The position numbers and the translations under genes are program-made. From Deltaproteobacteria bacterium (lineage in GTDB: Bacteria; Desulfobacterota; Syntrophia; Syntrophales; UBA2210): a stretch of 51,566 nt of DNA. Below the pieces are notes generated by a model, which was not told the DNA's origin, searched no databases, and was given only the letters and a program-made list of their open reading frames with translations. The stretch's first letter is position 1. Each line of letters begins with the position of its first letter. The stretch spans positions 1-51,566 of the forward strand of contig JAFGPZ010000297.1 in NCBI GenBank assembly GCA_016935935.1, written 5' to 3'. Positions 1 through 51,566 of this stretch are shown here, piece after piece.

Positions 1-12
1 AGGTGAGTGTTC

Positions 13-54
13 ACGATGTCGTGGCACAAAAAAGCGTTAACGATGTCGTGGCAC
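13..54. repeat. Two direct 15-bp repeats, possible insertion-sequence end
   Basis: ACGATGTCGTGGCAC occurs at 13-27 and again at 40-54. Read on the minus strand the block starts TGTTGAGTGCC near base 60 and carries the repeat twice. IS21-family ends typically begin with TGT and contain several internal copies of a short sequence, so this may be one end of an element lying to the left of the window. No transposase gene is inside the window, so the identification is only a suggestion. Confidence 0.4.
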
Positions 55-61
55 TCAACAT

Positions 62-95
62 TTAGCCATTAGCTACCAGCTTATCAGCTATCTTA
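62..95. repeat. Degenerate 7-bp tandem repeat
   Basis: On the minus strand the tract reads as near-heptamers: GATAGCT, GATAAGCT, GGTAGCT, AATGGCT. It lies between the last gene of the cluster and the direct repeats at 13-54. No gene was found in bases 1-127. Confidence 0.5.
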
Positions 96-127
96 CCAGA
101 CAGACCATTCGTTTCCAATTCTTGCTT

Positions 128-802
128 CTACAACTTGGCCGCGTCATTCAGGAACATCTTTATGGTTTCTTTGCTGTATGGATGAACTATCATGCCTTCC
201 AAAAGGTGAGGAAGAACTGTAACAATATGAGATCCAGCTTCTAGCCATTCTATTATATTAATGATTTCACGTGTTGAACCAGTAATAATTTGAGATTTTA
301 AATTAAATTGATCTAGTATGTTGCGTAATTTATTAATTTCACCGCATACATTATACCCCATATTATTAACACGACCACCAAAGATCGACAGATATGAAGC
401 ACCAGCCAATGCCGCAAGCAAACACTGTTGTGCGCTCATCATTGCGGTAACGTTGATGCGCACATCGTATTCAGTCTCAAGTCGATGAACAACCTCCAGA
501 TTGTCCAACTCGCCGTCCGGACCATGAATGGTTATCTTTACAACAATGTTTTCAGCCCATTGCGCGAATTCTCTTGCCTGATCAAGCATGCCTTTGGGAT
601 CATTTTTGGTAACCTCCACAGATAAAGGGTAAGGCGCTATCATTTTGGCAATTTGTATGGAGCGTTGTCTGACACCTGCCATCCCTTCTGTAACCCCGTC
701 TTTGAAAAGAATTGTCGGATTCGTTGTCACGCCACGAATTATCCCCATTTTCATGAATCGCTCAACTTCACTGCTCTTACCGGTATCCAAAAAAATCGAC
801 AT
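128..802 (-). CDS. Transaldolase-family protein (TalC/fructose-6-phosphate aldolase type)
   Basis: A 224-residue protein of the small transaldolase (TalC/FSA) class, a TIM barrel that transfers or cleaves three-carbon dihydroxyacetone units through a Schiff-base lysine. Visible marks are TTNPT at residues 26-30 and the probable catalytic Lys89 in IVVKI; length fits the 210-225 residue small class. The family contains both true transaldolases and fructose-6-phosphate aldolases, and sequence reading alone does not separate them. It is the last gene of a heptose-nucleotide gene set, so a role in making or balancing sedoheptulose 7-phosphate, the heptose precursor, is a reasonable inference. The ATG is preceded by a G-rich ribosome site that contains a run of ten G. 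Confidence 0.85.
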   Translation of the reverse strand: MSIFLDTGKSSEVERFMKMGIIRGVTTNPTILFKDGVTEGMAGVRQRSIQIAKMIAPYPLSVEVTKNDPKGMLDQAREFAQWAENIVVKITIHGPDGELDNLEVVHRLETEYDVRINVTAMMSAQQCLLAALAGASYLSIFGGRVNNMGYNVCGEINKLRNILDQFNLKSQIITGSTREIINIIEWLEAGSHIVTVLPHLLEGMIVHPYSKETIKMFLNDAAKL

Positions 803-809
803 GTCTTCT

Positions 810-819
810 CCCCCCCCCC
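810..819 (-). promoter_or_regulatory. G10 homopolymer forming the ribosome-binding site of the transaldolase gene
   Basis: Ten consecutive C on the plus strand (G10 on the transcript) lie 7 bases upstream of the ATG at 802-800, followed by AGAAGAC. The run is the only strong Shine-Dalgarno-like sequence for this gene. Runs of this length can slip during replication, which would change spacing to the start codon. Confidence 0.5.
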
Positions 820-823
820 GTCA

Positions 824-1360
824 TCAGCTATTGATTATCAATTCCACGGCCTCATATAACTTATCAACACGAACATCACACACAACGTCTTGGTTATACA
901 CGGCATCAATCAAAATACACTTACACCCCGCGCTGTTTCCCGCTTTCATGTCTTTCCAGCCGTCACCAATCATGTATGAGTTTTCCAAATCTATCTCCCA
1001 CTTTCGCGCGCCGGCTAGGATCATTCCAGGCAAAGGCTTTCGACAGTCGCACCCATCACCATCGTCATGAGGGCACACGATAACTTCGTCAACCGCTGTT
1101 TCCCGCATAATTTTTTTAGTCATCCAGTCAAGATCATCCTGAGCCAAACTGCCTCGCGCGATCTCCGGCTGATTTGTTACAACAATCACCAGAAATCCAC
1201 GGTCTTTCAAATCCTTTATAACTCCTGCAGTGTCCTCAACTATAATGAACTCCTCTCTGGAACGTGGAGCAAAAGCCTTGCCATCTCGTATAACAACATG
1301 GTTAATAACCCCATCGCGGTCAAGAAATACCGCCCTATTTTTTACTTTACACTTTCCCAC
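824..1360 (-). CDS. gmhB: D-glycero-D-manno-heptose 1,7-bisphosphate 7-phosphatase-like HAD protein
   Basis: A 178-residue HAD-IIIA phosphatase. GmhB removes the C7 phosphate of heptose 1,7-bisphosphate in the cytoplasm, between the kinase and nucleotidyltransferase steps. The catalytic DxD pair is Asp14/Asp16 in DRDG; the family zinc loop is complete (Cys96, His98, Cys104, Cys106); the late acidic GDGW motif is near residue 133. Size matches known GmhB proteins (about 180-190). The start is GTG and overlaps the end of the SIS-isomerase gene by 19 bases, suggesting translational coupling. The neighbouring gmhA-, hddC- and hddA-like genes support the assignment. A related histidinol-phosphate phosphatase is less likely in this context. 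Confidence 0.9.
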   Translation of the reverse strand: MGKCKVKNRAVFLDRDGVINHVVIRDGKAFAPRSREEFIIVEDTAGVIKDLKDRGFLVIVVTNQPEIARGSLAQDDLDWMTKKIMRETAVDEVIVCPHDDGDGCDCRKPLPGMILAGARKWEIDLENSYMIGDGWKDMKAGNSAGCKCILIDAVYNQDVVCDVRVDKLYEAVELIINS

Positions 1361-1938
1361 TTCATTTCAATTACTTTCATGGCAGGATGGGAAACGATCA
1401 GATGCCACACTACCGCCTGAAAAGATTCGGTGTGGGGCGTGACAGTCTCACTACTTACGGTTGGAACAATTACGCACGCGTCGGCAACTTCAGCGGTAAA
1501 ACCACCATCCCGTCCCACCACTCCAAATATTCTCGCGCCGACTTCTCCGGCATATTCAAGCGCGCGAACAAGGTTAACACTGATATTTTTCGCAGCGTTG
1601 CCACCCCCTACAGAGAAGATAAATATCCCATCTCTGTTATTGAGTCTACTCCCCTTCAACCAACTGACAAAGGTTCCGTCCCAACCGTCATCATTTATTC
1701 TCGCACTGAGTTCCGATATATTATCCACGGGGGTATAGCTCTCAAAACCGCAAATTTTCCTGAAATCGTTAACCGCGTGAGAAGCATTCGCGGCCCCTCC
1801 GCCAACACCTAAAAAGAAAAGCCTCCCTCCCCCTTCTCGCAACAAAACCAGCAACCGAACCATCCGTTCAATCGCGTCCTTGTCCAGTCCATCAACCACC
1901 TCTTGTAACTCCCCAATGTACCGTTCAATATATTCCAT
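1342..1938 (-). CDS. gmhA: Phosphoheptose isomerase (SIS domain)
   Basis: A 198-residue protein with a single SIS sugar-isomerase fold. GmhA converts sedoheptulose 7-phosphate to D-glycero-D-manno-heptose 7-phosphate, the first committed step of the heptose pathway. Seen in the sequence: the glycine-rich phosphate loop around residues 43-52 (GVGGGAANASH), the central SVGGG segment, and the SSETVTPHTES region that fits the GmhA metal/substrate site. Length is normal for GmhA (about 190-200). The ATG has a good GAGGTG ribosome site six bases upstream. It sits in order hddC, gmhA, gmhB in the heptose operon. Confidence 0.88.
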   Translation of the reverse strand: MEYIERYIGELQEVVDGLDKDAIERMVRLLVLLREGGGRLFFLGVGGGAANASHAVNDFRKICGFESYTPVDNISELSARINDDGWDGTFVSWLKGSRLNNRDGIFIFSVGGGNAAKNISVNLVRALEYAGEVGARIFGVVGRDGGFTAEVADACVIVPTVSSETVTPHTESFQAVVWHLIVSHPAMKVIEMKWESVK

Positions 1939-1947
1939 TTACACACC

Positions 1948-2703
1948 TCACTCTTCACTCATCTGTTTCGCAAGCGCATCGGCCTCTTTGTACGCATCTG
2001 GAGTATCAATGCCGATTATCGGTTCAGCCATTTTGACAGCGTATATCATTTCCCCAGCGCGGAGCATTATCGGAAAGATATCACTGCTGAAATCACAATA
2101 CACATCTTTCGGAATGTAATCTAAAACCTCCGGCTGCATATAAAAAAAACCGGCATTGACATAATGGCTTGTAACATCTTCTGCTCGTGGTTTTTCCGCA
2201 AGCCTCATTATACGCCCATCATCTGCCATCTCCACCATACCGCTTTGTGTCACATCATTCCGCCAATGTACCGCCATCGCTACAGCAGCATGATTCTCTT
2301 CGCATACGCGCTTTAGTTCCACTAAATTCCACCGGCTGAAATTATCGGCATAAATCATATAAAAAGGCCCATCAAAAAAACCTGCTACCTTTTTCACGGC
2401 ACCGGCAGTGCCGAGCAACTCTTCTTCGTATGAGTATTGAACCATCATCCCATACTGAGCCCCGTCACCCACGAAATCCATTACCATATCCGGCAGATAA
2501 TGAAGGTTCATCACGCATTCACGCACACCACAAGATCGCAGCCACGTAAGCGTCCAGTCTAAAAGAGGTCTCCCAGCCAACGGCATCAGACATTTGGGAA
2601 GGCTATCCGTCAAGGGACGTAGCCGTGTTCCCATGCCTGCCGCTAATATCATGGCCTTTGCTTCACCGTGAGGAGTGAGGAGTGAAGAGGAAGGAGTTGT
2701 CAT
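1948..2703 (-). CDS. hddC: Sugar-1-phosphate nucleotidyltransferase, likely heptose-1-phosphate guanylyltransferase
   Basis: A 251-residue NTP_transferase-fold protein. The activation loop GMGTRLRP is at residues 23-30 and the PK of the sugar-nucleotide signature at 36-37. HddC makes GDP-D-glycero-alpha-D-manno-heptose; mannose-1-phosphate guanylyltransferases look similar, so the substrate is taken from its neighbours (hddA, gmhA, gmhB). The first 17 residues (MTTPSSSLLTPHGEAK onward) are not part of the fold and are encoded by a 7-bp repeat tract; the conserved core starts at Met18, so an ATG at 2652 is an alternative start. The ATG at 2703 overlaps the stop of the preceding gene (ATGA). 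Confidence 0.8.
   Translation of the reverse strand: MTTPSSSLLTPHGEAKAMILAAGMGTRLRPLTDSLPKCLMPLAGRPLLDWTLTWLRSCGVRECVMNLHYLPDMVMDFVGDGAQYGMMVQYSYEEELLGTAGAVKKVAGFFDGPFYMIYADNFSRWNLVELKRVCEENHAAVAMAVHWRNDVTQSGMVEMADDGRIMRLAEKPRAEDVTSHYVNAGFFYMQPEVLDYIPKDVYCDFSSDIFPIMLRAGEMIYAVKMAEPIIGIDTPDAYKEADALAKQMSEE
2668..2702. repeat. Heptamer repeat tract (GTGAGGA type) inside the hddC 5' end
   Basis: On the plus strand: GTGAGGA, GTGAGGA, GTGAAGA, GGAAGGA, GTTGTCA at 2668-2702. The tract is translated on the minus strand into the non-conserved N-terminus of the nucleotidyltransferase. Confidence 0.7.
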
Positions 2704-3038
2704 TTAGCTTTTCTGCTCCTGATAGAATTCATAAGACCACCAATAAGTCCAAATATCTTATCGACCTGCGAAATAATCGAGGCCTCGTCGGAAAGATATC
2801 CGAGTTCTTTTGCGATTATGATCTGCGTATCAAGTTCGCTTAATGAACCGCGATTTATCGAAAGAAATCTGATAAACTCATTATCACCTTTACGAGCCGC
2901 ACCCTCCGCAATGTTGCTCGGAACGGATATAGCAGCTCTGCGCATCTGACTGGTAAGTCCATACATCTCATTGGAAGGGAATCTCTCTGTCAAACGATAA
3001 ACTTCTTTTACGAGAACAATTGCTTCTTGCCAAACCAA
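2700..3038 (-). CDS. Four-helix-bundle protein (23S rRNA intervening-sequence protein family)
   Basis: A 112-residue all-helical protein of the family named after ORFs in 23S rRNA intervening sequences. Recognisable segments are VWQEAIVLVKEVYRLTERFP at the start, then LTSQMRRAAISVPSNIAEG and the FIRFLSINRGSLSELDTQ stretch. Its biochemical role is not known; the gene turns up as a passenger in many clusters. There is no ATG: the frame opens with TTG after a stop about 30 bases upstream, and homologues usually carry about 5-8 more residues before VWQ, so the 5' end may be slightly damaged. It separates the oxidoreductase gene from hddC and overlaps hddC by 4 bases. Confidence 0.8.
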   Translation of the reverse strand: MVWQEAIVLVKEVYRLTERFPSNEMYGLTSQMRRAAISVPSNIAEGAARKGDNEFIRFLSINRGSLSELDTQIIIAKELGYLSDEASIISQVDKIFGLIGGLMNSIRSRKAK

Positions 3039-3080
3039 TAGTCTGTCTGTGATGCGCCCGGGCTGAACTCAATGTCTCTT

Positions 3081-3113
3081 TACCCCTAACGCCTCACGTC
3101 TTGCACCTCACTC
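3081..3113. repeat. Heptamer repeat tract (GTGAGGC type) at the oxidoreductase 3' end
   Basis: Minus strand units: GTGAGGT, GCAAGAC, GTGAGGC, GTTAGGG, GTAAAGA. The tract supplies the last codons and stop of the oxidoreductase. Confidence 0.65.
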
Positions 3114-4177
3114 ATCTTCACCGGCCTGCTCTCCGCGGCCGACTGATAAACAGCTGCAATCATCCTGTTCGCCTCAAGCCCATCCTTGCCACTTCCAAGC
3201 GGTTCTCTTCCCTCTCTTATTGCTGACGTAAATTCTTTCCACTCTTCTTCCCAAGAAATATCCAGCCCATCAAAAACAATCGCTTCTTCATCAGGAACTC
3301 CGGCCGTGTACTTAACCCCTGTCTCCCCTCGCCTCACTCCTAACACCTTACTATTAGCCCCCAACTCCTTACGTCTCAGGCCTACAGTCAACTTCTCCAC
3401 CCCATAACTTCCGCCTAGACCATCAATAATCAGGTATCCCGCTTCACCAAAAATTTCAAAGATAAAGCGATTTTTCCACTGGGTCCAGCTCGTGTGCATA
3501 GTTGCCATTTTGCCTTCAGAATTTTTAAAACAGGCAAAGGCATTATCTTCGACATCCATTTCCCAATAGTAGGTCGGTGTATACCCGAAGGCTTCCTCAA
3601 AATCCCCCATGAACCACCGGAAGAGATCCACAACGTGCACCCCCTGATCAAGCAGTTCCCCACCTCCGCATATATCTCGGCTGGCACGCCATTCTTTTTC
3701 ATAGCCGGAACGCCCACCATGGCCATAAATACATCGTATAAAGTAGACATCACCGATAGTCCTCTCTCCCACGAGGTAGTGAGCTTTCCAAATAGCAGGA
3801 TGGTAGCGATGGTTAAATCCTGCTTTCAGAACGACTCCATTTTCACGGGCAGCAGCAACCATCGCTTCAGATTCTTCTGCATTTCTCCCCAAGGGTTTCT
3901 CGCAAAGGACATGAATATTCCGCTGCGCGGCCCACAAAACTATTTCCTTCAGAAATTTATTTGGAGTAGCGGCTACGACAATATCAAGCTTCTCTGCATC
4001 CAACATCTCCCGCCAGTCGTGGTAGGCCTTCCCATTACCGAATTCCTTGATAAGGGTTGCCGCATTAAAGACCTTAACATCCGCCACGCAGGACAAGTAA
4101 CATCCTGGGTCCGACTTTATGACACCGGCACGTTTTCTCCCAATTAAACCACAACCGATTATTCCTACTCGAAGCAT
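3086..4177 (-). CDS. Gfo/Idh/MocA-family NAD(P)-dependent oxidoreductase
   Basis: A 363-residue two-domain sugar oxidoreductase. The N-terminal Rossmann motif is GIIGCGLIGRKRAG (residues 5-18); the family EKPLG motif, whose lysine takes part in catalysis, is near residue 93; the C-terminal beta-sheet domain follows with DQGVHVVDLFRW near 178-190. Such enzymes oxidise or reduce sugar hydroxyl/keto groups, often on nucleotide sugars; the substrate is not evident. A stretch near residues 265-290 (RRKELGANSK...GVRRGETG) looks unrelated to the fold and is encoded by a heptamer repeat tract. It overlaps the upstream SDR gene by 13 bases, pointing to a shared transcript and perhaps a joint step. Confidence 0.88.
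   Translation of the reverse strand: MLRVGIIGCGLIGRKRAGVIKSDPGCYLSCVADVKVFNAATLIKEFGNGKAYHDWREMLDAEKLDIVVAATPNKFLKEIVLWAAQRNIHVLCEKPLGRNAEESEAMVAAARENGVVLKAGFNHRYHPAIWKAHYLVGERTIGDVYFIRCIYGHGGRSGYEKEWRASRDICGGGELLDQGVHVVDLFRWFMGDFEEAFGYTPTYYWEMDVEDNAFACFKNSEGKMATMHTSWTQWKNRFIFEIFGEAGYLIIDGLGGSYGVEKLTVGLRRKELGANSKVLGVRRGETGVKYTAGVPDEEAIVFDGLDISWEEEWKEFTSAIREGREPLGSGKDGLEANRMIAAVYQSAAESRPVKMSEVQDVRR
3315..3379. repeat. Intragenic heptamer-like tract in the oxidoreductase
   Basis: Minus-strand G-rich degenerate units including GTTAGGA, GTGAGGC and GAGGGGA, related to the tracts at 2668 and 3081. It keeps the reading frame open and encodes a basic, glycine-rich insert. Confidence 0.5.
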
Positions 4178-5070
4178 CTATTCCTTACCCTGTATTCTTT
4201 ATTCCCTATTCGTAGTTTCTCCCTCCTCAACAACCCCCTATCTCCCATTTCTTTTCCTTCAAAATCTCGCACGTATTCCCTGTAAGGTTCGTTTACATGA
4301 ATCAGCCTCCCGGATAAACACGCGGGGCTTTCCTCGGCAAGGAAAAGACACAGCTCAGCAACCTTTTCCGGAGACGTTCCCCCGTCTTCTTCAGTCTTTA
4401 CAGCTTTCTCGTAGGCTCTCCATCCAGCACTGGTTCTGTCGGCAACCACCTCATTCGTCATCCGTGTCTTGACAGCCCCCGGTGCCACCGCATAAATCTT
4501 TATTCCTTTTATTTTACAACCCACTCCGGTTTCATCACTCTCTCTAATCTCCGCATCAACCGTCTCTACCAATCTTAAGACTCCCGTTTTACTTGCACCG
4601 TATGCGGAAAAATGTGGACGGGCATAAGCAGAACCGCCGCCGGAAAACAGAACAATAGTGCCACCGATCTTTCTCATAACCGGCAAGATCGCACGGCATA
4701 TATTAAAACTACCCACCAAGTTTACCAAAATCGTTTCCCGCCAAGAATCTGGATCATTGTCCCAAAGCAAGCCTATAGGCCCCTGCAAGGCCGCAGCATT
4801 AATTACACAATCGAGACAGCCGAAATATTTAAGATGTGAATCTACTACTCCCTTAATATCACTATAGGTGGAAACATCGACCACGAAACCGCGCGCCATT
4901 CCACGAAGGGACAGTTCTCCTTCAGCTTCTTTGACACTACCTTCCCCACGCGCCGCAACCGTAACACCATACCCTCTGGAAACAAAAAAATCGGCAACAC
5001 CCCGGCCAATCCCCAAAGAGCCGCCAAATATTATGACACTCTTTTGCACATCGCTATTGTTTGCTCCCAA
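4165..5070 (-). CDS. Short-chain dehydrogenase/reductase (SDR)
   Basis: A 301-residue classical SDR. The cofactor motif GGSLGIGRG is near residues 16-24, NAAA near 88-91, and the catalytic Tyr-x3-Lys is in SAYGASK (about residues 151-157). Role: NAD(P)-linked oxidation or reduction of a sugar or sugar-acid; substrate unknown. The frame starts with TTG at 5070; a GTG at 5049 (giving an N-terminus QKSVIIFGGS) is a better fit to the fold but has a distant ribosome site. The C-terminus RIGNKEYRVRNRCFE is encoded by an ATTC-rich repeat and overlaps the next gene by 13 bases. Pairing with the Gfo/Idh/MocA gene suggests consecutive redox steps. Confidence 0.82.
   Translation of the reverse strand: MGANNSDVQKSVIIFGGSLGIGRGVADFFVSRGYGVTVAARGEGSVKEAEGELSLRGMARGFVVDVSTYSDIKGVVDSHLKYFGCLDCVINAAALQGPIGLLWDNDPDSWRETILVNLVGSFNICRAILPVMRKIGGTIVLFSGGGSAYARPHFSAYGASKTGVLRLVETVDAEIRESDETGVGCKIKGIKIYAVAPGAVKTRMTNEVVADRTSAGWRAYEKAVKTEEDGGTSPEKVAELCLFLAEESPACLSGRLIHVNEPYREYVRDFEGKEMGDRGLLRREKLRIGNKEYRVRNRCFE
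4179..4212. repeat. TTCTTTATTC-type low-complexity tract
   Basis: Degenerate repeats of TATTCTTTATTCCC at the junction of the SDR and oxidoreductase genes; they encode the last residues of the SDR. A second tract of the same kind lies at 5150-5175. Confidence 0.5.
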
Positions 5071-5126
5071 TTTCCCAATCCCTCAACCATTGTGACGCAT
5101 TCGCAAAAAATCGCCTTAGCAAATTT

Positions 5127-5175
5127 GTCATTTCGATCCCATGGAGAAATCTTTATTCTTTATTCTTTCTTCTAC
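5127..5175. repeat. GTCATTTCGA dispersed repeat plus TTCTTTATTC tract
   Basis: GTCATTTCGA followed by GGAGAAATCTTT at 5127-5154 matches a short dispersed intergenic repeat type; a second, inverted copy is at 42821-42848. It runs directly into TTCTTTATTCTTTCTTC. The element occupies the 106-base gap between the hddA-like and SDR genes. Confidence 0.45.
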
Positions 5176-5176
5176 T

Positions 5177-6178
5177 TCACTTCACCCCATCTGTAAAATT
5201 CACCAGAACTTTCGTTCCTTCAAAATCAAACCTGTAACGCATTTCCCTGAGCCCCATTTCGGCCATTGAATTTCTCAATTTTTTATGGCCCTCTTCTATA
5301 TAGAAAAGGAAAAAACCACCACCACCCGCACCGGATATTTTTCCCCCGAGTGAACCGCTTTCTTTCGCCACCTCATAAATCTTGTCGAATCGTTGATTTG
5401 ATACTTTTGTCGATATCTTTTTCTTGTGTTGCCAGTGTTTATCAAACATCAATCCAACATCAGTAACGTTCCCGCTCTCAACAGCTTCAAGAATTCTATA
5501 TCCCAGATTTTTTATATAATGCATGTTTTCAACGACATCTTTTTTTTCTTCTCTTGCGCCCCTGTTCTGTTCCTCCAAAATAGAGTCTGCACTTCTCGAA
5601 GAATTGGTGTAAAAAAGCAGGATATTTCTATTAAGGTCATCCGCAACATTATCACTAACATTTGCCGCGCGCACAGAAACCGTTCCGTCTTTTTCGATGT
5701 CAAGCACAGTCAACCCTCCAAAGGCAGCCATGTACTGGTCCTGTTTACCAATAGGTTTCCCCAAGCGGTTAATTTCCAGATCACAGGCTTCTTCAGCCAG
5801 ATTCTGAAGCCCAATATATTCCCTTTTCATCACATGGAGACCCTTAAGCAACCCTACAGCGTAGCAGCTTGATGAACCAAGGCCAGTACCTTCCGGCACA
5901 TCTGCCATGGAAATTATTTCAATAGCATTCTCTACCTTCATAATTCTCATGGCTTCTTTGGCTATATCGTGTTTCAATTCCTCTCTATGCTCCACTATCT
6001 CGGACCTAGTATACTTCACCCGCACTAAGTCATCTACAATCGGCTTGTTGAGATTGATAAACATATATTTGTTGATCGCGGCGGCAAATATAAAACCGCC
6101 GTACTTTGAATAATAGGAAGGTAGGTCCGTCCCGCCACCACCGAGAGTAAATCGAAAAGGGGTTCTTGTAATAATCAT
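5177..6178 (-). CDS. hddA: GHMP kinase, D-glycero-D-manno-heptose 7-phosphate 1-kinase-like
   Basis: A 333-residue GHMP-superfamily kinase. HddA adds phosphate to C1 of heptose 7-phosphate in the alpha configuration, the branch leading to GDP-heptose rather than ADP-heptose. Visible: TPFRFTLGGGGTDLPSYY at 6-23, the ATP loop PEGTGLGSSS at 95-104, and the C-terminal motif GGKISGAGGGGF near 280-290. Length matches known HddA proteins. It shares an ATGA overlap with the upstream epimerase gene. With gmhA, gmhB and hddC close by, the assignment to heptose rather than fucose or galactose is well supported. Confidence 0.9.
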   Translation of the reverse strand: MIITRTPFRFTLGGGGTDLPSYYSKYGGFIFAAAINKYMFINLNKPIVDDLVRVKYTRSEIVEHREELKHDIAKEAMRIMKVENAIEIISMADVPEGTGLGSSSCYAVGLLKGLHVMKREYIGLQNLAEEACDLEINRLGKPIGKQDQYMAAFGGLTVLDIEKDGTVSVRAANVSDNVADDLNRNILLFYTNSSRSADSILEEQNRGAREEKKDVVENMHYIKNLGYRILEAVESGNVTDVGLMFDKHWQHKKKISTKVSNQRFDKIYEVAKESGSLGGKISGAGGGGFFLFYIEEGHKKLRNSMAEMGLREMRYRFDFEGTKVLVNFTDGVK

Positions 6179-7200
6179 CTGATTTTTCCCTCCGTCATTT
6201 CCCGTTTGATATATTGTATCATCTCCTCCAATCCGTGCCTGATATTTGTTTCAGGTCTCCATCCCAACGCGCAGGCTGCTGAAATATCCGCCAGCGTAAT
6301 CTGGGCCTCGCCCGGCAAATCGGCTTCATATTTCGGAGCCGTGTTAACTTCTAAAAGATTTCTTATCATCTCATAGATATCGTTAACCGAATAATTCACA
6401 CCTGAACCCAGATTGTAAACATTGCCGTCTGTTCTTGGATCATTCATGCACAAAAGGTGAAAAGCGTTTACATCATCCACATACACAAAATCCCTTTTTT
6501 TATCGCCCGTACCATATATGACCGGCTCTTCGCCTTTCAGAAGCTTGATTATAAAGGCGCTCATCACAGGGGGAATCGACCTTCTGTAATCCTGCCGGGG
6601 GCCGTATACGCAGAAGTACCGCAAAGCAGTAAAGGTTAATTTGTGAGAAGTGGGAGGTGAAGATTGTGAAACATAAAATCTCCGGTAGGCTTCAGCAAAA
6701 TACATCGAGGCAAGCTTGCTTACCGCGTAAAAGCTCTCCGGCCTCACCTCAGTTTCGGGCGTCGGAAACACCGAACTCCCCTCGTACATTGCGGATGATT
6801 CGGCATAGATCACCTTTTTCACACCAGCCCGCCTCGCAGCCTCAAAGACATTCACGGAACCGGTTACATTGATATCCGCAGTCTCAACTGGATCTTCCTG
6901 GCAATCAGTAATGCAATTTTTAGCGGCAAGATGGAAGACATAATCTACATTTTCAAACAGAGGATATATCTCCCTAGAGCGGACATCCATCTGATGAAAA
7001 TCAACGCCTGCGGGGATCTGCTCCCATACTCCATAGGCAAGATTATCTATCCCCACAACATCAATGCCCTGAATTCCAGATTGCCGCTTTCGAGCTTCAC
7101 CATATTCAAGCAGACGCTCCGCCAGGTTACTTCCGATAAAACCGGCTATACCAGTAATTAAGACCTTCATTCCTGCGCTAATATTCGAATAATCATACAC
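6175..7200 (-). CDS. NAD-dependent sugar epimerase/dehydratase (extended SDR)
   Basis: A 341-residue extended SDR acting on nucleotide sugars. The cofactor motif TGIAGFIGS is at 16-24; the active site has SSAMYE near 135-140 and Tyr158-x3-Lys162; RYFCVYGPRQ at 194-203 is typical of UDP-glucose 4-epimerase-like enzymes. Possible jobs are epimerising GDP-heptose or UDP-hexoses. Residues 177-188 (including SQSSPPTSHKL) are an insertion encoded by a heptamer repeat tract. The frame opens with GTG at 7200, which overlaps the upstream gene; an ATG at 7170 starting right at MKVLITG is an equally plausible start. Confidence 0.85.
   Translation of the reverse strand: MYDYSNISAGMKVLITGIAGFIGSNLAERLLEYGEARKRQSGIQGIDVVGIDNLAYGVWEQIPAGVDFHQMDVRSREIYPLFENVDYVFHLAAKNCITDCQEDPVETADINVTGSVNVFEAARRAGVKKVIYAESSAMYEGSSVFPTPETEVRPESFYAVSKLASMYFAEAYRRFYVSQSSPPTSHKLTFTALRYFCVYGPRQDYRRSIPPVMSAFIIKLLKGEEPVIYGTGDKKRDFVYVDDVNAFHLLCMNDPRTDGNVYNLGSGVNYSVNDIYEMIRNLLEVNTAPKYEADLPGEAQITLADISAACALGWRPETNIRHGLEEMIQYIKREMTEGKIR
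6643..6670. repeat. In-frame heptamer insertion inside the epimerase gene
   Basis: Plus-strand units GTGAGAA, GTGGGAG, GTGAAGA, TTGTGAA at 6643-6670. Four units equal 28 bases and, with flanking bases, encode the extra loop at about residues 177-188 of the epimerase. Confidence 0.6.
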
Positions 7201-8611
7201 CTGTCCCCCTGATAACCACCCATGCTGTCCTTACTAATATCTTAACATCCAGCCACAAATTCCAATTGTCGATATATTCAAGATCAAGCCTGCACCAGTC
7301 ATCAAAACTCCTGATCTCATTACGGCCATTCACCTGCCAGAGACATGTCATACCGGGCCTGCAACTTATCTTCCTGCGTTGCCAGAATTCAAACCTGTCA
7401 ATCTCATTTCGTGATGGCGGTCTCGGCCCCACAAGGCTCATATCGCCCTTTAACACGCTCCACAATTGGGGAAGTTCATCGAGACTGTATTTTCTCAACC
7501 ACTTACCTACACGAGTAATGCGGGGATCATCTTTGATTTTAAACACCGGTCCTTCCATCTCATTTCGGCTTGTCAGCGATGCTTTCAGATTGTCTGCATC
7601 AACTATCATCGTGCGAAATTTATAGCCCACAAAATCACGATTGTTCTGTCCTACAACCCGCCATGGATAAAAAACAGGACCCTTCGAATCCAATTTGATA
7701 AGCAGAGCAATCACAGCAAAAGCAGGGGATAATATAAGTAGCGAAATAAGAGAGATGACAATATCGAATAATCGCTTGAGGGCTGCTTCAAATTCGTTAC
7801 GTTCCAATGATGTAAATTTGATAACTGGTAATCCATGAATCGTATCCGTTTTTGCCTTGGAAATAAGATTTTTGAAGAAGGGAGAAACGATCCGAACCGG
7901 TTTGCCTATCTGATCACAAATGTCTATAACTTTTTCCGCATTTCCCAGGTATTTGGCCGGAAGCGCGATTATCACCTCATCAACTTGATTATTATTCATA
8001 TATTCCCACATATTATCTACGGTATCCAACAGCTTATACCCAAGCAGTTCTTTCCCAAGATCTGTTTCATGAAAACATATTATTCCGAGAATATTCAAAC
8101 CCCAGTCAGAATAGTGGTTTACCGATTCAATAAATTGTTTCGCCACGTCACCAGCGCCAACGACAAACACTGTTTTTCGATTTTTCCCTTTCTTTCGCAC
8201 ATAACTAATTATTCGATGTAAAAGGCTTTTCTCCAGTATTAACAAAAACAAATTAACGATAGCGAATGAGATGATAAAGGTTCTTGGAATGTTTGATTTT
8301 ATAAAGAAAGCAATCGTCAATAATATGATCGTGCCCAGCAAAACTGTTTTGAACACAGTTAATATATCACTCTTCAGGGAAGTAAATCTCTGCCCGACAT
8401 AAGCTTCCTGGTAACCCAATAAGCCCCGCCATAGCAGAATAATTATAATAAGCCAGATCCAGTAGTCATGCCAATCAGTAATACCACCAAAATCATAGAA
8501 ATAACGAACAGTATTCCGCACATAGCTGGCCAAAATAAACGATATGATCGTTACGAGCGCATCAATGAAAGCAACGCCCAATCGAGTTAAAATAGGATAG
8601 TTTGTAATCAT
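7193..8611 (-). CDS. Polyprenyl-phosphate hexose-1-phosphate transferase (WbaP/WcaJ type)
   Basis: A 472-residue initiating phosphoglycosyltransferase. It transfers a sugar-1-phosphate from a nucleotide sugar to undecaprenyl phosphate at the inner membrane, starting each repeat unit. N-terminal membrane helices lie about residues 10-30, 45-65, 85-105 and 110-130; a Rossmann-like middle domain begins near FVVGAGDVAK (149-158); the bacterial sugar transferase domain starts at KRLFDIVIS (about 281) with the KFRTM motif, the catalytic Asp-Glu pair at 378-379 in LDELPQLW, and GPRPP. Full length for the WbaP/WcaJ family. The sugar (Glc, Gal or a derivative) cannot be read from sequence. The stop overlaps the following epimerase. 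Confidence 0.93.
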   Translation of the reverse strand: MITNYPILTRLGVAFIDALVTIISFILASYVRNTVRYFYDFGGITDWHDYWIWLIIIILLWRGLLGYQEAYVGQRFTSLKSDILTVFKTVLLGTIILLTIAFFIKSNIPRTFIISFAIVNLFLLILEKSLLHRIISYVRKKGKNRKTVFVVGAGDVAKQFIESVNHYSDWGLNILGIICFHETDLGKELLGYKLLDTVDNMWEYMNNNQVDEVIIALPAKYLGNAEKVIDICDQIGKPVRIVSPFFKNLISKAKTDTIHGLPVIKFTSLERNEFEAALKRLFDIVISLISLLILSPAFAVIALLIKLDSKGPVFYPWRVVGQNNRDFVGYKFRTMIVDADNLKASLTSRNEMEGPVFKIKDDPRITRVGKWLRKYSLDELPQLWSVLKGDMSLVGPRPPSRNEIDRFEFWQRRKISCRPGMTCLWQVNGRNEIRSFDDWCRLDLEYIDNWNLWLDVKILVRTAWVVIRGTGV

Positions 8612-8617
8612 GTATAA

Positions 8618-9817
8618 TTATTTTTTCTGCAACAATTTAAGAAATCGAGGCAATAGCGTTTTTGCATCATGATGCATTTTTACATATCGAAAACCATTTC
8701 TGCCCATTGCCCGCAATAGATCTTTTTTGCGGGATAATTCCAGTATTCGCTCCTTAAGCAGGTTAGGGTCGCGGTGGGTCAAACACACTCCGCATTCGGC
8801 CGCATCTATTACCCTTTTGGTCTCACTTTTTTCATGGGCAACTGCTATAATTGGTTTTTGATTTGCCATTATGTTTAATAGTTTGCTGGGCATTATCTCG
8901 TTTGTTATGCTCATTTTCTGGCCAAATATACATATATCTGCACGTTTCATCAGATTTTTAAATTCACCCTCTGGCAAATATCCATCAAATCTAACATTTG
9001 ATACATTTAGCCTTCTTGCGTATGAAGCCAATCGATCCATATTGATGCCCGTTCCTGTAAACACAAATTGAAGATTTAATTCTTTCCTTAAAAGAGCTGC
9101 CGCGTCTATGAAAAGTTCCAAATCGGTCTTTTCCCCTATGGAACCCGAAAAAAGAAGTATAAAATCTTCACGGTGATCCTTTTCATGAAAAGTATCGCTA
9201 TCTGATGGCAAAGTCATAAAATCCGGATAAAGCAAAACCTTGTTTTGAGAAACACCTTTAGAGATAATATTCCCCCTCATTCCTTCGGATATGGTCAAAA
9301 TGATATCAGCTTGAGAGTACGCAAAACGCTCATATCTTCTTGCTAAATTGATAACCCTTCGTTTACGCAGCATACCCAATATAATTCCCAAATCTGGCAC
9401 AATATCCTGAATATATAGTACGTTTTTCGCGCCCTTCAATAAGGAAATAAACCTACCAACTGTACACAAAAAAAGGGGCGGCGAAACACAAATGACATAA
9501 TCAAATTTTCCCGAAAAACATCCAACAAAAAAGCTGGTTATAGAAAACGAGACTTCAAAAATAATTCTTTCAAATCCAGAATTAGCTTTTGGTAAGCGGC
9601 AATAAGTCCTTTTTACATTAACACCATTAATACCCTCGGAAGAAATGAAGGAATTCTTGTAGCCGGGGACAATCTTCCAGTTTGCCAGTCGAGGTGCCGT
9701 ACAAATAAAAGTGACTTTGTGTCCTACTGAAACGAGATATTCCGCAAGTTTTGTATTGAAGGGAGCTATGCCCACTGTCTGTGGATAATAATCGACACCT
9801 AAAAAGATAAAACGCAT
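8618..9817 (-). CDS. Glycosyltransferase, GT4 family (WbuB/WcaI-like)
   Basis: A 399-residue GT-B glycosyltransferase. The N-terminal domain starts MRFIFLGVDYYPQTVGIAPF, typical of WbuB/WcaI-like enzymes, and the C-terminal donor domain has LLFSGSIGEKTDLE near 223-236 and PSKLLNIMANQKPIIA with the conserved small loop near 310-325. Retaining enzymes of this class add hexoses or N-acetyl-aminosugars to lipid-linked intermediates. It ends seven bases before the start of the initiating transferase and may add the second sugar of the repeat unit; donor and acceptor are unknown. Confidence 0.85.
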   Translation of the reverse strand: MRFIFLGVDYYPQTVGIAPFNTKLAEYLVSVGHKVTFICTAPRLANWKIVPGYKNSFISSEGINGVNVKRTYCRLPKANSGFERIIFEVSFSITSFFVGCFSGKFDYVICVSPPLFLCTVGRFISLLKGAKNVLYIQDIVPDLGIILGMLRKRRVINLARRYERFAYSQADIILTISEGMRGNIISKGVSQNKVLLYPDFMTLPSDSDTFHEKDHREDFILLFSGSIGEKTDLELFIDAAALLRKELNLQFVFTGTGINMDRLASYARRLNVSNVRFDGYLPEGEFKNLMKRADICIFGQKMSITNEIMPSKLLNIMANQKPIIAVAHEKSETKRVIDAAECGVCLTHRDPNLLKERILELSRKKDLLRAMGRNGFRYVKMHHDAKTLLPRFLKLLQKK

Positions 9818-9898
9818 ATTATTTGCATATCTCTACAATGTCATTTAATACTTTTAGCACAAGATATGGCATGATTTATTTTTAACAATCACGCCTCA

Positions 9899-11059
9899 TT
9901 ATCCGCCCAATTCTTCAAACATGGAAATCAACTCACTCGCTTGCCTGGAAAACGAGAAATGCTCTGCGCGCTCTAAACCTTTCTGAACGAGAGTATCCCT
10001 CAGGTTTCGATCCGAGAGGATCTTCTCCATTGCCTCTGCCAACTGGCCAGAATTGTTTGGGTCAAACAACACGGCTGCATCCCCAACCACCTCGGGACTG
10101 GCACCGGCATGTGCGGCAATTACAGGAACACCACAGCCAAACGCTTCCACAACCGATTTGCCAAAGGTCTCGTGCATGGAGGGTTGGACATACAGATCCG
10201 CCGAGCGATAGAACTTGGCTACATCTTCGTTCGGAACATATCCCACAAACTTGACGCGCTCAGCAATATTGTATTCATCGCAGAGGTTCATCATATGCTC
10301 AAAATACTCACGGTTGCCTTCCCCACTCATCTCGATTCTACCTACCAGAACTAACTTCTGTTCAGGATTGATTTTCTGGCATAGTTTCCCATACGCATCT
10401 ATGAGAGTGTGTACATTCTTGTAATGCCAAATAATAGACACAAACAAGATGAATCGCCCGTTAACCCCCATCCGACTCAATTCATGTTTTTCTTCGCTGG
10501 ACAGCACCCGCGGATAAAACCGAGAGTGATCCAAACCTTCATATACAATCCGAACCTTCCCGGAATCTACATCCAGGTTTTCACAGATCTCTTTTTTACA
10601 AATTTCTGAATTCGCGAGAATCAGGTCAGCCTGTTTGCGCGCCACGTAAGATATTCCTCTGCGGTACATGGATCGCAACAAGCCAATACTTCGCGGTGTT
10701 TTCCAATGATGTGTCGTAATAATCGCGACGATATTTCGGATACGCCTTGGTATGTATAGCGCTGAAATGTTTTGTGGAGAAAAAAGGACATCTATCCGAT
10801 GTTGCAACAACCGGTATGGAATGAGAATCTGAGAAGCCAGTATCCTGAGGAGTGGCCTTTCATTACTAATAAAACAATTGACAAGATGAACATTCTTGCT
10901 TTCAACGTGAAACAAGTGCTGGTTCGTGGTGCTGACAAAAACAAAGTACTCGTTGTTTTGGTCTTGGCGAGCAAGCTCACCGATGATCTGTCTATAAAAA
11001 TCCATCGAGCCGTCAGGAGCCTGTGGATTCTGGATTAAGGTGTTAAATGCGATACGCAT
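9899..11059 (-). CDS. Glycosyltransferase, GT4 family
   Basis: A 386-residue GT-B enzyme. The glycosyl transferase group 1 domain is clear: RFILFVSIIWHYKN near 204-217, LVLVGRIEMSG, then VKFVGYVPNEDVAKFYRSADLYVQPSMHETFGKSVVEAFGCGVPVIA with the EX7E-type pair and the nucleotide-sugar contact region near 295-330. N-terminal region MRIAFNTLIQNPQAPDGSMDFY suits acceptor binding. Resembles mannosyl/rhamnosyl transferases, but the sugar is not determined. An 81-base AT-rich gap separates it from the next gene. Confidence 0.88.
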   Translation of the reverse strand: MRIAFNTLIQNPQAPDGSMDFYRQIIGELARQDQNNEYFVFVSTTNQHLFHVESKNVHLVNCFISNERPLLRILASQILIPYRLLQHRIDVLFSPQNISALYIPRRIRNIVAIITTHHWKTPRSIGLLRSMYRRGISYVARKQADLILANSEICKKEICENLDVDSGKVRIVYEGLDHSRFYPRVLSSEEKHELSRMGVNGRFILFVSIIWHYKNVHTLIDAYGKLCQKINPEQKLVLVGRIEMSGEGNREYFEHMMNLCDEYNIAERVKFVGYVPNEDVAKFYRSADLYVQPSMHETFGKSVVEAFGCGVPVIAAHAGASPEVVGDAAVLFDPNNSGQLAEAMEKILSDRNLRDTLVQKGLERAEHFSFSRQASELISMFEELGG

Positions 11060-11084
11060 CAGGATGCCCTCATGTTGAAACGTT

Positions 11085-12200
11085 CTAGTACTTGAGCTTG
11101 TAGCGCTCGTCCGCTAATTTACGGCTAAAGACATCGCGCGATAGCTCGAGTACGTAAGATGGGTTCAACATTCTCGCCATTACTTTCCCAATACTCTTAA
11201 ATCCCTTTTTATGCGTCAAAGCGGACTTTACCCCAGTCCAAAGAAAAAAAGTTAACGGATATATAAAAGGAAACGAATAAGAATCAATGGATATCACGCC
11301 GTCGTCTGTCCCAAACAGTTTATTCACTAAATAATCCAATCTGTCATTCGAGCAATTCAACGACTTCTTAAGGAGCTGTTGCGTGAGGTACAGTCCAAAC
11401 CCAATCTGTTTTCCAAGGCAAACAGAACGAGTGAAGTCAACAAAACTTCGAAGGTCTGGTTCTGAAGATTGCTCCACTGTATACAACGTTGTATAAAACA
11501 GTTCCAATCCATAGCTCCGATTCGGAAATATCGAATGCAGACAAACAATAAAGAGGTCGAGCCAGGGAGGTAAAACGCGTGCCGTTGTTTCGCTATCATC
11601 TACGATATTCACGAACGTCCGCAATGAGGTGAGACCAAGGAAGCAGCCTTTATCAAAGAATATCAAGTCATGCACAGAAATTTCTCGATATAAATCCAGA
11701 TCAAGGTAATCTGCTTTATCTCCGGCGTTTGGATCGCCCTCAGGCCGCTTGGGATCCCAGAAACTATTGATTCCTCCAAAGGTGGTATTATATTTTCTGT
11801 ATCCCAACCTTTCAAAAAGGTCTATTACAATCTCGTATTGCTCATCTCCACCTTGGATAATCATATCAATGTCGTTAGGGTTCTCTGGATAATAGCGAAG
11901 TGTTTTAAGAAAGATACACTCGATTCTTGTGTCTTCAAGATTATGGGTCAGCCTCCGAATATCCGTATGAAGATTGTTATGACGCTTCAGGCTGCGCTCA
12001 TACTCGCAGGAAAGTTTATCCAGGCATCCCTGCTCAAATAGAGTTCTCAGATACAAAAAGGGAACACGATTTTGGAAAGCATAATTATAAATATCCAAGG
12101 ACTCGAGACACTCCTTTTGATGGGATACAATACCAGGGATACCAATCATTTTGATAAGGTCCATGGCGGGTGCAGGCGCCGCATTAAATGAATTTAACAT
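11085..12200 (-). CDS. Nucleotidyltransferase-fold protein (NTP_transf_5-like)
   Basis: A 371-residue cytoplasmic protein resembling the uncharacterised NTP_transf_5 nucleotidyltransferase group. The segment CIFLKTLRYYPENPNDIDMII (around residues 114-134) has the Lys/Arg-Tyr spacing and the Asp-x-Asp metal-binding pair expected of the fold; a further acidic DLDLYREISVHD stretch follows near 187-198. The donor and acceptor are unknown. Its ATG overlaps the stop of the thymidylate-kinase-like gene by one base (TAATG), so the two are probably made together and may act together. Confidence in the fold is moderate; no function is claimed. Confidence 0.65.
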   Translation of the reverse strand: MLNSFNAAPAPAMDLIKMIGIPGIVSHQKECLESLDIYNYAFQNRVPFLYLRTLFEQGCLDKLSCEYERSLKRHNNLHTDIRRLTHNLEDTRIECIFLKTLRYYPENPNDIDMIIQGGDEQYEIVIDLFERLGYRKYNTTFGGINSFWDPKRPEGDPNAGDKADYLDLDLYREISVHDLIFFDKGCFLGLTSLRTFVNIVDDSETTARVLPPWLDLFIVCLHSIFPNRSYGLELFYTTLYTVEQSSEPDLRSFVDFTRSVCLGKQIGFGLYLTQQLLKKSLNCSNDRLDYLVNKLFGTDDGVISIDSYSFPFIYPLTFFLWTGVKSALTHKKGFKSIGKVMARMLNPSYVLELSRDVFSRKLADERYKLKY

Positions 12201-12901
12201 TATGGATTATCCTCTCCCTTCACACGACCAAGTATGCTCAATACGGCCTGACGAATCTGTTCTATTTGATCTTCCCTTCTTGCTGTACCATCAATAGTTT
12301 TACCTGAATAGCTTTCAATCATTTGCTTATACAGATATCTCCTCTCCGACAGGTATTCTACCGCTGGCGTATCTGTTTTTCGTGCAAAGGCAATTTCTTC
12401 CTCAACATCAATCAGAAATAGAAGCGTAGGCTTGGGGAAAAGCCTTAGAAAAAATTCCAAGCTTTTTAGAGAAGGCTTTCCTGATATATTTGTATTATGA
12501 CCTAAATTGATCGCCGTATCGTAGACATAGCGGTCTACAATTATACTGTGTCCCAGGAACAACGGTATCGAAACTTTGAAAAACATTTGAATTGAAAAAT
12601 CTAGCCAATAGATAGCTGCGTACAATTTTGTCAGTATTCCATATCGATTGCTAAGTTCCTTTTTTTTGTTGCGATATTCTTCGTACCCCTCAAATGGCGA
12701 CTGATTAGATAAAAATACCCGCGAAATAATAAACTTCACAGGCCTTAACAGGTATGATTGCACCCCCCCGTAGACATAGTAAAAATCTAGGTTTTCTTTT
12801 CTAAATAAATCTGTCAAGCGGTTGCCAAGCGTCGTCTTGCCTGAGCCATCAATGCCAATCAGGCAAACAAAAATAGCCTTCTGCATAACCTTTCCTTTCA
12901 T
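12200..12901 (-). CDS. Thymidylate-kinase-like P-loop kinase
   Basis: A 233-residue P-loop kinase of the thymidylate kinase-like fold. Walker A is GIDGSGKTT at about 17-25; the DRY motif is in IIVDRYVYDTA near 121-131; a lid-like basic segment ERRYLYKQMIESY follows near 186-198. The gene lacks the usual TMP-binding pattern that I would expect from housekeeping Tmk, and it sits among glycosyltransferases, so phosphorylation of a sugar or lipid intermediate is a possible role. It overlaps the upstream glycosyltransferase gene by 4 bases and the downstream nucleotidyltransferase-like gene by 1 base. Confidence 0.75.
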   Translation of the reverse strand: MKGKVMQKAIFVCLIGIDGSGKTTLGNRLTDLFRKENLDFYYVYGGVQSYLLRPVKFIISRVFLSNQSPFEGYEEYRNKKKELSNRYGILTKLYAAIYWLDFSIQMFFKVSIPLFLGHSIIVDRYVYDTAINLGHNTNISGKPSLKSLEFFLRLFPKPTLLFLIDVEEEIAFARKTDTPAVEYLSERRYLYKQMIESYSGKTIDGTARREDQIEQIRQAVLSILGRVKGEDNP

Positions 12902-13941
12902 CTATTTCTGGTATCGAGCAGGCGAGTGTAAATATGTTCGATGCGCCCGGCAATTTTCTCCCAAGTGTAATTCTCAATTAGTTGATATGAATTTTGCTGT
13001 ACCGACGAACTTTTCAAGGCCTTGATTGTGTCCAAAATCTGCTGATCGCTATCAGCAAAAAAAATCCCGGAATTTCGAGGGAACATCTCCTCCAAGCCAC
13101 CAAATTTTCTCGACACGGCTGGCAAATTGCAGGCCAGTGCCTCAAGCACCGAGAGGGGTATTTCAATGGACGGCGACTGGTTTCGGCCTTGAAATTGGCT
13201 TTTCTTTCCAGTCGTCGCCCCTCTACCCGGAAACACATAACTATCGCTCAATTGGTAAAGCTCTTCGATTGTTGGCAAATATTTAAGGATTACCCTGCAA
13301 CCTACTTTATTCAGTCTATCAACTAGAGATATATCCGGATTGATCCAAGAGGTAGCTCCTACCACAATAATGAACAAATCCCTCTCTTGAGCTAATCTTA
13401 CTAACGCTTCAATGCCTCTCCTCTTCGAGATGTAACCCGTGTGTAACACTACATACCTGTTTTGGGGAACATTGTATTTCTCCCGAAGGGCTTTCTTGTG
13501 ATTTTCATCAACAGGCCGAAACTTGCCCATATCTACCCCGTTGGGTAAAAATTTCGCATTAAATCCGTAGTTCAAAAAAATCTTTAGGTGCTCTGTCGAC
13601 TGAGACAGTACCATATCAGGCTTTATAAATTTCAAGAAACGAAGATGGGTGTCTGGAATGACTGGGCGTGGAGCCGACATCACCGTAATTCGACACCGGG
13701 CAATCCATTTCAAAATAGACAAAACGATAAAGCTTCTAGTACGTGGACCGGTTAGATAATGCATAACATCAGGCCCATACTCGCGCAGTCTTATAATAGA
13801 CTTCGAATCCAGAATATCCTTCGGTCTCAAAGTCATTACCGAATTGCTTAGGCTCAAAACCTTTGCCAGATTGTAGGCGAGATTCCTCTCGCCCATGTCG
13901 CGGGGCTTCTTGAAATCTCCTACCAGGCAAATCTTCATCAT
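12898..13941 (-). CDS. Glycosyltransferase, GT4 family
   Basis: A 347-residue GT-B protein. N-terminal MMKICLVGDFKKPRDMGERN; middle FLPNGVDMGKFRPVDE (about 131-146) is the typical inter-domain segment; VVLHTGYISKRRGIEALVR near 164-182 is the donor-domain opening; SIEIPLSVLEALACNLPAVSRKFGGLEEMF near 264-293 contains the EX7E-like motif. Somewhat shorter than most family members but both halves are present. Specificity unknown. It overlaps the P-loop kinase gene by 4 bases. Confidence 0.82.
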   Translation of the reverse strand: MMKICLVGDFKKPRDMGERNLAYNLAKVLSLSNSVMTLRPKDILDSKSIIRLREYGPDVMHYLTGPRTRSFIVLSILKWIARCRITVMSAPRPVIPDTHLRFLKFIKPDMVLSQSTEHLKIFLNYGFNAKFLPNGVDMGKFRPVDENHKKALREKYNVPQNRYVVLHTGYISKRRGIEALVRLAQERDLFIIVVGATSWINPDISLVDRLNKVGCRVILKYLPTIEELYQLSDSYVFPGRGATTGKKSQFQGRNQSPSIEIPLSVLEALACNLPAVSRKFGGLEEMFPRNSGIFFADSDQQILDTIKALKSSSVQQNSYQLIENYTWEKIAGRIEHIYTRLLDTRNR

Positions 13942-13959
13942 TAGTAAACTCGCACAAAA

Positions 13960-14868
13960 TCAGCCTTGGATCCTGTGGACGCCAGTCCGTGCGCGGAAAG
14001 CCCGCAATACCCCAAAATCCCTTCGTTGCCTGACACGTTGCATTACAGATCGAACGTGATAGCAAACATTGAGCAACGACTGTAAATACCTCGCCAGCGA
14101 TCCCAGAGACCTCCATGGAATTGGACTATACATTTCTAAAATCCGTCGGTGTTCGGAAATCATTTTTTGCCGCAGCATAGCAGTTTTTGAAGAGGCATGT
14201 AGCCGGAAACTCGCTAATAAGACTGGCAGCATTTTAAAAACAATCCCCTGTCGCGCAGCTCGAGCCCAAAACTCCAAATCCATACAAAAGCTGAAACGCT
14301 CATCCAATAAGCCAATCTCCTCGAGCACACTTCGTCTGAAGAAGCTTGCCGGTTGATTGATCATGGAGCGCGCATACAGCAATACCCCCCAATTATAATC
14401 ACATACCTTACGTTCGAAAATGAGCTGACCGGCTTCATCCACAACCTGACAGTCTCCATAGATAACACCAACTTCTGGGTGGCCCTTGAAACACTCCACC
14501 GCCGCGGATATCGCACCGGGTAAAAGCAGGTCGTCTGCATTGAGCCAAGTCAGAATGTCACCTTGGGCTACTCGGAACCCCTTGTTAATTGCATGGGTCT
14601 GCCCGTCGTCTGGTTCACTAACCCAATAAGCCAAATTGGTTGCATATTTCTGGATAATCTTGACTGAATCATCGGTCGAGCCCCCATCTATCACGATATA
14701 TTGCAAAAAAGGATAGCTTTGTTTTAGAACGCTTAAAATCGTACTTTCTAAAAACTGCGCCCGGTTGTAGCAGGGAGTGATCACAGTAACCCTTGGAGTA
14801 TCAGTAGTGCTCACTGCTGGTAAATCCTCTAACAATTTATCTGGCACTTTCAATCTTCTTTGCCCCAA
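13960..14868 (-). CDS. Glycosyltransferase, GT2 family
   Basis: A 302-residue GT-A inverting glycosyltransferase. VTVITPCYNRAQFLESTILS at 25-44 and VIDGGSTDDS near 58-67 give the nucleotide-binding half; the metal-binding Asp-x-Asp equivalent is LNADDLLLPGA near 110-120; WARAARQG follows the acceptor region. No ATG opens the frame: candidates are TTG at 14868, TTG at 14853 or GTG at 14847. A 99-base gap with a hairpin lies upstream. Closely related in pattern to the GT2 gene at 16409-17383. Confidence 0.87.
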   Translation of the reverse strand: MGQRRLKVPDKLLEDLPAVSTTDTPRVTVITPCYNRAQFLESTILSVLKQSYPFLQYIVIDGGSTDDSVKIIQKYATNLAYWVSEPDDGQTHAINKGFRVAQGDILTWLNADDLLLPGAISAAVECFKGHPEVGVIYGDCQVVDEAGQLIFERKVCDYNWGVLLYARSMINQPASFFRRSVLEEIGLLDERFSFCMDLEFWARAARQGIVFKMLPVLLASFRLHASSKTAMLRQKMISEHRRILEMYSPIPWRSLGSLARYLQSLLNVCYHVRSVMQRVRQRRDFGVLRAFRARTGVHRIQG

Positions 14869-14929
14869 CTATTCGAGAATATTTCTACTGCTCAGGGCAA
14901 CTTGCTTTATCGGGGTCGTCCATGAATCT

Positions 14930-15050
14930 CCACGCCCTTACGGACGTGGTATCTTCTGATGCAAGTTTCACTTGTCCAGTCTGTCTTTCACGGATGCGAA
15001 AGCCAGATTGGATATTGCTCTCATCCCCACCCTTACGGGCGGGGAATTCC
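14930..15050. repeat. Pair of palindromes resembling IS200/IS605-type ends
   Basis: Hairpin 1 at 14930-14949 pairs CCACG with CGTGG; hairpin 2 at 15025-15044 pairs CCCC-CCC with GGG-GGGG around a TTAC loop. Both contain CCCTTACGG. GC-rich hairpins of this kind flank IS200/IS605-family elements and related REP sequences. No transposase is present, so this would be a relic or small non-autonomous unit. Hairpin 2 lies inside the 3' end of the polymerase/ligase gene. Confidence 0.45.
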
Positions 15051-16431
15051 CGCTGGGATTAAAAGAACCTGTTTCCACTTGCATGGGCATGTGCTCTCTC
15101 TTTGGAATCCCCTCATAACCCGTTGCCCATATAAGGGCCACTGACCAATAAAAGAATGTTGCACTTCCTAATATCCCCGATAAGAGCGAAAAAACAAGAC
15201 TGGTTACTGCTATCAGACGCAAATCATCCATTCTATGAGAGCTTGGGGCATTTTTTCCATTCTTTATTAAACGGATTGTTCTAACAATAATGAGCACAAC
15301 TACAGCCGCACCAACTACCCCCTGCTCCACGAGAGCCGTTAGATAAAAACTGTGAACTGAAGTTCGGAAGAAAATACCTGGCTCTGTGCCGTACTCCAAC
15401 CACACAGGCATTCCCAAGGTAACAGGACCACCCATACCCACCCCTACCCCAAAAAGCGGAGCCTCCAAGAATTGTTCTATAGCATATTTGTATGTTACCA
15501 TTCGAGGTATCATCCCAACCGGCTCTCCCATGGTGGATTCCAAACGACTAATTAGAACCGTCCAAATGTCAGTTCCTCCTGGAATAATAAAGAAAGCAGC
15601 TATCACGATTAGAGTGATAAAAAAGCTGAATTTTAATATACTCCTCCCCACACGGCGTACTTTCCATAAGAAATACCCAAACCCAATAACGAAGGAAGCT
15701 GCGATACCACGGGAGCCGGTCAAGACAAGAAAGAAAAAGCAGGCAGCCGCAAAAGGAAACGCAGCTTTTCTGGCAATCGTTTTAGCTGGATAACCTCCTA
15801 TCCAAACGATACCGAGTAGCATTCCAACAAACGCATATCCCCCAAAAGACAACGCACTGAGCCCAAAAACATTAACAAATGTGCGCCATTGCGCTGCCGA
15901 ATATTTTGCAAGCAGGACAACATCCAGGAAGGAAATACTGAACAGAATTAATGCGACACCGATCCCAAGGCACATAAGATTAATGAATCGCTGCAGCCTA
16001 TATCTGTCTCTTGCAATTATCATAATCCCAATAAATGGGATAATGTTTATTGCAAACGAAAATCGAATTATCCTCGCACCCAAGCTTAATTCATCAAACC
16101 TACTGAATACAAGGTAAGAAAAGACCATCAAGCCCATATAGGAAAGCACAAGCCAAAAAAGCGGTTCACGGAAGACAGTCCTTAAAGGATCACGAACTCC
16201 CCGGTGATCATAAATGTATAATGCCAGGCTACCGAGGGTAAAGGCAGCTACAAAAATCAGTAGCGATGATCTCGGAAAGTGAATCTCATTGAGCACATAA
16301 CTCAACGTACTCAGTAAGGTCATACCCACTTCAGGATAACTAACAATTATAAAAAGGGATACTAATAATATAGCGCCACCCAGGCTCCAATTATTTATCC
16401 AGATACTACTAAGAATTGAATCCATCGTCAC
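14968..16431 (-). CDS. O-antigen ligase/polymerase family membrane protein (Wzy/WaaL-like)
   Basis: A 487-residue integral membrane protein with about eleven to twelve hydrophobic segments starting near residue 15. The family signature lies in the large periplasmic loop: MIPRMVTYKYAIEQF, then APLFGVGVGMG, and SVHSFYLTALVEQG, whose His fits the conserved catalytic region. Such proteins either polymerise lipid-linked repeat units or ligate glycan to lipid A; sequence alone does not decide. The last 35 or so residues (after HMPMQVETG) are encoded by a GC-rich palindromic element and are unlikely to be native. The 5' end overlaps the upstream GT2 gene by 23 bases. Confidence 0.87.
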   Translation of the reverse strand: MTMDSILSSIWINNWSLGGAILLVSLFIIVSYPEVGMTLLSTLSYVLNEIHFPRSSLLIFVAAFTLGSLALYIYDHRGVRDPLRTVFREPLFWLVLSYMGLMVFSYLVFSRFDELSLGARIIRFSFAINIIPFIGIMIIARDRYRLQRFINLMCLGIGVALILFSISFLDVVLLAKYSAAQWRTFVNVFGLSALSFGGYAFVGMLLGIVWIGGYPAKTIARKAAFPFAAACFFFLVLTGSRGIAASFVIGFGYFLWKVRRVGRSILKFSFFITLIVIAAFFIIPGGTDIWTVLISRLESTMGEPVGMIPRMVTYKYAIEQFLEAPLFGVGVGMGGPVTLGMPVWLEYGTEPGIFFRTSVHSFYLTALVEQGVVGAAVVVLIIVRTIRLIKNGKNAPSSHRMDDLRLIAVTSLVFSLLSGILGSATFFYWSVALIWATGYEGIPKREHMPMQVETGSFNPSGNSPPVRVGMRAISNLAFASVKDRLDK

Positions 16432-17383
16432 TTAATCCGCGAAACCATAAGCTGTTGCAATTAAACCGCATTCTTTGTCCTGATAAATACCGTAAACGCT
16501 TGGGAAGTAGCTCTAACATACAATCCTTCAGGCCAAGTGTTACCACATCGGAAGATTTGAGATTTTGCCATCTTGAGCCAATTCCAACCTTGTAGCTGAT
16601 CAAAGCCAGGCGCCAGTAGAAATACTTAACTATAGGATTGATTATCCAATCTGACATCTTCCTTCGTCCCATATATTTTTGGCCTAACTTTATCATTTCA
16701 TCCCGCAATTGATTTTTGCACCTGAAACGTTGCGCCAAGGGATGCTCCGTCTCCACGACCAGAAACTCAGCTACTTTTTCAGGCCGGAAACCCGCTGCAG
16801 CACAACTTAGCCAGTAATCACAGTCTGCAATCAACGGAAAAGCTTCACCATCAAATTCTCCTATCCGATCAAACACTTCTCTACGGAAAAAGACGGTGGG
16901 CTGAACTATAGCCCCGCCAGAGGAATAGTATCCGAAAATGAAAGGTGGCGAAAACAGAAGGCCCGTATCGTCCCCACAGAGATCATACCGAATCGCATCG
17001 CCGAAGATGAGCTGGCATCCTTGAAGGTGCCTGACAGCGGTTGCCACAGTCCAAGGCAAATAATAGTCATCACAATTCAAATATGCATATATCTCCCCGG
17101 AGGCGAGCCTTAGCCCTTTGTTAATTGCATCATACATGCCCTGATCTGGTTCAGATATCCACCTGAGATTGTATGTACTTTCATGCTGCTTCAGCAAATC
17201 AATTGTTCCATCAATTGAACCACCATCCACAATGATGTGTTCGATTTCTGTATAAGTTTGATATTTGATGCTCTTTATTGTCTTCTCAATAAACTCGCCT
17301 TGGTTAAGCGACGGAGTTACGACTGTAACCAGAGGCTGAACGGAAGATGTGCCCATTATTTTTGACTCGCTCGCGTCCATCAC
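16409..17383 (-). CDS. Glycosyltransferase, GT2 family
   Basis: A 324-residue GT-A glycosyltransferase. VTVVTPSLNQGEFIEKTIKS at 19-38, IIVDGGSIDGT near 50-60, the EPDQGMYDAINKGL segment near 78-91, and the Asp-Asp site in YLNCDDYYLP near 100-109. The arrangement closely parallels the GT2 at 13960-14868 (same EPDxGxxDAINKG pattern), suggesting related donors. It overlaps both neighbours slightly (23 bases with the polymerase gene, 4 with the methyltransferase), indicating tight coupling. Confidence 0.88.
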   Translation of the reverse strand: MMDASESKIMGTSSVQPLVTVVTPSLNQGEFIEKTIKSIKYQTYTEIEHIIVDGGSIDGTIDLLKQHESTYNLRWISEPDQGMYDAINKGLRLASGEIYAYLNCDDYYLPWTVATAVRHLQGCQLIFGDAIRYDLCGDDTGLLFSPPFIFGYYSSGGAIVQPTVFFRREVFDRIGEFDGEAFPLIADCDYWLSCAAAGFRPEKVAEFLVVETEHPLAQRFRCKNQLRDEMIKLGQKYMGRRKMSDWIINPIVKYFYWRLALISYKVGIGSRWQNLKSSDVVTLGLKDCMLELLPKRLRYLSGQRMRFNCNSLWFRGLSDDGFNS

Positions 17384-18240
17384 GGTTGCGGCTTAACCAT
17401 ACAGAATCCCACGGAGGTCAAACGATGGTATTCACCAAACCTCTCAAAACCAGAGCCGTATTCATGAAGGAAATACTGGTCCGCTGGAATGAAAAAAGCG
17501 TCTTCATCAAGCGCGATTTTCTCACGTTCGATACGCTGCGTCCCGGGTTCTGCAAAGGGCATTTGCAAATAGTCAATGTCATCCAGATAATACCAGCCAT
17601 TACGACCCCATTCCTCCTGTCCGCCATAAACCACTTCTGGATTTAGGATTGTATCATAGGTGCAAATTAACAGGCCGCCTGGTTTGAGAACGCGCTTCAT
17701 TTCGTCCAGACACCTTAGATGGACAGAGGGTTCATGTCTATTTTCAATCACAATATGTTCCATCACTGAGATACAGGTAACTGCATCGAAACTGCAATCA
17801 TCGGCTGGTATTTGCTCAATTCTGCCATTTATAAATTCAACCTTTCCCTTTAACTTTCTTATGCGTTTATCTGTTATGCCGTAACCAGCCCTTACTGGTT
17901 TTGAACCGATAAAGATGTCTAACCCTGCCACACTAAATCCCTGATTCGCTAACACACACGGAAAATCCGACATCCCGCACCCACAATCCAGAAGCTTGTT
18001 TCCAGTCTTAAAGCTTGACAGTTGTTCCTGCACCCAAGGATATTCCCACCCTCTTGTTCCCATCCGGAACACGCTATACTGAGAGCCCGCAGCCAAAATT
18101 GGCGATACGGGACCCCTTGTACAAATCAGCCGTGACATATCTCTTAGAAGCGTTTTGAGACCTGGTCGAGTCCGATTCAAAGGCCATACCCGGCGCTTCT
18201 GATATTCCAACATTTTGCTTATGCGTGCATAGTCCAGCAT
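17380..18240 (-). CDS. Class I SAM-dependent methyltransferase
   Basis: A 286-residue protein with a Rossmann-like methyltransferase domain. Motif I is KLLDCGCGMSDFPC near 87-100; the acidic end of strand 2 is VAGLDIF near 108-114; SFDAVTCISVMEHI near 147-160 is motif II, and RVLKPGGLLICTYD near 185-198 motif III. Probably O- or N-methylates a sugar of the polysaccharide; acceptor unknown. It overlaps the downstream GT2 by 4 bases and lies between glycosyltransferase genes. Confidence 0.85.
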   Translation of the reverse strand: MLDYARISKMLEYQKRRVWPLNRTRPGLKTLLRDMSRLICTRGPVSPILAAGSQYSVFRMGTRGWEYPWVQEQLSSFKTGNKLLDCGCGMSDFPCVLANQGFSVAGLDIFIGSKPVRAGYGITDKRIRKLKGKVEFINGRIEQIPADDCSFDAVTCISVMEHIVIENRHEPSVHLRCLDEMKRVLKPGGLLICTYDTILNPEVVYGGQEEWGRNGWYYLDDIDYLQMPFAEPGTQRIEREKIALDEDAFFIPADQYFLHEYGSGFERFGEYHRLTSVGFCMVKPQP

Positions 18241-18264
18241 AACTTTCGCCTCTAACGAGATATA

Positions 18265-19635
18265 TTAAGCAAGCGCTTGTCTATTGTTGATTGTGCCCTT
18301 GCGTTTTTGCCATTCAGCAATTAGTTCAGCATACCAGTCAAGGTATTCTGTGGCCTGTCGCCGAATATCAAAACGCGTCTGCGCGTCTTTGACAGCAGCA
18401 GCCGATATTCTTTCCCGGAACACATCGTCTTCTAGCACTCGGAATAGACCTTCGCTTAGAGCTATTGCATCGCCAGGGGGTACTAAAATACCTGTCTCGC
18501 CGTCTCGAAGAAGTTCAGGAACACCACCCACGGCAGAAGCAACAACCGGTAAGCCACATGACAAAGCTTCAAGAACGGTTAATGGGCAATTGTCGACTTT
18601 TGTAGCATAGACCAGTGCATCAGCCGCCCTATAGTAATCAGCCATTACGTTTTCATCCTTTATCGCACCCCGCCGGATAACAAACTCGGACAGTCCCGAT
18701 TTCCGGAAGACGTCCTCTTCGTTGAAACGGTTTAGTGTTTTTCGTAATGCACGACGCATCTCCCGTTCCAGTCCTGATGATCGTGGAACGTTCCCGCCCA
18801 ATGAAACGAGCAGTGGTTTTTCCGCGCCATTGCTTGACTGCAGAAAAAGCTGCAATGCCTTAATGAGTGCAGGACCGTCCTTCCATATGTTGAGCAATCC
18901 ACTATTAGCTGAAAACAATAATATTTTTTCATGTTCAGGCAAGCCAAGTCGTTGCCGCGCATTCTTCTTCGATCCAGGACAAAAAATTTGTTGATCAACG
19001 CCATTATAGATCAGCCGGTTTGGGTGTGAGGCCAGATAACTTTTTCCGACTAGATCCAGCATCCACTGAGAGGGAGCGGTGATAACTAACGGGAGCGATG
19101 CGAGGAGCTTACTCTTTCGATGCCAGTTAAAACTTGTGCCATCAACACGTATTGCTGGAGGGATAGTCAAATCGGGGCACCGACCACAGCCAGTGTGCCA
19201 CTGCTCACAACCGAAAGAATGGGCGCAGTGCCCCGTCAATAACCACGCATCGTGGAGCATCACAACTACCGGAGCCAATGCTGCCAATCTCGGCAAAGCT
19301 GCAAGATCAAAGTACCCACCATGCAGATTATGGAGGTGTACGATGTCGAAAGGTTCATCTAACGATTCGGGTATACGGTGACTGCCAGGATAGTTCAGAT
19401 ACTGGTGCCCCTGTAGCGTCTCTCTAACAGTTCTCAAAGGACCAATGCCCTTCCTCCGATCGCTGTTATCAATAGGAATTGTATCCGGATCTGTGCTGCC
19501 CTTGTACCCTACGACAAGACGTGACCAATGTCCACACTCACGATAAAGATTGTGCAGAGCAAAGGTCACTTTCTCGGCACCTCCTGCAATGTCGTGAGTA
19601 TTTACTTGGACGATTCGTAATTTAAGCTTCGTCAT
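18265..19635 (-). CDS. Glycosyltransferase, GT4 family (WcaC-like)
   Basis: A 456-residue GT-B enzyme. The N-terminal half has IVHLHNLHGGYFDL and the Cys-rich HDAWLLTGHCAHSFGCEQW stretch (about 131-149) characteristic of WcaC-like colanic acid/EPS transferases, followed by TGCGRCP. The donor half shows LLFSANSGLLNIWKDGP near 237-253 and PLTVLEALSCGLPVVASAVGGVPELL with the EX7E-like motif near 355-380. Donor unknown. It follows the deacetylase gene and precedes the methyltransferase by 24 bases. Confidence 0.88.
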   Translation of the reverse strand: MTKLKLRIVQVNTHDIAGGAEKVTFALHNLYRECGHWSRLVVGYKGSTDPDTIPIDNSDRRKGIGPLRTVRETLQGHQYLNYPGSHRIPESLDEPFDIVHLHNLHGGYFDLAALPRLAALAPVVVMLHDAWLLTGHCAHSFGCEQWHTGCGRCPDLTIPPAIRVDGTSFNWHRKSKLLASLPLVITAPSQWMLDLVGKSYLASHPNRLIYNGVDQQIFCPGSKKNARQRLGLPEHEKILLFSANSGLLNIWKDGPALIKALQLFLQSSNGAEKPLLVSLGGNVPRSSGLEREMRRALRKTLNRFNEEDVFRKSGLSEFVIRRGAIKDENVMADYYRAADALVYATKVDNCPLTVLEALSCGLPVVASAVGGVPELLRDGETGILVPPGDAIALSEGLFRVLEDDVFRERISAAAVKDAQTRFDIRRQATEYLDWYAELIAEWQKRKGTINNRQALA

Positions 19636-19663
19636 TTCTTAAAACACAGAACAGGACAAGAAG

Positions 19664-20644
19664 TCATCCAGTGAAAATTTTTTCTATCCGACTAGAAAAC
19701 TCAATAGAATCCCAATTCCTTACTATGCAACGCGGCAGTCTATAGCGATCGGAAAATCGTGTTACTGGCATCGCAAAGTTTGCACATCCACATTTGAAAC
19801 CTATTTCTTTTACCAAATTAGCAGCTGTCGATTTCCCTTTAGGATTGATGTAATATGGATATGAAAAAAAACAAATTGGTCGTTTTACGATACGCTCTAG
19901 TGTTTTCTTGCTCTCAAAGATTTCATTTTTTAACACATTTAATGGCTTCTGATTCAATAACGGATGTGTAACTGAATGAGCTCCAATTTCAATAAACTCC
20001 CCTTTTGAAAGATCATCCAACTCCGAAACAGTTAAAATTCGATTTTCGGCCATATTATTTTTGGGTAGCCTTGCCCATGTGCAAAGTTGATCGATAGTGT
20101 TATCTCTGCTAATAGAGGGCAATGGTCTAAGTAATTCAATTAAATCCGAATAAGCTAAATATCTTTCTTTTTTAGACTTTACCGACCATTCATAGGTTCT
20201 ATCTTCTATTATTAGTTGCAAGCTATTAGGATAGAAATGATTTTGCGAAAGCATATAACAATTCAGTTCATCCCACCAAAAACCTTTTTTGTCTCCTAAT
20301 TTACCTGAAGTAATAAATATAGTTGCTGGAGTCTTTGTAGATTCCAATATTGGTTTAGCATTATGGAGGTTATCAGCATATCCGTCATCGAAGGTAACAA
20401 CTACAGAGCGATCTGGGATTTTCCTGTCGTCCAAAGTAGTAACCAATTCATTAAGAGATAAAATAGTAAAATTCGATTTTAAAAAAACAAGTTGGTCTTT
20501 AAAATTCTCTGGAGAAACACACAAAAGTTGTGGATCGTTCTTTGTATCAGACACTCGATGGTAAAGTAAAATAACCGCTTTTGATAAAAAACGGTTATAT
20601 GTTCGCTTAAATAATTTACTTGCTTCTCTCTTTAATTTTCTCAT
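19664..20644 (-). CDS. Polysaccharide deacetylase (NodB/CE4 family)
   Basis: A 326-residue carbohydrate esterase family 4 protein, which removes N-acetyl groups from aminosugars. YHRVSDTKNDPQ near 28-39 opens the domain; the catalytic and metal-binding TFDDGYADN is at about 84-92; the second metal motif is IGAHSVTHPLLNQ near 217-229, with the two histidines in place. No signal peptide is clear, only a short basic N-terminus and one hydrophobic stretch near FLSKAVILLY, so it may act in the cytoplasm or at the membrane. Its DNA is conspicuously AT-rich. The formyltransferase gene lies 18 bases upstream in the same direction. Confidence 0.87.
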   Translation of the reverse strand: MRKLKREASKLFKRTYNRFLSKAVILLYHRVSDTKNDPQLLCVSPENFKDQLVFLKSNFTILSLNELVTTLDDRKIPDRSVVVTFDDGYADNLHNAKPILESTKTPATIFITSGKLGDKKGFWWDELNCYMLSQNHFYPNSLQLIIEDRTYEWSVKSKKERYLAYSDLIELLRPLPSISRDNTIDQLCTWARLPKNNMAENRILTVSELDDLSKGEFIEIGAHSVTHPLLNQKPLNVLKNEIFESKKTLERIVKRPICFFSYPYYINPKGKSTAANLVKEIGFKCGCANFAMPVTRFSDRYRLPRCIVRNWDSIEFSSRIEKIFTG

Positions 20645-20662
20645 TAATATATACCTTAATAT

Positions 20663-21601
20663 TTAAGGAAAACGTGTCCCTAACACGAAAACTTGAGAGA
20701 TATCTTTCTCACAAGGAACCTCGGTCAATTTTACAATTGGATAGATAGGATGTTTCGGTTCATGTTTAAGAATAGGGCCGACTTTGCCTTTTGAGAGCTT
20801 TCTTGAAAGTAATCTCTCAGCTTTTGATGACCACTCATTAATGTAATATGTTTTCCCAATCGACTTATTTTGAGGGCGAGAGAGTAAGCATCTTTTTCTC
20901 TTTATTTCAGAGAGAATCTCTATTAGCAAATCTACCCCCAATACGCTTAATTTCATATCTATAGAAAATGGCGAGTCTGTTACTTCAATATTTGGACGTG
21001 CTTGTGCCAAAATGGGTCCCATATCTAATTTTTCATCAATTTGATGAATCGTTACACCGATATTTTGTATTTCATCATTAATAATTGCCCATTCAGTACA
21101 ATATGAACCTCTATAAAATGGTGAAAGTCCCCAATGTAAATTAATGCAGGCTTTAAACGGAGCGGATATAATATCGGATGGGAGAAGACTGGTTCCAAAT
21201 ACAATGATTATATCAACTTTCCGTTTTGCTATATCATAACTATTAAAACTTCTTTCTTTTACAAAAGAAAATGACAAAAATGAGTCTTGAACATTTTTCC
21301 ATGATTCCGGAAATAATAATCCAAATATTTTTCTTTTTTCTTTTGCCCTTACTCTCCATGTAGTGCAGACAGGCTCAATCCTTTCCTTTACCTCCATAAA
21401 AATCCTATCTATTAGGATCTTCGGTCTAAGAATTAACCCTTTTTTATCCCAAATTTTACCTTTTAATGTCCGTTTTCTCCTCAAATACGCTTCTGGGGTA
21501 TTAGTTTCGAAATACACATGGTCCAAACCAATTTCTCGATGGATGCGATTTACAGCTTGTAATTGCCAAGGAGACCAACGAGTTAGCATAATAATCCGCA
21601 T
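20663..21601 (-). CDS. Formyltransferase-family protein (sugar N-formyltransferase-like)
   Basis: A 312-residue protein with the formyl_trans_N fold, which moves a formyl group from 10-formyltetrahydrofolate to an amine. Seen: KACINLHWGLSPFYRG near 148-163 with the Asn/His of the active site, TEWAIIN, and the matching acidic residue in IDEKLDMGPILAQ near 184-196. It is not the housekeeping methionyl-tRNA enzyme: the N-terminus (MRIIMLTRWSPWQLQAVNRI) and spacing differ and the gene lies in a glycan cluster. Sugar N-formyltransferases (WbkC, VioF, FdtF) act on amino-deoxysugars. AT-rich like its two neighbours. Confidence 0.8.
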   Translation of the reverse strand: MRIIMLTRWSPWQLQAVNRIHREIGLDHVYFETNTPEAYLRRKRTLKGKIWDKKGLILRPKILIDRIFMEVKERIEPVCTTWRVRAKEKRKIFGLLFPESWKNVQDSFLSFSFVKERSFNSYDIAKRKVDIIIVFGTSLLPSDIISAPFKACINLHWGLSPFYRGSYCTEWAIINDEIQNIGVTIHQIDEKLDMGPILAQARPNIEVTDSPFSIDMKLSVLGVDLLIEILSEIKRKRCLLSRPQNKSIGKTYYINEWSSKAERLLSRKLSKGKVGPILKHEPKHPIYPIVKLTEVPCEKDISQVFVLGTRFP

Positions 21602-21628
21602 TTACATATACCTGTTTATTTGCATGTA

Positions 21629-22663
21629 TTATTTGCCAAAAAAGTTTTTTGCAATTTTGAAATATCTCTTCACTGATAACTTCATAAGAGCTACATTACA
21701 AACAACTTTCCAAAATAATCGTTTAACAAGATATGTTCTTGATTTTAGTAAATTTTCTATGTCTCCTGAATCACGTATCTCAGCATTTACATCACCTTCG
21801 CGAATATCTTTCATCATTTGGATAACAGATTTTGGTATCTTACCATTGTATTTTTCAATCCAGCTTCGGTACAAATATACATTGTGATACCGGAACGGCC
21901 ATTTTAACTTTAAATAACTTTTTCTATACCATTCAATTGGATCATAATCATAGGGCTTAGAATTGGCATAATAAATTGCTTTGTTTTCGACCTGAACAGG
22001 AAAAAGAAGTGAGAAATGAAAAAGATAAATCTCTTGTTTTTGAAGATCATGACCATTTATCCAGTTTTTTAAAGATAAATCATTACCAGTTGCATCCAAA
22101 ACAGTCGGAGGACGGTGACTCTGATATTTAAAACCTTCTTGCCATTTAAATAACCGTCGATAGATTTCAGCTCCTGTTTTTAAATAAAAGCCATCAACAA
22201 TATGGCTAATGTTGCCAAAGAATGTTATTGTTTTAAACGACATTCCAGTAATGGTCGGATCAGATTTTAACATTTGAATGATTTTTTGCATGTCTTCGGG
22301 TAAATAATACTCATCAATGTCAACTTGCCATAGATAATCGCCAGTAGCCAAATTTGCGTATGCCTGTGATTGCTCATCTTTTTCACTCCAAAAGCCCTCT
22401 TTAGTCACAATTCTCAGTTTGTCTTTATAGTCTTCATCTTTCTTGAAATTATATAATATATCTAACGTTCCATCGATTGAATGACCATCATGTGTAGATA
22501 CATTTGAGGCATCAGGGACAGCCCCCTCAACGACAATAATTTCATGGGCAAAAGGGTACAATGCCCTGAGCGTATAACGAGTAAATGGCTCTCCATTCAG
22601 GACAATAATCCCAAAAGTAATCCGCAGAATATCAGTTCGCAAGGCCTTCAAAACCTCCAACAC
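21629..22663 (-). CDS. Glycosyltransferase, GT2-like
   Basis: A 344-residue protein with a GT-A-like N-terminal part: ITFGIIVLNGEPFTRYTL near 15-32, EIIVVEG, a GTLDIL segment, and the Asp-x-Asp site WQVDIDEYYLPED near 112-124. The second half (YYANSKPYDYDP... RYHNVYLYRSWIEKYNG) is typical of a subgroup that handles long acceptors, but I do not recognise its specificity. The frame opens with GTG right at the stop of the asparagine synthase gene. AT-rich, unlike the AsnB gene before it. Confidence 0.75.
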   Translation of the reverse strand: MLEVLKALRTDILRITFGIIVLNGEPFTRYTLRALYPFAHEIIVVEGAVPDASNVSTHDGHSIDGTLDILYNFKKDEDYKDKLRIVTKEGFWSEKDEQSQAYANLATGDYLWQVDIDEYYLPEDMQKIIQMLKSDPTITGMSFKTITFFGNISHIVDGFYLKTGAEIYRRLFKWQEGFKYQSHRPPTVLDATGNDLSLKNWINGHDLQKQEIYLFHFSLLFPVQVENKAIYYANSKPYDYDPIEWYRKSYLKLKWPFRYHNVYLYRSWIEKYNGKIPKSVIQMMKDIREGDVNAEIRDSGDIENLLKSRTYLVKRLFWKVVCNVALMKLSVKRYFKIAKNFFGK

Positions 22664-24552
22664 TATACATTATTCTGCTTCCACCAGGTAAAATGTACCG
22701 GACCCCAAAATTTCCACGCTGAATTCCATGTCGGAACATCTGCCCGCAGGAAATCTTCAAACTCCATCCTGAGCCGCTCACCATCAAAATACGCTGATTG
22801 CCTGAAATCTTGCGTTTCCATAATGTCCTGCATCCAACCGCGCAAAGGGCTGCGAAACCAGTCTACGATCGGTGCATTAAAACCGATCTTAATTTTTCGT
22901 TCTCGTATGCTTTCCGGCACAATTCCCATCATCGCTTCACGCAAGACTCTCTTGGTATATCCCCCTCCTACTCGCGCCCGATTTGGCAGCGAAAAAACGA
23001 ATTCCACCAGGCGATAATCCATAAACGGCATCCTGCATTCAACACCATGAGCCATGGAACAGCGGTCGTACTGCTGCAAAATTCCTGGTAGCGGTGATTG
23101 AAAAAACTCGTTATACAGTTCTGCTTGGAACTCGTCCATATCATCAGGCGTTGGACTCGCAAGCTCCATATGAGCCGCTTTTGTGATCCGGCTTGCCGTG
23201 TTCCTTTTAAAAGATTTTATAAGACGGTGTATGCTGTCAGGAACATATCTTTTCGAAAGCACATGAATAAGCGCTGAACGAACTTCTTTTTTGGCACTCA
23301 CCTGGCTGTTTTCACCTTGGGCGCTGTAGGTTTTATATAAATCCCAGGCCCAGGGCAGGTTACAAGTACTCAGTGCCGCTGAAAAAGCCGGGCCAAAAGG
23401 TCGATACCCGCCGAGCATTTCATCAGGACCTTGCCCGTCCAGGGTCACCTTAATGCCCTTTTCGCGGATGAAACCGTATAATTCCGAGATCGGATAGAAA
23501 GCCAGACCATGCATTGGGCCGTCGCAGCTGAGCATGGCTCTTTCCAGTTTTTCCGGGGTTGGAGCAGTTACATTCAGAACATGCAGTTTCGCTCCTACCT
23601 CTTTGGAGAGAGTTCGTGCCTCACACAATTCATCAATCGGGGTATCAGGAAAACTCGCGCAGAACGCGTCGTGGAAGTCTGTAGTGGTTCGCTCCATCGT
23701 TTTTTGACCCAGGGACTTATGCAACACCGAGACTATACTGCTGCTGTCAAGCCCACCAGAAAGGCAGGTCCCCACAGGAACATCACTGCGCAGTCTCAGT
23801 TTGCAGGCGTCAATAAACAAATCACGAAACATGCCCGCTTGTTCACCAAATGTTCGAGGCACGTCCACTCTCGACAGCTCATACCACCGTTCGATTTTCA
23901 GCTCCCCATTTTTCAGGTAAGCCAGATGCCCCGGGGGCAGGCTTTCAGCATCCTTTAAATACGTTTTACGCGTCCCATGGTTCGCAAAGCTCCCTGAGCA
24001 GATGTCAAAAATGACTTGTTCGTCCAGATCCGCGTCTTGTCCTAACCAGTAGTGAAGTGCCTGGAGCTCGGAAGCAAAAACAAGTTTAAGATCATCATAC
24101 CCATAATATAGAGGCTTTATACCAAAGCGATCACGCGCCAAAAATAAAGACCTGTCTTTACAGTCCCACAGTGCGAACGCCCACATTCCGTTGAAACGGT
24201 GCAGGCAATTTTTACCCCAGGCATCGTAAGCGGCTAAAACTACCTCGGTATCTGTCTGCGTCCGGAAAACATAACCCTTGCCGGACAGTTCACGGCGCAA
24301 TTCTAGAAAATTGAATATTTCACCATTAAAAACGATTATATACCGTCCTGCCTTACAAACCATCGGCTGATTGCCAGCCCTGGACAGATCTAGAATCGAA
24401 AGCCGGCGATGGGCAAAGGCAACATGCGTGTCCTGCCAAAACCCTTCTGCATCAGGCCCTCTGTGAGAAAGTCTATTGCACATAGCTTGAACACGAGCCC
24501 AATCATCAACACGCAAGGGTTGGTGAGATACTAATCCACAAATGCCACACAT
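22663..24552 (-). CDS. asnB: Asparagine synthase (glutamine-hydrolysing)-like amidotransferase
   Basis: A 629-residue protein with both AsnB domains. The N-terminal glutaminase starts MCGICG, with the catalytic Cys2, and has RLSHRGPD near 27-34 and FNGEIFN near 75-81. The synthetase domain has the PP-loop SGGLDSS at 265-271. In surface-glycan clusters such proteins often amidate uronic or other carboxyl groups of sugars rather than aspartate (WbpS is an example). The neighbouring ulosonic-acid-like genes would provide a carboxylate. It is GC-richer than the block at 19.7-22.7 kb. Full-length, no visible damage. Confidence 0.88.
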   Translation of the reverse strand: MCGICGLVSHQPLRVDDWARVQAMCNRLSHRGPDAEGFWQDTHVAFAHRRLSILDLSRAGNQPMVCKAGRYIIVFNGEIFNFLELRRELSGKGYVFRTQTDTEVVLAAYDAWGKNCLHRFNGMWAFALWDCKDRSLFLARDRFGIKPLYYGYDDLKLVFASELQALHYWLGQDADLDEQVIFDICSGSFANHGTRKTYLKDAESLPPGHLAYLKNGELKIERWYELSRVDVPRTFGEQAGMFRDLFIDACKLRLRSDVPVGTCLSGGLDSSSIVSVLHKSLGQKTMERTTTDFHDAFCASFPDTPIDELCEARTLSKEVGAKLHVLNVTAPTPEKLERAMLSCDGPMHGLAFYPISELYGFIREKGIKVTLDGQGPDEMLGGYRPFGPAFSAALSTCNLPWAWDLYKTYSAQGENSQVSAKKEVRSALIHVLSKRYVPDSIHRLIKSFKRNTASRITKAAHMELASPTPDDMDEFQAELYNEFFQSPLPGILQQYDRCSMAHGVECRMPFMDYRLVEFVFSLPNRARVGGGYTKRVLREAMMGIVPESIRERKIKIGFNAPIVDWFRSPLRGWMQDIMETQDFRQSAYFDGERLRMEFEDFLRADVPTWNSAWKFWGPVHFTWWKQNNV

Positions 24553-24588
24553 ATTTAAAATTCCTGGTCAGATTGAAAAATTAAGAAT

Positions 24589-26298
24589 TTACTCGATGGG
24601 TTCCAGCCCTGACTCTGCGGGGTAAATGAACTCGTGTGCATCTAAAATACCGCGGCAGATCACATCCAGACCGATGCTCTTACCGGGTTTAATTTCTGAG
24701 ATATTTGATATGCCTAGGTTAAATGACGGCGGGTTTTCAATTTTCACCATGAAGTTCAATGGAATCATCCGCCTGAAGAAAAAATGGTACGCATACATTC
24801 GTGCCCGATACATTTCCATTTTGCTCATTCGCCCATTTAACGGCAACCGATTCAGAATTGAAATATACTCTTCTTCTGACGAAGCATCCATGGTGAACCC
24901 CTTCCCCCGAATCCACGCCTCACCTGCTACGATGATAGGTATGCCGCGACTTGACATCTCCATTGCTGCTTTTGTCCCGTATATCAGTACCGCATTGCAT
25001 TGCTGCATCGTGGTGTAAGTGCTGATTAAACTTTCAGGAGGAATGATATATATGTTGTCAGGCAGTTTTGGATATCTCTTCCGAATTTCGTCAACCAGAG
25101 GCTGGCGTGATTTATGGAATTTCACAACTTCGCCTGGATGCGCCCGAATGAGTAATTGAAGATCAGGTCGATCAGCAAAATAATCTATGGTCGCGAACAC
25201 CCAACTCATCATGTCAGGAAACGCCCTGGCTTGGAAATGCAGCTGGGCATCCCAAACTACATTTGAAAGCAATCCGATAGTTGGTTTCGAAAAATCAATG
25301 CCTATTTCCTTTTCAATTTTAGATATTTCTTCCTCCGGATGCACATTATATCTTACCCAGTCACGATCACCTCTTTCCCGGCTTATCATGTAATCCATCA
25401 CCTGTGTTTCTAAATCGGAAGTCCATTTGACATTTTCCCAGTTGGATACAGGTTCTTCCAGCAAAGCATGATGGTAGGAATCACCATGAGCGAACATGAA
25501 ACACTTGTTCCTGTAGGCCGTCCACCAGGTGACCACACGGACGGATGCCCGTCGCGCAGCCCCCACTATTAAGCCTTGTGGAACGTATATGCCGTGATGA
25601 AGCACCACGCTTTGGAAGTCGTGAGATTCGAAAAGCGCTTCGCATGCAAAAACGGTTAACAACGCGGCTTTGAAATAGCGGCGAAGAACCTGCTCTCCAT
25701 ATTCTTCATTAGCCAGATCACCTCGTGCGAAGAACCGCAGTGCCCCGGCCAGAGCATGCTCACCAACGGATACTCCGTTGCTTTCGTAAGAAACAAGATC
25801 ATCTGTTGTAAGGCCAGAAGACAGCTCATCTGCAATACGTTGTTTTTCTGTATTCACGATCTCACTGTATTTATGAACCGTGATTCCCATATCCTGATAC
25901 ATGGTTTCGGCCGCATCTATGCAATCGCTGCATAGTCCGCTTTTTAGAGGTCCGCCAGCAGCAAAGTCCGGCATGTTTTTGATGGCAGGATATTCTGGTT
26001 TCAAGCAGGCGGGTAAAAAACTGTCGCATAACAACACATGTACCTCGGTTCCCCTCAGTGTAAGTGCCGCAGCCAGAGAGCTGTCAACCACGTTCAGATG
26101 AGCAATCCCTCCGATGCTTGTAGCTATTAGAACCTTGGCGCCTCCCTTTGCCGAATCAAGAGCAGTTTGCCATCGCTTCTGATCTTCATTTATAATTTTT
26201 CGCCAGTCAGGGTATTGAGGATGCCGCCATCCTATCGCCTTTTTAATAGATCTTTTTATCACCTTGGGAACATACTTCTTTAATGTTTTCATTTGCAT
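24589..26298 (-). CDS. Capsule-biosynthesis-like protein, possible GT-B glycosyltransferase
   Basis: A 569-residue protein resembling capsule polysaccharide synthesis proteins. N-terminal basic region (KKYVPKVIKRSIKKA) may sit at the membrane. A Rossmann-like start is KVLIATSIGGIAHLNVVDSS near 54-73; two Cys pairs (LCSDCIDAAE) near 135-145; the C-terminal half shows LLIRAHPGEVVKF near 387-399 and AVLIYGTKAAMEMSSRGIPIIVAG near 441-464, a pattern shared with capsule-type transferases of the KpsC/KpsS-like superfamily. It lies directly downstream of the transketolase and cytidylyltransferase genes, so transfer of the CMP-activated sugar is a plausible but unproven role. Confidence 0.6.
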   Translation of the reverse strand: MQMKTLKKYVPKVIKRSIKKAIGWRHPQYPDWRKIINEDQKRWQTALDSAKGGAKVLIATSIGGIAHLNVVDSSLAAALTLRGTEVHVLLCDSFLPACLKPEYPAIKNMPDFAAGGPLKSGLCSDCIDAAETMYQDMGITVHKYSEIVNTEKQRIADELSSGLTTDDLVSYESNGVSVGEHALAGALRFFARGDLANEEYGEQVLRRYFKAALLTVFACEALFESHDFQSVVLHHGIYVPQGLIVGAARRASVRVVTWWTAYRNKCFMFAHGDSYHHALLEEPVSNWENVKWTSDLETQVMDYMISRERGDRDWVRYNVHPEEEISKIEKEIGIDFSKPTIGLLSNVVWDAQLHFQARAFPDMMSWVFATIDYFADRPDLQLLIRAHPGEVVKFHKSRQPLVDEIRKRYPKLPDNIYIIPPESLISTYTTMQQCNAVLIYGTKAAMEMSSRGIPIIVAGEAWIRGKGFTMDASSEEEYISILNRLPLNGRMSKMEMYRARMYAYHFFFRRMIPLNFMVKIENPPSFNLGISNISEIKPGKSIGLDVICRGILDAHEFIYPAESGLEPIE

Positions 26299-26333
26299 AT
26301 CAGTTCAGGCTCATTCATTGTCGTTGGAAATTA

Positions 26334-28265
26334 TTAGACTTCAATCTCTGTATCGTCGATTATGCGTTTTACAAGTGAAGCGCCATCCAGGCGGTGGTGC
26401 TCCAGAACCTCTACAGGAGCGCCCCAGGCGGGATAATCTTCAATAGCAAACCTTTTGAACCTCATTTTCTCCCTAATCAAATGCCCTGAAGAAAGAAGAT
26501 TCAAGATCGTATCGCCTAACCCCCCAACCAGAAAATGATCTTCAAGCACGTAAATAGCCGAGCATGATTCAACCGTCTCCGCGATCCATTCCATGTCAAC
26601 GCGGTTAAGCCAGGGCATATTGATAACCTTTAGGCCGAAACCCTGATCAGCCAGCAGCTCACTTGCCAATAATGCTTCATTAAGCATAACAGGCCCGTAG
26701 GCAAACATTACAGCGTCTGACCCTCCAACCAATTCAGTCCCTTTCCCCGGTTCAAACCTATAGTCCGAAGGTAGTTCGATGATTCTGGGTGACGGACCAA
26801 TGTTAAGACGCAAAACACAATTTTCTCTCGCTTCTTCAACACAATATTTCACCGCCGTCCTTGTTTCCACAGCATTGCAAGGTTGAATGATCAAAATGTT
26901 GGGCAACGATCCCAGCAGTGCAATATCCCGGAGGCTCTGATGGGACAAGCCCGGACCAGCCGGAATGAGTCCGGCATAATGGCAGGCATAGATAATCTTA
27001 GTATCTTCACCTGAGTTGGTGTATATCTGCTCATTAGCCCTGGCCGCGAGAAATGCCCCAAAAGTATTCACCACAGGCAAAAGGCCCTGAAGAGCGAGTC
27101 CGCCGGCCATCGACACCATGTCCTGCTCTGCAATCCCATTCTCAACGAATCGCTCGGGATATTTTTTCTCAAACGAACGAATACGGCAATCGGCGGCGAG
27201 ATCACAATCCAAAACAATCAGGTCCTTGCGCCCTTCAGCCAACTCGACCAAAGCCTGACCAAAAGCATCGGCCACATATTCTCGGGAAACGTTCCTCGGT
27301 TTCTTGACTTCTGGCGGAACAGTTTCCAGAGTCAGGAGGGGTATCTTAATTTCGTCGAGCTGAATATTTATACGTTGGATGATTTCATCGTGCGCAGCCA
27401 TATATAACTTGTCATCCGGCGCTCCGGAATGCCACTGGTATATTCCACCCCCGGCCCTCAGCGCCTCCGGATGCTCCATAAAAGAAACTCCCCGTCCTTT
27501 TATCGTATCGGCAATAAGGACTTTCGGTTTGTCAACTATTCCGTTGAATTCAACAAACACCTTTTCTATTTCTTTGAAGTCGTGTCCATTGCATCGCGCC
27601 ACATGCCAGCCGAAAGCACGAAGTTTGCTCTCCAAGTCTCCCAGGCAGGTGATCTCCTCGACGGGCTTATCTGACTGAACCTTGTTGTGATCGATTATGA
27701 CGGTCAGGTTGTTTATTTTTTGGTGTGAAGCTGTTTGCAACGCCTCGTATATTTGCCCCTCCTGGAACTCACCGTCGCCAGTTAATACGAAGACGCGCCC
27801 TTTCCGGCCGAGTAACTTCTTGGCCAATGCCATGCCTTTCGCCTTGGAAATACCCATGCCAAGGGATCCCGAATTAGCCTCGATTCCCGGAATACTGATA
27901 TGTGGATGCCCATCAAGTCCCCCTAGCCGGCGAAGTTTCAAAAACAATTCCTTGGACAATACGTTTAATGAAAATAATACCGAATATAATCCCGGTACGT
28001 CGTGCCCCTTTGACGAGAAATAGATGTCCCGGTCCGGGTTGTCAAACCCGGCCGACACAGTATTCATATCCTCGTAATACAGATGCATAACAATATCCAT
28101 AGCGCTGAAACTGGACCCAAGGTGGCCGGAGCCGGCCCGTTTCACAGACGCAAGGACATTGGCTCTACACATATCGGCAAGTAGCGCTAGTTTATCATAT
28201 TTATGAATCGAAGATGCACGAACACGCTGAAACTCTTCCAAAGGAATAAGTTTTATTTCAATCAT
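26334..28265 (-). CDS. Transketolase (single chain, both halves)
   Basis: A 643-residue thiamine-diphosphate enzyme moving two-carbon ketol units. GSGHLGSSFSAMDI at 45-58, HPHISIPGIEANSGSLGMG near 120-138, the ThDP/metal motif GDGEFQEGQ at 163-171 with IDHN at 191-194, then the pyrimidine-binding half with GIAEQDMVSMAGGLA near 379-393 and a C-terminal transketolase domain. It is organised like split N/C-subunit transketolases joined in one chain. Housekeeping supply of pentose or heptose phosphates is possible, but its place between the CMP-sugar gene and a capsule-type gene suggests a step in a branched or chain-extended sugar. Confidence 0.9.
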   Translation of the reverse strand: MIEIKLIPLEEFQRVRASSIHKYDKLALLADMCRANVLASVKRAGSGHLGSSFSAMDIVMHLYYEDMNTVSAGFDNPDRDIYFSSKGHDVPGLYSVLFSLNVLSKELFLKLRRLGGLDGHPHISIPGIEANSGSLGMGISKAKGMALAKKLLGRKGRVFVLTGDGEFQEGQIYEALQTASHQKINNLTVIIDHNKVQSDKPVEEITCLGDLESKLRAFGWHVARCNGHDFKEIEKVFVEFNGIVDKPKVLIADTIKGRGVSFMEHPEALRAGGGIYQWHSGAPDDKLYMAAHDEIIQRINIQLDEIKIPLLTLETVPPEVKKPRNVSREYVADAFGQALVELAEGRKDLIVLDCDLAADCRIRSFEKKYPERFVENGIAEQDMVSMAGGLALQGLLPVVNTFGAFLAARANEQIYTNSGEDTKIIYACHYAGLIPAGPGLSHQSLRDIALLGSLPNILIIQPCNAVETRTAVKYCVEEARENCVLRLNIGPSPRIIELPSDYRFEPGKGTELVGGSDAVMFAYGPVMLNEALLASELLADQGFGLKVINMPWLNRVDMEWIAETVESCSAIYVLEDHFLVGGLGDTILNLLSSGHLIREKMRFKRFAIEDYPAWGAPVEVLEHHRLDGASLVKRIIDDTEIEV

Positions 28266-28277
28266 TGTTTCACTCTT

Positions 28278-29039
28278 CTATCGGATAAAAGGAGAAATAG
28301 AAACAGGAGGTAACTTTGCTTGTTCACTATGAACCAGTTCTTCGGCAATCTGCCAGTCGCTTTGGTAATTTACATCAAACCCTTCGTAATCCTGAGTAAT
28401 GAAAGGCCTAACAGCATTCCCGGCAATCGTGCGCCCTTCATGAACCACTCTCGACCACGCAATCTCAAGACTGGCATTTTGCACAAACACTTCTGGTAAA
28501 GATTGATATTGACTGCTATGCCACGGTTGTTCAGGGGGACTTAAAGGTAGTAACGGAAACATGAGATTTCCCCTGAGAACCCACATTTTGCCCGGATGTT
28601 GTTTACATTTTTCCACAGCACGTAAAGAATCCACTCCTTCAGAAGCAAGAAATTCACGCCAGGCGCGTTGTATGGTCGCAGCAAGGCGAAAAGGGCTTGT
28701 GGGACGAAGAATGCTGAAGCAATCGTACATGCGGTCCTCTTTGCGCAGTCTTTTCAAAGAATGCTCAACCCATTCAATATCAGGCGACAGGTCACTGGCG
28801 AACTTTGGCGGCCGCAAAAATGGTACTTCAGCCCCGTAGTACTTTGCAATTTCGGCGTATTGCTCAGAGTCGGTTGAAACTATTACGGCATCGAAAATTT
28901 GACTCTGAATGGCGGCTGAAACAGTATATGCGATCAAGGGGTGACCGGCTAAAAGACGGATATTCTTGTCCGGCACACGCTTAGAACCCGCCCTTGCTGG
29001 TATCAAGGCAATGATGCTTGGACAAGCATTATCATCCAT
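28278..29039 (-). CDS. CMP-ulosonate cytidylyltransferase (NeuA/PseF-like)
   Basis: A 253-residue acylneuraminate cytidylyltransferase-family protein. The nucleotide loop ALIPARAGSKRVPDKNIRLL is at 11-30, VIVSTDSEQYAEIA near 51-64, and the LRPTSPFRLA motif near 107-116. Enzymes of this family activate nonulosonic acids, Kdn or related 2-keto-3-deoxy acids as CMP-sugars. Length is close to the 220-240 residue minimum of the family, with no phosphatase domain fused; that function sits in the separate KdsC-like gene at 31375. The exact sugar cannot be read. Confidence 0.85.
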   Translation of the reverse strand: MDDNACPSIIALIPARAGSKRVPDKNIRLLAGHPLIAYTVSAAIQSQIFDAVIVSTDSEQYAEIAKYYGAEVPFLRPPKFASDLSPDIEWVEHSLKRLRKEDRMYDCFSILRPTSPFRLAATIQRAWREFLASEGVDSLRAVEKCKQHPGKMWVLRGNLMFPLLPLSPPEQPWHSSQYQSLPEVFVQNASLEIAWSRVVHEGRTIAGNAVRPFITQDYEGFDVNYQSDWQIAEELVHSEQAKLPPVSISPFIR

Positions 29040-29041
29040 GT

Positions 29042-30514
29042 CTAAACCTTGCCAGGGTCAATGTTTATGTATATATTTTTTAGTTCAGAATACACATCCA
29101 AGGCTTCCGTCCCGGGCTCACGCCAACCGTTTCCAGATTGTTTCAAGCCGCCAAATGGCATGTGCGGTTCGCTCCCGTAAGTCCCAGCATTAACAACCGC
29201 CACCCCAGCCTGAACTTTTTGCGTAAACTCGGTTGCCCGATGAATGCTGCGGGTATGAATACAGGCGGTAAGACCGTACGGAGAATCATTGGCCATGTTT
29301 AAGGCATCTCCGAAATCTTTCGCACGATACAGGCAAGTAATAGGGCCAAACAGCTCCTCAGTAGAAATTTCGTCATGCGGGTCGACACCCTCGATTAATG
29401 TAGGGGCCATGTAAAAACCATTGTGATGTTCCGGATCGGTCAGTCTGTGCCCCCCGGTAAGAATCATGGCACCTTTTTGACGCACTCGGTTCACAGCGTC
29501 GAGCATATTGTTAAGCTGTCCTTCATTAATCACCGGCCCTAAGTCATCGGCATTGGTCGGACCCACTTTGAGCGCTTTGGTCCGTTCTACCAGAATGTCG
29601 CGGAACTGATCATAAACTGAATTAAAGACAAGTATTCTACTTCCCGAGGCGCAACGTTGTCCCGCATTGCTAAAAGCAGAAAGTAACACCCATTTTGCTG
29701 CGTTATCCAAATCAGCATCATCACAAACAATCAAGGGGTTCTTCCCGCCCAGCTCAAGAGAAACCTTTGCCAAGCGTTTACCTGCAATTGAGGCAATTTG
29801 CCGACCCACAGCCGTGGAGCCGGTAAAGCTGATTACACCCACATCCGGATGCTCAACCAACGGTGCACCGGTTTCCTCACCATATCCCTGGATGACGTTT
29901 AGCACGCCCGCCGGAAGCCCGGCTTCATGAGCAAGCTTACAAAAGATCCATGCTATCGCCGGAGTATCTTCGGCGGCCTTGAGGATGGCAGCATTACCAC
30001 AAACCAGCGCCGGGAATACTTTCCAAGCAACATTTGCGATAGGTGTGTTTGCCGCAATGATGAGACCTGCCACGCCCACTGGCTGTCTTATGGTCATGAC
30101 ATATTTGTTCATTGCCCCACTTGTGATTGTTCTTCCATACAACCTTTGCCCCTCACCAGCATAGAAGAAACCAAGTTCGATTGCTCCCCTGGTCTCGCCA
30201 TAAGCATCTTCGTAAGACTTACCGGTTTCTACAGCGACAATCTGCGCAATCTCTTGTTGGCGTTCTTGCATCCCAAGGGCTATTCTGTGTAAGAGCATCC
30301 CCCGCTGGACCGGAGGAGTGCCCCCCCAGGCAGGCTGAGCAAGAATTGCCGCTTGGATTGCCCTACGTATATCCTCGCTTCGTGACCGAGCCACCCTGCA
30401 CAATAACTTACCATCAGCAGGATTCAGTTTGTCGAATAATTCACCGGTATCTGCCTCCTGTTCCTGGCCATTTATCCAGTTTGGAATTTTTGCTGGGAAA
30501 AGGGTCTTCTCCAT
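29042..30514 (-). CDS. Aldehyde dehydrogenase family protein
   Basis: An NAD(P)-dependent aldehyde dehydrogenase of about 490 residues. The active-site Glu is in SLELGGKNP (residue 254) and the catalytic Cys in NAGQRCASG (residue 288); FTGSTAVG near 230-237 is the cofactor loop. I place the start at the ATG at 30514, which has AAAGGA nine bases upstream; the open frame runs on to 30589 but would overlap the SDR gene by 26 bases. Role: oxidises a sugar-derived or small aldehyde to an acid, or the reverse. Its presence between NeuA-like and SDR genes ties it to the acidic-sugar module. Confidence 0.9.
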   Translation of the reverse strand: MEKTLFPAKIPNWINGQEQEADTGELFDKLNPADGKLLCRVARSRSEDIRRAIQAAILAQPAWGGTPPVQRGMLLHRIALGMQERQQEIAQIVAVETGKSYEDAYGETRGAIELGFFYAGEGQRLYGRTITSGAMNKYVMTIRQPVGVAGLIIAANTPIANVAWKVFPALVCGNAAILKAAEDTPAIAWIFCKLAHEAGLPAGVLNVIQGYGEETGAPLVEHPDVGVISFTGSTAVGRQIASIAGKRLAKVSLELGGKNPLIVCDDADLDNAAKWVLLSAFSNAGQRCASGSRILVFNSVYDQFRDILVERTKALKVGPTNADDLGPVINEGQLNNMLDAVNRVRQKGAMILTGGHRLTDPEHHNGFYMAPTLIEGVDPHDEISTEELFGPITCLYRAKDFGDALNMANDSPYGLTACIHTRSIHRATEFTQKVQAGVAVVNAGTYGSEPHMPFGGLKQSGNGWREPGTEALDVYSELKNIYINIDPGKV

Positions 30515-30563
30515 TTTAATTATATCCTTTAAATCCGGTGAGCTACTGAAAGGCAAAATCTGC

Positions 30564-31391
30564 TCACCATGCTGTCCATCCACCATCAATGACCAAATTA
30601 GATCCTGTCATATAAGATGAAGCATTAGAAACCAGAAAGATAATTGCGCCGTTATATTCCTCTTCATTCGCCATACGGCCCAAAGGCACCCTGTCACAGT
30701 AGCCCTTTAAAAATTGTTCATCCTGGTTATTGAATACGCCTCCAAAAGTCAACGTATTAACTCTCACGTTCCTGCCAGCCCAATATGTTGCAAGGTAGCG
30801 AGTTAAGTTCAAAAGCGCAGACTTGGAGCTTGAATAAACTGCCGGTTTAAAAAATGGCGCGCCATCACGTGTACGGTATTCATATATCCGCTGATCGGGC
30901 GAAACAATGCCATAGGTCGAGCAAATATTGATAATCGAACCACGGCCAGCGGCAGCCATTTGCCCCCCTACCGCCTGACAGCACAGGAAGACGCCCTTGA
31001 CATTCACTCTCATTACCTCGTCCCAAGAGTTTTCCGGGTAATTCTCAAATGGCCCATTTTCCTCTGCGGGGGCATTGGGGGGCGAGTCAAGAGCGGCATT
31101 GTTAATCAGTGCATCCGGCACTCCCCATCTATCGATAACCCTTGCCAACCCGTTTTCCAATGAATCCCTATCCGTAATATCTGCTCGTAGAATGAGTAAA
31201 TTTTTATCAGCTTGCCGCTTGCCGAGTCTTTCAGTTATTGTTTGTTCATCTGCCTGAATATCAAAAATGGCAACTTTGGCCCCACGATCAGCCAGTGCAA
31301 AAGTAAACTGCCGGCCAAGCTGTCCGAGCCCACCGGTAACGATCACAACTTTATCACGCGCATTAAAAAGATTTTCAATCATGGGATTCAA
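30564..31391 (-). CDS. SDR-family oxidoreductase (PtmA-like)
   Basis: A 275-residue classical SDR. TGGLGQLGRQ at 19-28 binds the cofactor, NNAA at 97-100, the catalytic Ser near 158 and Tyr186-x3-Lys190 in YSSSK; the C-terminus ends in NLVIDGGWTAW, typical of the class. Similar SDRs accompany NeuB/NeuA-like genes in flagellin-modification and capsule loci (PtmA type). Expected to interconvert a hydroxyl and keto group of the aldose precursor or of the acid. It overlaps the upstream phosphatase gene by 17 bases. Confidence 0.87.
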   Translation of the reverse strand: MNPMIENLFNARDKVVIVTGGLGQLGRQFTFALADRGAKVAIFDIQADEQTITERLGKRQADKNLLILRADITDRDSLENGLARVIDRWGVPDALINNAALDSPPNAPAEENGPFENYPENSWDEVMRVNVKGVFLCCQAVGGQMAAAGRGSIINICSTYGIVSPDQRIYEYRTRDGAPFFKPAVYSSSKSALLNLTRYLATYWAGRNVRVNTLTFGGVFNNQDEQFLKGYCDRVPLGRMANEEEYNGAIIFLVSNASSYMTGSNLVIDGGWTAW

Positions 31392-31935
31392 TTACCTCTG
31401 CTTTTAATATGCGCTCAAACAGATCACAAATTTCACGCACAGCACCATGACCTCCTTGTACTCTCGTTTGATATCCGGCATAGGGAACAATATCTGGATG
31501 AGCATCTCGAACGACTATTGGTAAGCCGACACAATTGAGACAGAACAGATCGTTGATGTCATTTCCAACAAAAGCTACTTGTTCAAGAGAAAGCTTCATC
31601 TCCTGAACGATATTATTAAGAGTTTCCAGTTTGTCTTTACATCCTTGCTCACACCGAATTACTAATTTCCGGCAACGTTCAGACACAACCTGATTTGTTT
31701 CAGTTGAGATGACTACAGTGTTAACCCCAAACCGCTCTAATTTGCGCAAACCAATACCGTCACCGCGAAAACACCGTACCGCCTCTGATCCATTTTCAAA
31801 CACATAAACCGTATTATCAGTAAACACCCCATCGAAATCAAAAGCGACTAAACGGATCTTTCGTATTCTTTTCTCGAGCAGTGATTTGTTGAGTAGGTTA
31901 TTCAATGCCCTCAAGAGGTTGCTACCTCCGACCAA
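31375..31935 (-). CDS. KdsC-like HAD phosphatase
   Basis: A 186-residue HAD protein of the KdsC type. AFDFDGVFTDN at 31-41 holds nucleophile Asp33 and Asp35; VISTETNQ near 77-84 is motif II; KLETLNN and VAFVGNDINDL near 123-133 form motifs III/IV. The cap-less tetrameric KdsC class dephosphorylates Kdo-8-phosphate or, next to NeuB/NeuA-like genes, Kdn-9-phosphate. The frame opens with TTG at 31935; a TTG at 31914 overlapping the upstream stop (TTGA) with GGAGG ten bases before it may be the true start. Placed between the synthase and SDR genes of the acid-sugar module. Confidence 0.86.
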   Translation of the reverse strand: MVGGSNLLRALNNLLNKSLLEKRIRKIRLVAFDFDGVFTDNTVYVFENGSEAVRCFRGDGIGLRKLERFGVNTVVISTETNQVVSERCRKLVIRCEQGCKDKLETLNNIVQEMKLSLEQVAFVGNDINDLFCLNCVGLPIVVRDAHPDIVPYAGYQTRVQGGHGAVREICDLFERILKAEVIESHD

Positions 31936-32993
31936 TCCTGCGCGCCGTTTAAAATTTCAAACATGATATCCTCATCTGCTTTCAATGCCTGAAGGGTAAC
32001 GCGACCGATTACTTTGTTCAGTTCATAGGGCGGCATACCGCCTCCCGGTGACTTTATGGCAATATCCTCCAGCCGTATGCTGTGACCGGCGGGCAAATCC
32101 CGTGCTGCAACCAATTTTTTTCCCATCTTGGCTATATGGCTGACTTCGCTTTCATAAATCTTTTTGACTCCATCCCCCATTGCCACACGCACACGGCGCA
32201 AATCGCGAATCATCTTCCTGAGTCCTATTGGCTCCAGGGAAAAGGCATGGTCTGTCCCTTTCCATGTGTGATTCAAAGTAAAGTGCTTTTCAATCACCCT
32301 TGCACCTAACATATAAGCTGCCACCGGCATAGCGATACCGTTATCATGAGATGATAATCCGATAATAATGTTCGGAAAGCGATGGCGATACGTAGTTATA
32401 ACTCCCAAATTAAGCTCTTCAAAAGCGGCCGGATATCCTGAAGTGCACTGCAAGACACACAGTTGCTGGTTGATCGGCATAATAGCATCATATGCCCTTT
32501 GAACGTCCTCCATTGTTCCTCCACCAGTACTGACTATCATAGGTTTTTTAAATTTTGCAATACAGGTAAGAAGCGGAATATTCTTGAGATCGCCCGAAGC
32601 TATCTTAAATGCTGGAACATCAAGTTTCGCCAAAAAATCGGCGCTGGAAAAGTCAAATGCTGTTGCAAACATTGTGATACCTATCTCACGGGCGTGTTGC
32701 TTTAGTTCTTGATATTCATCCCAGCCGAACTCAAGAGCCTCTCGGTGTTCACCATAGGTTGCTCCGTAGCTGTTTTCGTGGTCATAGGGTTTGTCATATA
32801 GATCTTTAACATATAATGAATGGTTGTCTCGCTTCTGCAGTTTTACAGCGTCAGCCCCGCAGTCTTTCGCAACGGAAAACATCTTCTTGGCTGTTTCTAA
32901 GTTTCCTTGGTGGTTGTGACCTATTTCGGCGATGACATAGCATTCAGTATTATCATTCACGGAACTTCCATCAATAATTATCTCTCTATCCAT
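31911..32993 (-). CDS. NeuB-family ulosonic acid synthase with SAF domain
   Basis: A 360-residue PEP-dependent synthase: it condenses phosphoenolpyruvate with an aldose (or aldose phosphate) to give a 2-keto-3-deoxy acid. EIGHNHQGNLETAKKM opens the TIM barrel; DAVKLQKRDN, FKIASGDLKNIPL, VSTGGGT, the GLSSHDNG and KHFTLNH motifs follow; the C-terminal SAF/antifreeze-like domain covers the last 70 residues (KKLVAARDLPAGHSIRLED). I start at the ATG at 32993, which has GGGGGGA six bases upstream; the frame continues to 33008. The aldose is not certain; with a separate KdsC-like phosphatase a phosphorylated sugar is likely. Confidence 0.9.
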   Translation of the reverse strand: MDREIIIDGSSVNDNTECYVIAEIGHNHQGNLETAKKMFSVAKDCGADAVKLQKRDNHSLYVKDLYDKPYDHENSYGATYGEHREALEFGWDEYQELKQHAREIGITMFATAFDFSSADFLAKLDVPAFKIASGDLKNIPLLTCIAKFKKPMIVSTGGGTMEDVQRAYDAIMPINQQLCVLQCTSGYPAAFEELNLGVITTYRHRFPNIIIGLSSHDNGIAMPVAAYMLGARVIEKHFTLNHTWKGTDHAFSLEPIGLRKMIRDLRRVRVAMGDGVKKIYESEVSHIAKMGKKLVAARDLPAGHSIRLEDIAIKSPGGGMPPYELNKVIGRVTLQALKADEDIMFEILNGAQDWSEVATS

Positions 32994-33049
32994 AAAACAT
33001 CCCCCCATGATTAAAGCTGATTATACGTTCCATTCCGGATAAAATGCTT

Positions 33050-35197
33050 TTAAGTCATGTTATGCAATTTCTCAAACCCCTCAACAATGCCTTCCACATG
33101 CTCTCCCTCCAGATACTTAAGGACTTTATCAACTATAGAGCTTGCGGATTCTTGATAAACCTGGCTTATCGAGCCTGAAATATGTGAAGTCAAAAAAACA
33201 TTAGGAAGTTTTCGTAAGGTGTTGTCTCGATCTAATGGCTCTCTGTCAAATACATCTAAACATGCGAATATGTCTTTCTTTTTTAACCGATCTATCAGGG
33301 CCTCAGTATCAATTATTTCTCCTCGAGCGGTGTTAACGAGCACAGATCCAGGCTTGAGGGCATTTATAGCGGATCTATCAAAACTCTTTAGGGTCCTGTC
33401 TGATAACCCACGATGAATTGAAACCACGTCGCATTGCAATAACTGGATCAAATCAGCCTTTGTCACCTCTAGTCTTTTCGCTTCATACGCCGACATATAT
33501 TCCGAATGCACCATAATGTCACAATTGAAAGGTTTAAGTAAGCTTATAAGTTTTTTAGATATTTCTCCATATCCAAGTAAACCGATCTGAGCGCGATGCA
33601 ATAAGTTGCTGCCGCCAAAACCGTCCGTGACGCCCATTACCGGGATTCCCTGGCGATTGATTCTCCTCCACAATGGCAAAAGCACGGGTTTCAACATTTT
33701 GACAAATGGAAGAACTTTGAACCCACTAAGCTTACGAAGGGTTTCTTTTTTAAGCCTCTTATCATTATTAATTCCCCAATTCCCCGTCCGCATGACTTCA
33801 TGTGAGCGGGATGCGTTTCTCATTCCGATCAGCATCATCATAAGCGTAAACTCGGCCACGGCATCAGCAGCGACATCCGCTGTGTTAATTATTTTAATAT
33901 TTTTTTGCATAAGCTTTTCAGGGAAGGCCGCCTTTACCGTGCCCCCTAAGAAACCAACGACTTTTAGTGATGGGAAATCATCTATCAAATCAGATTTACC
34001 CAGCACGCCACCCCGACCTTCAATGATCGCAACAATATTTTTCTTATCATTCTCGGTTAAGGAGGAAAGATTGTAATCGAAAACAAGCTGGTATTTTTCT
34101 CCGATTTTAGGCAAGGCGACCTTAATCATATCCGGATTTAGCACTAGAATTGATTTTGCATCATTACTCGGTTTAGAAATAATATTAAATACTTGTTTCT
34201 CCTCATGAAGCCCTATCTCTCCTTGAACGCTGGTCCAATCAATAACCCCGTGATACCCCCCTTCCATAAGTTGAGCCAGATGTAAAGCAATGCCTCCATG
34301 ATGAATATCGTTGATCGGGATCTGCCCGTTTAAGATACTCTCCGCGAAAGCCTTGTGCTCATCGACAAAACCTCTGTTTTCATTAGTGTCCTCGAAAATC
34401 TTTTTCTCGACATCATTGCCTCCGACATACTTAACATATTGCAATTCTTCGCACACAATTGAAATAGCCGCTCCATTTAAGACATATGACTCGCGTCTTT
34501 TTCCAGCAGTGTTGCAGGAAGCTATTATGGCATGGGCGCCATTGTTCCATTTCATAATAGCAGAAAAATTCTGCGGAATATCTCCTGAAATTATATTGAA
34601 GCTACTGTAGAGTTCCTCTGGTGGACCATCAGCCAGATAGCAGAGTACATCAATGCTGTGGATACTGTTGGCAGTTAACATCGAGGTCCCTCCAAATGGT
34701 ATATCGCGTCCGAGGGAGGGGGTGTTATAAATGGCTTCCATCGTGCTGATCGAACTGAACCTGGCCATCTCTGACTTTGCTAATCTTATATTTTTCTGAA
34801 ATCTCCGATTAAAACCTACGACTGCCGTTAAATTTTTTTCTCGTGCGATGCGGGATACTCGCGATATTACCTTTGGATCCAGTCCGGGCGGCTTTTCGAT
34901 AAATACATGTTTATTGTTTTCCACCGCCATCAGGGCGCATTTCTGATGCATGAGCGCCGTGCCAAAAACATACACCGCGTCTATATTTTCATCTTTGAAG
35001 ATTTTATCTGCTTCATGAATATACGAGTTAAACCCGAACTTTTCCGCTGACCGTTTTGCCGCGGCCACATTCAAATCGCACAGAACACATTTTTCATAAT
35101 AGCCTTTTTTTGACAGATCATTAATAATAGGCAAGTGGACTCTGTTTGACATGATCCCAGCGCCTATGACGGCAATGTTAATTTTTTTACTGCCCAT
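33050..35197 (-). CDS. Fused Gfo/Idh/MocA oxidoreductase and D-2-hydroxyacid dehydrogenase
   Basis: A 715-residue single chain with two complete dehydrogenases. Residues 1-335 form a Gfo/Idh/MocA unit: AVIGAGIMSNRVHLP near 9-23, IEKPP near 93-97, and TANSIHSIDVL near 174-184. Residues about 345-710 form a D-2-hydroxyacid dehydrogenase: the Rossmann motif LLGYGEIS near 542-549, then catalytic Arg in TARGEI, Glu in DREPL and His in TSHISGS near the end. The order of both motif sets is normal, so both halves may be active. Start ATG. First gene of the acid-sugar module. The substrate is unknown; a hydroxy/keto acid intermediate fits the second half. I know of no named enzyme with this architecture. 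Confidence 0.85.
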   Translation of the reverse strand: MGSKKINIAVIGAGIMSNRVHLPIINDLSKKGYYEKCVLCDLNVAAAKRSAEKFGFNSYIHEADKIFKDENIDAVYVFGTALMHQKCALMAVENNKHVFIEKPPGLDPKVISRVSRIAREKNLTAVVGFNRRFQKNIRLAKSEMARFSSISTMEAIYNTPSLGRDIPFGGTSMLTANSIHSIDVLCYLADGPPEELYSSFNIISGDIPQNFSAIMKWNNGAHAIIASCNTAGKRRESYVLNGAAISIVCEELQYVKYVGGNDVEKKIFEDTNENRGFVDEHKAFAESILNGQIPINDIHHGGIALHLAQLMEGGYHGVIDWTSVQGEIGLHEEKQVFNIISKPSNDAKSILVLNPDMIKVALPKIGEKYQLVFDYNLSSLTENDKKNIVAIIEGRGGVLGKSDLIDDFPSLKVVGFLGGTVKAAFPEKLMQKNIKIINTADVAADAVAEFTLMMMLIGMRNASRSHEVMRTGNWGINNDKRLKKETLRKLSGFKVLPFVKMLKPVLLPLWRRINRQGIPVMGVTDGFGGSNLLHRAQIGLLGYGEISKKLISLLKPFNCDIMVHSEYMSAYEAKRLEVTKADLIQLLQCDVVSIHRGLSDRTLKSFDRSAINALKPGSVLVNTARGEIIDTEALIDRLKKKDIFACLDVFDREPLDRDNTLRKLPNVFLTSHISGSISQVYQESASSIVDKVLKYLEGEHVEGIVEGFEKLHNMT

Positions 35198-35207
35198 AGC
35201 GTATTCT

Positions 35208-36173
35208 CTATTGCCTGCTTAGTTTTGTTGTCAATCTTTTAATAATAAGAATTTGTTTGGCTAATAGTTTTAATCCGATGAACAAGGGCTCAGTGGGTTT
35301 GCCCTTGTGAAAAGCTTGCATTTGATCAATGCAACGGAAAATACGTTTAACTGTTAAAGGAACTCTATTTAATCCGCCATTACTAAGGATATGAGATGCA
35401 TCTCCAATGTTAAAAAGACACCTATCTCCGCCTGTCATCTGTAGTTGTTTAATAGCTTCCGGGCAACACCTCCTCCAATACATGAAATCTGGATTAAGTT
35501 TTTCTTGTCCATTGACTTCTTGTATAAAACCATTGAACACGTATTGATGTTTTTGATGAATAGCGGTAACGACCTTAGTAGCATCCACAACAGGAAATCC
35601 CAGTGTTCTGGCTTTAAAAATAAGCCAATTATCATAAGCTATGCGCCCGATTACTATAGGTGGTACATCTGTCCAAAGGCCGCGAACAAACACCATATAA
35701 TCAATTCCCGATTCGCCATGCAACTTGCCATCAGTTGTTATTTGCCTTCGCAAGTTAGACTTCCAAGCTGACGTACTAAAATTAATTAACTCGGTAATTT
35801 CTAAATCAAATCGCTGCCCCACCATAAGAAAAGGCTGGCCCGCTATATATTGTTGTACATTAGTTACAGCCTCGGTGAAGTCGCTAAAAAGAATTATGTC
35901 CGCGTTTATGTAAGTCAGGATATCAAATTTTGAAATGATTTCCGCCCGGTGGAACATATCCCTTACCAGTGGCAAGCCCTCTTTATTACATTCTACATTG
36001 GGCACATGTTTAAGATTAAATTCTTCAGCGATTTCCGACGTACCCGGTTCATCGCCAAACAGAATTATGTCACATGTCGGCCTAAGCGCCATCCAACTCT
36101 GGATGGCATTACGCTGGATCATGTTGATATGCGGATCAGTGAAAGGTTTTGGACTGGCAAAGATTGTTATCAC
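35208..36173 (-). CDS. Putative glycosyltransferase (GT-A-like), specificity unknown
   Basis: A 321-residue cytoplasmic protein I recognise only by pattern. ITIFASPKPFTDPHINMIQR opens it; FDILTYINADIILFSDF (about 83-99) looks like a GT-A nucleotide-binding and Asp-x-Asp site; GIDYMVFVRGLWTDVPP near 155-171 and IGRIAYDNWLIFKARTLGFPVVDA near 173-196 are conserved-looking blocks in glycosyltransferase-like proteins of this type. Starts with ATG near the end of the broken methyltransferase copy at 36196. Donor and acceptor unknown. Confidence 0.6.
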   Translation of the reverse strand: MITIFASPKPFTDPHINMIQRNAIQSWMALRPTCDIILFGDEPGTSEIAEEFNLKHVPNVECNKEGLPLVRDMFHRAEIISKFDILTYINADIILFSDFTEAVTNVQQYIAGQPFLMVGQRFDLEITELINFSTSAWKSNLRRQITTDGKLHGESGIDYMVFVRGLWTDVPPIVIGRIAYDNWLIFKARTLGFPVVDATKVVTAIHQKHQYVFNGFIQEVNGQEKLNPDFMYWRRCCPEAIKQLQMTGGDRCLFNIGDASHILSNGGLNRVPLTVKRIFRCIDQMQAFHKGKPTEPLFIGLKLLAKQILIIKRLTTKLSRQ

Positions 36174-36195
36174 GCGTCCCTCTCATTCAGAGCTC

Positions 36196-36444
36196 TTAGC
36201 AGGAAGCACCAAGACCATACAGATGTTTACAGGGTTTCCGTGTCAGAGCATCTTCTTTTCCCGTCTTCACCCACCTGTTTTGAATGTCTTTCATCCAACG
36301 CTCCTCATCCGGAATGACATATCCTTGTAAAAGTTTTGAAAGCCGTTCTGGATCATACACCCAATGAAACGGTGGAAAGACGGCATCTTGCCCTGCCGAT
36401 ACGGCCAAGAGCGTGACATCTTTAGTTATGATTGACGCCAGAAG
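36196..36444 (-). pseudogene. C-terminal fragment of a methyltransferase (copy of 37235-37957)
   Basis: Directly after the stop of the Zn-ribbon methyltransferase gene (TAA at 36447-36445), an open frame of about 82 codons encodes the last third of a protein matching the methyltransferase at 37235-37957: AGQDAVFPPFHWVYDPERL, LLQGYVIPDEERWMKD, QNRW and HLYGLG line up with VGQDAVFAPLHRVYGAERL, LLQGYVIEDEEYWVKD, QNRW and FLYGLG. By eye about 70 percent of roughly 66 aligned residues are identical. It has no methyltransferase core and no start codon of its own, so it is a remnant left by a duplication or cassette exchange. It ends with TAA at 36198-36196. Confidence 0.85.
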
Positions 36445-37314
36445 TTACTTTGTGCAGAAAAAAAGATATTTATCGCTTTCCATATGTGGAGAAGCAACAC
36501 TTCTATCAATGTAACTCCCGGGAACATCATCAATGGATAAAGTATTAACCGAGAACCCGGCATCGAATAATCTGTTCTCTAAATCTAATCCATACATTCT
36601 CAAATGATCTCCTATGCCGTACCTTTTCTCCCTTCCATGGTAATCCAATTCCGGATCTTCAAACGTCTTTTCTCCATATATGGGAACGGCAATTAATGCC
36701 CACCCACCGGGTCTAATGACCCTATATAGCTCTCTTATAGCTTTCAAATCATCTTTAACGTGCTCCAGAACATGTATACATATAATGGCATCAAAAGTTT
36801 CCTTTTGAAAACGAATGTCTGTAATGTCCAACTCTATTGCCCCGGGATAGCTGGATGGATTGAGGTCGCATGTAATATATTCAATGTTTTGTTGGGCTTT
36901 TAGAAGAGAAAATATGGTACGTTCCGGTGCGAAATGAAGCAGCTTTATTTTTGAACACAGTATATTTGTATTATTCATTAAAAATGTAGCTATGAACCTC
37001 TGCCTTATATTGCTCCCGCAACGATAGCATTTTGCATTCTCGGTGTAATGATCGATTAATTGACCTTTAATATAGTACGAAGCCCTAAAGGGTTTCATCC
37101 TGCGAAAACTCCCCTTACAAAAGGGACATGAAAATTTATTTCCCGTATAATAAATAGATTGCGCTATTGAAAATGCTGATCTCAGCTTTTTGCCACCGGC
37201 CGAATTTAGAAAGATATCGATGAAAGCCTGAGGATTAACAAAGCGTCGCACTATATCCCTCGGAAACATGTAATTCAAGACATCCCAACCCGTACAGGAA
37301 TCTTTGAGGCTCAC
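36445..37314 (-). CDS. Class I SAM-methyltransferase with N-terminal CxxC zinc-ribbon-like segment
   Basis: A 289-residue protein. Two Cys pairs, FSCPFCKGSF (about 57-66) and AKCYRCGSNIRQR (about 94-106), look like a treble-clef or ribbon zinc site before the methyltransferase domain. The domain shows KLLHFAPERT near 123-132, YITCDLNP near 145-152, LDITDIRF, AIICIHVLEHV near 172-182 and RVIRPGGWALIAVPIYG near 196-212. The likely start is the ATG at 37269 (MFPRDIV); upstream codons overlap the tail of the previous methyltransferase frame. Target sugar unknown. It sits exactly between a full methyltransferase gene and the fragment of a second copy. Confidence 0.85.
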   Translation of the reverse strand: MSLKDSCTGWDVLNYMFPRDIVRRFVNPQAFIDIFLNSAGGKKLRSAFSIAQSIYYTGNKFSCPFCKGSFRRMKPFRASYYIKGQLIDHYTENAKCYRCGSNIRQRFIATFLMNNTNILCSKIKLLHFAPERTIFSLLKAQQNIEYITCDLNPSSYPGAIELDITDIRFQKETFDAIICIHVLEHVKDDLKAIRELYRVIRPGGWALIAVPIYGEKTFEDPELDYHGREKRYGIGDHLRMYGLDLENRLFDAGFSVNTLSIDDVPGSYIDRSVASPHMESDKYLFFCTK

Positions 37315-37957
37315 GAATCAAAACATCTTCTTTCCGGGACTTCATCCATCGGTTCTGAGTATCCTTCACCCAATACTCCTCATCCTCAATGACGTATCCT
37401 TGCAACAATCTGGGAAGCCGTTCCGCTCCGTATACACGGTGCAACGGCGCAAAGACAGCGTCTTGCCCTACCGGAATCGTCAGGAGCATGATAGCGTCTG
37501 GCTTCATTATTTTTCGCAAAGCATGCATTGCCTCTAGATCTCCATCGGGAATACTGTTGGTCGTCCCATACCTTCCGGCCAAACCTACATGCTCTACTGC
37601 CGAGCAATTGATCACCAAATCAAAGCTTGCGGTTTGCAACTGAACACTCAATATGTCATCTTGTATAAAACTGATATTGGATTCCATAAATGGCCAGGAC
37701 ACCGGCAGCTGGTCCAAAGCCACTACCTCAAATCCACGTTTTGCCGCTGTCAGGCTCAGCAAGCCAGATGGGCCACAGCCGAAGTCAAGCGCCTTGCCCG
37801 GGCCATTGCCCATTTTTGCTACCACCCAAGACCACTCTATATCTCGACTGCCACTCAGGTCCAACATCCCCTGTCCCGGGAGTCCGGAAGCGAGTTTTAC
37901 GAGATGACGTCCCAGTCCTGCAACAATGCGCTTAAACGCGCCACTATTTGTACCCAT
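37235..37957 (-). CDS. Class I SAM-dependent methyltransferase
   Basis: A 240-residue methyltransferase. ALDFGCGPSGLLSLTA near 56-71 is motif I, VVALDQLP near 77-84 the acidic strand-2 end, FDLVINCSAVEHVG near 111-124 motif II, and KIMKPDAIMLLTIPVGQDAVF near 151-171 motif III. The protein reads normally to FLYGLG and then ends with CLELHVSEGYSATLC, a tail not shared with the homologous fragment at 36196 (which ends ASC). The tail therefore looks like read-through into DNA that came with the next gene. It overlaps the next gene's frame by up to 80 bases; if that gene starts at 37269 the overlap is 35 bases. Confidence 0.85.
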   Translation of the reverse strand: MGTNSGAFKRIVAGLGRHLVKLASGLPGQGMLDLSGSRDIEWSWVVAKMGNGPGKALDFGCGPSGLLSLTAAKRGFEVVALDQLPVSWPFMESNISFIQDDILSVQLQTASFDLVINCSAVEHVGLAGRYGTTNSIPDGDLEAMHALRKIMKPDAIMLLTIPVGQDAVFAPLHRVYGAERLPRLLQGYVIEDEEYWVKDTQNRWMKSRKEDVLIREPQRFLYGLGCLELHVSEGYSATLC

Positions 37958-38042
37958 AATCTGTATTCCTCGATTCAGCCATACATCATGTACATAATAA
38001 GAATCTCAGAGCAAAGAGACGGAACGGGAAATAGAAGGTGAG

Positions 38043-38912
38043 TCAACACCCTATCAAGGCGCTTAAATCGACGATTTTCTCATCCGGGACACCGACAAGA
38101 TTATCATAACTGTATTGTTGTTTCATTTCCGCGGGTGAAAGCCCCCCATCGGACTGATTTATTTGAAACCATCGGTAGTTGAAGCCCGCCAGCCAGCTCC
38201 ACAGCTCGCGCGCCTGGTATCCTAGCGGACCCGTACGTCTGTCGGAAAATTCAACCATTACTATCGGGCGAAGCCTGGGCCAGACAAGGGTTCCTCCACC
38301 ATGAAAAACCTTCTGTTCCGCTCCTTCAACATCGATCTTTATAAAATCCACTCTTTTGATCTCACGATCATGGATATACGTGTCCAATGTTACCTGTTTC
38401 ACTGCAATTTCCGAAAAGGGAGCATCCACCTCCACCGCATGCCCGATGGTATTGTAAGCACCCCATCCATCTGCATACATTTTGAGAGTGATCTCCTTAT
38501 TCAGGTCACCCACGGCCACTTGGTTTATCACGACATTAGTAAGACGGTTGAAGCGAATATTTCGGGATAATTTTGAGCATTCCACGGGCGATGGCTCAAA
38601 ACTGTGAACAGATCCGGACAAACCGACTCTCTTTGCCGCGATAAGCGTATAGATGCCCAAATTGGCCCCCACATCAAAGAAAACCATTCCGTCCTTTACA
38701 ACTCTCGCCACGAATTTTCGCTCCGGTTCTTCATAAGGCCACCCATTGAATAAAGATTCACCAACCTTATCATGTGGTGACAAAAGGAGTATTCCCCCTT
38801 GCTGAAGCCAGCAGGGTAAAGGTACTTTAGTGCTTACTTTATCCCGAAAGTTCCAGAGATGGTGTCGCCAGTTCTTTGAATATCGTAATAGTTTGTCTAA
38901 AGTCATACTCAT
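38043..38912 (-). CDS. FkbM-family methyltransferase
   Basis: A 289-residue O-methyltransferase of the FkbM type. The hallmark MVFFDVGANLGIYTLIAAKRVG is at about 74-95; SFEPSPVECSKL near 104-115; DFIKIDVEGAEQKVFHGG near 188-205 is the second conserved block. FkbM-like enzymes methylate hydroxyl groups of sugars and polyketides. It lies right after the Wzt gene (3-base gap), so it may work on the chain end recognised by Wzt or on a repeat-unit sugar. Confidence 0.9.
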   Translation of the reverse strand: MSMTLDKLLRYSKNWRHHLWNFRDKVSTKVPLPCWLQQGGILLLSPHDKVGESLFNGWPYEEPERKFVARVVKDGMVFFDVGANLGIYTLIAAKRVGLSGSVHSFEPSPVECSKLSRNIRFNRLTNVVINQVAVGDLNKEITLKMYADGWGAYNTIGHAVEVDAPFSEIAVKQVTLDTYIHDREIKRVDFIKIDVEGAEQKVFHGGGTLVWPRLRPIVMVEFSDRRTGPLGYQARELWSWLAGFNYRWFQINQSDGGLSPAEMKQQYSYDNLVGVPDEKIVDLSALIGC

Positions 38913-38915
38913 GAT

Positions 38916-40310
38916 TCAGGCTTCTATTGATTGCTTATCCTGTACATTAATTTCAGAAGCAGGAACAGAACGCCAGCTTAACCTAGGAGCAACTGTACCG
39001 GGATGAGAACCCGAATACCCTTCGCCATCCTTGTTAGCTCTAAGCATACGAAAACTTATAACCCCGTCTTGGCGCACTATCCAACGAACCATATGAATAC
39101 CGATGCGTGTACAAATATCATGCTTCCCTTCATTGAGTAGATTGGCAGGTATTGTACATCGAATTACATTATTGCCTATTCCCAACTCCCCTCTCCAAGA
39201 ATCGTATGAGTCGTTATGGAATGAGCGGAACGCAAGAACGCCTTCCTGAGTTACGAGATCAAACCCGATTCTGAGCCCTTCCGGTACGCTTGTTAACTTA
39301 AAACCAAACTCTATCGTTATATCCTCACTCGTTAAGAAATCTGACCTCACACTTGAACGTGTGTCAATAACACGAATAAAAAAAAGCCGTAAAACTCCAT
39401 CACCCGGTGCACTATTCAGTGGCCATTTTATCAAACCCGCTATTTCAGAACCTTGAGATTCAAGATATCTTGAAATAATATCTTGTGCTTTACCTACCTG
39501 TTCAATGTGCCCATTGTTCAATAGAATCACTTTGGTGCACATGGAGGCTATAGCTTGCATATTGTGACTGACAAAAAGCACGGTACGCCCTGCCCGACTG
39601 ACTTGGCTCATTTTCCCTATGCACTTTTTCTGGAAAGCTATGTCTCCAACAGCCAGGACTTCATCCACCAGAAGAATTTCTGGTTCGAGATGGGCAGCAA
39701 CAGCAAATGCCAACCGTACGCTCATACCGGTGGAATAACGCTTAACCGGGGTGTCTATGAATTGTTCGATTTCAGCAAAATCAACAATCTGATCGAATTT
39801 CCCGTCGATTTCCTTTTTCCGCATTCCGAGAATCGCACCGTTGAGAAAAATATTTTCTCTTCCGGTAAGCTCTTGGTGAAATCCGGTACCCACTTCCAAT
39901 AAACTTGATACCCGGCCGTAAATTTTCACATCTCCAGATGTTGGCTCTGTAATTCGGGATAGAATCTTTAGAAGAGTTGATTTGCCAGCCCCGTTGCGGC
40001 CAATGATACCAAACACCTCACCTCGCTTGACTTCGAAAGAAATATCCCGCAGTGCCCAAATGGAGTCGCCTGGCGACGACGTAATGGGGAATGAAGCAGG
40101 ATGCGTAAGGGTAGGCTCATTGCGCATTGTTTTTTGCTCTTTGCCTGGATTATCATCAAACTTGGTCAGTTTACGGAGACGGCGAAGATTTCTTATTGGG
40201 GCTTTGAAGCCATCTATAATAGCTTCACGAAAGGTCTTGTAGCCCTGCTCCGTGGCGCCAATCCGGTAACGCTTGGAAAGGTTTTCAACTTTGATTATGG
40301 TGTCACTCAT
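38916..40310 (-). CDS. wzt: ABC transporter ATP-binding protein Wzt with C-terminal glycan-binding domain
   Basis: ATPase of the O-antigen/capsule exporter. From the ATG at 40310 the protein has about 464 residues: Walker A GRNGAGKS near 104-111, signature YSTGMS, Walker B LLVDEVLAVGD, the switch His in FVSHNMQA; the last 170 residues form a beta-rich domain typical of Wzt, which binds the modified end of the polymer to be exported. The open frame runs to a TTG at 40352 but the MSDTIIKVENLSKRY start fits relatives. A linker at about residues 45-85 is longer than usual (NEPTLTHPASFP). It pairs with the permease gene at 40395. Confidence 0.92.
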   Translation of the reverse strand: MSDTIIKVENLSKRYRIGATEQGYKTFREAIIDGFKAPIRNLRRLRKLTKFDDNPGKEQKTMRNEPTLTHPASFPITSSPGDSIWALRDISFEVKRGEVFGIIGRNGAGKSTLLKILSRITEPTSGDVKIYGRVSSLLEVGTGFHQELTGRENIFLNGAILGMRKKEIDGKFDQIVDFAEIEQFIDTPVKRYSTGMSVRLAFAVAAHLEPEILLVDEVLAVGDIAFQKKCIGKMSQVSRAGRTVLFVSHNMQAIASMCTKVILLNNGHIEQVGKAQDIISRYLESQGSEIAGLIKWPLNSAPGDGVLRLFFIRVIDTRSSVRSDFLTSEDITIEFGFKLTSVPEGLRIGFDLVTQEGVLAFRSFHNDSYDSWRGELGIGNNVIRCTIPANLLNEGKHDICTRIGIHMVRWIVRQDGVISFRMLRANKDGEGYSGSHPGTVAPRLSWRSVPASEINVQDKQSIEA

Positions 40311-40394
40311 TGCTTCGTGCCTGTGAAAAGTTAAAAATGAAAGATTAAACAATATGTTGTAGACTTCTCAAATATTTACCTTCCCTCTTCACCA

Positions 40395-41270
40395 TCAGAT
40401 TATATCCGCAAAATGTCGTTCCATTTGTTTAAAGTAAAACATGCCGGTAAGGAATACAACGGTGCTTACCAAGGTGGAAATCAGTACCATGGATATTGGA
40501 AAGGCGACTGTCCCAAGCAGAGCAGATCGAAAGCCTTCGATAATACCAACCATTGGATTGATTGCGTAGAACAATCGATATTTTTCAGGTATCATGGATA
40601 CGGGATACACGATAGGGGATGCAAAAAGCCAGAGTTGTACCAGAAACGGTATTGTAAACTTGATATCTCTGTATTTGGCATTCAACGCGGTCAGAAACAT
40701 GCCTACACCACTTGCAGTTAACATCATCAGTACAACCAGAACAGGCACAAAAAAAATCATAAGCGTTGGATAAATGTGAAAATAGAACATCATACCTATT
40801 AAAACTATAAAGGCAATGCAAAAGTCCAGTAAACCAGCCAGTACTGGAGATAAAGGAACAATAAGTCTGGGAAAGTATACTTTGGATATTAGATTTGAAT
40901 TTCCAACGAGACTGTTAGCAGAACCAGCAATTGAAGTGGCAAAATAGGTCCAGGCCACCATGGCCGTATAATTGAATATAGGATAGGGAACCCCATCCGA
41001 GGGCATCTTGGCAAGCCTGCCGAAAAACAGCGTGAATACAACCATCGAAAAAAATGGCTGAATAATCGCCCATAATCCGCCAAGCACGGTCTGTTTATAT
41101 TTAACTTTGATATCCCTGATGACAAGAAAATAAAACAGATCCTTGTACTGCTTCAGTTCTTTAAAATCTATAAGCTGCCAACCTTTTTTGGGCGTTATGT
41201 GGATCAAGGGTTTATTTGCCTTACTGCTAGAATGCTCCATGACGCCTTCCTGTTCCGTTAACTCTGGCAT
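40395..41270 (-). CDS. wzm: ABC transporter permease Wzm (polysaccharide export)
   Basis: A 291-residue ABC-2 type permease. After about 45 cytoplasmic residues comes the amphipathic entry segment (YFLVIRDIKVKYKQTVLGGLW), then six membrane helices starting near residues 66, 95, 138, 170, 213 and 262. SNLISKVYFPRLIVPL near 124-139 and KYRDIKFTIPFLVQLWLFASP are family-typical. It forms the inner-membrane channel with Wzt. The pair exports a completed lipid-linked glycan across the membrane. An alternative start is Met11. Confidence 0.92.
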   Translation of the reverse strand: MPELTEQEGVMEHSSSKANKPLIHITPKKGWQLIDFKELKQYKDLFYFLVIRDIKVKYKQTVLGGLWAIIQPFFSMVVFTLFFGRLAKMPSDGVPYPIFNYTAMVAWTYFATSIAGSANSLVGNSNLISKVYFPRLIVPLSPVLAGLLDFCIAFIVLIGMMFYFHIYPTLMIFFVPVLVVLMMLTASGVGMFLTALNAKYRDIKFTIPFLVQLWLFASPIVYPVSMIPEKYRLFYAINPMVGIIEGFRSALLGTVAFPISMVLISTLVSTVVFLTGMFYFKQMERHFADII

Positions 41271-41373
41271 AATTCCATATATTTTTGATTCACGCGTTGT
41301 GGACGCTCGACTGTTGTTATTGCCAATATTCCCAGAAGGTCAGCACTCTTTCTTTTCCGGGGAAAGTGAAGCA

Positions 41374-41393
41374 CCCCACGGCTTGCCGCGGGG
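41374..41393. repeat. GC-rich palindrome resembling an IS200/REP-type end
   Basis: CCCC-A-CGGC-TT-GCCG-C-GGGG preceded by GTGAAGCA. Same general form as the hairpins at 14930-15044. It is in the 279-base gap between the permease gene and the methyltransferase gene; no transposase is near. Confidence 0.45.
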
Positions 41394-41451
41394 TATTTGT
41401 TCTGTAGATGATTTTAATAAAGGCGGACTCTTGGATCTGCTAAAGCACTGA

Positions 41452-41472
41452 AGGGGAAAATACTTTTCCCCT
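41452..41472. terminator. Perfect 9-bp hairpin, possible terminator or mRNA-stability element
   Basis: AGGGGAAAA at 41452-41460 pairs with TTTTCCCCT at 41464-41472 around a TAC loop. It lies 78 bases beyond the methyltransferase stop on the minus strand. There is no T run right after the stem on that strand, so intrinsic termination is doubtful. Confidence 0.4.
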
Positions 41473-41549
41473 CATATGGATTTTTTCGCCTATTGACAAA
41501 TGGAAGGCTCATAGATGTTAGGTTTTTTACTACTGATTATATCAAGAGA

Positions 41550-42404
41550 TCAACACATCCTCTCGTCACCTCGCCATGCCCGCATGACAGGCCTACGAAA
41601 TCGGCGGAATGAGGGTGCCATAGATATAGTGTGATAGGCTATAATTTCAGTTTGTTCAAAACCAATATCCCGGAGAACACTTCTGATAAAACGAGTGCTT
41701 AGTTTCCACCAAGAGCGATTGTCCCTTATTGATTCCCTATAAAATACTACTGGCAGTGGTAACGAGAAATTAACTAGAGTTCCCGTAAAATACAGGGTAC
41801 CTTTACAAACTTTCGCTACTGAATCCAGAGCCTCAATTGGTGACATCAAATGTGGCAAGACATCCCCACAGAAAACCATATCAAAACCATCGGCTCCAAG
41901 GATTTCCGGAGAGAGATTATAAACCGTTGAGAAACAACGCTTAACTTTTGACTTTAACATCCTATGACAGAAAGCGAACGGGCCATGAAGATGTTTAAGG
42001 GTGAGTTCATCGTTCGAACTTGCGTTATGATATTTTCGCATCTCCTGTAGCACACTATCCTTGTCTCTATGAAGCATATCCCACTGTTCAATGGATGGTA
42101 GTTCGACCACGGTGACGGCTGCACCCCGCCGCTCAAATTCGAATGCGAAGAAACCTGTCGCCGGGCCAATGTCTAATACCGCTAATCCTGTCATATCCTC
42201 AGGAAAACCAAACCTATCTATCAAATTGCGAAAGTCGTAACAACCAGGAGTTACAAGACCACCACCAAGATCGATGGTATGGTACCAATAGTAGTCTTCG
42301 ACTTCAGCACTAAGGCCTAATTTATACACTAACTCATCAAAGGTACTCACTTTTGTTGCATACTCAGCCTTCATTTTCTTAGAGCGCGAAAAATCAGTCA
42401 TCAT
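41550..42404 (-). CDS. SAM-dependent methyltransferase
   Basis: A methyltransferase of about 284 residues. DYYWYHTIDLGGGLVTPGCYD (near 38-58) resembles the entry segment of the CmoB/DUF1698 type; LAVLDIGPATGFFAFEFERRG near 74-94 is motif I, VTVVELP the strand-2 end, and GFDMVFCGDVLPHL near 171-184 motif II. I use the ATG at 42404, whose AGGGGG ribosome site is well placed and which overlaps the stop of the preceding short ORF (ATGA); a GTG at 42410 and ATG at 42401 are alternatives. Codons 10-20 (KMKAEYATKVS) are duplicated in the short ORF upstream. Target unknown. Confidence 0.82.
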   Translation of the reverse strand: MMTDFSRSKKMKAEYATKVSTFDELVYKLGLSAEVEDYYWYHTIDLGGGLVTPGCYDFRNLIDRFGFPEDMTGLAVLDIGPATGFFAFEFERRGAAVTVVELPSIEQWDMLHRDKDSVLQEMRKYHNASSNDELTLKHLHGPFAFCHRMLKSKVKRCFSTVYNLSPEILGADGFDMVFCGDVLPHLMSPIEALDSVAKVCKGTLYFTGTLVNFSLPLPVVFYRESIRDNRSWWKLSTRFIRSVLRDIGFEQTEIIAYHTISMAPSFRRFRRPVMRAWRGDERMC

Positions 42405-42456
42405 CTGCACGCCGTCCCCCTCACTTTTGTTGCATACTCAGCCTTCATTTTCTTAG
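42346..42456. repeat. Perfect 37-bp direct repeat with 74-bp period
   Basis: The 37 bases at 42346-42382 recur exactly at 42420-42456 (both start CTCACTTTTGTTGC and end TTTTCTTAG). The first copy is inside the methyltransferase 5' end and the second in the short ORF upstream; sequences between and beside them are unrelated. Both encode KKMKAEYATKV in their frames. Confidence 0.9.
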
Positions 42457-42559
42457 CCTCACCATCTATTATCCAAGCCATCCGCCGAGTGATCCCAACT
42501 ATTCCCTCAGTCAGGTAAAGCCAAAGAATTCGTGATGCAAGCCTGCTACTTGTGGTCAT
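42401..42559 (-). CDS. Short coupled ORF upstream of the methyltransferase (52 codons)
   Basis: ATG at 42559 with AAGGGGAG eight bases upstream, one of the best ribosome sites in the window. The peptide starts MTTSSRLASRILWLYL, continues through GITRRMAWIIDGEA and shares KKMKAEYATKV with the next protein, then ends at a TGA that overlaps the next gene's ATG (ATGA). It may be the true 5' end of the methyltransferase gene split by the 74-base duplication, or a leader ORF that couples translation. I do not recognise a function. Confidence 0.5.
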   Translation of the reverse strand: MTTSSRLASRILWLYLTEGIVGITRRMAWIIDGEAKKMKAEYATKVRGTACR

Positions 42560-42926
42560 TACTTACGCTCCCCTTACTATTACTGCTAGGATATACGATG
42601 TATCAATCTCCAGCGTTCACTGATTGACTGAACATTTTTGTTACATTCTTTTTCAACGCAGATCAAAATATCCAGTGGCTGAAGTAAAAAACTAGTTGTT
42701 CAATTCCTTTACACCCGTCCATCCTGCACCGAATCCTATACTGCTTCCGAAAATGCGTTCGTACCTTTTTTTAACATGCCCCTTCGCCCTGTCAAAAGAG
42801 TCGCAGTTGTTTCCGTAGTGAACGATTTTTCGCATCGCTCGAAATGACGTTTCTTATTTAATACGATACTACAGAGGAGCTGAACTGTGGGTAAAACGAT
42901 TGTTTCGATGGTTTGCATGATGGATA
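42560..42926. other. 367-base gap between Wzc and the short ORF
   Basis: No convincing gene. It contains an inverted copy of the GTCATTTCGA dispersed repeat at 42821-42848 and otherwise unremarkable AT-rich DNA. I could not define a promoter with confidence, although a transcription start for the exporter-methyltransferase block is possible here. Confidence 0.5.
42821..42848 (-). repeat. GTCATTTCGA dispersed repeat, second copy
   Basis: On the minus strand GTCATTTCGA is followed by GCGATGCGAAAAATCGTT, matching the layout of the copy at 5127-5154 (GTCATTTCGA ... AGAAATCTTT). Confidence 0.45.
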
Positions 42927-45224
42927 TTACGCGTTCGATTTCCTTCGGCGGTGTTTTGATTTTGAACCGTCCTCAGTATAATAATGATAGTAGTGATAAT
43001 TGTAGTAATAGTTGCCCTTTGCTGTATCAATGTTATTCAAGACCACACCGAGGATGTTCGCTTGAACATTCCGAAGTTGCTGACGCGCGCGTTTGACCTG
43101 CTCTTTCGTTACTACCCCGGCGTTCAGTACCAGGACAACTCCATCCACCAGTTTCGAGAGCACCATTGGATCCGTCACCGCCATTATCGGGGACGAATCG
43201 AGGATAACGCGGTCGTAATGTTCGAGAAATGTCTCCACCACCTCTCTCATGCGCTTCGACCCCACCAATTCGGCGGGATTTGGCGGAATCGGACCGACAG
43301 AGATATAGTCCAATCCCGGTATCGATGTGTTGTTGATGGACGGTCTCCAGTCTTCCTCACCAACAAGAATATTGGTAAGGCCCTTTTCATTTTTCTTTCC
43401 GAATATACGGTGCTGCCGGGGCTTTCTCATGTCCACATCAAGGAGGAGTACTTTCGTTCCCGACTGCGCCATGACAACAGCGATATTCGCCGCCGTGACC
43501 GATTTCCCTGCTCCCACACCGGGACTGGTCACCAGAATGGTTCGCGGCGTCTTTCCCGGTGTCGAAAAAAGGATACCTGTCCGTATACCGCGATAGGATT
43601 CACTCGCCGATGACTGGGGATCACGTAGCGTAATCAATTCATTTTCCGGCTCATCGCCGCTATGGTCAAAATGGGGCACGGGGCCCAGGTATGGAAGATT
43701 AAATAATCGTTCAATATCTTCGGGTTTTTTCACGGTATCGTCGAGATACTCGATCAAGAAGGCAAAGCCGATCCCTAAAAACAGCCCCACGATAGCCGCA
43801 AGAAAAAAATTCTGTTTCAGCTTCGGTTTATAGTACTGTTTCGGCACCTCGGCCCGGTCGATCACATGAATATTGACGCTCCTGTTTTCCTCGCTGACTG
43901 ACGTTTCCTTCATTCGTTTCAGAAGCATATCATAGAGAGACCTGCTTGAATCAACCTCCTGCTGCAACACCTGATACTGAATGGCGATTTTATCCCTGTT
44001 TATCGTCTCATTCTGGCTGATCCCAAGGGCCTGGCGCAACGACTGCTCCTGACTCAGGGCGATTTTATACTTTCCCATCAGGGAGTCGACGATATTTCTG
44101 ATCTCCTGCATCTTCTGGCGATTAATCTTTTCGATTTCCTGATTGAGCGCAGTCATCGCAGGATGTTTCGTGCCGTATTTCTGGGCCTTTTCCGCCTTTT
44201 CGCGAAGGAGACCGACCTCCTGGCGTTTTATTTCAATGATGACACTACTTTCAACCACGGCGGGGATAGACTCCGCCTTGGATTCATCTTTCAGTAAAGC
44301 AGCCGCCTGTTTGTATTCTATCTCCGCCGCGATTCGCTTGTTTGTTGCATCCAGCAGCTGATCATTCACCTTGGCAAGCTTCTGACGACTGAGATCCTGG
44401 CTCAAACCGCCGTCCTGTGCCGTGTGTGCTCCGAGAGCGGCAACGCCGTACTTCTCTCTATACTGCTGCAGGGCAAGCTCGGATGTTTCCAGTTTTCTTT
44501 TCGAGGCCTTTACCTGCTCATCAAGAAATCTCGACGCCTCCTGCTGGCTTTTCAGCCGCAAGCTTAAATTCCAATCGATATAGGACTCGACCAACGCATT
44601 CGCCACCTTCGCCGCCAGAGCCGGATATGCCGATTCAAAGCTGATATCAACGAGTCGGCTGTTTCGAATCGGTTTCACATCGAGTCGTGACAGTACGGCA
44701 CTGACAAAGACGTTACCTTCTTCGCCACCACTTGATGCAATCGGATATCGATATGCATCTTCGTCAGCCAATTCAAGATCCGGCTGAAGGCTGGATTTCA
44801 ACCAGGCCACGGGCATCTTGATCCACTCTTGTACTGGCGTAAAAAAGGTGCTTATAAATCCACGCTCAAGTTTTTCTGGTTTATACTCCGGATGATTGGC
44901 AAGATTTGTTCTTCGAATAACATCGCGCGCCAGCGAACGGGACTCAAGAATCTTGTACTGCGTCTGATAAAAATCTGAGCCCGAGGGATTGATTGTGAGC
45001 AGTTCCTCTGTACTGAGCACATTCGGGTTGGCTCGTTCGATAAGTACCTGCGTCGTCGCTCGGTACAGAGGAATCATCGTCAACGACTTTAGCATCACAG
45101 CTACAACGACAACGAGAAAGACGCTCATGATGATTGCTTTATGTCGACGGATAACGTTCCAATATTCACGCAAACCTATTTGGTCTGTTTGATCTCTCTG
45201 GTCTACTGGGTCTGCCTGGTCCAT
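42927..45224 (-). CDS. wzc: Wzc-type polysaccharide co-polymerase / BY tyrosine autokinase
   Basis: A 765-residue inner-membrane protein. A Wzz domain begins near residue 20 with the first membrane helix at about 33-52; long coiled coils span about 205-420; the second helix (FFLAAIVGLFLGIGFAFLIEYL) is near 480-500. The cytoplasmic kinase has Walker A GVGAGKSVTAANIA near 572-585, Walker A' LLLDVDMRKP near 597-606 and Walker B VILDSSP near 670-676. The tail is a tyrosine cluster, GNYYYNYHYYHYY, followed by basic residues, as in bacterial tyrosine kinases. It controls polymer length and export with Wza; CpsB-like phosphatase (48441) would reverse it. The first 17 residues (MDQADPVDQRDQTDQIG) come from a DNA repeat tract. 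Confidence 0.94.
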   Translation of the reverse strand: MDQADPVDQRDQTDQIGLREYWNVIRRHKAIIMSVFLVVVVAVMLKSLTMIPLYRATTQVLIERANPNVLSTEELLTINPSGSDFYQTQYKILESRSLARDVIRRTNLANHPEYKPEKLERGFISTFFTPVQEWIKMPVAWLKSSLQPDLELADEDAYRYPIASSGGEEGNVFVSAVLSRLDVKPIRNSRLVDISFESAYPALAAKVANALVESYIDWNLSLRLKSQQEASRFLDEQVKASKRKLETSELALQQYREKYGVAALGAHTAQDGGLSQDLSRQKLAKVNDQLLDATNKRIAAEIEYKQAAALLKDESKAESIPAVVESSVIIEIKRQEVGLLREKAEKAQKYGTKHPAMTALNQEIEKINRQKMQEIRNIVDSLMGKYKIALSQEQSLRQALGISQNETINRDKIAIQYQVLQQEVDSSRSLYDMLLKRMKETSVSEENRSVNIHVIDRAEVPKQYYKPKLKQNFFLAAIVGLFLGIGFAFLIEYLDDTVKKPEDIERLFNLPYLGPVPHFDHSGDEPENELITLRDPQSSASESYRGIRTGILFSTPGKTPRTILVTSPGVGAGKSVTAANIAVVMAQSGTKVLLLDVDMRKPRQHRIFGKKNEKGLTNILVGEEDWRPSINNTSIPGLDYISVGPIPPNPAELVGSKRMREVVETFLEHYDRVILDSSPIMAVTDPMVLSKLVDGVVLVLNAGVVTKEQVKRARQQLRNVQANILGVVLNNIDTAKGNYYYNYHYYHYYTEDGSKSKHRRRKSNA

Positions 45225-45235
45225 TTGGTCTTCCT
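45176..45235. repeat. TCTGGTCTG/TTTGGTCTG degenerate tract at the wzc 5' end
   Basis: Repeated GGTCT-type units at 45176-45235, with a related stretch at 45376-45406 and another at about 49165-49222. The first is translated into the Asp-Gln-rich start of Wzc. Confidence 0.55.
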
Positions 45236-45250
45236 TTGGGTTAATGGTGT

Positions 45251-45325
45251 TGTGATCGTTAGTAACGTTTAGAACGTTATGATCGTTTGGAGCGTTATTT
45301 ACGTTATGAGCGTTTGGTTCGTTTG
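45251..45325. repeat. 9-bp AACGTT-type tandem repeat upstream of wzc
   Basis: Plus-strand units AACGTTTAG, AACGTTATG, ATCGTTTGG, AGCGTTATTT, ACGTTATG, AGCGTTTGG, TTCGTTTGG. It fills the middle of the 200-base gap between wza and wzc, in the wzc leader. Confidence 0.65.
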
Positions 45326-45424
45326 GTCTGTCTGATTTTATTCCTTTTTCAGATTTTTTACGAAATCTTCTACATTTGTCTGGTGTGTTTGGTCTGTCTG
45401 GTCTACATTGAACGGAACGGGTGT

Positions 45425-46060
45425 TTAAAAGAAGCTTTCGGGAACAATAATGGTGTCTCCGGGTTTGACAACGGTGTCCATGGTTACACGAAACTCTGTT
45501 TCCCTTCCACCGACGACTCTAATAATCTTTGTTCTCTTTTGAGCGGCCTTCGGCGTCAGTCCGCCGCCCATGCTGATCGCCATGAGAACGTTCATACCCG
45601 ACTCCAGATTGTATTTGCCGGGTTTTTCGATTTCTCCCATGATGAAAAATTTTTGACTTGAATCTTCCGATACAGTCACCGTCACCTGCGGATTGACAAC
45701 ATACCCATCGGCAAGTTTTTTAGCAATTTCCTTTTCAAGCTGGCTTGTTGTTTTATCCGCCGCCTTTATTATGCCGATGAGCGGAAAGGAAATATTACCT
45801 TCAAGAGATACCGGCAACTCTCGCTTGAGATCATCGTGTCCCCATACAATAATATTCAGTTTGTCTTCGGGACCAATGAGATAATCCTCCTGCGAATATG
45901 CAGGTAGTGCCATAAAACCGAGAAGCCATACCCCGATTAATACAACCGATGCAATATATGTTACGTGATTAATTTCTTGATTCAAAGTCTTGCAGATATA
46001 TCTAGAGTATTTATGCATAAAATCGTTTTTTTGATATAAGTCACTCATTGAAAAATACAT
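45425..46060 (-). CDS. wza: Polysaccharide export outer-membrane protein, Wza family (short form)
   Basis: A 211-residue periplasmic/outer-membrane export protein. A hydrophobic signal-like segment YIASVVLIGVWLLGFMALPAYS near 35-56 ends before QEDYLIGPEDKLNI, the start of the poly_export domain (about 57-135), followed by an SLBB domain (FFIMGEIEKPGKYNL near 143-157). No Cys follows the signal, so no lipoprotein site is seen; short Wza proteins of EPS clusters often look like this. It forms the periplasmic/outer-membrane channel that pairs with Wzc. Alternative starts are Met5 and Met15. Confidence 0.88.
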   Translation of the reverse strand: MYFSMSDLYQKNDFMHKYSRYICKTLNQEINHVTYIASVVLIGVWLLGFMALPAYSQEDYLIGPEDKLNIIVWGHDDLKRELPVSLEGNISFPLIGIIKAADKTTSQLEKEIAKKLADGYVVNPQVTVTVSEDSSQKFFIMGEIEKPGKYNLESGMNVLMAISMGGGLTPKAAQKRTKIIRVVGGRETEFRVTMDTVVKPGDTIIVPESFF

Positions 46061-46157
46061 AACCTTTGTGACGTCATGGCGCCTTTGATTATCTCATGTC
46101 AAGGAGCGTCAATAAAACAAACAATACATATTCTTCCAATACCGTGAATCCATTCAA

Positions 46158-46245
46158 ACGGGTTTCCCTTCGGCTCCACGTCCCCGAAACATCATCTAAA
46201 AAAGGTGCCTTCATATTAAGGTCGTGCGATGTTTTAGCCAGACCG
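46158..46245 (-). promoter_or_regulatory. Candidate structured leader RNA upstream of wza
   Basis: In the 233-base gap upstream of wza the transcript can form nested stems: GGCT (46239-46236) with AGCC (46175-46172), AAACATC (46234-46228 side) with GATGTTT (46193-46187 side), CCTT/AAGG at 46221-46208 and GGG-AAA-CCC at 46168-46160. The segment GGGGACGTGGAGCC resembles the conserved strand GGNGACGCAAAGCC of GEMM-I c-di-GMP riboswitches, but the second helix is not recognisable. Could equally be chance. Confidence 0.3.
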
Positions 46246-46293
46246 AACTTTCAAAGGAGCCCTCTCCATTGAACAAGAACAGACACTTCGTTT

Positions 46294-47529
46294 TCAATAT
46301 TGAAGCGTTACACTGAAGAAAACACGATTCTCGTCATAATCATAGCGTTCAAAATTCGAGCCGTTATGCGTGTAGCTGTAATTCAGGGCGAACTTCAACC
46401 ATCGCTGCATCATGTAGCCAAAGCCAATACCGGCATTCCAGCTGTCATCTTCACGTATTTTTGACGTACCGTCGACATCCGTATCAGCCATATCGTAGTC
46501 TCTATTGCCATATCCGAGGGACGCGGTCATGCTTATCTTCTCATTCCAGGCAAGCAAATGTGACCATGCAAGAGAGGCGTTGGTACTTGTATAAGCCGCG
46601 TTGTTATCCACGTCTTCGTCAATAACACGAGTTGCAGACACGGTAATCTTATCAAGGGGCGTTACGATATAACCAAGGTTAACCAGGGTCGAAAAGATTG
46701 ATGCCGAATCATCCCGCGTCGTACTTGACTGTTTATACTTTTTTTCCGCCCAACCGAACTTCGCATACCCCTGAATTTTCGCCGTCGGATCAAATGACAG
46801 ACCGACATAGGCCATATGGTTCTCATTGTCGTTTGTGTCGGCATGGTCATAATTGACATCAGAATAACTGTAATCGACCAGAATATCCGTTTTCGGAGTC
46901 AAGCTGTAATAGATGGCGCCTCCGACCATATCACGGCTGAAATCAGACCCGTTATCGTAAACCTCTTTATACTTATCCTGATAGTTGTTGTATCTGACTT
47001 CGACAGCCCAACGATCCACAAACCGGTATTTCGTCATGACATTAAAATCATTGGTCTGGTGATCTTTTTCCCTGTACAAATCCTCCGAACCGGCTACGCC
47101 TGCCTGCTCCTTCCACTCTCTGGGAGTTGTCAAGTCTTTAAACGTATCGGATATGCGGAACATTAACCCAACTGGGAAATTAAGATTCAGCGCACCGCTT
47201 GCAGTCTGATTCACATAATTGTTTTCCGAAAGATCGGCATAGTTATAGACGTCCGCCTTGTATCCCAACTCCACACTGTGGCGCTGGATGGGAAGAAGAA
47301 AATTGATTTCGGGCGATATGGTGGTGATATAATCCGATTCCTTCTCCTTCGCATCGTAGCTTTGGTATATATTGTCGCTGTATGTCTCGGTAATACTCAC
47401 GGACGGATGCACCTGCAACGCTCCAACCTGAATATTAGCTGACCTCGGTGCCTTAATATCCGCTGCTTTACAGGGCATCGCCACAAACAACACAATCAAA
47501 GCCAGAAGAATCGTCGTTTTCCTTGCCAT
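46294..47529 (-). CDS. Outer-membrane beta-barrel protein (BBP2_2-like)
   Basis: A 411-residue secreted protein. From the ATG at 47529, which follows a strong AGGGGGGA site, residues 1-22 form a signal peptide (ARKTTILLALIVLFVAMPCKA). The rest alternates in beta strands (VHPSVSITETYSDNIYQSY, VELGYKADVYNY, and many later aromatic-ended strands), ending RVFFSVTLQY with a terminal aromatic residue, as in outer-membrane barrels. Such proteins accompany Wza/Wzc in EPS loci and may form the export pore or guide the polymer. The open frame runs back to 47553 but that part is untranslated leader in my view. Confidence 0.85.
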   Translation of the reverse strand: MARKTTILLALIVLFVAMPCKAADIKAPRSANIQVGALQVHPSVSITETYSDNIYQSYDAKEKESDYITTISPEINFLLPIQRHSVELGYKADVYNYADLSENNYVNQTASGALNLNFPVGLMFRISDTFKDLTTPREWKEQAGVAGSEDLYREKDHQTNDFNVMTKYRFVDRWAVEVRYNNYQDKYKEVYDNGSDFSRDMVGGAIYYSLTPKTDILVDYSYSDVNYDHADTNDNENHMAYVGLSFDPTAKIQGYAKFGWAEKKYKQSSTTRDDSASIFSTLVNLGYIVTPLDKITVSATRVIDEDVDNNAAYTSTNASLAWSHLLAWNEKISMTASLGYGNRDYDMADTDVDGTSKIREDDSWNAGIGFGYMMQRWLKFALNYSYTHNGSNFERYDYDENRVFFSVTLQY

Positions 47530-47565
47530 GGTTATCCCCCCTTTTCGCTGCATTATCAGTTCGTA

Positions 47566-48108
47566 CTAGCTGCTCTGCGTTCCAGATCCGCCACCGCCCG
47601 TACCTGCCGGAGGTGTCGCGTCTGGAGCAACCGTACCCGTTGTTGCCGATGTTCCCGAAGAAGTGCCCGACGCAGCCGTTGTCGTCCCTATTGTTGCTCC
47701 GCTTTGCGCATTCGTCTGATTGCCGCCCGCAGCGACAATGCCCGTCACCGCTGTTGTCGCATCAACTCCCGCAGCCGTCAGGGCTGCCGCGGTAAGGGCC
47801 GATGCGGTGGCCAAGGTTGACGGTGCCGATATGGCGCCCGATTCCGCCGCTGCATTCACCGCCGTGAAAAGACTCCCCGCGAAGGCGGCATCGACCACAG
47901 CGCCTGCGTTCCACCCGCCTCCGGGCACAATGCCAACCGTTACAAGGGCGGCAATGGCGTTTTCAATCGATGAGGTATCAAGGCCAAGATCCTCTGCCAG
48001 CTTCAAGGCAACCTCACCCTGAGTCGCAGCCACGGCAGGCGTTGCAAAGGCAATAACTCCTGCGATCAAACATATCGCCAAACATAATGTAACTGCTTTT
48101 TGTTTCAT
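47566..48108 (-). CDS. Small secreted Ala/Thr/Gly-rich protein of unknown function
   Basis: A 180-residue protein from the ATG at 48108, preceded by an almost perfect AAGGAGGTG ribosome site. Residues 1-27 are a signal peptide (KQKAVTLCLAICLIAGVIAF, cut near AVAA). The mature part begins with a possible small helical domain (EVALKLAEDLGLDTSS, then AIAALVTVGIVPGGG) and becomes a low-complexity Ala/Thr/Gly/Ser tail ending PPAGTGGGGSGTQSS. No lipobox and no known enzyme motif. It sits between the phosphatase and the barrel gene, so a structural or export accessory role is likely. Family not recognised. Confidence 0.75.
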   Translation of the reverse strand: MKQKAVTLCLAICLIAGVIAFATPAVAATQGEVALKLAEDLGLDTSSIENAIAALVTVGIVPGGGWNAGAVVDAAFAGSLFTAVNAAAESGAISAPSTLATASALTAAALTAAGVDATTAVTGIVAAGGNQTNAQSGATIGTTTAASGTSSGTSATTGTVAPDATPPAGTGGGGSGTQSS

Positions 48109-48440
48109 GGCGCCACCTCCTTGTACTTGAAACCTGTTTTTATTCAAAAAAAACATTGTGCGACAGCATTTTTTAAAAAGACTCCAAAGTAACAATGCAA
48201 GCAACGTTTCACCGTACGGAAAAAACAAATCTCTGATTTCCTGAAACTTTTAACAATTTTTTAAGATAATCGGTCGATGTTAGTTACTATTGAATATTGG
48301 TCAACTCAAAACAAGCATTATTCAACGCATTGCTCGCTTCAAGGGGACAAGAATAAAATACTTTCAAGACCCAACGCCTCTCGTGTTATGTTATGGATAT
48401 ACTCACAAAACCCATTTGTCAAAGAAAAACTGACCTTTCT
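48109..48440. other. 332-base gap upstream of the small secreted protein gene
   Basis: No gene found on either strand. It is AT-rich and lies upstream of a gene with a strong ribosome site, so a promoter for the export genes probably lies here; I could not identify convincing -35/-10 or -24/-12 boxes. Confidence 0.5.
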
Positions 48441-49166
48441 CTATGGCCTGTCAGATAGTAATTCACCCCTGATGATCTCCGCGGGCCGCCCGGACACCAT
48501 TTTTTCCGCTTCGTGTTTTCCTACCATTTCAGCCAACACATCTCTGGCATGTGACAGAATCGGTGCCCGCCACTTCGGCGAATGCGCATCTGTTGCAATA
48601 ATATGGCATAGACCTCTTTCAACAATCTCATGTGCCGCCTTTTTTATCACCTTTCCGAATTCACCCGTCACGCTCATCGCCGTCACCTGGATGAGAGCGC
48701 CTCGCCGGATCCATCGAGCGAGAACCCGAGCGTTTCGCTGCAAGATGGAATTACGCTCCGGATGAGTGATAATGGGGTAGAATCCTTTAATCTGAAGGTT
48801 AAATACCAGTTCTTCCATATTGGGAGGGACCGCCTCCGGTGATAGTTCAAGCAAGAAATACCGTCCCCCGATGAGAAAGGCCCGGTTGTGGTGTAGAAAC
48901 TCTATGAAGGTCGGTGATATATGGATATCGGCCGCCAGCTCGATGGAAAGACCGATTCCTTCACTCTCAACGGCTTCCTTCAGTTTCATATAAACCGGCT
49001 TTACGTTTTTCTCATTGTTTTCATATACCGCTTCTTTCACATGGGGCGTCGCAAAAAGCGTTCGAATTCCGTCAGCAGCGGCAATGCGGCACATTTCCAA
49101 CGACTCTTCCAGTGTTTTGGGGCCGTCGTCGATTCCTGGCAGAATATGACAGTGTAAATCAATCAT
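48441..49166 (-). CDS. CpsB/CapC-family tyrosine-protein phosphatase (PHP domain)
   Basis: A 241-residue PHP-domain metal-dependent phosphatase. HCHILPGIDDGPKTLEESL at 5-23 has the first metal histidines and the Asp-Asp-Gly-Pro signature; ATPHVKEAVY near 39-48, then ITHPERN near 133-139 and ATDAHSP near 190-196 complete the metal sites. CpsB/CapC/YwqE-type enzymes remove phosphate from tyrosine kinases of the Wzc class and so tune chain length and export. Start ATG at 49166; it sits upstream of the secreted protein, barrel, Wza and Wzc genes. Confidence 0.9.
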   Translation of the reverse strand: MIDLHCHILPGIDDGPKTLEESLEMCRIAAADGIRTLFATPHVKEAVYENNEKNVKPVYMKLKEAVESEGIGLSIELAADIHISPTFIEFLHHNRAFLIGGRYFLLELSPEAVPPNMEELVFNLQIKGFYPIITHPERNSILQRNARVLARWIRRGALIQVTAMSVTGEFGKVIKKAAHEIVERGLCHIIATDAHSPKWRAPILSHARDVLAEMVGKHEAEKMVSGRPAEIIRGELLSDRP

Positions 49167-49222
49167 GATTCTGGTCTGTCTGCCTGTCTGTTTGGTTGGT
49201 TGTTTGTTTGGTTGGTTGGTGT
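49165..49222. repeat. G/T-rich tetramer-type tract (TGTC, GGTT) upstream of the phosphatase
   Basis: TCTGGTCTGTCTGCCTGTC is followed by GGTTGGTTGTTTGTTTGGTTGGTTGG. It fills most of the 90-base gap between the phosphatase and UDP-glucuronate decarboxylase genes. Confidence 0.55.
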
Positions 49223-49256
49223 ATCTGATGTGCCAATTAAAATAAATGAAACAGTA

Positions 49257-50228
49257 TTACAGCGCTAATACTTTCTCAAAATATTCTATGGTTTTCTTGA
49301 GTCCTTCTTCCAGGTCTGTTTCCGGCTTCCAGGCGAGTTTTTCTCCGGCCAGGGTGATGTCGGGCTGGCGCTGCCTGGGATCGTCCTGTGGGAGGGGTTG
49401 GTGAATAATCTTTGATTTCGAATGGGTAATCTCTATGATTCTTCCGGCCAGATCGAGGATGGTGAATTCTCCGGGGTTCCCCAGGTTGACCGGACCGATG
49501 AAGCCGTCGGGACCATTCATCATGCGGATCATGCCTTCTATCAGATCATCAACATAGCAGAAGGAACGGGTCTGTGTCCCGTTACCAAAGATCGTTATGT
49601 CCTGACCTCTGAGGGCCTGAACGATGAAGTTGCTGACGACACGACCGTCGTCCGGCTGCATCCTCGGACCATAGGTGTTGAAGATACGGACAACCCTGAT
49701 GTCAACTTTATTCTGCCGGTGATAATCGAAAAAAAGGGTCTCGGCGCAGCGCTTTCCCTCGTCATAACAGGATCGTATGCCGATGGTGTTGACGTTGCCC
49801 CAGTAGTCTTCCTTCTGAGGGTGCACTGTCGGGTCTCCATATACCTCGCTTGTGGAGGCCTGTAGTATCCGGGCCTTTACCCTCTTTGCCAAACCCAGCA
49901 TGTGGATGGCACCCATGACGCTGGTCTTGACCGTCTTGACGGGGTTGTACTGGTAGTGAATGGGCGAAGCGGGACAGGCCAGATTGTATATCTGATCCAC
50001 TTCGAGAAAGATGGGCTCTACCAGGTCGTGGCGGATGAGTTCAAAATTGGGGCTCCCAATGAGGTGGCTCACATTCTGCTTTCCCCCGGTAAAAAAATTG
50101 TCAAGGCACAGGACATCGTGACCTTCCGCAACCAGCCGGTCACAGAGGTGAGACCCGAGGAAACCGGCACCACCGGTAACTAAAATACGATTTTGAGTTT
50201 TTAATTTTGAATTTTTAATTGGAAACAC
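49257..50228 (-). CDS. uxs: UDP-glucuronate decarboxylase (UDP-xylose synthase)
   Basis: A 323-residue extended [21 protein letters not shown] at 15-32 binds [15 protein letters not shown] near 82-93 and the Tyr-x3-Lys in [11 protein letters not shown] near 152-162 are characteristic of UXS, as is [10 protein letters not shown] near 182-191. It converts UDP-glucuronate to UDP-xylose in the cytoplasm. The first dozen residues ([10 protein letters not shown]) come from an AT-rich DNA repeat and are not part of the fold. Xylose would enter the polysaccharide via one of the glycosyltransferases, or the 4-keto intermediate could be used. Confidence 0.92.
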
Positions 50229-50390
50229 CCTTAAGAATAATGTTGGATTATAAATGTTTAATGATTATTTGAATTAGTGATGTAACATAATTCTTTATAA
50301 ACCTGAATAATCAGCAGCGCAAATTGATAAGTTTTTTCTTTTACAATATTAGGCTTCACGTCTTTCTAACTAAAACCTAAACATTTAACA

Positions 50391-51446
50391 TTAAAAGTTA
50401 TCTAAGTACCACGTGTATGTCTTTCTTATGCCTTGTTCAAGAGGGGTTTCTGCTCTCCAGCCCTTGCCTTGTACTCTTGAAATATCGAGAAGCTTCTGCG
50501 GGGTACCATCGGGAGTTGTCCCGTCCCACTCGATCCGGCCGGTGTAGCCAAGGATCCTCGATATCAATGCAGCCGTTTCCTGTATGGTTATATCTTTGCC
50601 AACACCGATGTTGATGAATTCACCTATATCGCCCGCGTTGTACCGCTCCATGAGAAAGACAACGGCGGCGGACAGATCGCCCGCATAGAGAAATTCCCTC
50701 TTCGGCGCTCCCGTGCCCCATAGGGTGATCCTGTCAGGGTGGATCCCGAATCTCGACAGGTGCTTCGCGAGCAAATCCGGGTCATCGGAGGATCCGGTGG
50801 GCAAGTTGTTTCCGAACCGTTCAAGGTCGCGCACAATGGAGGCATAGTCTTTCTGAGAGAGGAGCTTCGCCAGATGTAGTTTGCGGATCAGCGCGGGGAG
50901 AACATGCGAGGTCTCAAGGTTGAAGTTGTCATCCAGGCCGTAAAGATTTGAGGGCATGACGGACATAAAATTTGTCCCGTACTGCTCGTTGTAGTACCGG
51001 CAGAGTTTTATCGCCGCTATCTTCGCTATGGCGTAGGGTTCGTTCGTCGGCTCCAGCTCAGATGTCAGGAGATATTCTTCCTTGAGGGGCTGCGGCGCCT
51101 TTCTGGGATAGATGCAGGAAGACCCGAGGTTCATTAGTTTTTTGACTCCATGTGTGTATGAGGCATGGATCACATTGGCAGCTATCATCACGTTTTCATA
51201 GATAAACTGGGCCTTATAAGTACTGTTGGCGAGGATACCTCCGACCTTCGCGGCGCAGAGAAAGACATGGTCGGGCCTCTCCCTTTCAAAAAAATCCTCA
51301 ACCTCCTCCTGCCTTGTGAGATCAAGCTGGGCGTGAGACCTATAGAGAAGGTTCTTGTAGCCATTCGCCTCGAGCCGTCTCACGATGGCGGAACCCACCA
51401 TGCCGCGGTGTCCAGCGATATAAATTTTAGAATCTGTCTGCTTCAT
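50391..51446 (-). CDS. fcl: GDP-L-fucose synthase
   Basis: A 351-residue GDP-4-keto-6-deoxymannose epimerase-reductase from the ATG at 51446 (the frame extends to a TTG at 51467). IYIAGHRGMVGSAI near 8-21 is the NADP loop; the active-site Ser-Cys pair is in LGSSCIYP near 107-114, the catalytic Tyr-Lys in EPYAIAKIAA near 136-145; NLYGLDDNFNLETSHVLPA is diagnostic. An insertion of about 40 residues (near 190-230) makes it longer than the 310-320 residue E. coli type; similar long versions are known in other bacteria. It uses the product of Gmd, whose 3' end lies just upstream. Confidence 0.93.
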   Translation of the reverse strand: MKQTDSKIYIAGHRGMVGSAIVRRLEANGYKNLLYRSHAQLDLTRQEEVEDFFERERPDHVFLCAAKVGGILANSTYKAQFIYENVMIAANVIHASYTHGVKKLMNLGSSCIYPRKAPQPLKEEYLLTSELEPTNEPYAIAKIAAIKLCRYYNEQYGTNFMSVMPSNLYGLDDNFNLETSHVLPALIRKLHLAKLLSQKDYASIVRDLERFGNNLPTGSSDDPDLLAKHLSRFGIHPDRITLWGTGAPKREFLYAGDLSAAVVFLMERYNAGDIGEFINIGVGKDITIQETAALISRILGYTGRIEWDGTTPDGTPQKLLDISRVQGKGWRAETPLEQGIRKTYTWYLDNF

Positions 51447-51479
51447 TTTTCTTTTTAATAGTGACAACAGCGACTATTT

Positions 51480-51566
51480 TTAATATCCGGCGTCGTTGAG
51501 GATTTTTTCTTTTTCCGCCAGTTTGAGATCTGTTTCGATCATCATGCCGATGAGCTGATCAAACCC
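51480..51566 (-). CDS. gmd: GDP-mannose 4,6-dehydratase, C-terminal end (partial)
   Basis: Only the last 28 codons are in the window: GFDQLIGMMIETDLKLA then EKEKILNDAGY and TAA at 51482-51480. This matches the C-terminal tail of Gmd enzymes (a Phe-x-x-Leu-x-x-x-Met pattern followed by a charged helix). Gmd makes GDP-4-keto-6-deoxymannose, the substrate of the next gene. The call depends on the gene order and this short match. Confidence 0.65.
   Translation of the reverse strand, partial: GFDQLIGMMIETDLKLAEKEKILNDAGY

Follow-up and report, generated by a model that had tools for sequence, protein, structure and literature searches.

In the window (the whole 51,566-nucleotide stretch of DNA analysed here), seven consecutive genes lie on the minus strand between positions 26334 and 35197. 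All seven open reading frames of the initial annotation were present, and Pfam and NCBIfam matches agreed with the domains named there. These genes, and the one that follows them, are:

33050..35197, minus strand, fusion of Gfo/Idh/MocA and D-2-hydroxyacid dehydrogenase domains (Pfam 3.9e-18 for Gfo/Idh/MocA, 2.7e-39 for 2-hydroxyacid dehydrogenase)
31911..33008, minus strand, NeuB-type PEP-condensing synthase with a SAF domain (Pfam NeuB 3.6e-80)
31375..31935, minus strand, KdsC-type HAD phosphatase, DFDG at residue 33 (NCBIfam KdsC model 2.1e-39)
30564..31391, minus strand, short-chain dehydrogenase (SDR), YSSSK at 186 (Pfam)
29042..30589, minus strand, aldehyde dehydrogenase (ALDH), GQRC at 310 (Pfam Aldedh 4.1e-155)
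28278..29039, minus strand, NeuA/PseF-type cytidylyltransferase, ARAGSKR at 15 (Pfam CTP_transf_3 2.2e-22)
26334..28265, minus strand, single-chain transketolase (TKT) with all three transketolase domains (Pfam)
24589..26298, minus strand, probable GT-B glycosyltransferase directly after TKT (low-confidence model)

Adjacent genes in the NeuB-to-TKT stretch either overlap or are 2-12 bp apart, while the gap between the fusion gene and NeuB is 41 bp. Gene starts were taken from the longest open reading frame and the overlaps are possibly inflated; where KdsC and SDR meet, a plausible start codon (ATG) of SDR overlaps the KdsC end. Pfam and NCBIfam profiles found no dehydratase, aminotransferase, N-acetyltransferase or UDP-sugar hydrolase among the six contiguous genes NeuB-KdsC-SDR-ALDH-NeuA-TKT (the cassette), with no other gene between them, in line with the earlier remark that LegB/PseB-type dehydratase, aminotransferase and UDP-hydrolase genes are absent from the set. 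The search for LegB in the rest of the window gave two epimerase-family genes at 119.8 and 123.2 bits, far under the 475-bit cutoff. An aldolase/transaldolase-type gene is located at 128-802.

We used TKT to retrieve 80 loci from other genomes. The cassette, whole or partial, was found in Deltaproteobacteria, Chloroflexi, Methylomirabilis, Gemmatimonadota, Planctomycetota and methanogens. Its order was conserved, an outcome on which the initial annotation had made its interpretation depend, and recurrence in such distant taxa argues that the gene set is not due to chance. NeuB at no less than 50% identity accompanied TKT in 35/80 loci, ALDH in 37/80, NeuA in 38/80, SDR in 37/80 and KdsC in 23/80, with all six genes together in ten. 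Another 29 of the 80 loci, several of them short contigs, had no other cassette gene above the cutoffs used. Of the cassette genes, only ALDH was missing from four loci (L002, L017, L034 and L042), the best-scoring ALDH of these genomes being just 34-37% identical; the partial contig L007 likewise lacked it (best 40%), and in L036 and L070 ALDH identity was merely 44 and 42%. Ten Chloroflexi genomes have a cassette without KdsC and SDR; in all ten the two genes were found elsewhere in the genome, in nine of them about 2 kb apart or less. KdsC was not found anywhere in one cassette genome (G013, locus L032). At three loci an enolase-superfamily (MR/MLE) protein and a PanE-type reductase adjoin a NeuA, apt partners for a new alpha-hydroxy carboxylate.

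The fusion gene did not recur with the others. No tblastn match at 1e-10 was obtained in the 80 loci, with weak ORF matches in three only, and its inclusion in the conserved set had to be dropped; judged by these searches, it is an accessory gene outside the cassette. Another 26 proteins, 627-748 aa long, have both domains and align with the window protein over 89% or more of its length at 33-45% identity; by this sequence comparison the fusion is a real architecture. Homologues of the GT-B glycosyltransferase (47-52%) occurred in 6/80 loci, one of them with a weak match to Capsule_synth. This enzyme is a possible user of the CMP-sugar.

The synthase belongs to the NeuB superfamily by its domain and by E25, K53, K129, H215, H236 and D247 of Neisseria NeuB, which we take to be functional residues. 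It scored below cutoff with the sialic synthase model TIGR03569 (307.1 vs 399.65 bits) and the PseI model (247.2 vs 340.25). Arg314 of the SAF domain, which presumably contacts the N-acetyl group as in Neisseria structures, is Ser in the window and Ser, Thr or Cys in all 33 SAF-bearing cassette NeuB sequences; two paralogues have Arg, and nine sequences without a SAF domain lie outside this count. The phosphatase falls within the KdsC subfamily TIGR01670 (115.9 bits, cutoff 106.95) and below the Kdn 9-phosphate phosphatase model NF058599 (93.7 vs 180 bits), and the cytidylyltransferase is below the PseF model (141.8 vs 205.7).

TKT has the three domains, the thiamine-binding residues and the catalytic His/Glu of the transketolase superfamily, as does canonical transketolase (EC 2.2.1.1), from which it differs in the sugar-phosphate ligands R358, S385, H461 and R520 and in Asp469. 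We aligned 77 sequences (the window and 76 of the 80 loci; E. coli numbering). The substitutions S385 to D, R520 to I and D469 to P were each found in 77/77, as was H461 to Y or F. R358 was also replaced in 77/77 (by Lys in two), although this site is less certain than the others since its column fell in a gap when 13 TKTs were realigned. Canonical TKTs kept the ligands in all nine genomes that also carry the cassette TKT, as do the E. coli, human and split enzymes. The cassette TKT matched the NCBIfam transketolase models under their cutoffs (best 405.2 vs 488). Three of the replaced positions are those mutated in E. coli TKT R358I/H461S/R520Q, for which PMC12016104 gives 55.3% more activity on 5-ketogluconate, with tartaric semialdehyde as product. 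The same paper has 5-ketogluconate as a substrate of the wild-type enzyme, on which the triple mutant gains just 55.3%; ligand loss is therefore not required for such chemistry. By itself, it names neither the substrate nor the direction of ketol transfer.

The closest NCBIfam models of ALDH are 2-oxoglutarate semialdehyde dehydrogenases, and the SDR resembles PtmA at 111.8 bits (cutoff 350). An SDR of the cassette type was present in 74/81 TKT genomes and was not found in the other seven, which are drafts. In a class sample of 149 genomes, SDR was found in 7/7 TKT genomes compared with 47/149 overall; 40 genomes had SDR without TKT, and a class III aminotransferase accompanied SDR with or without TKT, so SDR must have another use as well. 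In a second class sample (298 genomes), TKT at no less than 60% identity occurred in 13, including all six genomes with a cassette ALDH, each pair on one contig. ALDH (37/80) and the class III aminotransferase (8/80) never shared a locus. Gene presence thus looks nested, TKT genomes usually having SDR and ALDH genomes TKT, a pattern assembled from separate sets of related genomes.

We propose, with a rough probability of 0.45, that the product of the six genes at 26334-33008 is a dicarboxylic ulosonic (ulosaric) acid, shortened in its chain and activated with CMP, which goes into the surface polysaccharide made by the surrounding locus. NeuB would join PEP to an aldose phosphate without an N-acetyl group, in the simplest case mannose 6-phosphate to give Kdn 9-phosphate, and KdsC would take off the phosphate. 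SDR would then oxidise the penultimate tail carbon to a free ketose tail (HOCH2-CO-CHOH-), TKT, without its usual hold on phosphate, would remove the two terminal carbons to leave an aldehyde, and ALDH would turn this into a second carboxylate before NeuA forms the CMP-sugar. We also reason that 8-keto-Kdn offers the D-threo configuration required of transketolase donors. The predicted product from Kdn, 3-deoxy-L-arabino-hept-2-ulosaric acid (C7H10O8, 222.04 Da by manual calculation), is a stereoisomer of the Dha found in plants. The gene set, its conservation, the residue changes and the co-occurrence are observations; from them we infer what each enzyme uses and makes, and the sequence in which SDR, TKT and ALDH act.

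The initial annotation had suggested a different acidic sugar, perhaps chain-extended or branched. The first part agrees with our proposal; the second became less likely because the phosphate ligands of TKT are lost and in the 298-genome sample the cassette ALDH occurs only alongside TKT (6/6), and on the same grounds two-carbon removal followed by oxidation fits better than addition. For extension, SDR or another enzyme would make a terminal aldehyde to which TKT adds a two-carbon ketol. Transketolase is reversible, the lost ligands would suit a non-phosphorylated acceptor and four loci have TKT without ALDH. In PMC3657141, E. coli TKT mutants at H461, D469 and R520 were better with non-phosphorylated aldehyde acceptors, and a work among the references of PMC12016104 reports, by its title, 7-keto-octuronic acid from a Thermotoga transketolase. 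Yet ALDH and TKT would compete for one aldehyde, and no cassette ALDH was found without TKT in the 298 genomes; the longer product would moreover be a ketone, with nothing for ALDH to oxidise. We consider extension unlikely. It is very improbable that TKT instead adds a hydroxyacetyl group to an SDR-made ketone to give a two-carbon-branched ulosonic acid: SDR is usual in TKT genomes and some thiamine enzymes, of the YerE type, do branch keto-sugars, but transketolase acceptors are aldehydes as a rule and ALDH is left without explanation.

TKT might alternatively supply the aldose phosphate of NeuB (erythrose, arabinose or other), with ALDH working elsewhere. NeuB and KdsC do imply such a substrate and the aldolase/transaldolase-type gene is in the same window, but replacement of the sugar-phosphate ligands in 77/77 sequences, the canonical TKT present in 9/9 genomes checked and the dependence of ALDH on TKT make this distinctly unlikely. 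Trimming could also proceed as we propose while the glycolaldehyde set free is cleared by ALDH or, in lineages other than this one, by the class III aminotransferase, the sugar staying an aldehyde or being reduced to an alcohol. ALDH accompanying TKT in the 298-genome sample and the separation of ALDH and aminotransferase loci (37 and 8 of 80) would fit; the sugar-acid-type accessory enzymes at three loci suggest that the sugar bears a carboxylate, the aminotransferase is present also without TKT, and we find this very unlikely. Finally, NeuB, KdsC and NeuA suffice for CMP-Kdn, and an ordinary Kdn or sialic-type pathway could lie beside unrelated redox and transketolase genes. Six genes that recur tightly spaced across phyla, and partners missing from a locus that turn up elsewhere in the same genomes, make such a coincidence highly improbable.

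The 'unusual ulosonic acid' of the initial annotation stands, as a CMP-ulosonic-acid pathway unlike the Kdn, sialic, legionaminic and pseudaminic sets. With the CMP-Kdn and CMP-sialic acid pathway the cassette shares the PEP-condensing synthase, KdsC-type phosphatase and cytidylyltransferase, but it adds SDR, ALDH and TKT and its NeuB lacks Arg314. A NeuB/PseI-like synthase, a PseF-like cytidylyltransferase and an SDR somewhat similar to PtmA are shared with the legionaminic and pseudaminic pathways, whereas the dehydratase, aminotransferase, acetyltransferase and UDP-sugar hydrolase are missing. The route from 5-ketogluconate to tartaric acid described in PMC12016104 has a common logic (a penultimate ketone, two-carbon removal by transketolase, semialdehyde to acid), its last step being proposed for a succinate or tartaric semialdehyde dehydrogenase; it uses an engineered TKT and a six-carbon aldonic acid, in contrast to a natural subfamily beside CMP-ulosonic-acid genes. 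Plant Dha (3-deoxy-D-lyxo-hept-2-ulosaric acid, of rhamnogalacturonan II) is, like the proposed product, a seven-carbon ulosaric acid, although the predicted stereochemistry differs if the product is made from Kdn. PMC12168206 lists its enzyme and nucleotide form in plants as unidentified. We found no description in the literature of a tail-trimming and oxidation route to sialic-acid-like sugars.

To our knowledge, bacterial ulosonic acids differ by decoration, chain length being fixed at PEP condensation. With more reserve than for the locus itself, we suggest that bacteria and methanogens may have a natural, modular and widely transferred system for editing the tails of CMP-ulosonic acids, in which a dedicated TKT shortens a non-phosphorylated keto-ulosonic acid before oxidation or, possibly, amination in Bacteroidota/Ignavibacteria relatives; it would be the first candidate genetic route to Dha-type ulosaric acids. 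If true, chain shortening after condensation would be a new kind of step in nucleotide-sugar biosynthesis. The pathway predicts dicarboxylic sugars possibly missed by routine sialic-acid assays, and offers candidate genes for ulosaric acids such as plant Dha and a natural TKT subfamily, putatively for non-phosphorylated substrates, of the kind that engineers build by mutation.

The 51.6-kb window, a single contig, carries many polysaccharide genes on the minus strand: glycosyltransferases, an O-antigen-ligase-like gene, ABC-2 transporter and ATPase genes, and Wzz/tyrosine-kinase-like, export, porin, methyltransferase and initiating sugar transferase genes. The seven genes that the initial annotation had assigned to an unusual acidic sugar were found within this locus, as described there. 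Neighbouring genes from NeuB to the transketolase overlap or are spaced by 2-12 bp, with a fused oxidoreductase gene 41 bp upstream of NeuB and a probable glycosyltransferase gene 35 bp downstream of the transketolase. A structural model of this 569-aa protein (mean pLDDT 65.7, built from 6 sequences) produced GT-B type matches, among them KpsC, a Kdo transferase, which ranked 8, 9 and 19 with low TM-scores, and lends weak support to a putative GT-B glycosyltransferase. A second unusual sugar gene set lies at the opposite contig end. The features were as follows:

26334-33008, minus strand: six-gene cassette, namely NeuB, KdsC, short-chain dehydrogenase (SDR), aldehyde dehydrogenase (ALDH), NeuA and transketolase (TKT, 26334-28265)
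33050-35197, minus strand: fused Gfo/Idh/MocA-hydroxyacid dehydrogenase
128-7200, minus strand: second sugar gene set
128-802, minus strand: fructose-6-phosphate aldolase/transaldolase-type gene of the second set
1342-1938, minus strand: SIS-domain protein of the second set, a weak match
within 128-7200, minus strand: nucleotidyltransferase, Gfo/Idh/MocA oxidoreductase, SDR and epimerase of the second set
within 128-7200, minus strand: GHMP kinase that most resembles heptose-7-phosphate kinase HddA (171.8 bits against a cutoff of 600)

The second set looks like one for a heptose-like nucleotide sugar built by an aldolase. Also on the minus strand, a 23S rRNA-intervening-sequence protein (PF05635, 1e-35) is encoded amid the polysaccharide genes at 2700-3038, and two neighbouring weak matches, nucleotidyltransferase-like (PF14907) and thymidylate-kinase-like, fall within the locus at 11085-12901. 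The gene at 20663-21601 (minus strand) has a formyltransferase domain, with methionyl-tRNA and sugar formyltransferases as nearest models, which suggests an N-formylated amino sugar.

Scanning genome contigs with the cassette TKT gave 144 confirmed loci, of which we took the best 80; these span many phyla and have up to 10 kb of sequence per side, many stretches being shorter. Tblastn with the window proteins revealed that among these best 80 the cassette recurs around TKT, complete or in part; identities were 55-78% for NeuB and mostly 59-79% for ALDH, and KdsC, SDR, NeuA and TKT were also matched. Above fixed cutoffs, NeuB was present at 35/80 of these loci, KdsC at 23/80, SDR at 37/80, ALDH at 37/80 and NeuA at 38/80. 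All six genes were found together at 10 of the 80, and 29 had none of the partners, some of these being contigs of a few kb. Among the cassette hosts are Deltaproteobacteria, Chloroflexi, Methylomirabilis, Gemmatimonadota, a planctomycete, a Pedosphaera and two methanogens; one methanogen (L023) has its cassette broken into two divergent parts.

The fused oxidoreductase, counted in the set by the initial annotation, did not hold up as a conserved member: at the best 80 of 144 loci, tblastn at 1e-10 did not match it within the sequence of up to 10 kb on each side of TKT, and only three loci (L036, L019, L065) gave weak ORF matches (20-31% identity). The L036 match (25%) is a Gfo/Idh/MocA-type gene immediately upstream of NeuB. 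The fusion itself is a real family: 26 further relatives, 33-45% identical, have both domains.

Ten cassettes of Chloroflexi have neither KdsC nor SDR. Elsewhere in each of these genomes we found a single SDR of the cassette type (46-48%) and a single KdsC domain (36-39%), about 2 kb apart or less in nine and on separate contigs in the tenth. Longer stretches were fetched for six of the genomes. There, a SAF-less NeuB adjoins this distant pair, and in 5/6 the KdsC domain is fused to NeuA in one gene; crude gene calling gave no such ORF in the sixth. In Anaerolineales-type Chloroflexi (L114, L115, L116, L117, L118) the NeuA-KdsC fusion gene sits between SDR and the SAF-less NeuB, with one extra gene intervening in L116. 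Among four delta-type cassette genomes (G013-G016), three carry KdsC elsewhere at 34-38%, and a genome search found none in G013.

We compared TKT residues in 77 sequences (the window plus 76 of the 80 loci), using E. coli numbering from an alignment that included TktA. H26, H66, H100, E411 and H473 are retained in the family. All 77 sequences have Asp for S385, Pro for D469, Ile for R520 and Tyr or Phe for H461, and R358 is substituted in every one (Lys in two). R358, S385 and R520 of the E. coli enzyme have roles in phosphate binding. H461 has been tied to phosphate binding in PMC3657141. According to PMC12016104, the engineered E. coli variant R358I/H461S/R520Q gained 55.3% in activity toward 5-keto-D-gluconate; its product is tartaric semialdehyde, whose conversion to tartaric acid by oxidation was proposed to follow. 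The cassette TKT is naturally altered at these three positions. The gain is modest, so the wild-type enzyme can also carry out 5-ketogluconate chemistry. The cassette TKT is not its genome's ordinary transketolase, as in 9/9 chosen genomes that also bear it we found canonical enzymes with R358, S385, H461, D469 and R520 intact. Two Bacteroidales genomes (G032, G033) have other, split transketolases, and in G001 and G034 the cassette TKT is the only one at E 1e-15.

The NeuB sequences bear on the substrate. Arg314 of Neisseria NeuB, which contacts the N-acetyl group, is Ser, Thr or Cys in all 33 SAF-bearing cassette NeuBs; among the 44 sequences compared it is kept in two paralogues, and nine are without the SAF domain. 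No cassette gene introduces nitrogen. The KdsC-type phosphatase points to an aldose phosphate as NeuB substrate, for which mannose 6-phosphate, giving Kdn, is the simplest fit. By our own reasoning from nomenclature, C7-C6 of 8-keto-Kdn would be D-threo when read from the tail, the configuration required of transketolase donors. Starting from Kdn, removal of C8-C9 and oxidation of C7 would yield 3-deoxy-L-arabino-hept-2-ulosaric acid. All substrates in this scheme, and the ketol direction, are proposals from sequence. One locus (L024) holds three kinds of NeuB: the cassette type (Ser314), an Arg314 type and a SAF-less one.

Enzymes of the mandelate-racemase/enolase superfamily and of the PanE type act on alpha-hydroxy or alpha-keto acids. 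Genes for both adjoin a NeuA at L001, L010 and L069, the L069 reductase being cut by the locus end, and they fit the trimming model, in which a second carboxylate would provide such an acid. No ALDH was found within the stretch examined at L069.

Gene co-occurrence was surveyed in two samples. The first covered 149 genomes from the class to which G025 (the genome of L058) belongs: 7 have TKT, 47 SDR and 52 a class III aminotransferase; all seven TKT genomes carry both of the others, and the nesting of TKT within SDR genomes has a hypergeometric probability of 2e-4 (kinship ignored). The second covered 298 genomes from the class of which G001 (the genome of L013) is a member: 6 have the cassette ALDH and 13 have TKT with at least 60% identity; all six ALDH genomes carry TKT on the same contig, about 7 kb away or less (2e-9 for ALDH within TKT genomes, kinship ignored). 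An SDR of the cassette type was present in 74/81 TKT genomes surveyed (12/12, 12/12 and 44/51 genomes, plus 6 loci with SDR in place) and not found in the other seven. Such nesting, whose two levels come from different samples, is as expected if SDR, TKT and ALDH act in that order.

TKT also occurs in a second gene set, at eight loci from Bacteroidales, other Bacteroidetes, Ignavibacteria, Kapabacteria and one further bacterium. Here TKT is accompanied by a SAF-less NeuB, a class III aminotransferase and an SDR that shares 42-45% identity with the window SDR; a cytidylyltransferase-family gene is present in 7/8 and KdsC in 5/8, and often there is a glycosyltransferase as well. Ten genomes (Ignavibacteria and relatives) with a solitary TKT all have an aminotransferase-SDR set elsewhere; two of these sets are broken by contig ends, and the L161 aminotransferase is spread over two ORFs. 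In Ignavibacteria and Bacteroidales (L044, L062, L068, L075, L160-L169) this makes up a cassette of its own, with genes for a glycosyltransferase, a cytidylyltransferase, the class III aminotransferase, SDR, KdsC and a SAF-less NeuB. No locus among the best 80 of 144 has both ALDH (37/80) and aminotransferase (8/80). The aminotransferase and TKT were both found in 8 loci and 10 genomes, but TKT is not an obligate step for it, given that 52 of the 149 genomes encode the aminotransferase, 49 of them with at least 57% identity, against just 7 that encode TKT.

Our best explanation is that SDR, TKT and ALDH trim and oxidise the tail of an ulosonic acid that NeuA then activates with CMP, to which we give a probability of roughly 0.45. 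It is possible that TKT instead extends or branches the sugar chain, as the initial annotation supposed; the nested gene presence and the tartaric semialdehyde precedent agree with trimming. Against trimming stand four cassettes (L002, L017, L034, L042) without ALDH, with no close ALDH in their genomes either, and the seven TKT genomes in which no SDR of the cassette type was found. Also against it, in the 149-genome sample 40 SDR genomes are without TKT and the aminotransferase tracks SDR rather than TKT, so the SDR ketone would have another fate in TKT-less genomes, perhaps amination. A wider reading, that these genes form a modular tail-editing system for CMP-ulosonic acids with a dedicated C2-releasing transketolase, appears somewhat less probable than trimming in the cassette. 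Both estimates are held down by the published triple mutant, just 55.3% more active than wild type.

The window sequences score under the curated cutoffs of the sialic acid synthase, PseI, PseF, Kdn 9-phosphatase and matched transketolase models. We found no paper describing the gene set in the open-access literature, and a 2025 review (PMC12168206) lists the enzymes of Dha biosynthesis as unidentified. Within these sources, the cassette thus appears to be an undescribed form of the known CMP-ulosonic-acid pathways, and the trimming mechanism, if confirmed, would itself be new.
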